Of a stretch of 31,548 nucleotides of DNA, positions 1 to 31,548 are shown one piece after another (within the stretch, counting starts at the first letter, position 1; each line of letters starts with the position of its first letter). A program made the translations under genes and the position numbers. The notes under the pieces were generated by a model that saw only the letters and a list, made by a program, of their open reading frames with translations, made no database searches and was not told where the DNA came from. Source of the DNA: Candidatus Rifleibacteriota bacterium (GTDB taxonomy: Bacteria > Riflebacteria > Ozemobacteria > Ozemobacterales > Ozemobacteraceae); assembly GCA_029565415.1 (NCBI GenBank), contig JAKQOH010000056.1, positions 1 to 31,548 of the forward strand, given 5' to 3'.

Positions 1-564
1 GTCGGCGCCGTGGCCGGCTGGATCGCCGAGATCGTCGCCAGCCCGCTGTTCATTCCCGCTCTCATCGTGATTGCCGCCGTTGTCGTCGGTGTCTACCTGT
101 ATCGCCGCCACAAGAAGAAGCAGCAGGCGGCCGGTGAGGTCCTGCCCAACAGCAGTGACATCCAGGTCACCCCGTCCGACTACGACATGAACCCGGTCGT
201 CCCGCCCATGAACCAGACCTCCGTCACGATCGGCGACCAGGATGCCGTCGTGATCCCGGGCACCGATGCCCAGGTGACCGCGGCACCGGTCACGGTGAAC
301 GAAACGACCACCGGCAACACGACCTCGACCGTTGCCCAGGAGCCGACGCCCACCACGACGACGACCACCACGACGACGACGACGACCTCGACCAGCACCT
401 CGGTCAAGGATGCCCACAACCGGTATATCGCGGCGTATAACAAATACACCCAGCTCGTGACCACCGCCGGCGGAACCACGGCCGAAGTGAAGGCCGCCCT
501 GGCTGAATACCGGACCGCCTACCAGGAATACATCCAGCTCAAGCAGACCGAAAACCAGAAGTAA
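1..564 (+). CDS. Membrane-anchored Thr-rich hypothetical protein (possibly 5'-partial)
   Basis: I do not recognise the family. The frame is open to the window edge; the first visible start is a GTG at 10 (184 aa), so the true start may lie upstream. From that GTG, residues about 10-31 form one hydrophobic segment, followed by a basic stop-transfer stretch (RRHKKKQ). Residues about 40-130 are a low-complexity Thr/Val/Pro region with 12 consecutive Thr and then alternating Ser/Thr. The last 50 residues (rich in Ala, Tyr, Gln and Glu) look helical, possibly a short coiled coil. The basic cluster after the TM suggests that the tail faces the cytoplasm, which is unusual for a Thr-rich stalk. If the protein is longer upstream, this could be a C-terminal anchor and tail. 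Its neighbours do not suggest a role. Confidence 0.6.
   Translation, partial: VGAVAGWIAEIVASPLFIPALIVIAAVVVGVYLYRRHKKKQQAAGEVLPNSSDIQVTPSDYDMNPVVPPMNQTSVTIGDQDAVVIPGTDAQVTAAPVTVNETTTGNTTSTVAQEPTPTTTTTTTTTTTTSTSTSVKDAHNRYIAAYNKYTQLVTTAGGTTAEVKAALAEYRTAYQEYIQLKQTENQK
352..402 (+). repeat. ACG/ACC trinucleotide repeat encoding poly-Thr
   Basis: Twelve consecutive Thr codons alternate only between ACC and ACG, followed by TCG/ACC/AGC/ACC/TCG. It lies in frame within the Thr-rich linker of the first gene. Such a low-complexity trinucleotide tract can change copy number by slippage without shifting the frame. Confidence 0.8.
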
Positions 565-592
565 CGAACTTCCCCCCTACACCAGATAAAAG

Positions 593-620
593 CCGGCGCC
601 CCGGATCTCCGGGGCGCCGG
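593..620. terminator. Strong GC hairpin between convergent genes
   Basis: A perfect 12-bp stem (593-604 with 609-620) has a 4-nt loop (605-608). On the minus strand it is followed by a CTTTTAT tract, making it a good intrinsic terminator for the rsmD operon. On the plus strand it sits 29 bases after the stop of the first gene and is followed by a weaker TTCGTCTT stretch. Use in both directions is likely. Confidence 0.8.
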
Positions 621-637
621 TTCGTCTTCGGCGGCAA

Positions 638-1213
638 TCAGGTCGGGACTTGCGGTGCGGCGGTGGGGCGCAGCCGGAAAAAAGTGAGAACCGTGTCTCC
701 GAACAACCGCTCGTCGGTCAGTTCGAGGGCGGGTTTCTTGTCCAGGCCCAGATCGTCCTTCTTCTGGCGCTCGATGATGAAGATCGTCCGTTCATGGAAC
801 ATCGGACAGACGGGCAGCTCGTTGAGAATCGGCTCGAGCAGCCCCTTCAGATAGGGCGGATCGATGCAGACGATGTCGAACGGCTCGAGCGGCCGGCCCC
901 GCAGGAACGAGAGGCAGTCCATCCGGAACGTGCGGCCGCGGTCGGCGAGCCGGGTCATCTCGAGATTCTCGCGAATCGCCGTGATGCAGTCGGTCGACAT
1001 GTCGACGAAGCCGGCAAACGCCGCGCCGCGCGAAAGCGCCTCGATGCCGAGGCTTCCCGAGCCGGCGAACAGATCGAGGAACCGACAGTCGGGAATCCAC
1101 GCGGCGAGAATCGAGAACAGCGAGCTTTTGACGCGGTCCATGGCAGGCCGGGTCTTGCCGCCTTTCGGCATCTTGAGCTGACGGCCCTTGGCCGAGCCGG
1201 AAATGACGCGCAT
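638..1213 (-). CDS. rsmD: 16S rRNA (guanine966-N2)-methyltransferase RsmD
   Basis: RsmD uses SAM to methylate N2 of G966 (E. coli numbering) in 16S rRNA during 30S assembly. The 191-aa protein opens with the typical MRVISGSAKGRQL and a TRP-x-x-D-R-V-K substrate-recognition stretch. It has the Rossmann SAM-binding motif at about 46-57 (DLFAGSGSLGIEA) and the N-methyltransferase catalytic motif DPPY at 118-121. Length matches the family (about 180-200 aa). The start is an ATG with GGAGG 9 nt upstream. Only 5 nt separate it from the recG stop, so it is the last gene of the HEAT-TPR/recG operon and ends at the hairpin at 593-620. Confidence 0.95.
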   Translation of the reverse strand: MRVISGSAKGRQLKMPKGGKTRPAMDRVKSSLFSILAAWIPDCRFLDLFAGSGSLGIEALSRGAAFAGFVDMSTDCITAIRENLEMTRLADRGRTFRMDCLSFLRGRPLEPFDIVCIDPPYLKGLLEPILNELPVCPMFHERTIFIIERQKKDDLGLDKKPALELTDERLFGDTVLTFFRLRPTAAPQVPT

Positions 1214-1218
1214 GAGAT

Positions 1219-3342
1219 TCAGCCTCCTTCGAGGAATGTTTCGAGCCGGTCCCCGAAACTCTCGCGCATCCGGTCGACGAACCAGTCACGCGTGGCGGGG
1301 GGCTCGGCGGTGAGAAGTTCCAGGGCGCGGCCCCGGGCTTTTTCGATCAGCTCGGGCGTCATGCGGTGCGAAAAAGCCGGGTGGGCGATTCCGCTCTGAC
1401 GCGTGCCGGCAAGATCACCGGGGCCGCGCAGCCGCAGATCCTCGGCGGCGAGCTCGAACCCGTCGCTCGTTTCGGCCACGAGCCGGAGCCGTTCGTTCGC
1501 CTCGCCGTCGGAGCTGATCAGCAGGCAACTCGACGGCCGGTCCCCGCGGCCGACCCGGCCGCGGAGCTGGTGCAGCTGGGAGAGCCCGAACCGTTCGGCG
1601 TTTTCGACGACCATCAGGGTGGCCCGGGGGGCGTCGACGCCGACTTCGATCACGGTCGTGGCGACCAGGACGTCCGTCCGGCCGGCATGGAATGCTTCCA
1701 TCGCCGCCTGGCGCCGGTCCGGGGCGAGATCCCCCGTCACCGCCGAGATGGCCGCTTCGGGCAGTGCTTCCTGGAGGTGGGCGAGCGCCTCCCGCACCGA
1801 GACGGCCGACAGCTTCTTCGAGGTCTCGATCAGCGGGCACACGTAGTACACCTGTTCGCGCCGGGAAACGGCGTCGCGGATCGCGGGCAGCGCCTCGGAC
1901 CGGGCGGTGACCAGCCGCGTGACGACGGGCTTGCGGCCCGGGGGCATCTCCCGGATCACGCTCACGTCGAGGTCGCCGTAAATCGTCAGCGACAGGGTGC
2001 GGGGAATCGGCGTCGCGGACATAAGCAGCAGATGCGGGGTTCGCGCGCCGGCCTTGGCCGTCAGGGCCCGGCGGTGCTCGACACCGAACCGCTGTTGCTC
2101 GTCGATCACGCAGAACGAGAGGCCGGGTACCTCGACGGCATCCTGGAACAGGGCGTGCGTGCCGAACAGATACCGGACCCGGCCTGCCGCGAGTCGGTCG
2201 AGCAGGGCTTTCCGGTCGACGGGCCGGAGACCGCCGGTCAGAAGGCCTGCCGCTTCGGCCGCATCGGGAAAGAACGCCCCGAACCTCTCCAGGTGCTGTC
2301 GTGCCAGGATCTCGGTCGGCGCCATGAAGGCACAGGCGGCCCCGGGCTCGTGGCGTTCGGCATGATGCCGCATGGCCAGAAACGCGACGAGCGTTTTTCC
2401 CGAACCGACATCGCCCTGAAGAAGAATATTGATCGGTATTGAATTTCCTGGATCGGCTTTCAGCCCCTCGAGAAGACGGCCGAGCACCTGCCGCTGGTCG
2501 CCGGTCAGCGGGAAGGGAAGGGGATACCCGGGCTCGGCGGGCGGAACGGGCTGCTCGGTGCGGGGATCCGGGCCGAGACGGCCGGTCACGCGGCGGCGGC
2601 GTTCCCAGACTCCCATCTGGAACAGCACCTGGTCGAAGAAGGCATTGGTGTACCGTGCCTGTTCGGCGATTGCCGGGGTGCGGGGCCAGTGGACGTCGAT
2701 CAGGGCGCGGCGCAGGCGGGGGAAGGGGCCGTGTTCGTCCAGGTCGGGGAAGCTGGCGGTCCAGTCGATCCCCGTCAGCACGCGCGCGATCAACTGACGG
2801 ATCAGGCGGGGCGAGAGCTTCGCCTCGGAAAAAGCCCGGCCGCCGGCGTAGACGGGGGTGAGCGCCCCCTGCACGGGCGGGGCTTCGGCGGCCTCCTCCC
2901 GTTCGTGCTCGGGATTGTCGAGGACGGGATCGCCCTTCATCTCGACCGCGACGCCATACAGAAAGTAGGAGGCGCCCGGAACGAGGGATTTGATGAGGTA
3001 GGGCTGGTTGAACCATCGGGCCCGCACCGTGCGGCTGCCGTCGTCGAATTCGGCCCAGACGATGGAGAGGCCGGCCCGGGGCCGACTGCCGCGCACCGTT
3101 TTCAGCACGGCGCAAAAAGGGCCTTGCGGCCGACGCTCCGGAACGAGGTCGGTGAGCCGGAGGAGGCGGGTGCGGTCCTCATACCGGCGCGGCTGGAGGC
3201 GCAGCAGATCCGCGATGGTGTGGAGCCCGGCGGCGCGCAGCGCCTCACCCCGCTTCGGGCCGATGCCGCGCAGGAGGTCGAGAGGGGTGGAGAGTGTCAG
3301 CCGGGGCCGGTCGGTGCCGGCTGCCGGGCGGGGTGGTGTCAT
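1219..3342 (-). CDS. recG: ATP-dependent DNA helicase RecG
   Basis: RecG remodels stalled replication forks and branch-migrates Holliday junctions. The 707-aa product has the N-terminal HhH-like/wedge region (LLRGIGPKRGEALRAAGLHT, near 23-42), an OB-type wedge, and then a superfamily 2 motor: Walker A GDVGSGKT (310-317), motif II DEQQ (414-417), SATPIPRTL (442-450), VIEVGVDAP (564-572) and QLRGRVGRG (592-600). Motif II is usually DEQH in RecG; here the last residue is Gln. The frame stays open upstream to 3747, but that would overlap the 61-aa gene, and the family N-terminus aligns with the ATG at 3342. The Shine-Dalgarno there is weak, so the start is less certain than the identity. Confidence 0.95.
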   Translation of the reverse strand: MTPPRPAAGTDRPRLTLSTPLDLLRGIGPKRGEALRAAGLHTIADLLRLQPRRYEDRTRLLRLTDLVPERRPQGPFCAVLKTVRGSRPRAGLSIVWAEFDDGSRTVRARWFNQPYLIKSLVPGASYFLYGVAVEMKGDPVLDNPEHEREEAAEAPPVQGALTPVYAGGRAFSEAKLSPRLIRQLIARVLTGIDWTASFPDLDEHGPFPRLRRALIDVHWPRTPAIAEQARYTNAFFDQVLFQMGVWERRRRVTGRLGPDPRTEQPVPPAEPGYPLPFPLTGDQRQVLGRLLEGLKADPGNSIPINILLQGDVGSGKTLVAFLAMRHHAERHEPGAACAFMAPTEILARQHLERFGAFFPDAAEAAGLLTGGLRPVDRKALLDRLAAGRVRYLFGTHALFQDAVEVPGLSFCVIDEQQRFGVEHRRALTAKAGARTPHLLLMSATPIPRTLSLTIYGDLDVSVIREMPPGRKPVVTRLVTARSEALPAIRDAVSRREQVYYVCPLIETSKKLSAVSVREALAHLQEALPEAAISAVTGDLAPDRRQAAMEAFHAGRTDVLVATTVIEVGVDAPRATLMVVENAERFGLSQLHQLRGRVGRGDRPSSCLLISSDGEANERLRLVAETSDGFELAAEDLRLRGPGDLAGTRQSGIAHPAFSHRMTPELIEKARGRALELLTAEPPATRDWFVDRMRESFGDRLETFLEGG

Positions 3343-3391
3343 GAGCGTTGAGGGGGCGGGCTCCGGCGCGTTGCCGGGAGCTCTCGCGTCA

Positions 3392-3577
3392 TCAGGGCCG
3401 CTGCTCGTAGAGCTGCTTGAGGACCATGAAGTCGCTTCCCATGTGGGCGAGTTCCCAGCCGTTCTTGCCCGCTTCGTCGAGCAGCGCGCCGAGCCTTTCG
3501 ATGAACTCGGGACCCTGGATCTCGCGGAGATCGTAGGTTTTATAGTTCCAGAAACGGTTTGCTTTGACGAGCGGCAT
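3392..3577 (-). CDS. DUF4177-like small protein
   Basis: This is a 61-aa protein with the pattern of the DUF4177 family: an N-terminal strand (NYKTYDLREI), a helix (LGALLDEAGKNGWEL) and a closing strand (FMVLKQ). The GWEL turn followed by a hydrophobic strand is characteristic. The function of the family is unknown. The ATG is preceded by GAAGGAGG at good spacing, which makes this a real gene rather than the extended recG N-terminus. It lies 19 nt downstream of the HEAT-TPR gene and 49 nt upstream of recG, in the same operon. Confidence 0.75.
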   Translation of the reverse strand: MPLVKANRFWNYKTYDLREIQGPEFIERLGALLDEAGKNGWELAHMGSDFMVLKQLYEQRP

Positions 3578-3596
3578 CGAAGCCTCCTTCGGTTGG

Positions 3597-5924
3597 TCAG
3601 GACTCGGACAGCGTGGATTTCACGAACAGATAACTCTGCATCAGCGTCTTCAGCGACTCGTCGGGGTTCGGCGACTGGGCGCAGGCCTTGAGGGTCGCGT
3701 CGAAGGCCTTGAAGGCTTCGTTCGACCGCGACGTCGCCTGGAGACAATAGGCCAGCATCAGGTTCGACTCGACGTCGAGCGGGGAGAGCGAGACCGCCCG
3801 GGACAGAACCTCGACGGCCTGGTCATACTGGCGGGCATGCAGATGGAGCATCGCGAGTTTCTGGAACAGCACGGGGTTGCGGGGGGACAGTTCGACGGCC
3901 CGGGTCAGCAACTGGATGCTCTCGGCGGTGCGGCCGCCGAACTGGAAGATCTGGGCGAGGATCAGATAGGCGCCCAACAGCTTCGGATACAGGCTGAGTG
4001 CCTTCACGAGGTGGTCGCGGGCCTTGGGAAAATCTTTCTGGAAGTAGGCGATCGTGCCCAGGTTGTAATGGGCCTTGACCAGGTTCGGCTGCTGGAGCAG
4101 CGCCTTCTCGTACAGCGGGGCCGCATCGACAAAGCTTTTCTGGATGTAATGCAGGTTCGCGAGGCCGAGGAGGGCCTTGAAATTCTCGGGCTGGGCCTCG
4201 AGAATCGACGTGTACAGCACCTGGGCCTGCTGATACTCCCGGGCATTCACGGCGTTGGCCGCCATCTCGAGCTCCTGCTCGAAGGTTTCGAGAGGGGCCG
4301 GCGGCGGTTCGGGGGCGGCTGGCGGCTCGGCCGGGGCGTCGGTCGGAGCTTTCTGGGCTGCCGAAACCGGGGGCGCCGCCGGCGGAAGGGGCTCGATGCC
4401 CGCGGCGTTCGCGGCCGGGGCGGCGGCCAGGGCCGCTTCTGCAGCCCCGGGTTCGAGCAGTTTCGCCACGAGGGCGTTGACTGCCGAGTTGAGCCGGGTG
4501 TCACCGCTGATCGCGGTTCCGATCTCGCCCAGGACATACATCGCCGACTGGCGATACCGGGCATCGGCGTGGCAGAGCATCTGATGCAGGTTGTCGAGGA
4601 CGGAATACTCGTTCCACGACCACAGGGCACGGATTGCGTTGCTCTTGATGCGGTTGTCCTCGTGGGCAAGAAGCCGCTTGAGCGCCGTGACGAGGCCGGG
4701 CGCCGGGGCCGATCCGCTCAGCTTCTGCATGGCTTCGATCGTGTTCGAGACGACGCGGCTGTCGGTGTCGCTCAGATACGGCATCAACTGCTCGCCGAAC
4801 GGGGCTGCCCCCGTCTCGCCAAGGCTGCTGATCAGGGTCGCGCGCACGATCGGATTTTCCTCGGAGGAAAGCCGCGGTGCGAGCAGATCGCCGATCGAAG
4901 CCGGGGCGCACCGCGCGATCGCCTGGACGACCTGGACGCGAACGTCGTAGTTCGGGTCGTCGAGCAGCGGCGTGAGCAGTTTCACGGCGTTGGCCGACTG
5001 GAGCTTCTTGAGCGCGTTCGCCGCGTTCCGGCGCACGTCGGGGTCGTCGTCTTTCAGGGCGTGGGCCAGCTTCGGAATGAAGCGCACGTCGTGGATCTCG
5101 CCCATCGCGTAGGCCGCCGAGGCGCGGTACAGCTTGTCGGCGTGGCTGAGCATGTGGGTCAGCGTGTCCGAAACATCGAAGTCGCCATATTTCCAGATCG
5201 CCTTGGCGACGTTCGCCCGCACGCGGTTGTTGGGGTCCTCGAGGTATGGTTGTATAATGCCTACGATAGAACTCGACTTGATCCCCTCGATCGCCTCGAT
5301 CGCATTCGCCCGCACGCGCGGGTCCTCGTCGCGCAGGGAGGCCTGGAAGATCGGCAGCATTCGCTCGTTCGACATCAGACCGAGCGCCATGATGATCGAG
5401 GCCCGGATGCGCGGGCTCTTCTCCTGGGCGAGAATGCGCTTCAACAGCGGAATCGAAAGGTGGTTGCGGATCTTCCCGAGCGCGTTGATCGCCGAGATGA
5501 TCGCCTCCTCCTCGAAGAAAATGCGCCCGGTGCCGCTCGATGTCGTGCCGCCCGACACGTTGGTGTCGGCATACTCGTTCAGCGACTCCATCAGGACGTT
5601 GAACGCCTCCTGATTCTTGATCATGCCCAGCGCCTGGGCGGCGTTGAACCGCACTTCCTGCTGGGAATCGTTCAAGGCCTGCACGAGCAGCGAGATGGCG
5701 CGGGTGCTCTCGATGTTGCCGAGGGCGAGCGCCATGAAATCCTGGATGTTGTCGCTCTCGAAGTTTTCGAGCAGGAACGCGGTCGCCTGCTCGCTCTTGA
5801 ACTTCGAAAGCGCGATGGCGGCTTCGCGGCGCTGGTGGTAATCGCCTGTGCGGAAGCCGGTGATCAGCCCGGCCAGGAGCGGCTGCAGCTTGGACAGAAG
5901 CTCGTCGACGGGGGAGTTCGGCAT
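3597..5924 (-). CDS. HEAT-repeat/TPR scaffold protein (paralog 1)
   Basis: The 775-aa soluble protein has no signal peptide or TM segment. Residues about 25-480 are tandem HEAT/armadillo-type helical pairs (repeated patterns such as DPRVRANAIEAI, NRVRANVAKAIWK, DPDVRRNAANALKKL). An Ala/Pro-rich linker follows (about 485-547), then about six TPR motifs to the end (for example KAHYNLGTIAYFQKDFPKAR). These are protein-interaction folds, and no catalytic motif is visible. It shares its HEAT-linker-TPR layout with the gene at 8138-10318, which is sandwiched between PilT ATPases. It starts 106 nt from, and divergent to, the first PilT gene. I infer a scaffold role in that system. It is also the first gene of the recG/rsmD operon. 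The start ATG has only a weak AGGA upstream. Confidence 0.85.
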   Translation of the reverse strand: MPNSPVDELLSKLQPLLAGLITGFRTGDYHQRREAAIALSKFKSEQATAFLLENFESDNIQDFMALALGNIESTRAISLLVQALNDSQQEVRFNAAQALGMIKNQEAFNVLMESLNEYADTNVSGGTTSSGTGRIFFEEEAIISAINALGKIRNHLSIPLLKRILAQEKSPRIRASIIMALGLMSNERMLPIFQASLRDEDPRVRANAIEAIEGIKSSSIVGIIQPYLEDPNNRVRANVAKAIWKYGDFDVSDTLTHMLSHADKLYRASAAYAMGEIHDVRFIPKLAHALKDDDPDVRRNAANALKKLQSANAVKLLTPLLDDPNYDVRVQVVQAIARCAPASIGDLLAPRLSSEENPIVRATLISSLGETGAAPFGEQLMPYLSDTDSRVVSNTIEAMQKLSGSAPAPGLVTALKRLLAHEDNRIKSNAIRALWSWNEYSVLDNLHQMLCHADARYRQSAMYVLGEIGTAISGDTRLNSAVNALVAKLLEPGAAEAALAAAPAANAAGIEPLPPAAPPVSAAQKAPTDAPAEPPAAPEPPPAPLETFEQELEMAANAVNAREYQQAQVLYTSILEAQPENFKALLGLANLHYIQKSFVDAAPLYEKALLQQPNLVKAHYNLGTIAYFQKDFPKARDHLVKALSLYPKLLGAYLILAQIFQFGGRTAESIQLLTRAVELSPRNPVLFQKLAMLHLHARQYDQAVEVLSRAVSLSPLDVESNLMLAYCLQATSRSNEAFKAFDATLKACAQSPNPDESLKTLMQSYLFVKSTLSES

Positions 5925-5969
5925 CGTCTGGTTCCTGAAATGCTGAGAGTGTGAAACGGACCAACCCGG

Positions 5970-5978
5970 AGTGTATCA
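5970..5978 (-). promoter_or_regulatory. Extended -10 promoter for the HEAT-TPR/recG/rsmD operon
   Basis: Read on the minus strand this is TG-A-TACACT, an extended -10 element. The position expected for -35 (5993-5998) reads TTCCCC, a poor match, as is common for extended -10 promoters. Transcription would start near 5963, giving a leader of about 40 nt before the ATG at 5924. Confidence 0.4.
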
Positions 5979-6014
5979 CGCCCGTTCCCGGGGGGGAAGT
6001 GCGGCGTGAACTCA

Positions 6015-6023
6015 TGGTATACT
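6015..6023 (+). promoter_or_regulatory. Extended -10 promoter placing PilT-1 on a leaderless mRNA
   Basis: TG-G-TATACT ends exactly 7 nt before the ATG at 6031, so initiation would fall on or next to the start codon. There is no Shine-Dalgarno sequence in the 25 nt before the ATG and no recognisable -35, consistent with an extended -10 promoter and leaderless translation. Confidence 0.45.
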
Positions 6024-6030
6024 TCCCGCC

Positions 6031-7098
6031 ATGAGCGGAACAACCCTCTATGAATTGCTGAAACTCACGTTCGAGCGCCACGGATCGGACCTGCATCTGA
6101 AAGCCGGCCAGGCGCCCGCGGTGCGTATCGACGGCATGATCGAGCACCTCGACCGGGGCCGCTTTTCCCGGAACGAGTTCGCCCGCCTCCTCGAGGCGAT
6201 CCTGACTCCCGAGCAGGCGCGGCAGTTCGACGAGACGAACGAGCTGGACTTCGCCTATGCCCTCGAGGGCATCTGCCGCTTCCGCGTGAACCTGTACCGC
6301 GACATCAACGGCCCCGGGGCCGTGTTCCGCGTCATTCCCTATCAGGTGATGAGCTTCGACGAGATCGGCCTGCCGATCGCGGCCCAGAAGCTGATCGAGC
6401 AGCCCAACGGCCTCATCCTCATCACCGGCCCGACCGGCGCCGGCAAGACCTCGACGCTCGCCAGCTACATCAGCTACGTGAACGCCCAGGCGCGCCGCCA
6501 CATCGTCACGATCGAGGACCCGATCGAATACCAGTTCGAAGACGGCCAGTCGATCGTCAACCAGCGCCAGGTTGGCAGCGACTGCCTCGGCTTCTACGAG
6601 GGGCTGCTGACGGTGCTGCGCCAGGATCCCGACATCGTCGTGGTCGGCGAGATGCGCGAGCCGAAGACGATCGCGCTCACCCTCGGAGCCGCCGAGACCG
6701 GCAAGCTCGTGCTCGCGACGCTGCACACGACTTCCGCCGTCCAGACCGCCGAGCGCATCGTGAACGTGTTCCCCGAGAACCAGCAGCGGCAGATCCTTCA
6801 CCAGCTCTCGACCGTGCTGCGCGGCGTCGTCTCCCAGACGCTGTTGCCCAAAACGGACGGGGGGCGGGTCGCCGCATTCGAGGTGCTGATCAACACCTCG
6901 GCGGTGCGCGCGCTGATCGGCGAGGGCAAGATCCACCTGATCCCCTCGTTTCTCGAGACCGGCTCGGAGTTCGGCATGACCACGATGGAAATGTCGCTCG
7001 CGGCGCTGGTCAAGCAGGGTAAGGTGCGCGCCGAGGAGGCGCTGATCGCGGCCCCCAACCCGGCGGCCCTTCGCAAGCTGATCGGCGGAAAGGATTGA
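6031..7098 (+). CDS. PilT/PilU-type twitching ATPase (paralog 1, canonical)
   Basis: This is a hexameric secretion-motor ATPase of the type IV pilus retraction family, acting at the cytoplasmic face of the inner membrane. Its 355 aa match PilT length (about 345). The N-terminal PAS-like domain carries SDLHLKAG (19-26). The ATPase core has Walker A GPTGAGKT (133-140), the Asp box IEDPIE (161-166), Walker B with GEMRE (206-210, catalytic Glu207) and the His box TLHTTSA (His232). The C-terminal AIRNLIRE signature of PilT is altered to AVRALIGE. All catalytic residues are present, so it should hydrolyse ATP. It is the first gene of the cluster and is followed after 5 nt by paralog 2. PilT and PilU are not separable here without a phylogeny. 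Confidence 0.93.
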   Translation: MSGTTLYELLKLTFERHGSDLHLKAGQAPAVRIDGMIEHLDRGRFSRNEFARLLEAILTPEQARQFDETNELDFAYALEGICRFRVNLYRDINGPGAVFRVIPYQVMSFDEIGLPIAAQKLIEQPNGLILITGPTGAGKTSTLASYISYVNAQARRHIVTIEDPIEYQFEDGQSIVNQRQVGSDCLGFYEGLLTVLRQDPDIVVVGEMREPKTIALTLGAAETGKLVLATLHTTSAVQTAERIVNVFPENQQRQILHQLSTVLRGVVSQTLLPKTDGGRVAAFEVLINTSAVRALIGEGKIHLIPSFLETGSEFGMTTMEMSLAALVKQGKVRAEEALIAAPNPAALRKLIGGKD

Positions 7099-7103
7099 CG
7101 GGA

Positions 7104-8141
7104 ATGCTGCGCATCCACACCTATTTCGATCTCGCCCTTTCCCGGAAAGCCTCGGATCTTCATCTGAAGGCGGGCAGCCCGCCCGTGCTCCGGATCGGCG
7201 GCCGGCTCGTCCCGCTTTCCGAGGAGCCCCTCGCCCACCAGGAGATGCCGAACCTGTTTTTGCCGCTGATGGACACGCGCCAGCAGGAGTCCCTGCGCAC
7301 CACGATGGAAGCGAACTTCATGATCGCGTATCGCGACAAGGTGCGGGTGCGCGGCTGTATCTACCGGCAGCGCGGCTGTCTTTCGGGCGCGTTCCGGTTC
7401 ATCCCGACCCGCGTGCCCAGCATCGACGGCCTGAAGCTGCCCGTAAAGCTCAAGGAAATGGCCCAGCGGCCGCGCGGCCTGTTCCTCGTCACCGGCCCGG
7501 CCAACTCCGGTAAGACCCACACGCTCGCGGCGATGGTCCACGAGATCAACAAAACCAGCTCCCGCCACATCATCACGATCGAGGACCCGATCGAGTTCGT
7601 GCACCAGCCGCGCCGCTCGCTGTTCACCCAGCGCGAGATCGGCTCGATGACCGCGAATTACCACTCGGCCCTGATGCATGCCCTTCGCGAAGACCCCGAT
7701 GTGATGCTGGTCGGCGAGATGCGCGACATCGACACGATCGAGATGGTGCTGACCGCCGCCGAAACCGGCCACCTCGTGCTCTCGACGCTTCACACCGTCG
7801 GCGCCGTCCAGACGATCGACCGCATCGTCAACGTGTTCCCGGGCCACCGGCACGACGAGATCCGCACCCAGCTCTCGCTTTCGCTGCTCGGCACCATCTC
7901 CCAGATCCTGATCCCGAGCCGGAACAAGAACGAGCGCGTCATGGCATACGAGCTGATGATCCTCAACTCCGCCATGCGCAATATGATCCGCGAGAAGAAG
8001 ACCAACCAGCTCCGCTCGGCCCTGATGCTCGCCCGCAAGGACGGCTGCGTCACGATGCGCGACAATCTCGCCGAGCTGATGCGCGACGAGCGGGTCGATG
8101 GCCGGCTTGTCAACGCCATCCTCAAGGAGATCGTGGAATGA
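7104..8141 (+). CDS. PilT/PilU-type twitching ATPase (paralog 2, canonical)
   Basis: This is a second intact PilT-family motor, 345 aa. Motifs are SDLHLKAG (17-24), Walker A GPANSGKT (131-138), Asp box IEDPIE (159-164), Walker B VGEMRD (203-208, Glu205) and His box TLHTVGA (His230). It keeps the retraction-ATPase signature as AMRNMIRE (290-297), closer to true PilT than paralog 1. An in-frame TTG at 7095 would overlap the previous stop. I chose the ATG at 7104 because the alignable family sequence starts there and CGGGA precedes it. Its end overlaps the HEAT-TPR start by ATGA, so the two are translationally coupled. Confidence 0.93.
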   Translation: MLRIHTYFDLALSRKASDLHLKAGSPPVLRIGGRLVPLSEEPLAHQEMPNLFLPLMDTRQQESLRTTMEANFMIAYRDKVRVRGCIYRQRGCLSGAFRFIPTRVPSIDGLKLPVKLKEMAQRPRGLFLVTGPANSGKTHTLAAMVHEINKTSSRHIITIEDPIEFVHQPRRSLFTQREIGSMTANYHSALMHALREDPDVMLVGEMRDIDTIEMVLTAAETGHLVLSTLHTVGAVQTIDRIVNVFPGHRHDEIRTQLSLSLLGTISQILIPSRNKNERVMAYELMILNSAMRNMIREKKTNQLRSALMLARKDGCVTMRDNLAELMRDERVDGRLVNAILKEIVE

Positions 8142-10318
8142 GCGGCGCCGAACTGCACGAGATCGAATCCTTCCGGTATGTGAAAGCGGCGCGCCGCCTG
8201 CTGCGGCCCGTCACCGAGCGACTCTCCGCGATCGTCCAGGCCGCCGAGGCTCCCGACGACGCGAAAACAGAGGCGCTGCTCGCCCTCGGCAAGATCGGCG
8301 ACCCCGCCGCCCTCGGCATCCTGCGCAACGCCCTCGACGGCTGGCCGGACCGCATCGAGCCGATCACGGCTCTCGGCCACCTTCGTGACAGCACCCCCGT
8401 CCAGCGCCTTCTCGAGCTGCTCGACGACCCCGAGCATCCCTTCAAGGAGGAGATCGTGCGGGTGATCGGGGTGATCGGCGATCCGATGGCTGCGAAGAAG
8501 CTGATGGAGCTGCTGCACGACCAGGACCGCATGGTGCGGTATGAAGCCGCCTGGGCGCTGTACCGCATCGGCGGCCGTGACGTGGCCCAGAGCCTCTGCC
8601 GCCTCCTCTCGGACCCCGACGAGTGGATCGTCATCAACATCCTCGAAATCCTCTCGCGGCTGAAGGAGGCCGACGCGATTCCGGCCCTGGTCGGCCAGTT
8701 CGAGATAGCCCGAGACCCGCGCCTGAAGGCGATCATGATCTCCTCGCTTGCGATGTTCGCCGAGCCGCAGCTGCTCCACATCTTCGAAAAGGGGCTCGAT
8801 TCGTTCGATCCGCGCATCCAGGCCAACTCGGTCGAGGCGATCGCGATGCTCAAAATCCCCGCGCCCGAGATGCGCCGCAAGCTGAAGAAGTTCTTCTCGC
8901 ACCCCAACAACCGCGTTCGGGCCAACGTCTGCATCGCCCTCGCGAAGGCCGACGAGACGAAAGTCGTCGAGGAGATCGACGCGATGCTGGCGAGCCCCGA
9001 CGTACCCACGCGCCGCTCAGCCGGCTACGTGCTCTCGCGGGTGCAGATCAAGGGCCGCGATGGCCTCATCGACCGGCTGCTGGCCGACGAGGCCTACGTC
9101 GTCCGGAAAATGGCGCTCAAAGCGGCTCTCGCACTCGAGACCGAGGTCGGCCAGGCCCGCATCGTGCCTCTGCTGCGTGACCCGAATCAGTGGGTGCGCC
9201 GAGAGGCCGTCGACTGCGCCCGCAAGATCCCCGGCTTCCCGGCCGAACCCGTGCTCGACGCCTTCAAGGCCGAGTCATCGCCCGCGGTCTGGGAGAGCAT
9301 GCTTGCCTTCTTCACCGAGCGCCATCTCGACGGCTGCATCCCGCTGATCGTCCAGAAGATCAAGTCCGAGCCGGAAGAGGGCCTGCCGCGCCTGATCTCC
9401 GCTCTCGGGCATCTCGATGCGCGTGATGCCATCGCCGAAGCGAAGCGGTTCGTCGGCACCCAGAGCGCCGAGAATATGCGCGAATTCTTCATCGCCCTCC
9501 TGCTGCACGGGGATCTGACCGTCCTCGCCGACCTTGCGAACCTGCTTCGCGACAAGACCCGCGAAGAGGAACAGGCCATCCTGCTGCGCGTCGTCGGGGA
9601 CGTCGGGGAGTTCGTCCGGAATCCCGACGGCTACTCCCGCCGACTGCGTGAGGCGCTCGCCGCCGAGGTGAAAAAGGACATGGAAGGGGTCGCCGCGCTC
9701 GACGCCGCCCCGACCGCCGCGCCGCCGCTTCCCACCGATCTGGCCGCGCTTCCCCGGGGCTTGGCCCTGCTCGAAGCCGGAAAACTCGACGAGGCCCAGC
9801 GCTTCTTCGAAAGCTTCGTCGGCATCTTCCCGCACCATCCCGAGGGGCTGTTCAGCCTCGCGACGGTGTACTTCAAGAAGAATCTCGCCGAACGGGCCCT
9901 GCCGCATCTCATAACGCTGATGGACAAAGTCCCTTCGCACGTCGCGGGCGGCCTGCTGCTCGGCCAGATCCACTTCCAGAAGAAAAACTGGACTGCGCTG
10001 CTCGAGCTGTACGACCGGCTTCGCAAGCATGTTCCCGCCGACGACCGGCGCACCCTCGGCCAGGTGAACGGTGCGCTCGGCCTCGCGTATTTCCATCTCA
10101 AGAAGTATCAGAAGGCGATCGAGGTGCTGAACCAGGCGATCCGCGAGAACGCCCGCGACCTCTCGTCGGCTTACCATCTCGCGCTTTCCTACTACGCGGT
10201 CCGCGAGCATGCGGCGGCGCTCAAGCTGCTGCGGGGGCTGAAAAAGAGTCTTCCGCCCGACAGCCGGGTGTTCCGCAACGTCGAGGAGCTGCTCCAGAAG
10301 CTCGAGGATGAGAGCTGA
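8138..10318 (+). CDS. HEAT-repeat/TPR scaffold protein (paralog 2)
   Basis: The 726-aa protein has no signal peptide or TM segment. Residues about 30-500 are HEAT-like helical repeats (for example EAWALYRIGGRDVAQSL-type units, HPNNRVRANVCIALAK, DPNQWVRREAVDCARK). A short Ala/Pro-rich linker (about 515-540) leads to four or five TPRs up to residue 720. It has the same order of modules as the divergent gene at 3597-5924. The start ATG overlaps the stop of PilT-2 (ATGA), with AAGGAG upstream, so the two proteins are made together. By position it is probably a binding partner of the PilT-type motors; no enzymatic motif is visible. Confidence 0.88.
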   Translation: MSGAELHEIESFRYVKAARRLLRPVTERLSAIVQAAEAPDDAKTEALLALGKIGDPAALGILRNALDGWPDRIEPITALGHLRDSTPVQRLLELLDDPEHPFKEEIVRVIGVIGDPMAAKKLMELLHDQDRMVRYEAAWALYRIGGRDVAQSLCRLLSDPDEWIVINILEILSRLKEADAIPALVGQFEIARDPRLKAIMISSLAMFAEPQLLHIFEKGLDSFDPRIQANSVEAIAMLKIPAPEMRRKLKKFFSHPNNRVRANVCIALAKADETKVVEEIDAMLASPDVPTRRSAGYVLSRVQIKGRDGLIDRLLADEAYVVRKMALKAALALETEVGQARIVPLLRDPNQWVRREAVDCARKIPGFPAEPVLDAFKAESSPAVWESMLAFFTERHLDGCIPLIVQKIKSEPEEGLPRLISALGHLDARDAIAEAKRFVGTQSAENMREFFIALLLHGDLTVLADLANLLRDKTREEEQAILLRVVGDVGEFVRNPDGYSRRLREALAAEVKKDMEGVAALDAAPTAAPPLPTDLAALPRGLALLEAGKLDEAQRFFESFVGIFPHHPEGLFSLATVYFKKNLAERALPHLITLMDKVPSHVAGGLLLGQIHFQKKNWTALLELYDRLRKHVPADDRRTLGQVNGALGLAYFHLKKYQKAIEVLNQAIRENARDLSSAYHLALSYYAVREHAAALKLLRGLKKSLPPDSRVFRNVEELLQKLEDES

Positions 10319-10400
10319 ATTCAAAGCGCAACTTTTCTTCGCAACCTGCCGATAACGAAGGGCGAACGCCACCGATATTCGAGCGAGAAAGGCCACAGGC

Positions 10401-11462
10401 ATGGATTTGTTGATGAAAGCCCTGGGACAGGTCGCCACATCCCGGGCATCGGATCTGCATATCACCCCGGGGGAGAATCCCTTCATCCGTATCAACGGGG
10501 TTCTGCAGCGGCTCGCCGGCATCACCTTCACCGAGGACGACGTGAAGAAGATCATTCTCGGGACGAGCTCGCCCCGCGCGCGGGAGATCCTCGGCAAGCA
10601 GCGCCAGGTGAACTACGCCTGGGAATCGGGGAACGAGGGTCGGTACCGGTTCTCGGTCTTCTTCGACCGCGGCAAATTCGGCATCGCCATCCGCGTCATT
10701 CCGCTCACGCCGCCCCGGTTCGGCGATCTGGGGCTGCCCGAGGCGATCAAGAAAGCCCTGGCCAAGCCGTCGGGGCTCATCATCGTCGGCAGCCCGTCGG
10801 GCCATGGCAAGACCACGACGATCGCCGCCCTGCTCGACTTTTACAACACGCATTTCGAGAAGAATATCATCACCGTCGAAAATCCCGTCGAAATCAAGTT
10901 CAAGGATGACCGCTCGACGTTCATCCAGCGGGCGATTCCGCTCGATGTTGAAAACTTCTATTTCGGCCTGACCGAGGCATACCGCCTCGACCCCGACGTC
11001 GTCGTGACCGACTCGCTCAACTACCGGGACGTGCTCGATGAGGCGCTGTTCCTCTGCGAATCCGGCTGCACCGTGATCGGGGCCACCGACGGCGGAAGCT
11101 GCTCCCAGATCATCGAGCGGATGATCTACTCCCGGGATACGGCCGAGCGCGACTCCCTGAAGGGGAAACTCGCGACGCACGTCTCGATGGTGATCGGTCA
11201 GAAGCTCGTGCCGAAGGCCGACAACATGTCGCGGTGCGCCGCGTTCGACGTGCTGATCAACACGCCGCAGGTCAAGACGCTGATCCGGAACGAAAACCTG
11301 GTCATGATGAAAACCCTGCAGGAGCAGGATCACGCCTCGGGCATGCTGACGTTCGACCGGCATCTCGCGACGATGGTCCAGAAAACCGTGATCACGTCCC
11401 AGACCGCGATCGCGTATGCCGACGACCCGCACGAGATGGCGGGCCGGTTCGCCCGCAAGTGA
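10401..11462 (+). CDS. Degenerate PilT-family ATPase paralog (3)
   Basis: The 353-aa protein aligns with PilT end to end. It keeps the N-terminal SDLHITPG (17-24) and a P-loop SPSGHGKT (131-138) with its Lys137, although the first Gly is Ser. Other catalytic sites are changed: the Asp box is VENPVE (Asp to Asn161), Walker B reads TDSLNYRD where VGEMRD is expected (the Glu position is Ser205), and the His box reads GATDGGS, with Asp230 in place of His. ATP binding is plausible; normal hydrolysis is doubtful. It lies 82 nt after the HEAT-TPR gene and 7 nt before paralog 4. The ATG has AAAGG about 9 nt upstream. I infer a regulatory or structural motor subunit. Confidence 0.88.
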   Translation: MDLLMKALGQVATSRASDLHITPGENPFIRINGVLQRLAGITFTEDDVKKIILGTSSPRAREILGKQRQVNYAWESGNEGRYRFSVFFDRGKFGIAIRVIPLTPPRFGDLGLPEAIKKALAKPSGLIIVGSPSGHGKTTTIAALLDFYNTHFEKNIITVENPVEIKFKDDRSTFIQRAIPLDVENFYFGLTEAYRLDPDVVVTDSLNYRDVLDEALFLCESGCTVIGATDGGSCSQIIERMIYSRDTAERDSLKGKLATHVSMVIGQKLVPKADNMSRCAAFDVLINTPQVKTLIRNENLVMMKTLQEQDHASGMLTFDRHLATMVQKTVITSQTAIAYADDPHEMAGRFARK

Positions 11463-11469
11463 GGCCCCC

Positions 11470-12510
11470 ATGGATCTGAAACAACTGCTCACGATGGTTC
11501 AGGAATCCGGCGGAACCGAGATTCACCTCAAGGTCGGTTCGCCCCCGCTCGTCCGGCAGAACAAGTTTCTGCGCAAGCTGTCGATGCCTGCCGTCCAGCC
11601 CGTCGACATCGCCGGCGTGGTGAAACAGGCTCTTTCCCCCGAGGAGCTGGCGAAGTTCAACCAGCTGCGCCAGTTCGAGGCGAACTACTTCGGCGGGGCG
11701 CCGTGCAACTACCGGCTGAATCTGTTCCAGGCGCAGTCCCAGACGATGGCGATCATCCGGCTGATCCGCAAGGCCGTGCCGAACTTCGCCGAGATTTCGC
11801 TGCCGCCGGCTCTCGAGGCGCTGACCGAGGCGAAGGCCGGCCTGGTGATCCTGGCGGGGCCCTGCCGCTCCGGCATCTCGACCTCGCTTGCCGCCTTCGT
11901 CGAGCGGATCAACCAGGCGCGCTCCGCGCACGTGCTGCTGTTCGAGGACCCGATCGAGTTCTCGTTCGAGCCGAAAAAGTGCCGCATCACGCAGCGCCAG
12001 TTCAAGAAAGACCTTTATTCAATAGAGTCTGGTATAAATTTCGCCAAGCGCATGGATGTCGACGTGCTCGTGATCGGCGATCTGAAGCGCGAGCTGCCGT
12101 TCCGGAGCATTCTCGAGTATGTCGCGGGCGGCAACTTCGTCGTTCTCACGATGCAGACCCTGGGGATCCAGAACACGCTCGAAAAGATCTTGTATGCCTT
12201 CCCGGAAAGTGACCGGCCGTACATCGGCAACGTGCTCGCCACGAGCCTGCTCGGCATCTGCTCCCAGGCGCTGCTGCTCAATCCGGGCTCGAAGAAGCTC
12301 ATCCCGATCCACGAGGTGTTCATCTCCAACAGCACCATGGCCGGCATTCTCCAGAAGGGCCGTGTGAACCAGATCGAGCCGAACCTCCGCAGCGCCGGTG
12401 AGGGCAGCATCACGTTCGAGCAGAGCGCCGGCCGGCTGATCCGTGACGGGATGCCGAAAGACGTGCTCGACGCCTTCGTGACGATGTACCGCGGGGTGAA
12501 GAGCGCGTGA
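11470..12510 (+). CDS. Degenerate PilT-family pseudo-ATPase paralog (4)
   Basis: The 346-aa protein has the PilT fold in sequence order (EIHLKVGSPPLVRQ near 17-30) but a broken P-loop, GPCRSGIS (130-137), in which the essential Lys is Ile136. The Asp box FEDPIEF is kept (158-164). Walker B is IGDLKRE (Glu to Asp204) and the His box is LTMQTLG (His to Gln229). Loss of the Walker A Lys makes it a likely pseudo-ATPase. The ATG at 11470 has GAGG just upstream; a longer in-frame start at 11416 would run into paralog 3. Its stop overlaps the GTG of the pseudopilin gene (GTGA). A short AT-rich patch at 12014-12043 stands out from the GC-rich gene. Confidence 0.9.
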   Translation: MDLKQLLTMVQESGGTEIHLKVGSPPLVRQNKFLRKLSMPAVQPVDIAGVVKQALSPEELAKFNQLRQFEANYFGGAPCNYRLNLFQAQSQTMAIIRLIRKAVPNFAEISLPPALEALTEAKAGLVILAGPCRSGISTSLAAFVERINQARSAHVLLFEDPIEFSFEPKKCRITQRQFKKDLYSIESGINFAKRMDVDVLVIGDLKRELPFRSILEYVAGGNFVVLTMQTLGIQNTLEKILYAFPESDRPYIGNVLATSLLGICSQALLLNPGSKKLIPIHEVFISNSTMAGILQKGRVNQIEPNLRSAGEGSITFEQSAGRLIRDGMPKDVLDAFVTMYRGVKSA

Positions 12511-12893
12511 ACGCGATGAAAGCGCGCTTCGGCGCCGGGTTCACCCTGATCGAGATGAGCGTCGTCGTCGCCATCATCGGGATCCTGTATTTCACCGTCG
12601 CCCCGATGTACGGAACCACGATTCTCCGCGCCCGGGAAACGGCCCTCAAAGAGGATCTGCACGTCCTGCGCAAGGTGCTCGACCAGTATTACAAGGACCG
12701 GCAGGCATGGCCCGCCGATCTCGACAATCTCGTGCGGGACGGCTACCTGAGGGCGATCCCGGCCGATCCCATCACGGGGCGCACCGACTCCTGGCTGGTC
12801 ATCCCGTCCGAAGACGGAAAACAGGATGTGTTCGACGTGCGCTCCGGTGCCACGGGAGCCTCGAGCGAAGGTTCGGCGTATGGCTCCTGGTGA
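12507..12893 (+). CDS. GspG-like pseudopilin / type IV pilin-like protein
   Basis: This 128-aa prepilin has a short basic leader, a class III cleavage site Gly11|Phe12 and the signature GFTLIEMSVV with Glu at mature position 5 (Glu16). The hydrophobic N-terminal helix runs to about residue 33. The globular part resembles major pseudopilin GspG (DLHVLRKVLDQYYKDRQ, then L-x-x-L-V-x-x-G-Y-L and IPADPITG, a D-x-F-D-V-R-S-G end and a Gly-Ser tail). Such proteins form a periplasmic pseudopilus or pilus after processing by PilD. I chose the GTG at 12507 because it overlaps the paralog 4 stop (GTGA); the ATG at 12516 is an equally possible start. Confidence 0.88.
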   Translation: MNAMKARFGAGFTLIEMSVVVAIIGILYFTVAPMYGTTILRARETALKEDLHVLRKVLDQYYKDRQAWPADLDNLVRDGYLRAIPADPITGRTDSWLVIPSEDGKQDVFDVRSGATGASSEGSAYGSW

Positions 12894-13266
12894 CCGGGCA
12901 TCGAGACGGGGCGTCGCCCTCCTCGCGCTGACGGTCGCCCTGCTCTTGTCCGGCATCGCTCTCGCGCTCTGGCTGCCTCGCGCCAACCTCGACGTGAAGC
13001 GGGCGAAGGAGGAGGAGCTGCGGTTCGTCCTCGGCGAGTTCCGGCGGGCGGCGGAAAAATTCGTCCGGCGGAACGGCCGGCCCCCGGTTTCCCTCGAGGA
13101 GATGTGCCGTGACGCCCAGGGGCGCCGGTTCCTGCGCCGGATCTACGCGGATCCGATGACGGGGCGAACCGACTGGAATGTGCTCGTTTCCTCGGCGGGC
13201 ATCGATATTTCCTCCTCGTCCCCCGAAACCTCGGCGGGCGGCGTCCCGTATTCCCGCTTCCGGTAA
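12880..13266 (+). CDS. Pseudopilin-like protein lacking Glu5
   Basis: The 128-aa protein has a basic leader (MAPGDRASRR), a putative cleavage Gly11|Val12, and a hydrophobic helix to about residue 33. A soluble domain with EEELRFVLGEFRRA and the ending LRRIYADPMTGRTDW follows. That last motif recurs in PulG-like minor pseudopilins found beside GspG genes. Mature position 5 is Ala instead of the usual Glu, as in some minor pseudopilins placed at the tip. It overlaps the preceding pilin by 14 nt in another frame, and GAAGG lies upstream of the ATG. A longer start at 12826 is rejected as internal to the pilin. It is the last gene before the terminator. Confidence 0.8.
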   Translation: MAPGDRASRRGVALLALTVALLLSGIALALWLPRANLDVKRAKEEELRFVLGEFRRAAEKFVRRNGRPPVSLEEMCRDAQGRRFLRRIYADPMTGRTDWNVLVSSAGIDISSSSPETSAGGVPYSRFR

Positions 13267-13291
13267 GAAGAAATAATAGTGTAATAAATAA

Positions 13292-13319
13292 AAAAAGAGC
13301 GCCCGAAGGCGCTCTTTTT
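13292..13319. terminator. Bidirectional intrinsic terminator
   Basis: The stem GAGCGCC/GGCGCTC (13297-13303 with 13308-13314) has loop CGAA and is flanked by an A-run on the left and a T-run on the right. It therefore has a U-tract in both directions. It separates the convergent pseudopilin and HU genes. Confidence 0.93.
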
Positions 13320-13329
13320 CATGGGGCGA

Positions 13330-13611
13330 TTACTTGCCCTTGTTGACCTGGTCCTTCAGCTCCTTGCCGGGGACGAACTTGGCAACGCGCTTGGCCGGGA
13401 TATTGATGGATTTCTTGGTCTTGGGGTTGACACCCTTGCGAGCGGCGCGCTTCACGGTCACGAACGAGCCGAAGCCGACCAGCTGAACCTTGTCACCCTT
13501 CTTGAGGGTGTCCTTGATGGAGTCGACGAAAGCCTTGAGAACGGCTTCGGATTCGACGTTGGTGATGGCGGCTTTCTTCGCGACGGTCTTCAAGAGTTCC
13601 TGCTTGTTCAC
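13330..13611 (-). CDS. hup: HU-family nucleoid DNA-binding protein
   Basis: The 93-aa histone-like protein dimerises and bends DNA. It shows the HU/IHF pattern: MNKQELLKTVAKKA at the start, the GDKVQLVGFGSFVTVKRAAR core and the arm region GVNPKTKKSINIPAKRVAKFVPGKELKD. The start is a GTG with GAGGAGG about 8 nt upstream. The 111-nt gap to recN (13612-13722) is AT-rich and should carry its promoter. I see a TTGACT there (minus strand, 13687-13692), but no well-spaced -10 partner. HU rather than IHF is favoured by the proline-containing arm and the lysine-rich ends, but the specific paralog cannot be assigned. Confidence 0.95.
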   Translation of the reverse strand: MNKQELLKTVAKKAAITNVESEAVLKAFVDSIKDTLKKGDKVQLVGFGSFVTVKRAARKGVNPKTKKSINIPAKRVAKFVPGKELKDQVNKGK

Positions 13612-13722
13612 TGGGTGAACCTCCTCGATCAGATGAAGTGATGGTGATTATCTGATAGCATATTTACAGGGGGGTACGCAAGGGGAAAGTCAAAAAAAAG
13701 CGGTTCGATCGGCCTTTACGGG

Positions 13723-15423
13723 TCAGTTCGATCCGGCAACGGCTCTGGATGGACGCTCCCGGCGAAGCAGCGCCCTGGCGAAAGCCAGGCCTTCCGAGCC
13801 CGTTCTCCCCAGCATCCGCGCGATTTCGGCTTCGCGTTCCGCCTTTTTCACTTCCCCGATCCGGACCTCGGTTGCGCCGTCGATGACCCGCTTGGTGACC
13901 GTGAAATGCCGGTCGGCCTCCTTCGCGATCTGATGCAGATGCGTCACGAGCACCACCTGCTTTTTCCGGGAAAGCCTCTCGAGACTCGTCGCCACCGCCT
14001 CGGCCGTCGTGCCTCCGATGCCGGCGTCGATTTCGTCGAACAACAGGGTGGGCAGATCGTCGCCCTCGGCGAGCACCTGCTTGAGCGCCAGGGCCACGCG
14101 GGAGAGTTCGCCCCCCGAGGCGATCTTCCGGAGCGGCCCGCCCGGCGCGCCGGGATTCAGCGCGACGAGGAACTCGATTGCTTCCTGGCCGGCCGTCGTG
14201 ACAGGGACCGGTTTCATCCCGATGCTGAAGCGCGCCGCATGGAAACCGAGCTCCTCCATGATCGTGGAAACCTGCTTCTCCAGCTTCGCGGCGATCGTGC
14301 GACGGGCCGTGGAGACGTCACCGGCGGCCGTGGAGAGGCTTCGCTCCGCCTCGTCGAGGGCTTTGCGGAGGCGCGCCCGACTCGAGTCGGGCGCCGTCAG
14401 ATCGCCGATCTCCTTCCGGATCCCTTCGATGAGGGGGAACAGACCGGCGAAATCCGTGCGATGCCGACGACAGGCCTGCTGAAATGCGGAAAGACGCGAC
14501 TGGACAAGCGACAGACGGTCGGGGTCGAACTCGACATCGGCTTCGCGGCGGAGGGCACTCGATATATCGGCCGCTTCATAATACAGGGCTTCGAGGCGAC
14601 CGGCGAAGGAGGTCAGGCCGGGATCGATCGTGCCGGCATTCTGGGCCGCATCCAGGGCCCGGTGGAGAAGCCGGACGGCGCCTGTCGACTCGTCGTCGCC
14701 ATCGAGTGATTGAAGAGCTTCAGCTATAGTTTCGGCCAGCTGTTCTCCGTGGGCAAGCCGGTGGCACTCCTCTTTCAGCCTGGCTTCCTCCTCGGGGTCG
14801 GTGAGACGGAGGGCATCGAGCTCTCCGAGGGCGGCCGTGAGCGTTTCGAGTCGTTCCGCGCCTGAAGCGAGCCGCGTTTCGAGTTCATCGAGCTCGCGGG
14901 TGAGACGCCGGTGTTCGGAAAACGCTTGGGCGAGTTTGTCGAGGCGCTTCTGATGAGCCTCACCGCCCATCCGGTCGAGAAGGTGCCGCTGGATATCGGG
15001 CATCAGGAGGGTCTGGTGCTCGTTCTGGCCGTGGATCTCCATCAGATACGATCCGAGCTCGCGCAGGGCCGTGGCGGTGGTCATGATGCCGTTGATCAGC
15101 ACCTTGTCGCTGCCTTCGGCCTTGAATGTGCGTGAGATCAGCAGGGTGGCCGGGTCATCCTCGTTCGTCAGGCCCATCTCGGCGAGCTTCGCCAGGAGGA
15201 GAGATTTCCCGCCAATCTCGAAGCGCGCCTGGAGCCTGGCCGAGGTGCGGCCGGGCAGGACGAGGCCGCTGCGGGCTTTCTTCCCGAGGATCAGCTTCAC
15301 GGCTTCGAGAAGGATGCTTTTGCCGGCGCCCGTTTCGCCGGTGATGACGTTGAGGCCGGGGGTGAACTCGAGGTGGGTGTCCGGCATGAAGAGAAACTGT
15401 TCGAGCTGGAGTTCGGTGATCAT
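13723..15423 (-). CDS. recN: DNA repair protein RecN
   Basis: RecN is an SMC-like ATPase used in double-strand break repair. The 566-aa protein (family about 550-560) begins MITELQLEQF and has Walker A GETGAGKS (29-36), the EIHGQNEHQTLL motif, a central coiled-coil region, the ABC signature SGGELSR (about 436-442), Walker B LLFDEIDAG (about 461-469) and a D-loop/H-loop region ending VTHLHQIA (about 491-498). The usual motif is VTHLPQVA. The start ATG overlaps the stop of the SpoIID gene (ATGA), so it is translationally coupled; longer in-frame starts would overlap that gene. Two AT-rich codon patches are near 14560-14590 and 14715-14740. No clear terminator follows before HU. Confidence 0.95.
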   Translation of the reverse strand: MITELQLEQFLFMPDTHLEFTPGLNVITGETGAGKSILLEAVKLILGKKARSGLVLPGRTSARLQARFEIGGKSLLLAKLAEMGLTNEDDPATLLISRTFKAEGSDKVLINGIMTTATALRELGSYLMEIHGQNEHQTLLMPDIQRHLLDRMGGEAHQKRLDKLAQAFSEHRRLTRELDELETRLASGAERLETLTAALGELDALRLTDPEEEARLKEECHRLAHGEQLAETIAEALQSLDGDDESTGAVRLLHRALDAAQNAGTIDPGLTSFAGRLEALYYEAADISSALRREADVEFDPDRLSLVQSRLSAFQQACRRHRTDFAGLFPLIEGIRKEIGDLTAPDSSRARLRKALDEAERSLSTAAGDVSTARRTIAAKLEKQVSTIMEELGFHAARFSIGMKPVPVTTAGQEAIEFLVALNPGAPGGPLRKIASGGELSRVALALKQVLAEGDDLPTLLFDEIDAGIGGTTAEAVATSLERLSRKKQVVLVTHLHQIAKEADRHFTVTKRVIDGATEVRIGEVKKAEREAEIARMLGRTGSEGLAFARALLRRERPSRAVAGSN

Positions 15424-16832
15424 GGGTTTGCGTTCCTGCGCGCTGATTTGCGGGGTGCGGCACCCCCGGATTTTTTCGCGGACTTGCGCGGTATGGCCGT
15501 GGCGACACGCTTGGGAGAAGGTTGTTTCCGGCCTTTGCGGGAGATCGTGACGGCTTTCCGCTCGGGAACGGCCGCCAGTTTCACGTCGCGGGGGGAATCG
15601 TGGGGAGCGAGAGCCGTCCAGAACCACTTCCGCAGATTCTGGTGAAGCGGGGAGGCCACCTCTGCCGCTTTGAGAGGCTTCTCCGCGGGAGTGCGGGCGA
15701 TCGGGAGACGCCCCGGCACCCGGGGACGCCGGGTGGCGATGCGGATGGGGCCCGAGCCGAAGCGGGGAGCGGCGATGCGGACGGTGGCGCTACCCGGGGC
15801 GCGCGTCAGGTGGGCGAGCTGGGCCGGGGCGGTGAGCCCCGAGAGCGTCGTTCCGGGGTAATAGAAGCCGAGAATGGCCACGGCCGAATGTCCCGCCTTG
15901 GCCATGCCGATGGCACCGTCCTGGCACATGCCGACGCGGTGCCCACGGCTCGGATGGCTGCCCCGGGCCGTCGGAGGCGGTGGCGGGGGAGCTTTTTTCC
16001 CGTTCTTCTTCGGCGGTGCGGGTGCGCAGAAAAAGCCTGTGGTGCCGATGGCGTCGGGGTGATCCGTCAGGTAGGGGACGGCGGCGCCTTTCCAGACCTT
16101 CTGGGAAGAAACCAGGTTTCCGCCGCAGTTCGCGTGATACACCGTGTTTGCCATATACGAGTTGAAGGTGAGCACCCAGCCGGCGGTGCGATGAACCGCG
16201 TTCGAAGCGGCGGCCGTCTCGGTGCGGATGCCGCGATACACCTGGCAGTGGACCTCATCGCAGAGATCGAAGCCGTTCGTGGAGTGGCGGAGATGATTCC
16301 GGAGGGCGTAGGAGCGGGCCGCGACGGCCTGGGCTTCGAGCGCCGCCGTGGGAACCGTGCCGCCGATTTCGGCAGGGACGACGGACCGAAGATACTCCTC
16401 GATATCGATCAGGTTGACGGCGAACAGGCGGTCACGCCAGGGGGCGATGGCAACCGAGCCCCGATAGGTTTCCCCGCGGTACGGCGGGGTGCGGAGATGG
16501 ACGAAGGGGGTCGTTTTCCCCAGAGACGAGAAGACGAGCGGATTGGGCGCCGAGAGACCGGGAAGGGAATCCATGAACACCTGCATGGTGCCGTTCTGGC
16601 AGAGGACCGTGGCCGAAGAGGCCGGCCCCGAGAGAAGGATGCGGCGAGAGAACGGATCATACACCTCGAGAGGGCCGTCGGCCGAGAAGACCTGGAACTG
16701 GCGCGGCACGCCGAGATGATACAACCCGATGCGCATCTGGCGCTTCAGGGGCTGGAACGCGGAGGACGGGACGGCGGCGACAGTGGCCAGCAGAATCGCC
16801 ACCGCGATCAGGAACGGGCGGAAATCACGCAT
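15420..16832 (-). CDS. SpoIID/LytB-domain exported protein
   Basis: The 470-aa protein has a signal peptide (residues 1-25, cleavage after SSA) and a SpoIID domain. Its hallmarks are IEEYLRSVVPAEI (144-156), AALEAQAVAARSYAL (163-177), a Cys-containing DLCDEVHCQVYRG (189-201), YHANCGG (232-238), RVGMCQDGAIGMA (299-311) and ILGFYYPGT (320-328). SpoIID is a lytic transglycosylase that cuts glycan strands stripped of stem peptides; non-sporulating bacteria carry it for wall turnover or division. A poly-Pro stretch (281-287) interrupts the domain. The C-terminal 100 residues are very Lys/Arg/Pro-rich and probably disordered. I chose the ATG at 16832 because the promoter at 16840-16868 ends 7 nt before it and the signal peptide starts there. 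Confidence 0.88.
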   Translation of the reverse strand: MRDFRPFLIAVAILLATVAAVPSSAFQPLKRQMRIGLYHLGVPRQFQVFSADGPLEVYDPFSRRILLSGPASSATVLCQNGTMQVFMDSLPGLSAPNPLVFSSLGKTTPFVHLRTPPYRGETYRGSVAIAPWRDRLFAVNLIDIEEYLRSVVPAEIGGTVPTAALEAQAVAARSYALRNHLRHSTNGFDLCDEVHCQVYRGIRTETAAASNAVHRTAGWVLTFNSYMANTVYHANCGGNLVSSQKVWKGAAVPYLTDHPDAIGTTGFFCAPAPPKKNGKKAPPPPPPTARGSHPSRGHRVGMCQDGAIGMAKAGHSAVAILGFYYPGTTLSGLTAPAQLAHLTRAPGSATVRIAAPRFGSGPIRIATRRPRVPGRLPIARTPAEKPLKAAEVASPLHQNLRKWFWTALAPHDSPRDVKLAAVPERKAVTISRKGRKQPSPKRVATAIPRKSAKKSGGAAPRKSARRNANP

Positions 16833-16839
16833 ACAGGGC

Positions 16840-16868
16840 AGTGTACCGCACCATCCGGCAACGGTCAA
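16840..16868 (-). promoter_or_regulatory. Sigma70-type promoter for a leaderless SpoIID-recN transcript
   Basis: On the minus strand there is TTGACC (16863-16868), exactly 17 nt, then TACACT (16840-16845). Seven nt separate the -10 from the ATG at 16832, so the predicted start site is the A of the start codon. No Shine-Dalgarno sequence is present. The -35 overlaps the stop codon of the upstream two-TM gene. Confidence 0.65.
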
Positions 16869-17317
16869 GAGCGGTTCCCGATGGATTCAATAATTTTCGC
16901 TATGGCATCGCGCCGGCCGGCGAGAGCCTGGTCGAGATGCTGGCGTTCCTTTTTCAGCCGCCAGGGGCCGAGAAGCTGGATGATGATGTAGTAACAGGTT
17001 GCGCCGGCGAGCCCCCAGGTCAGCGGATCGACGGCGGGGGGGCCCCAGAGCCAGACGCCGAGAAGGCCTGCCGCCAGCGACGACCAGATGAGAAGGCGGG
17101 CCAGCCACCAGCCCAGGGCCGAGAACCACGCATCCTGCGCGGCATGCAGATCCCGCATCAACCGTTCCTGCCAGGTGACCAGGAGCAGATCCGTGACGAA
17201 CGCATCGTCGCCCAGGATGCGGCCTGCTTCCTGCAGAAGCCGCTGTGTATCCTGGCGCGCCCCTTCTTGGGAGAAGAGGGCGGCCAGGCGTTCGCGGTCG
17301 GATTTCGAGAACGGCAT
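16865..17317 (-). CDS. Small two-TM protein coupled to the NSS transporter
   Basis: I do not recognise the family. The 150-aa protein has an amphipathic N-terminal part (1-65), two hydrophobic segments (about 68-92 and 98-118), and a basic/acidic helical C-terminus (KKERQHLDQALAGRRDAIAKII) that may form a coiled coil. Both ends probably face the cytoplasm. Its ATG shares a base with the stop of the NSS transporter gene (TGATG), so it is translated by coupling. The gene order suggests an accessory subunit or an unrelated passenger; nothing in the sequence decides. A longer in-frame start at 17389 would lie inside the transporter gene and is not used. Confidence 0.75.
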   Translation of the reverse strand: MPFSKSDRERLAALFSQEGARQDTQRLLQEAGRILGDDAFVTDLLLVTWQERLMRDLHAAQDAWFSALGWWLARLLIWSSLAAGLLGVWLWGPPAVDPLTWGLAGATCYYIIIQLLGPWRLKKERQHLDQALAGRRDAIAKIIESIGNRS

Positions 17318-19332
17318 CAGGCTGCAGGAGTGTCGGCGGACGGCTGATCGTCGGGGAAGTCGTCGTGGCTCTTCGGAGGCACGCTGCACATCTTGAAGAT
17401 CGTGAAGGCGCAGCCGCCGAAAACGAGCGACCAGGAGACGGCCAGCAGGATCATGCCGTTGGTGTCGACCCCGAACAGGCCCGGATACGAGGCGATGAGC
17501 AGCAGCAGCGGATACCCCCAGAGGGCCGCGGGCAGCCAGTAGGAGTCCTTGTCCTCGTCGTGGAACCGCTTCCAGATGAAGTGCATGAACAGCGCGATCA
17601 CGGCGAGCATGCCGGCGCGGCAGGCCCAGATGTACGGCCGGTTGGCCACCGGAACGGCCTGCATCACGAGAATTCCCCAGCCGTCCTGGACGCCCCAGGC
17701 GAACAGCAGGATCAGGATATAGATCGGAGTGATATATTTCATGATATAGTAGAAAATGCGCGGAATGTGCATGTCACACCCCTTGTGCATCTCTTTCCAC
17801 GCGTTTTCCCCGCCATAGATCCACATGAACAGGACGACCTCGAGCAGAGCGAACACGACGAGGCCCAGGGTGCCGACCCAGTAGTCCATCTCGTCGACCA
17901 TGCCGAATTCGTAGAAGAACACGCAGGCATGCGAGAAGACGAGAGTGATCGAGGTGACGAGCAGCACGGCCTTGTGGTGCGTCAGCTTCATCTCGTCCTT
18001 CAGAAACGTGATGGCCGGCGTCAGAAGCGCGACCGACGAGGTGATGCCGGCGATGAACAGCAGGCCGAACCAGATGGCGCCGAAGAACCAGCCCATCGAG
18101 ATGCGCGAGAAGATGAGGGGCATGCACTGGAACCCGAGATCGAAGGAGCCGCTGCGGGCGATCTCGGTCGTCACGGCGGGGCCGAAGAAGGCGACGGCGG
18201 CGGGGATCGCGATCGAGCCCCCGAGCACGACCTCGGCGAACTCGTTCAGGGATGCCGTCGAAAGGCCGGTCAGCACGACGTCGTCCTTGTTCGAGAGGTA
18301 GCTGGCATACGCCTGGATTGCCCCCTGGCCGAGCGAGAGGGTGAAGAAGATCTGGCCGGCTGCGGCGAGCCAGATCGAGGCCTTGCCCAGCTCGTCGAAC
18401 TTCGGAACCCACAGGAAGTTGAGACCGTCGTAGATGCTCCAGGAGCAGCCGACGGGGTGGCCCATCGTCAGAACGCGGATGGCAAGAATGATCGCGAAGA
18501 CGAACAGCACCGGCATGCCGATCTTGCCGAGCTGCTCGATGCCGGCCGAGAGGCCGCGGTACAGGAAGTAGAAGTTCAGCAGAACGGTAATGAGGAAAAA
18601 CGTGTATGCCGTGCTGCCGGTGCTGAAATACTTCGCGTTCAGCGGCACTTCGACGTACGGCTTCTTCTTCTGGTCGAGGCGGGTGTCGAACGCATCCCAG
18701 GCGCCGTCGCGCGCCGGGTCATACTTCAGGAGGGGGGCGACTTCCGATGCGTTGGTGCAGGCCGTGACGGACTGGATCTCCTGCACCGTGGCCGCCCGCG
18801 TCAGCTTCAGTTTCTCCCGGACCCCGAGGAACTCCTTGAAGAACCGGCCCATCTCCTCGCGCTTTTCGACCATGGTGGAGCCGGGAATCTCGTTGTACCG
18901 GCCCGTGACCGAAAAGTAACTGAACGAGAGGGTCCAGGACTCGATGTAGCAGTAATACACCGCGGTCAGCAGCCCCAGGATGATGCCGAGAACGCCGAGA
19001 TACTTGGCGATCGGCTTTTTCACGATCCGGTGCATGACGCCCGGCATCGTGCCATGGCCGAGCGTGCCGCCGTACCGGCCGATGCCCCATTCGATCCACA
19101 TCAGCGGAATGCCGAGGATCAGAAAGGCGATGAAGTAGGGAACCATGAACGCGCCGCCGCCGTTGGCCGCCGCCTTTGCGGGGAACCGCAGGAAGTTGCC
19201 GAGCCCGACGGCGTTGCCGGCCATCGCCAGGATGAGGCCGACCCGGGAGCCCCAGTGTTCGCGCTTCACCGGCGGTTCGCCTCCGCTCTGGGGGGCGGGT
19301 GGATGGTGTTTTGCTTTGTCCCTGTTCGGCAT
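17317..19332 (-). CDS. NSS-family sodium-dependent symporter
   Basis: This is a neurotransmitter:sodium symporter family member, importing amino acids or related amines with Na+ across the inner membrane (LeuT fold). TM1 carries the diagnostic GNAVGLGNFLRFP (about 39-51), where the unwound helix binds Na+ and substrate. TM6-7 features follow (GQIFFTLSLGQGAIQAYASYLS). I count about 12 hydrophobic segments in 671 aa. LeuT has about 510 aa. The extra length is mainly a polar insert between TM3 and TM4 (about 150-240) and a polar C-terminal tail. The ATG has AGGAG about 9 nt upstream. The substrate cannot be read from sequence. It is coupled to the downstream 150-aa gene. Confidence 0.92.
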   Translation of the reverse strand: MPNRDKAKHHPPAPQSGGEPPVKREHWGSRVGLILAMAGNAVGLGNFLRFPAKAAANGGGAFMVPYFIAFLILGIPLMWIEWGIGRYGGTLGHGTMPGVMHRIVKKPIAKYLGVLGIILGLLTAVYYCYIESWTLSFSYFSVTGRYNEIPGSTMVEKREEMGRFFKEFLGVREKLKLTRAATVQEIQSVTACTNASEVAPLLKYDPARDGAWDAFDTRLDQKKKPYVEVPLNAKYFSTGSTAYTFFLITVLLNFYFLYRGLSAGIEQLGKIGMPVLFVFAIILAIRVLTMGHPVGCSWSIYDGLNFLWVPKFDELGKASIWLAAAGQIFFTLSLGQGAIQAYASYLSNKDDVVLTGLSTASLNEFAEVVLGGSIAIPAAVAFFGPAVTTEIARSGSFDLGFQCMPLIFSRISMGWFFGAIWFGLLFIAGITSSVALLTPAITFLKDEMKLTHHKAVLLVTSITLVFSHACVFFYEFGMVDEMDYWVGTLGLVVFALLEVVLFMWIYGGENAWKEMHKGCDMHIPRIFYYIMKYITPIYILILLFAWGVQDGWGILVMQAVPVANRPYIWACRAGMLAVIALFMHFIWKRFHDEDKDSYWLPAALWGYPLLLLIASYPGLFGVDTNGMILLAVSWSLVFGGCAFTIFKMCSVPPKSHDDFPDDQPSADTPAA

Positions 19333-19482
19333 GCTCGATCTGCTCCTGGAATAAGAATGAATCAGCTCGAACCAGGAAATGCAGACCAGTTTCGGGACAC
19401 AAAAGCCGCCATGAACTTCAAGGCGCCTGAATCCCCTCGTGGTGGGAGCGTATCTGATCTGGCCGCAACCTGGCGCGGAACG

Positions 19483-19511
19483 ATGCTACACGAGTCGGCC
19501 CCGTTGCGCAA
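19483..19511 (-). promoter_or_regulatory. Possible promoter for the NSS transporter
   Basis: On the minus strand TTGCGC (19506-19511), a 17-nt spacer and TAGCAT (19483-19488) form a moderate sigma70 match, giving a leader of about 140 nt. The -35 lies inside the hairpin at 19499-19526, so the two calls partly compete. Confidence 0.3.
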
Positions 19512-19526
19512 CCCTGCGCAGAGGGG
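19499..19526 (-). terminator. Hairpin just after the BMP operon, without U-tract
   Basis: The arms CCCC-nn-TGCGCA and TGCGCA-nn-GGGG pair around a 4-nt loop, starting 5 nt after the permease stop. There is no T-run behind it, so it may stabilise the mRNA 3' end or work with Rho instead of acting as a classical intrinsic terminator. The rest of the 199-nt gap (19333-19531) shows no gene. Confidence 0.4.
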
Positions 19527-19531
19527 ATTTC

Positions 19532-20455
19532 TCAGCGGATGCCGCGTTCGTAGGGCTGGCCCAGGGCCGCGGGCGCGCATTGGCTGCGGGTGCGGGAGGC
19601 CGTGGCACCCTGGACGAGCGCGGCGAGGGTCGCGAGATACGGCAGCATCATCAGAAGATTCGGGGAGATGCCATACGGCTGGAGGAAATACTGGCCGACG
19701 AAGAGGCAGCCGAACGTCAGGGAGCCGATGAGGGCGCGCGCGGGGTTCCACAGCGAGAACATCGTGAGGGCGACGACGATCCAGCCGCGACCGGCGGTCA
19801 TTCCCTCGATCCAGGCCGGGATATAGGCGAGCGAGAGATACCCGCCGGCGGCGCCCGCGAAGCCTCCTCCTATAACGACGGATATCATACGAACGAATAC
19901 GACATCGACGCTCATCGCCTCGGCGGCGTGTGGGTTTTCACCCGCCGCCCGGACGGCCAGGCCCGCTCTCGTGCGGAAGAGAAACAGCCACAGGGCCGGC
20001 ACCGCGGCGAATGAAAGATAGACGAGGATATCCTGACTGAACAGGGCTTTCCCCAGAACGGGAAGCTCGCTCAGGAGGGGAAGCGGGGCTTCGGCGAACC
20101 GGCAGGGCAGGGGTTTTCCGATCAGGCTGCGGCCGATCAGGCCGCTGAGTCCGAGACCGAGGGTGGTGAGGGCCAGGCCGGAGACCACCTGGTTGGCCCG
20201 CAGCAGCACGGTCAGAACGGCATGCACCAGCGCCAGGAGTGCCCCGGCGGCCACGGCGGCGGCGAATCCGAGCCAGGGGCTTTGGGTGTGGAATCCGACG
20301 GCGAACCCCGTCACGGCCCCGACCGCCATCATCCCCTCGACGCCGAGATTCATGATGCCGGCCCGCTCGGTGAGAATCTCGCCCAGAGTGCCGAAGAGAA
20401 GCGGGGTGCTGGCGGCGATACTGCGCCCGATCACCGAAGTGAGAAGCTCCGTCAT
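19532..20455 (-). CDS. BMP-type ABC importer permease 2
   Basis: This is an inner-membrane permease of the BPD_transp_2 family (YufQ/NupQ-like), forming the channel with permease 1. The 307-aa product has about 8-10 TM segments. Conserved features are LGEILTERAGIMNLGVEGMM (about 23-42) and the coupling region RAAGENPHAAEAMSVDV (about 190-206), which contacts the ATPase. The start ATG overlaps the permease 1 stop (ATGA); longer in-frame starts run into that gene and are rejected. An AT-rich patch with two ATA codons is at 19868-19900, unlike the GC-rich surroundings. It is the last gene of the operon. Confidence 0.93.
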   Translation of the reverse strand: MTELLTSVIGRSIAASTPLLFGTLGEILTERAGIMNLGVEGMMAVGAVTGFAVGFHTQSPWLGFAAAVAAGALLALVHAVLTVLLRANQVVSGLALTTLGLGLSGLIGRSLIGKPLPCRFAEAPLPLLSELPVLGKALFSQDILVYLSFAAVPALWLFLFRTRAGLAVRAAGENPHAAEAMSVDVVFVRMISVVIGGGFAGAAGGYLSLAYIPAWIEGMTAGRGWIVVALTMFSLWNPARALIGSLTFGCLFVGQYFLQPYGISPNLLMMLPYLATLAALVQGATASRTRSQCAPAALGQPYERGIR

Positions 20456-21546
20456 CGCGGTCCTCCTTCGGCAGAGCGGCGAACGAGCCGGTGGGAGATG
20501 AGATACTCGCCGGCGAGGATCGCGACCAGCACCAGTCCGTTGAAGATGTTCACCGTGGCGAACGGCAGGCCGAGAGAGGTCTGGATGATGTCGCCGCCGA
20601 CCAGCAGGCCCCCGAACAGAAGGGCTGAAAGCCAGGTCCAGCCCGGGTGGAGACGGGCCAGAAACGCCGTCAGGATCGCGGTGAAGCCGTATCCCGACGA
20701 GATCGACCACGGGTAGGTGAGATGATGATGGAGGCCGGCGATCTCTGATGAGCCGGCGATGCCTGCCAGGATGCCGCTCAGGACCATCAGCGACAGGATC
20801 GTGCGGCCGAAGGGGATGCCGGCATAGGCGGCTGCGGCCGGGTTTTCCCCGACGACACGGACGTCGTAGCCGAACCGGGTCCGGCTCGAGATCAGCGTCA
20901 GGACGACGACGGCCGCCGCGGCGAGTACCAGCGGAAACCAGGAGAGACGGGAGCCGTAAAAGGTCGGCAGCCACAGCGCGTTGGGCAGATCGTCGGAGTA
21001 GGGGAAACCGAACTGCGTCTTCCCTTTGAGAGGGCCGTAGATCAGATACTGGACGAACTCGGCGGCGACATAATTGAGCAGCAGCGAGCTCACGGCCTCA
21101 TTGACTCCCCACCGGATGCGCATCAGCGCAGGAACGGCTGCCCAGGCTCCGCCGGCAACGGCGCCGGCGGCGAACATGAGAACGATGCCGGGCCAGCCTG
21201 CGAGAGTCGGACCGAGGTGGAGTCCGACGCAGGTCGCCGCGACAGCTCCGAACAGGAGCTGGCCTTCGGCGCCGATGTTCCAGACACGGGCCCGGAAACA
21301 CAGGGCGAGACCGGCGCCGATCAGGGTCAGGGGGACTGCTTTGGTGACCGTTTCCTTGAAGCCATACCAGCTTCCGAACGAGCCCGTCGCCATTTTCAGC
21401 ATCGCTGTGACGGGCGGGATGCCCATCAGCAGAAACACCAGGCCGCCGAGGGCGAGGCCGGCCGCAATCGAGGCGGCCATGCAGACGGCGATCCGGAGGG
21501 AGGCGGGAGTGGCGACGGGAACGAGCTGCCAGCGATGAATGGTCAT
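20452..21546 (-). CDS. BMP-type ABC importer permease 1
   Basis: This is an inner-membrane permease of the BPD_transp_2 family (YufP/NupP-like), 364 aa with about 10 TM segments. Typical features are the TM region with KAVPLTLIGAGLALCFRARVWNIGAEGQ (about 69-96) and the cytoplasmic coupling sequence VRVVGENPAAAAYAGIPF (about 231-248). It pairs with permease 2 to translocate substrate delivered by the binding protein. Both ends overlap neighbours by 4 nt (ATGA), so all four importer proteins should be made in a coordinated ratio. The substrate class is probably nucleosides, from what is known of this family. Confidence 0.93.
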   Translation of the reverse strand: MTIHRWQLVPVATPASLRIAVCMAASIAAGLALGGLVFLLMGIPPVTAMLKMATGSFGSWYGFKETVTKAVPLTLIGAGLALCFRARVWNIGAEGQLLFGAVAATCVGLHLGPTLAGWPGIVLMFAAGAVAGGAWAAVPALMRIRWGVNEAVSSLLLNYVAAEFVQYLIYGPLKGKTQFGFPYSDDLPNALWLPTFYGSRLSWFPLVLAAAAVVVLTLISSRTRFGYDVRVVGENPAAAAYAGIPFGRTILSLMVLSGILAGIAGSSEIAGLHHHLTYPWSISSGYGFTAILTAFLARLHPGWTWLSALLFGGLLVGGDIIQTSLGLPFATVNIFNGLVLVAILAGEYLISHRLVRRSAEGGPR

Positions 21547-23075
21547 GGTCGCTCCTCCGGTGTGGGCTCGGCGCCGCCCATGAGCAGGCCGAGGCGGTCC
21601 CGGTCGGCTCGGCCGGTCGGAATCAGCGCCCGGATCTTCCCGCGGAACATGACGCCGATCCGGTCGCTGATCGCCAGGAGCTCGTCGAGATCCTCCGAGA
21701 CGAGCAGGATGGCCGCTCCGGCCTCCCTGCGCTCGAGCAGCACTCGGTGGATGAGCGCGGCGGCGGCGATGTCGACCCCGTAGGTCGGGTGAGCTGCGAG
21801 AAGCAGCTTCGGAGCCGCATCGAGCTCGCGGCCGAGGAGGAACTTCTGGATGTTGCCGCCCGAAAGGGTACGGATCGGGGCGTGCGGGCCCGGTGCGGCG
21901 ATCTCATACTCCGCGATCAGCCGCTGTGCCCGCTCCCGGGCGCGACCGGAAGAGAGAAAACCATGCGTGGAGAAGGCGGCGCGATGAGCGTCGCGGAGCA
22001 TCGCGTTGTCGGTGAGGCTGAAGGCCGGGATGGTGCCGGTGTGCAGGCGGTCTTCGGGAACGAAGGCGACTCCGGCGGCGGTGCGGGCGCGGATGTCGAG
22101 GGTGGTCAGTTCTGTTCCGCAGAGGCGGATTGTGCCGGAGGTTGCGGGGCGCAGACCGGCGATGGTTTCGAGCAGTTCGCGCTGGCCGTTGCCGGCGATG
22201 CCCGCGATGCCGACGATCTCGCCTTCGCGCACCCGGAGACTGGCCCCCTCGAGCGTTGCCGGGCCGCGGTTTCCGGCGGCCGAGAGGTCGTGAACTTCGA
22301 GGATGTCAGCGGAACGGGGCGGGGTTCTCGTGACGGGCAGGCGCTCGATCTGGCGGCCGACCATCATGCGGGCGAGGGATTCCTGGTCGGTTTCGCCTGT
22401 CGCGCAGCTTCCGGCGAGGCGGCCGTGGCGAAGGACGACGACCCGCCCGGTGACGGCGAGAACCTCGTCGAGCTTGTGACTGATGAAGATGATTCCGTGG
22501 CCTTCGGCCGTCATGCGGCGCAGGAGGCTGAACAGTTCGTCGGCTTCGCGCGGGGTCAGGACCGAGGTCGGTTCGTCGAGAACGAGCCACTGCGCGCCCG
22601 TCATCAGGGCTTTCAGGAGTTCGACCCGCTGTTGTTCGCCCGCGGAAAGGCTGCCGACGACCGCATCGGGAGCGATGGTGAATCCATACCGGGCTTCGAA
22701 CTCGCGGATCCGTTCCCGGGCATGGCGGACGGGATTCCAGAACGGGGCGTCGGGCAGGGCCAGCGCCAGGTGTTCGGCGACGGTATGGTTCGAAACCAGC
22801 ATGAAATGCTGATGAACCATGCCGATCCCGAGGTCGCGGGCGGCGCGCGGGGAGGAAACGGAGACGGGCGCGCCGTCGATCGAGATCGTGCCGGCATCGG
22901 GCTGGTGCAGGCCGAAGAGGATATTCATCAGCGTGCTTTTCCCGGCGCCGTTCTCGCCGAGCAGGCCGACCACCTCGCCGGCCGAGACGGAGAGATCGAT
23001 CCCGGCGTTGGCCTGGATGTCCCCGAACCGCTTCGAGATGCCGTGCATCTCGAGGCGCTGGTGGCGGATCGTCAT
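21543..23075 (-). CDS. BMP-type ABC importer ATPase (tandem nucleotide-binding domains)
   Basis: This 510-aa ATPase has two fused ABC domains, as in the YufO/NupO and sugar-importer (RbsA-like) families. Domain 1 has an intact Walker A ENGAGKST (41-48), signature LSAGEQQR (143-150), Walker B LVLDEPTS (164-171) and H-loop ISH (198-200). Domain 2 has a degenerate P-loop (GIAGNGQREL, about 292-301), the VPEDR motif, signature LSGGNIQK (404-411) and a weak Walker B (LLLAAHPTYGVD). One consensus and one degenerate site is normal for this class. The ATG overlaps the binding-protein stop by ATGA. Confidence 0.95.
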   Translation of the reverse strand: MTIRHQRLEMHGISKRFGDIQANAGIDLSVSAGEVVGLLGENGAGKSTLMNILFGLHQPDAGTISIDGAPVSVSSPRAARDLGIGMVHQHFMLVSNHTVAEHLALALPDAPFWNPVRHARERIREFEARYGFTIAPDAVVGSLSAGEQQRVELLKALMTGAQWLVLDEPTSVLTPREADELFSLLRRMTAEGHGIIFISHKLDEVLAVTGRVVVLRHGRLAGSCATGETDQESLARMMVGRQIERLPVTRTPPRSADILEVHDLSAAGNRGPATLEGASLRVREGEIVGIAGIAGNGQRELLETIAGLRPATSGTIRLCGTELTTLDIRARTAAGVAFVPEDRLHTGTIPAFSLTDNAMLRDAHRAAFSTHGFLSSGRARERAQRLIAEYEIAAPGPHAPIRTLSGGNIQKFLLGRELDAAPKLLLAAHPTYGVDIAAAALIHRVLLERREAGAAILLVSEDLDELLAISDRIGVMFRGKIRALIPTGRADRDRLGLLMGGAEPTPEERP

Positions 23076-24244
23076 TTCGGAAGCGTCGCGTCGACGCCGT
23101 CGACGAACCAGTCGATCGCCCAGAGTTGGTCGTGGGAAGCGCGCTCGCCGGCCTTGATCCGGACCGTGCCTGCCTGGTCCTTGATCGGGCCGGTGAACGG
23201 ATCGAACAGGACGGTGGGCTCGCTCATCTGGGCGAGCCTCTTGAATACCAGATCATATATATTCGTTGCGCCGAGGACCGGGTCGGTGATCTGCACGGCT
23301 TTGAGGGGTTCGACGAAGGCCGGGTTCACGGGAACGTCGGGAAGCCCGCCGATCCGGCAGGCGCCTTCGCCGAGCAGCCACCAGTGGTCGGCCGGTTTCC
23401 AGGTGCCGGTGTAGATGGAGGTCAGGATCGACTCGTACATCACGCTCCAGTCGACGAGCTGGCCCGAGACGACCGAGTGCTCGCCGAACTTTTGCATTGG
23501 GCTGTAATGCGAGAAGGTGAAGACCGGTTTCCCTTTCTGCGTGTGTTCTTCGCCGACCTGGATGACGGCGGGCGAGTCCTCGGAAAAGGCGAGCGCGTCG
23601 CAGCCTTCGGCCACGAGCGCCTCGGCCGCCTCGCGGGCTTTCGCGGGATCATACCAGGAGAACAGCCACTTCACCTGCACGCGGGCCTTGGGATTCGCCT
23701 CGCGGGCGCCGAGGGCGAAGGCATTGATGTGCCGGACGACCTCGGGAATCGGGTGGGCGGCGACGTAGCCGAGTTTCCCCGACTTCGAGAGCGCTCCGGC
23801 CATGAGGCCGTTCAGATAATACGCCTGATATAATTCGGCAAAGTATGTACCAAGGTTTGTGCCGCGCTTGTACCCCGAACAGTGCAGGAAGGTGCGGTCC
23901 GGATACCGGGCGGCGGCCGCGGCGGTGTCATTCATGTAGCCGAAGCTGGTCGTGAAGATGACGTTGCACTGCTCCTCGTTGACGAGCCGGTCGATGACGC
24001 GGGCGCAGTCGCCTTCGGCGACGGACTCGACGAACGTCGTCTCGAGCCAGGGAAACAGCTTGACGACGTGTTGCCGGGCCAGTTCGTGCGCGTTTGTCCA
24101 ACCGAAGTCGCCGATCGGGCCAACGTAGACGAAGCCGGCCTTGATCTTCTTCCCCGCGGCCGGGGCAGCCGCATCCTGGGCGATGGCTGCCATGGAACAC
24201 ACGACGAAAAGCGCGACGAAAACGATGCGGAGCAGGGCACGCAT
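23072..24244 (-). CDS. BMP-family ABC substrate-binding protein
   Basis: This is the periplasmic binding protein of the importer, 390 aa. It has a signal peptide (1-22, cleavage AIA|QD); the Cys at 16 is not in a good lipobox, so it is probably soluble rather than a lipoprotein. The BMP (PnrA-like) domain starts GFVYVGPIGDFGWTNAHE (37-54). Family members bind purine nucleosides, but the exact ligand here is unknown. The ATG has GGGAGG 7 nt upstream; a longer in-frame start at 24304 lacks this. It is first in the operon BMP-ATPase-permease 1-permease 2. AT-rich patches with unusual codons lie at 23246-23272 and 23812-23866. Confidence 0.93.
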   Translation of the reverse strand: MRALLRIVFVALFVVCSMAAIAQDAAAPAAGKKIKAGFVYVGPIGDFGWTNAHELARQHVVKLFPWLETTFVESVAEGDCARVIDRLVNEEQCNVIFTTSFGYMNDTAAAAARYPDRTFLHCSGYKRGTNLGTYFAELYQAYYLNGLMAGALSKSGKLGYVAAHPIPEVVRHINAFALGAREANPKARVQVKWLFSWYDPAKAREAAEALVAEGCDALAFSEDSPAVIQVGEEHTQKGKPVFTFSHYSPMQKFGEHSVVSGQLVDWSVMYESILTSIYTGTWKPADHWWLLGEGACRIGGLPDVPVNPAFVEPLKAVQITDPVLGATNIYDLVFKRLAQMSEPTVLFDPFTGPIKDQAGTVRIKAGERASHDQLWAIDWFVDGVDATLPK

Positions 24245-24268
24245 GGGTATCCTCCCGGTGTCTGATCT

Positions 24269-24283
24269 GTGACGTATTGTCAC
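24269..24283. promoter_or_regulatory. Inverted repeat overlapping the -10 (possible operator)
   Basis: GTGAC and GTCAC arms (24269-24273, 24279-24283) are separated by 5 nt. The repeat covers the candidate -10 of the BMP operon, the right place for a repressor. The short arms make chance possible. Confidence 0.3.
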
Positions 24284-24304
24284 GCACCCGCCCCCAAATT
24301 GCAA
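24276..24304 (-). promoter_or_regulatory. Candidate promoter of the BMP importer operon
   Basis: On the minus strand TTGCAA (24299-24304), 17 nt, GACAAT (24276-24281), with a start site near 24268 and a leader of about 24 nt that includes the Shine-Dalgarno sequence. The spacing is ideal, and each hexamer matches the consensus at four of six positions. Confidence 0.45.
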
Positions 24305-24365
24305 CCTTCCGCTGACTTCAGAAGTGTCGGAAAAAAAGTTCTATCGCTGTTGAAAACTGACCCTC

Positions 24366-27300
24366 TCACGCCGTTTCGATCATGTCCAGAAACGCCTTCA
24401 AAGATTCCGCCGTGGTGCAATACTGATCATCATGTTCGGTGTTACCGTTCTGGTCTGCTTGAGTGCCGAGCCTTACAAGTCGCTCAAACAGCGGACTGCC
24501 ATGCCATATCAGTTGATGACTTTCGAAATGTTCATCGAAAATCTCCGGTGAACTGGTTACGCGAGTCACTGCCTCCGCCCCGGGAAGTTGCAAGGAGTAG
24601 GTCATCGGTTCGAGGGGCCGGCATGTCACACCTTTTGGCAGGAGACTCTTCGTGGACAGGATCCGGTCCATATCTGCAGGTGACACCGGAGGGACCGGCA
24701 ATCCCGGAGGGCGCACGTCGGCATCACTGATCGCGTCGATATCAAAGCCTCCCCTGTCTGCCAGTTCGACGCGATTCAAGATGTCATCTATGAAGTCCTT
24801 CCGCATGCTCGATCGGTCGACGGCCCCACACAGCACGGCCCGTTCGAAGTCCCCGGGAAGCTGGGCGAGGATCGGCTGAAGACGTCCGACAACGCCGTTG
24901 AACAGATCGATTCGCCTGCTCAAGGCAAAATATATATCTGCCTCTATAGTATCTGCATAGGCGAGGTTGACAACCCGGACATCCGCATATTTCTGGCCGA
25001 TCCGGTCGATACGGCCGATGCGCTGCTCGACTTTCATCGGGTTCCAGGGCAGGTCATAATTGATGAGCGCCCCGCAGGTCTGGAGGTTCAACCCTTCGCC
25101 TGCGGCATCGGTGCAGATCATGACCCGAACCTGCCGGGTATTCAGATACCGCTTGATCATTTCCTTGCTGCACGCCGTCCACACGCCGCTTGAATCCCGA
25201 TACTGGCCGCCCGCGCCGCAGAAACAGCCGATGGGAATTTCCAGTTGATCCGACAGGAACTCCTTGAGGTAATCCATCGTGTCGGTGTATTGGGTGAATA
25301 CGATCGCAGCGTCGAAACCGCCGTCCATCAAACGACGAATTTCTTTCGACAGGCGAAGGGCCTTGGAATCGGTGCCGAGCTTGGCGATCGCTCGAAGAAG
25401 TTCGAGAATGCTTTCCCTTTTTTCGACCAGCGCGGCTTCATTCAGAACCTCTTCGGGAGCATCGGTAGCGACGCTTTCCTCACCGAGATCGTCCGTCAGG
25501 TCATCATCCTCGATACAGCCCGTTCCCGCGACCGCCGGGAACGCATCGTCCCGAGGCAGCCGCTCCAGGCTGTTCATCAGCGTCTTTTTCAACGCATGGA
25601 AACTGCTCGCCATGCGCCGCCGGTAAATCGTCATGATGAACCCGACCGAAGGCTTCTGCTTCAGCGAAGCGGCCTGGTATGTCGAACTGATGTATTCCTC
25701 GACCGCCTGATAGAGCTGCTGTTCTGCCGGATTCATTTCGATGGCGAGATCCTCGACCAACCGCCTGGGAACATTCTGAGTGAGCAGGCCGCGCCTGTAA
25801 TACTCCCGAAGCAGGGTCCGGGTGTGCCTCGACATGAGCGCCCGAACGGGGCTCCCGATTTTCAGAAGCGCCAGGGCGCCCATTCGCTGTTTCGGGGAAA
25901 GGCGCTTGATCGGGATCAGGCTGCCCGGTTCCCGCAAGGCATCGAGAATCTTTTTCCGATCGATCGTGGTGAGGGAAAGATGCCCGGCAACTCGGTCGAT
26001 TTCCGATTCGGGCAGGGGGCCGAACCGCGCCTCACAGACCTGAAAAAGCCGGGCCATCCGTTGAAGACCCGGGTCGTCGACAGGCCGCTGGACATCTTCG
26101 AAAAACCGGACGAACGTCTCATCAGACCATTCCTCGGGCATCCCGAGCAGATCGAGAAGATCCCACACCTCGACGGGTGCGACCTGCATCGGCGTGGCCG
26201 TGAGCAGAAGAAGCGACTCCGTTTTCTGCCGAAGCGCCCGCATCAGGCGGAGAAGCAGGTTGGCCCCTCCCTCCTGGGTCGTGCCCGCGCCACGTCTTCG
26301 CGCATGGTGGGCTTCGTCGAGAACGACCATATCCCAGGGCTGGGCTTCTTCCAGCTCTTTCTGCCGTTCCCGCCGCCGGGCAAGCTGGCTGGAAACCAGC
26401 AGGCATGGCTCCCGGTTCCAGACATCGGACTCGACGCTCGTTTCCGATGGGCCCTCCGCGCCGTGATACCGGGGGTATACGAGATACTGTCCGGTATATA
26501 TCGGAACGATGAGATTGAACTTTTCGTACAATTCCCCCTGCCACTGCCTGAGCACCGCCTTCGGCGCGAGGATCAGCAAGCGCCTGACCTTCCCGCTGAT
26601 CAGCAGATGCCGGATGGCAAGGCCCGCCTCGATCGTCTTGCCGAGACCGACCTCGTCGGCGATCAGCAGGCGGATCGGCCAGCTTTTCAATAGTCTTTGA
26701 TATGCACGAACCTGGTGCGGCCAGGGCGTCACTGTGCTCGTGGCGATCGCGACGGTCTGCCCGTCGTTCTGCCGCCGCGGCAGGGTTTTGATGAACGACC
26801 AGAGTTGCGCAAGCCTGGCAGGCGCGATCTCGGCCGGCAACGCGGCGGCATCCGGCTGGCATGGCCGGTTCTCCCGCTTCGCCACCGGCTTTCCGATGAG
26901 CAATGGGTCGCGATCCGGAATGAACGACAACAGCTTTTCCCGAACAGCGGTTGGGATGTCGAAGACCTCGGCGGACTTTGCCGTATTGGTCCAGAGCGCA
27001 TGAAAATCGGCCTCGGCTTTCGAAATCCGCTTCCGGTCCCATTCTCCACGCCAGGAACAGCTTACGGAAAACGACTCCCAATTGTGTTTCCAGCCTGCTT
27101 CCGTTTCATTCAGCGACCCCGAAAAGGCCAGGGTATTGCTCTCCCTGTCCGTGATCAGGCCCACCTTTGCATGAACGAGCCCGACCCCGGCCAGAGGATT
27201 GCCCTTCGCAAGCCGGGGAACAGCCACCTTTATCTGAAGATGGCCATGCGCCACCATCCACGCCAGCCAGCCGAGTCGCTCCCGCTGTTCTTCCGGACTG

Positions 27301-27620
27301 CCCACCAGATCGGGGACCTCCCGAAGTATGCGGTCGGATAGAACCTCCTGGATTTTCAACCCCTGCTCGATCCTCGCGACATCCTCGGCCGTAAGGGTGC
27401 AGCCCGAGACGAGCTCCATCTTCCCGCCGTTCCGCAACAGGCCCAGAAGGCCGTTGGCGACAACATTCAGCACTCCGCCGGAAAAGTAGCCGGTCACCCG
27501 TCGATAGAGCGTTCCGCAACGTAGCGCCGGTTCGTAGAACGTCGCGATCAGGTCGCCGTCTTCATGGCTGTAGGATGGATGCCAATCTGTATTCGGCAAC
27601 AGACAGTCGGCTGAACTCAT
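24366..27620 (-). CDS. PLD-like/SNF2 helicase of a defence cassette
   Basis: The 1084-aa protein has two parts. The N-terminus (about 20-210) is a phospholipase D-like domain with HAKVGLITD (150-158) and GSLNETEAGW (168-177). From about 295 it is an SNF2-family helicase: Walker A ADEVGLGKT (321-329), DEAH (435-438), LTATPMQ, TDAAGEGLNLQ and QRIGRIDRIGQ. SNF2 enzymes translocate on duplex DNA. Fused to PLD domains they recur in anti-phage islands beside DUF1156 methylases. Only one HKD-like motif is visible, so nuclease activity would need a dimer or may be absent. The ATG overlaps the stop of the AlbA_2 gene (ATGA). A longer start at 27677 is possible but overlaps that gene more. No clear terminator follows. 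Confidence 0.93.
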   Translation of the reverse strand: MSSADCLLPNTDWHPSYSHEDGDLIATFYEPALRCGTLYRRVTGYFSGGVLNVVANGLLGLLRNGGKMELVSGCTLTAEDVARIEQGLKIQEVLSDRILREVPDLVGSPEEQRERLGWLAWMVAHGHLQIKVAVPRLAKGNPLAGVGLVHAKVGLITDRESNTLAFSGSLNETEAGWKHNWESFSVSCSWRGEWDRKRISKAEADFHALWTNTAKSAEVFDIPTAVREKLLSFIPDRDPLLIGKPVAKRENRPCQPDAAALPAEIAPARLAQLWSFIKTLPRRQNDGQTVAIATSTVTPWPHQVRAYQRLLKSWPIRLLIADEVGLGKTIEAGLAIRHLLISGKVRRLLILAPKAVLRQWQGELYEKFNLIVPIYTGQYLVYPRYHGAEGPSETSVESDVWNREPCLLVSSQLARRRERQKELEEAQPWDMVVLDEAHHARRRGAGTTQEGGANLLLRLMRALRQKTESLLLLTATPMQVAPVEVWDLLDLLGMPEEWSDETFVRFFEDVQRPVDDPGLQRMARLFQVCEARFGPLPESEIDRVAGHLSLTTIDRKKILDALREPGSLIPIKRLSPKQRMGALALLKIGSPVRALMSRHTRTLLREYYRRGLLTQNVPRRLVEDLAIEMNPAEQQLYQAVEEYISSTYQAASLKQKPSVGFIMTIYRRRMASSFHALKKTLMNSLERLPRDDAFPAVAGTGCIEDDDLTDDLGEESVATDAPEEVLNEAALVEKRESILELLRAIAKLGTDSKALRLSKEIRRLMDGGFDAAIVFTQYTDTMDYLKEFLSDQLEIPIGCFCGAGGQYRDSSGVWTACSKEMIKRYLNTRQVRVMICTDAAGEGLNLQTCGALINYDLPWNPMKVEQRIGRIDRIGQKYADVRVVNLAYADTIEADIYFALSRRIDLFNGVVGRLQPILAQLPGDFERAVLCGAVDRSSMRKDFIDDILNRVELADRGGFDIDAISDADVRPPGLPVPPVSPADMDRILSTKSLLPKGVTCRPLEPMTYSLQLPGAEAVTRVTSSPEIFDEHFESHQLIWHGSPLFERLVRLGTQADQNGNTEHDDQYCTTAESLKAFLDMIETA

Positions 27621-29665
27621 GACTTCGCATCCCCAAAGATCTTCCGGAGTTCCATCACGTCGGGCTCCTGTTCGCACCTGTAGAGCTGATCGGGAGCATT
27701 GAGGTGCTCAGGGTGCCGGCGGTGGATGATCCGGCACTCGATCAGCCGCTTCAGATACCGGTCACGAATATGAGCGGGGTTCCGCCTCAGCAATCCGGCC
27801 AGCTCATCCAGTCTCAATTCGCGTGCGCGGCAGAGACGAACGATGATTTGAGCGAGGCCGACGGGTGAGAGCCTCCGCCGTTTTACAGCCGGAAGGGCAA
27901 TGGCCAGAAGAGCTTCGTCAAAGTGAGCCGATGTATCACTATGCTGATAGATTTTGCCGTTATGTGGGCGTGAATCGTCGTTATGTGGGCGTGAATCGCC
28001 GTTATGTGGGCATGGTTCGCCGGTATGTGTGCGTGAGTCATCGCTCTGTGGAGTTTGCCCTGCGTTGAGCCGGCCTGGACCATCATCGTGCGCCTGGCCA
28101 GTCAGGCCGTCGGTTCCGGGTTCCGCCGCGCCCGGCGATGAGCTCGGCAAGGGAAAATACTTCGCCCCCCGCTTGTTCCCTTCCTGCCGCAGCCAACCAC
28201 GGGTGACAAGTGCGTGAAGACTCCGGGTGATATCGGTCGGATGATCATCGACGATCTCCTGAAGCCTGACGTTCGTCACGCAACCCTCGACCTGTGCGGT
28301 GACCAGGGCCTGGATTTCAAAGGGGGAAAGCGAAGCGAATGCGCTTTTGAGCCTGTTTTTCAATGCTTCGAGAATCTCGGGTGGATGCAGGCTGACGAAC
28401 GGCATTCTGACATACACGCGGGCAGGTTCTACGAGCTCCTCGATAGCGGGTTTTCGCCACTGCTGGGAAGCCCAGCCCCGGAAGATCTTGGCCATTCCGG
28501 AGCCCGCCTTCTCGCCGCCGCCGATGAGCTGGAACATGGTCTGAAGCGAGCGGTTGCGGCAATCGCTGATGTTCCCGCTCGTGGTGATGAGCGAGAGGGG
28601 GACCAGGAACGTCCCGGGGTTGGCAAACTCGAGGCCGAGGCGCGTATGCTGAATGACGACGCCGCCGGTTCCTGCGTAGTCGGCATGGATCAGGGCATTG
28701 ACCAGAGCTTCACGAACGGCCTCGTGAACGACCGTTTCCCCTTTCCGCAAAAGCTCACCATCGAGCTGGAAGGGCACCGAAAGGTTGGCGTTCAGGCGCT
28801 GAATCGTGGTGAAGAAAAAGCTGAAGAGATTGCCGGGCCATGTTCCATCCGGAATGATGCGAAGGTCCCACCGGATGTTGGGATCGTCAGAAAGCTTCTC
28901 CCGGTAGTCGACATGGTAGGCCGGGAACGCCTCGTTCGAGCGTATGGCCGCCCACTTTCCGAACATGAGGATTCCGGCGGCGGTGATCCCTTCCTCCTCG
29001 GAGCGACGATCCCGGCGCCAGCCGCCCAGGGCCTCGAGGAAGGGAAGGTCATCGAGCTCGAGGAACGGATGGGCGGGCGTTCGGGAAGACAACCGCTGGC
29101 GGTACTGGTGAAGCGAGACGGTATCGATGTCTTTGAGCGTAAACCCGGGAAGGATGCGGCTGTCTACGGGATCATCGCCCTGTTCGGCGATCATGCGTTT
29201 GATCAGGCCCGGGTCGGCGCGGTGATCACCCTCGGAATGACGCCGGAACGTGCCTTCGAAGGGGTTTTTCCCCAGAAAGACGGGCCGCTTTTGCCGTGGT
29301 GCCCGAGGGACGGAAATGACGAGGACCTGGAGATCCCCGACGGGCACGACGGCCACGTCCTTGTGGAGAAGGAGGTTGCAACTGACGGTGTTGCTGTTAT
29401 GGGCTCCGTCCCAGAGCTCTTTCTCGATGGCCTGCGGGTTCTTCAGGCCGTCGATGCGGAACTGCCCGCCAACCTCGGAGACACCCAGAACGATGATGCC
29501 GCCGTCGGTGTTGGCGAAGGCGCTGTATGTCTCCCACGCGCTCCGAGGGAAGCCGCCCTGCGCCGCCTTTACCTCGAAATCGAACCGCTCTCCGATGCTG
29601 AGACGACGTCGGAGGTCGGATTCATCGAGGATGCGTGCGATTGCACGCGGGGTGGCGTCCGTCAT
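27617..29665 (-). CDS. AlbA_2/HATPase protein with winged-helix tail
   Basis: The 682-aa protein has an AlbA_2 (SLFN-like) domain at about 20-140 (FEVKAAQGG, AFANTDGGIIVLGV) and a GHKL-type ATP-binding region at about 305-400 (EALVNALIHADY, EFANPGTF, GGGEKAGSGMAKIF). Helical/winged-helix segments at about 440-505 and 585-682 resemble DNA-binding modules. COG2865-type proteins of this layout are known as predicted regulators and are common in mobile or defence islands; their biochemical role is poorly defined. A linker (about 545-575) carries heptad repeats. Start ATG and stop both overlap neighbours by ATGA, binding it to the methylase and helicase in one operon. Confidence 0.9.
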   Translation of the reverse strand: MTDATPRAIARILDESDLRRRLSIGERFDFEVKAAQGGFPRSAWETYSAFANTDGGIIVLGVSEVGGQFRIDGLKNPQAIEKELWDGAHNSNTVSCNLLLHKDVAVVPVGDLQVLVISVPRAPRQKRPVFLGKNPFEGTFRRHSEGDHRADPGLIKRMIAEQGDDPVDSRILPGFTLKDIDTVSLHQYRQRLSSRTPAHPFLELDDLPFLEALGGWRRDRRSEEEGITAAGILMFGKWAAIRSNEAFPAYHVDYREKLSDDPNIRWDLRIIPDGTWPGNLFSFFFTTIQRLNANLSVPFQLDGELLRKGETVVHEAVREALVNALIHADYAGTGGVVIQHTRLGLEFANPGTFLVPLSLITTSGNISDCRNRSLQTMFQLIGGGEKAGSGMAKIFRGWASQQWRKPAIEELVEPARVYVRMPFVSLHPPEILEALKNRLKSAFASLSPFEIQALVTAQVEGCVTNVRLQEIVDDHPTDITRSLHALVTRGWLRQEGNKRGAKYFPLPSSSPGAAEPGTDGLTGQAHDDGPGRLNAGQTPQSDDSRTHTGEPCPHNGDSRPHNDDSRPHNGKIYQHSDTSAHFDEALLAIALPAVKRRRLSPVGLAQIIVRLCRARELRLDELAGLLRRNPAHIRDRYLKRLIECRIIHRRHPEHLNAPDQLYRCEQEPDVMELRKIFGDAKS
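27961..28044. repeat. Four 21-bp tandem repeats in the AlbA_2 gene
   Basis: Four 21-nt units start at 27961, 27982, 28003 and 28024. The first two differ at one base, the outer ones are more diverged, and a partial fifth follows. Each encodes a seven-residue unit with His, Asn, Asp, Ser and Arg/Pro (RPHNDDS-like) on the minus strand. The repeats are in frame and directly abutting, without spacers. Confidence 0.9.
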
Positions 29666-31548
29666 TCGAACTCCAGCGCCCATTGCTTGGGTTCGGGAAT
29701 GTCTTTGGCAAAGCAGAAACGGCGGATCTTGTCGAGGGCGTCGGCATCTGCCGCCGCGTGGGTGACAGGCGAGTTTTTGGGGCCGGCGGCGAGTCGGGGG
29801 GCGGGAAGGACGTGGAGAAGCGTATCGAGCGCCTGGTGGAAATCCTGGTCTCCCAGCCGTTTCGCCTGTTCGAGGTATGACCTTGCTGCTTCGAGGGTTT
29901 GTGTGCGAACGAGGTGAGCGGCGTTGTGGAGGTCGTCGAGAAGGGTTTCACCGGCCTTTCCAAGCGTGCCCGCCTGTGCCCGGGCTGAACTGTCGAGCAG
30001 GGTGACGTCGTTCCCTTTCACGGTCAGGATGTGGTTCCGGAGGGAGCCGTCGAAATTGACGCCGACGACGCGGGCAAGCTTGAGAGCCTCATCGGCGGGG
30101 AACTGGACCGACCCGAAGCAGTCCCAGGCCAGGGCGAAGAACTCGGTTGCGGGGTCGAGAGCGGCTTTCCGCTGGACTTCGACCAGCCGGCCGAGACGCC
30201 ATTGTTTCACCTCGCGCCGGGCGGCGAGGAGGGCATCCTCCGGCCGCACGGCATAGGGATCGAAATCCTCTTCCTCGTCGAGCTGGAGCTGGGCACCCTT
30301 GACCGGCTCGGGCTTCTGGATGGCGCGGCCACGCTGCATCGGCCAATGTTTGGAAAAGACTTCGAGGGCGGGGCCGAAGCAGGCAAGATACAGATCGACG
30401 CCGCGGATGCCGTTGTCCTGGAAGTTTTGGACCCGCTCGCGGACGGTGCGGGCGACCTCGGGCTCGACCTCTTCCCAGTAGGTCGCGGCTTTGGCCGGAT
30501 CGTCGGTTCGGGGGCGGCAGACGAGGAAGATGGTACTTTTGGCGGCGTTCTTGTCCTTGATGTGGAGCGAGCCTTCGGCCTCGGTGTTGATGGGCCAGCT
30601 CGCGGTGATGACGAAGCCGGCTTCGATCAGTCCCTTGGCAAGGGCATCCCAGGCCCCGGTCGCCTTGTGGGTGAACATCAGGACCATGATGCCGTCGGGT
30701 TTGAGAACGCGGCGGCACTCGGTGAAGATCGACTGCATCCGCTCCTGGTAGTCGCGTTTGGCGCGCTTCTCCGCGCCGCCGGAGCCGCGAACCTGCTTGA
30801 ATTCCTTGAACCGGGCGACGTTGGCGACCGCCTCGGAATCCTTGTCGGTCAGGTAGGACATGAACTGTTCGGGGAAGAGCAGACCGGCTGTCCGCTTGAG
30901 CCAGACGTAGAAGAAGTCCGAGAGCTCGGCATACATGACATTGGCGTAGTAGGGCGGATCCATGACCACCGAATCGATCGAACCGTCGGGGATGTGGGAC
31001 AGCCGATCGCCGGAGCCGCAGGAAACGGTGATGGAGCGCGCGGTCGGATTCGGCTTCGCAGAAGAAAAATCGAAGCTGGGCTGAGAGGCTGATGGCTGTT
31101 TGCCCGGAGCGGTCTGCGGGCCGCCGGAAAGTTCGATCAGCTCTTCGAGCGCCTTGCCGGTCTGCTCGATCGCCCAATCGTAGCCAAGGCCGGTGATGGT
31201 GGGGGCCATCTCGGCAAAGGACCAGAGAAAGGCAAAATCATGGCGATCAAAGACACCCGCCAGGACCTCGCGATTGGCATGCCACCGGACACCACGCGCG
31301 TTGTAATTCAACAGCTTATCCATCGCGAAGGCGAGGTAGGTGAAGGCGGCGCGGTCGATCTCAGACAGTTTTTCGGGGCCCCCGCATTCTCTGACCAGAT
31401 CTTGGAACACCTCGACCCCAACACAATGGCCGTAGAGCTGCCTGGGTGCGAAAAGGTCACGCCAGAGGGTCATTCCGTAGCGGCGAGGCTCTTCGGTCTT
31501 GTTTCCAGCAAGGACTTCTTCTTCTGGAACAAGGCCGCGGGCCAGCCA
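29662..31548 (-). CDS. DUF1156-type adenine-specific DNA methylase (5'-partial)
   Basis: This is a predicted N6-adenine DNA methyltransferase of the DUF1156/COG1743 type. The frame is open to the window edge; the 628 visible codons begin inside the protein, and sequence before the internal ATG at 31473 (EEPRRYGMTLWRDLFAPRQL) is clearly family-like, so the N-terminal part is missing from the window. The catalytic motif is MDPPYYANVMYAELSDFFY (at about 31000-30900 on the minus strand). A second part has an RVLKPDGIMVLMFTHKATGAWDAL Rossmann strand region. Such methylases protect host DNA in BREX/DISARM-like defence islands. Its stop overlaps the AlbA_2 start (ATGA), so it leads the visible cassette. 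Confidence 0.93.
   Translation of the reverse strand, partial: WLARGLVPEEEVLAGNKTEEPRRYGMTLWRDLFAPRQLYGHCVGVEVFQDLVRECGGPEKLSEIDRAAFTYLAFAMDKLLNYNARGVRWHANREVLAGVFDRHDFAFLWSFAEMAPTITGLGYDWAIEQTGKALEELIELSGGPQTAPGKQPSASQPSFDFSSAKPNPTARSITVSCGSGDRLSHIPDGSIDSVVMDPPYYANVMYAELSDFFYVWLKRTAGLLFPEQFMSYLTDKDSEAVANVARFKEFKQVRGSGGAEKRAKRDYQERMQSIFTECRRVLKPDGIMVLMFTHKATGAWDALAKGLIEAGFVITASWPINTEAEGSLHIKDKNAAKSTIFLVCRPRTDDPAKAATYWEEVEPEVARTVRERVQNFQDNGIRGVDLYLACFGPALEVFSKHWPMQRGRAIQKPEPVKGAQLQLDEEEDFDPYAVRPEDALLAARREVKQWRLGRLVEVQRKAALDPATEFFALAWDCFGSVQFPADEALKLARVVGVNFDGSLRNHILTVKGNDVTLLDSSARAQAGTLGKAGETLLDDLHNAAHLVRTQTLEAARSYLEQAKRLGDQDFHQALDTLLHVLPAPRLAAGPKNSPVTHAAADADALDKIRRFCFAKDIPEPKQWALEFE

Follow-up and report, generated by a model that had tools for sequence, protein, structure and literature searches.

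Gene content of the locus

The window analysed here is a stretch of 31,548 nucleotides from a Candidatus Rifleibacteriota bacterium, and it contains one operon in which genes P1, P2, H1, P3 and P4 are followed by two pseudopilin genes, G1 and G2. All four P genes belong to the PilT family and are consecutive save for H1, the single HEAT-TPR open reading frame (ORF) that separates P2 from P3, as a preliminary description of the locus had stated. The features are as follows.

H0, 3597..5924, minus strand: divergent HEAT and TPR neighbour (HEAT_2, E 3e-69; TPR)
P1, 6031..7098, plus strand: PilT-family ATPase with intact active site (TIGR01420, 416.9 bits; motifs; match to solved PilT)
P2, 7104..8141 (longer in-frame start, TTG at 7095), plus strand: second PilT-family ATPase with intact active site (TIGR01420, 393.7 bits; motifs)
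H1, 8138..10318, plus strand: HEAT-repeat and TPR protein, probable motor scaffold (HEAT_2, E 1e-47; TPR)
P3, 10401..11462, plus strand: pseudo-PilT (TIGR01420, 266.2 bits, best NCBIfam family, below cut-off; motifs; model)
P4, 11470..12510, plus strand: pseudo-PilT (TIGR01420, 210.8 bits, best NCBIfam family, below cut-off; motifs; model)
G1, 12507..12893, plus strand: GspG-like pseudopilin with Glu5 (PF07963 N_methyl, 21.6 bits, cut-off 21.2)
G2, about 12880..13266, plus strand: second pseudopilin, without Glu5 (homology to the G1 family by BLAST and alignment)

P2 and H1 overlap by 4 bases in all 11 loci where both genes were called, the gap between H1 and P3 spans 15 to 84 bases across 13 loci, and in the window G1 overlaps P4 by 4 bases. 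A Pfam scan of the other main ORFs of the window gave no match to PilB, PilC or PilM-Q, which agrees with the preliminary description, and no further type II secretion system (T2SS) gene. The operon is hence not a type IVa pilus locus in the sense of pilB, pilC and pilM-Q occurring at the same place.

Active sites of the four PilT paralogs

The curated cut-off of TIGR01420 (PilT/PilU family type 4a pilus ATPase) is 319.1 bits, which P1 and P2 exceed and P3 and P4 do not reach; family scores rule out PilB or GspE as an assignment for the latter two. Within the window P2, P3 and P4 are 28-38% identical to P1. The Walker A Lys, Asp-box Asp, Walker B Glu and His-box His are all present in P1 (GAGKTST / EDPIE / VGEMRE / TLHT), which matches a solved PilT structure with an E value of 5e-97, and in P2 (NSGKTHT / EDPIE / VGEMRD / TLHT). 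From the start at 7104, P2 has 345 residues, matching most orthologues. It carries AMRNMIRE, resembling the AIRNLIRE motif and unlike PilU, from which AIRNLIRE is absent; the sole PilU reference in the tree forms a long branch of no firm position. One of the 19 P2 copies, that of genome G028, has Lys in place of the Walker B Glu.

P3 and P4 have each lost three of the four catalytic residues, in different combinations. P3 (GHGKTTT / ENPVE / TDSLNY / ATDGG) keeps the Walker A Lys, the Asp-box Asp being replaced by Asn and the catalytic Glu by Ser, and the His-box His being lost. In P4 (RSGISTS / EDPIE / IGDLKR / TMQT), for which the ATG at 11470 is preferable to a start at 11416, the Walker A Lys is Ile, the catalytic Glu is Asp and the His is Gln. 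The preliminary description had read P1, P2 and P3 in the same way; for P4 it correctly recorded the loss of Lys and His but overlooked the change of Glu to Asp.

These losses were followed through 90 P3 and 86 P4 homologue clusters. All 90 P3 homologues retain the Walker A Lys and are devoid of the Asp-box Asp, catalytic Glu and His, with Ser at the catalytic Glu position in every one and Glu or Asp in place of the His in 86. Among P4 homologues the Walker Lys is absent from all 85 scorable rows, the catalytic Glu from 85 of 86 and the His from 83 of 84. The losses are not chance, because the same substitutions are fixed across both sets, and the replacement residues are conserved in their own right; the nearest other PilTs have intact active sites in 30 of 30 cases. 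Judged by these residues, P3 probably binds ATP without hydrolysing it and would be a natural counterpart of the PilT E-to-A mutant, and P4 probably cannot bind ATP, as a natural counterpart of the K-to-A mutant. Concerning the fold, the single-chain model of P3 is confident (pLDDT 86.2) and has its elements in PilT-like order, and P4 (pLDDT 90.8) is predicted to take the PilT monomer fold, its model reaching TM values of 0.88 against PilT4 and 0.91 against PilU.

A different reading of the same replacements, which we consider rather improbable, is that P3 and P4 are divergent motors with rearranged active sites, involving for example Asp as base in P4 and the Asp or Glu that takes the place of His in P3. 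The invariant Walker A Lys of P3 and the fixation of its acidic His replacements are compatible with this, and the Glu to Asp change of P4 together with the altered boxes of P3 might leave weak activity. Against it stand the Ser invariably found for the catalytic Glu of P3 and the universal loss of the Walker Lys among scorable P4 rows, given that the accessible text of PMC6762196 describes those residues as needed for binding or hydrolysis.

Distribution, gene order and associated genes

The survey covered one phylum, with 39 Riflebacteria genomes of unstated completeness, and the operon is not unique to the window. The P3 group is present in 19 and the P4 group in 20 of the 39 genomes; for G026 and G015, apparent absence of P3/P4 is accounted for by contig ends. 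P3 lies directly beside H1 in 17 of 22 carrier genomes, with two cut by contig ends and three arranged differently. The gene order is thus conserved, and its absence from relatives, which would have refuted the preliminary description, was not observed. H0 adjoins P1 directly in 8 of the 12 P1-holding loci among L001-L017, a neighbourhood from which a role as second scaffold is possible.

The two halves of the operon can be separated. In G010, P1-P2-H1 and P3-P4-G1-G2 are found at two distinct places, and P1-P2-H1 was not found in G005 and G009, both of which have P3-P4, among 28 H1 candidates scored per genome (from 56-241). Hence, the partner of P3-P4 need not be P1-P2.

A PilT-PilT-HEAT/TPR unit recurs in relatives as P1'-P2'-H1', whose neighbours include an ABC-FtsX-M23-S41 run, pilins, PilB and PilM, and in which P2' is degenerate in 13 of 13 cases, its Asp lost and its His replaced by Pro. 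Moreover, 12 of 17 long PilT ORFs of relatives have HEAT repeats fused to PilT. This second operon and the fusions support a link of HEAT proteins to PilT. The dedicated motor complex with HEAT-TPR proteins of the preliminary description thus stands as regards that link, but one obligate four-PilT complex is not established, as seen in G010, G005 and G009.

The same genomes bear on the idea that P3 and P4 form mixed hexamers with P1 and P2, fewer firing sites per ring giving a built-in gear. Location in one operon and membership of one family, at the identities given above, fit such rings, which had been envisaged in the preliminary description. However, P3-P4 exist without P1-P2; PilT and PilU form separate, independent homohexamers according to the available part of PMC6821130, which by analogy makes mixing less likely; and the T221/H230 pair of the PilT closed interface (PMC6858323, as far as its accessible text goes), placed by manual count on the alignment, is altered in both P3 and P4. 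We regard mixed hexamers as unlikely, marginally more so than rearranged active sites.

Pseudopilins, where found, come after P4. The closest NCBIfam pilin model to G1 is GspG (TIGR01710), which it matches with 46.0 bits, below the cut-off of 88.85. G2 matches no Pfam or NCBIfam model; BLAST and alignment show that it shares the core LR..DP.TG..DW with the G1 family. Of 18 loci, five (L012-L016) gave no detection of G1 next to P4, and one of these, L012, ends 369 bases past P4.

These observations can be put together by taking P3-P4-G1-G2 as part of a separate minimal pseudopilus device for secretion or sensing, with the pseudo-motors as static platform and P1-P2-H1 a mere genomic neighbour. 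Such a device would explain why P3-P4-G1(-G2) stands apart in G010 and G005, and P3-P4 in G009, why pseudopilins follow P4, and the affinity of G1 to GspG. The frequent adjacency of P3 to H1 and the short gaps between them speak against it, as does the persistence of P3-P4 in L013-L015, where G1 was undetected beside P4; in addition, the P3-P4 contigs of G005 (C22), G009 (C31) and G010 (C98) have neither T2SSF nor secretin among the matches listed. We hold this device to be improbable, if the most credible of the alternatives.

Selection and origin of P3 and P4

Both groups are under purifying selection, with dN/dS of 0.046-0.153 for P3 in all eight pairs and of 0.024-0.167 for P4 in seven of eight, the eighth being saturated; G2 is less constrained (0.170-0.374). 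In the tree, P3 and P4 each form a single clade with strong support and a long stem. An origin of P3 from the P1 group and of P4 from the P2 group is possible. In a tree on 77 of 100 rows P3 joins P1+P1' with a support of 77 (not starred), and neither the topology placing P4 with P2+P2' (p-AU 0.379) nor that placing P3 with P4 (p-AU 0.446) is rejected on those rows.

The preliminary description named species-specific decaying duplicates as an outcome that would refute it. In favour of duplicates heading for loss, P3 and P4 change somewhat faster than P1 and P2: identity between the window and L001 is 82% for P3 and 75% for P4, versus 88% for P1 and 89% for P2, and the stems are long. With dN/dS far below 1, conserved replacement residues and carriage by about half of the genomes surveyed, decay is scarcely credible.

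Proposed role

Relatives carry the core pilus genes T2SSE, T2SSF, secretin and PilM elsewhere in the genome, hence the module looks like a part of type IV pili that serves regulation or retraction, and less like a machine of its own; the undescribed system of the preliminary description is a strong term for it. The reading we favour, at somewhat better than even confidence, is that of a type IV pilus retraction module in which non-hydrolysing PilT rings serve as clutch or adaptor for active rings. P1 and P2, given their intact motifs, would form the hydrolysing PilT-type rings that give power, and P3 and P4 would be catalytically silent subunits of PilT fold that selection keeps as machine components instead of as engines. 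Silent rings may sit on the platform or be stacked onto active ones, where they would be a clutch, a brake or an adaptor. H1 would anchor the rings or set their position, and G1 and G2 may be minor pilins or an initiation or tip pair. GspK-type tip pseudopilins are without Glu5, and G2 resembles GspK in this respect.

We infer the nucleotide behaviour, ring assembly, docking and clutch role of P3 and P4, the mechanism by analogy to Vibrio cholerae, where ATPase-dead PilT still permits PilU-driven retraction (PMC6762196, PMC6821130, in their accessible text). The lasting preservation of disabled motor copies beside apparently working ones suggests that they serve the pilus machinery as clutch or adaptor. 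The same texts report that the phenotypes of PilT K136A and E204A differ, and the adaptor reading suits P4 better than P3 because E204A retracts rarely.

More tentatively, and with less confidence than in the retraction module itself, a Riflebacteria layer of silent motors may be proposed, in which loss of active-site residues from P2', P3 and P4 would have happened along two or three separate branches. The three groups would have been kept with HEAT scaffolds, which also occur fused to PilT, and with a pair of one normal and one Glu5-less pseudopilin. P3 might then work as a brake ring locked by ATP and P4 as a coupling ring free of nucleotide, the two selecting the active motor that acts on the pilus base, as an evolved type IV pilus clutch.

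Work-sharing between PilT rings, and the need of each ring to hydrolyse ATP, have so far been studied with engineered dead mutants. The operon offers natural, evolutionarily stable dead PilTs resembling both mutant classes, with Walker Lys kept or lost, next to intact copies and a HEAT-TPR partner, which can be purified and imaged directly. It suggests that pseudo-enzymes have a part in the motors of type IV filaments, as they have among kinases.

Comparison with known systems

Our literature search, lying largely outside subscription journals, returned no published account of such an operon, and nothing relevant on PilT pseudoATPases, on PilT with HEAT repeats in twitching or on Ozemobacter pil genes. 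From T2SS pseudopilins G1 differs in scoring below the GspG cut-off, despite its resemblance.

Tandem PilT-family genes, as here, are described for the PilT/PilU pair of type IVa pili in Vibrio and Pseudomonas, whose second ATPase depends on the first and in which an experimentally dead PilT still permits retraction by PilU (PMC6762196, PMC6821130, accessible text). Both genes of that pair have Walker residues, whereas the window operon holds two extra copies that naturally lack such residues and a HEAT-TPR gene between its pairs. Geobacter sulfurreducens likewise has four PilT genes per genome, but the accessible part of PMC5065972 reports all four with Walker A, Walker B, Asp-box and His-box residues, and their locus tags are far apart. 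Bdellovibrio bacteriovorus PilT1 (Bd1510) is a natural PilT paralogue reported without a Walker A box, with a proposed role in regulation or stability (PMC4237445). It is one gene, sharing its operon with pilB and pilC, and the text available from that report mentions no second pseudo-PilT or HEAT-TPR gene; as described there, it is a precedent for a natural PilT without Walker A.

Operon layout and window content

The genes P1, P2, H1, P3, P4, G1 and G2 lie on the plus strand between 6031 and 13266 as a single apparent operon, and a divergent gene, H0, has the same domain make-up as H1. Three genes akin to defence components occupy 24369-31473 on the minus strand.

3597-5924, divergent: H0, HEAT plus TPR protein
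6031-7098, plus: P1, intact PilT-family ATPase
7104-8141, plus: P2, intact PilT-family ATPase
8138-10318, plus: H1, HEAT plus TPR protein
10401-11462, plus: P3, pseudo-PilT
11470-12510, plus: P4, pseudo-PilT
12507-12893, plus: G1, pseudopilin
12880-13266, plus: G2, pseudopilin
within 24369-31473, minus: SNF2-type helicase (BrxH, PLD-helicase, PbeA, HmaA models)
within 24369-31473, minus: AlbA_2 protein with RecG-C-like ATPase domain
within 24369-31473, minus: HmaB/DUF1156-like DNA methylase

P2 and H1 overlap by 4 bases, as do P4 and G1, while 82 bases separate H1 from P3, whose stop stands 7 bases ahead of the P4 ATG at 11470. In all 11 loci with both genes called, P2 and H1 share 4 bases, and across 13 loci 15-84 bases lie between H1 and P3. 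TIGR01420 is the best family for P3 and P4 although both score under its cut-off, which P1 and P2 exceed. The remaining main ORFs of the window (RsmD, RecG, an HU-like protein, RecN, SpoIID, a sodium symporter, a BMP-type ABC transporter and the three defence-like genes) include no pilus gene, in agreement with the lack of nearby PilB, PilC and PilM-Q stated in the preliminary description. The pseudopilins, too, make a pair in which one copy is reduced, since G2 is related to G1 but lacks Glu5.

Conserved replacements in the active sites

The motifs of P1 and P2 are intact, as first described, and the losses claimed for P3 (Asp-box Asp, catalytic Glu and His) correspond to ENPVE replacing EDPIE, TDS replacing VGE and DGG or EGG at the His box, with Walker A kept. 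For P4 the claimed Lys and His losses are seen (GPxRSGISTS, Lys to Ile; His to Gln) and EDPIE is intact, but the list had missed a Glu to Asp change.

The replacement residues of P3 and P4 are conserved. Residues were counted for P3 in 120 proteins among the matches listed (4345 above the search threshold): Lys, Asn and Ser fill their columns in each of the 90 P3-group members (P0092-P0181), with E 47, D 39, G 3 and S 1 at the His column, and the next 30 among the matches listed (P0182-P0211) keep all five scored residues. The P4 group holds 86 of 91 proteins found (P0001-P0086), with I 84, V 1 and one gap at the Lys column, D 85 and E 1 at the Glu column, and Q 79, P 3, H 1, A 1 and two gaps at the His column; the five outside it (P0087-P0091) are intact except for one Glu to Asp. 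The P3 alignment, made up of the window copy and 39 of the remaining 89 members, shows no variation at N161, S205 and K137, and I136, D204 and Q229 each reach at least 90% in the P4 alignment (window P4 plus 37 of the 86). Among the intact groups the exception is one P2 of 19 (G028), with Walker B Glu to Lys.

Nei-Gojobori dN/dS was computed for up to eight orthologue pairs per gene; the ratios are rough because several dS values exceed 1.

Table. dN/dS by gene (orthologue pairs)
P1: 0.021-0.142 (7)
P2: 0.020-0.128 (8)
H1: 0.046-0.194 (7 of 8 usable)
P3: 0.046-0.153 (8)
P4: 0.024-0.167 (7 of 8 usable)
G1: 0.063-0.185 (5 of 6 usable)
G2: 0.170-0.374 (6)
RecN: 0.099 and 0.207 (2)

The AlphaFold2 model of P4 has pLDDT 90.8, with TM up to 0.88 against PilT4 and up to 0.91 against PilU; that of P3 has pLDDT 86.2 and a weak stretch, 163-181, directly after the altered Asp box.

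Distribution and gene order

Scanning one genome per species with P4 yielded 18 loci, 15 from Candidatus Riflebacteria, Rifleibacterium or Ozemobacter(aceae) and one, at 28% identity, from a gammaproteobacterium. Across 39 genomes of the phylum, clear orthologues were found for P4 in 20 (45-75% identity), P3 in 19 (47-82%), H1 in 19 (51-80%) and P2 in 20 (73-89%); P4 matches in the other 19 genomes reach at most 32% among the matches listed.

Gene order in relatives, which the preliminary description had proposed to check, is conserved: H1 adjoins P3 in 17 of 22 carrier genomes (those with P4, or with P2-H1 reaching a contig end, G015 and G026), 16 by coordinates plus G026, where the contig end cuts P3. 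Contig ends mask this order in G015 and G017; in G010 P1-P2-H1 is separated from P3-P4-G1-G2, both lying on long contigs, and no P1-P2-H1 orthologues were found in G005 and G009, though P3-P4 is present. Of 18 loci (the window and L001-L017), 13 contain G1, which also occurs in L175 and L176; it was not found in L012-L016, of which L012 stops 369 bases past P4. In L010 a protein-arginine deiminase family gene (7285-8757) lies directly upstream of P3.

A duplicated unit and HEAT-PilT fusions

From 148 PilT-family sequences of the fetched loci, 96 were placed with four references in a quick tree with SH-aLRT support. P1 and P1' fall together (99, starred), as do P2 and P2' (100, starred), where the primes denote a second PilT-PilT-HEAT/TPR unit found in L090, L092, L094, L097, L102, L105 and L106; hence the unit was duplicated. 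In L090 (G001) it lies next to, and divergent from, genes for an ABC ATPase (FtsE judging from its position), FtsX, M23 and S41 peptidases, pilin-like proteins, PilB and PilM, and in G002 (L180) the matching stretch extends to PilM, PilN, PilO and more HEAT and TPR proteins, a run possibly linking wall remodelling to pilus assembly.

Every one of the 13 P2' sequences in the set has Pro for His and has lost the Asp-box Asp (N 8, S 4, C 1); the catalytic Glu is kept in 11 and is Gln in two. P3 and P4 each form one clade (100, starred) on long stems of 1.88 and 2.04, and a single P3 plus P4 clade was not rejected, so that active-site losses fall on a minimum of two branches (P2' and P3/P4), perhaps three. 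Other deviating sequences are L088 and L101:5766 (Asp to Arg, His to Asn), L095 and L101:8156 (Asp to Glu), L073 (Asp to His) and L129:2115 (His to Gln). At L089:8257-11978 a further tandem PilT pair, both intact, precedes a gene whose product combines an adenylate/guanylate cyclase domain with a zinc ribbon, which suggests cyclic-nucleotide signalling tied to retraction.

Among the 17 PilT-family ORFs in the set that span at least 550 residues from stop to stop (L074-L081, L101:5766-8159, L129:559-2535 and others), 12 have HEAT_2 repeats in frame with the PilT domain, and cyclic-nucleotide-binding and MshEN domains occur in two each. With such fusions in the phylum, HEAT and PilT proteins are more likely to be physically linked than gene neighbourhood by itself would suggest.

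T2SSE matches (17-33 each, PilT copies included) and T2SSF matches (13-27) occur in all ten relatives' genomes searched (G001-G010, those of L002, L006, L007, L009-L011, L013-L015 and L017), a large type IV filament gene set; secretin (4-10) and PilM (4-8) matches occur in nine of nine.

Comparison with known retraction motors

In Vibrio cholerae, a PilT that can no longer bind or hydrolyse ATP produces intermediate phenotypes that depend on PilU (PMC6762196); K136A leaves piliation normal with retraction driven by PilU, E204A is hyperpiliated with rare retraction, and PilT and PilU each assemble into homohexamers of their own (PMC6821130). P4 is like K136A and P3 like E204A; by this likeness P4 would suit the part of an adaptor and P3 that of a brake. 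T221/H230, the closed-interface pair of PilT (PMC6858323), corresponds to Ser/Asp in P3 and to Gly/Gln in P4 when placed by hand count on the P1-P4 alignment. Given this altered pair and the separate homohexamers, we favour P3 and P4 as silent rings over mixed hexamers with P1 and P2. Bdellovibrio PilT1, a natural PilT reported to lack Walker A (PMC4237445), is a precedent, which makes the kind not entirely novel; an operon that joins two pseudo-PilTs with a HEAT-TPR gene, and its fixation across much of the phylum, are new as far as our literature search reaches.
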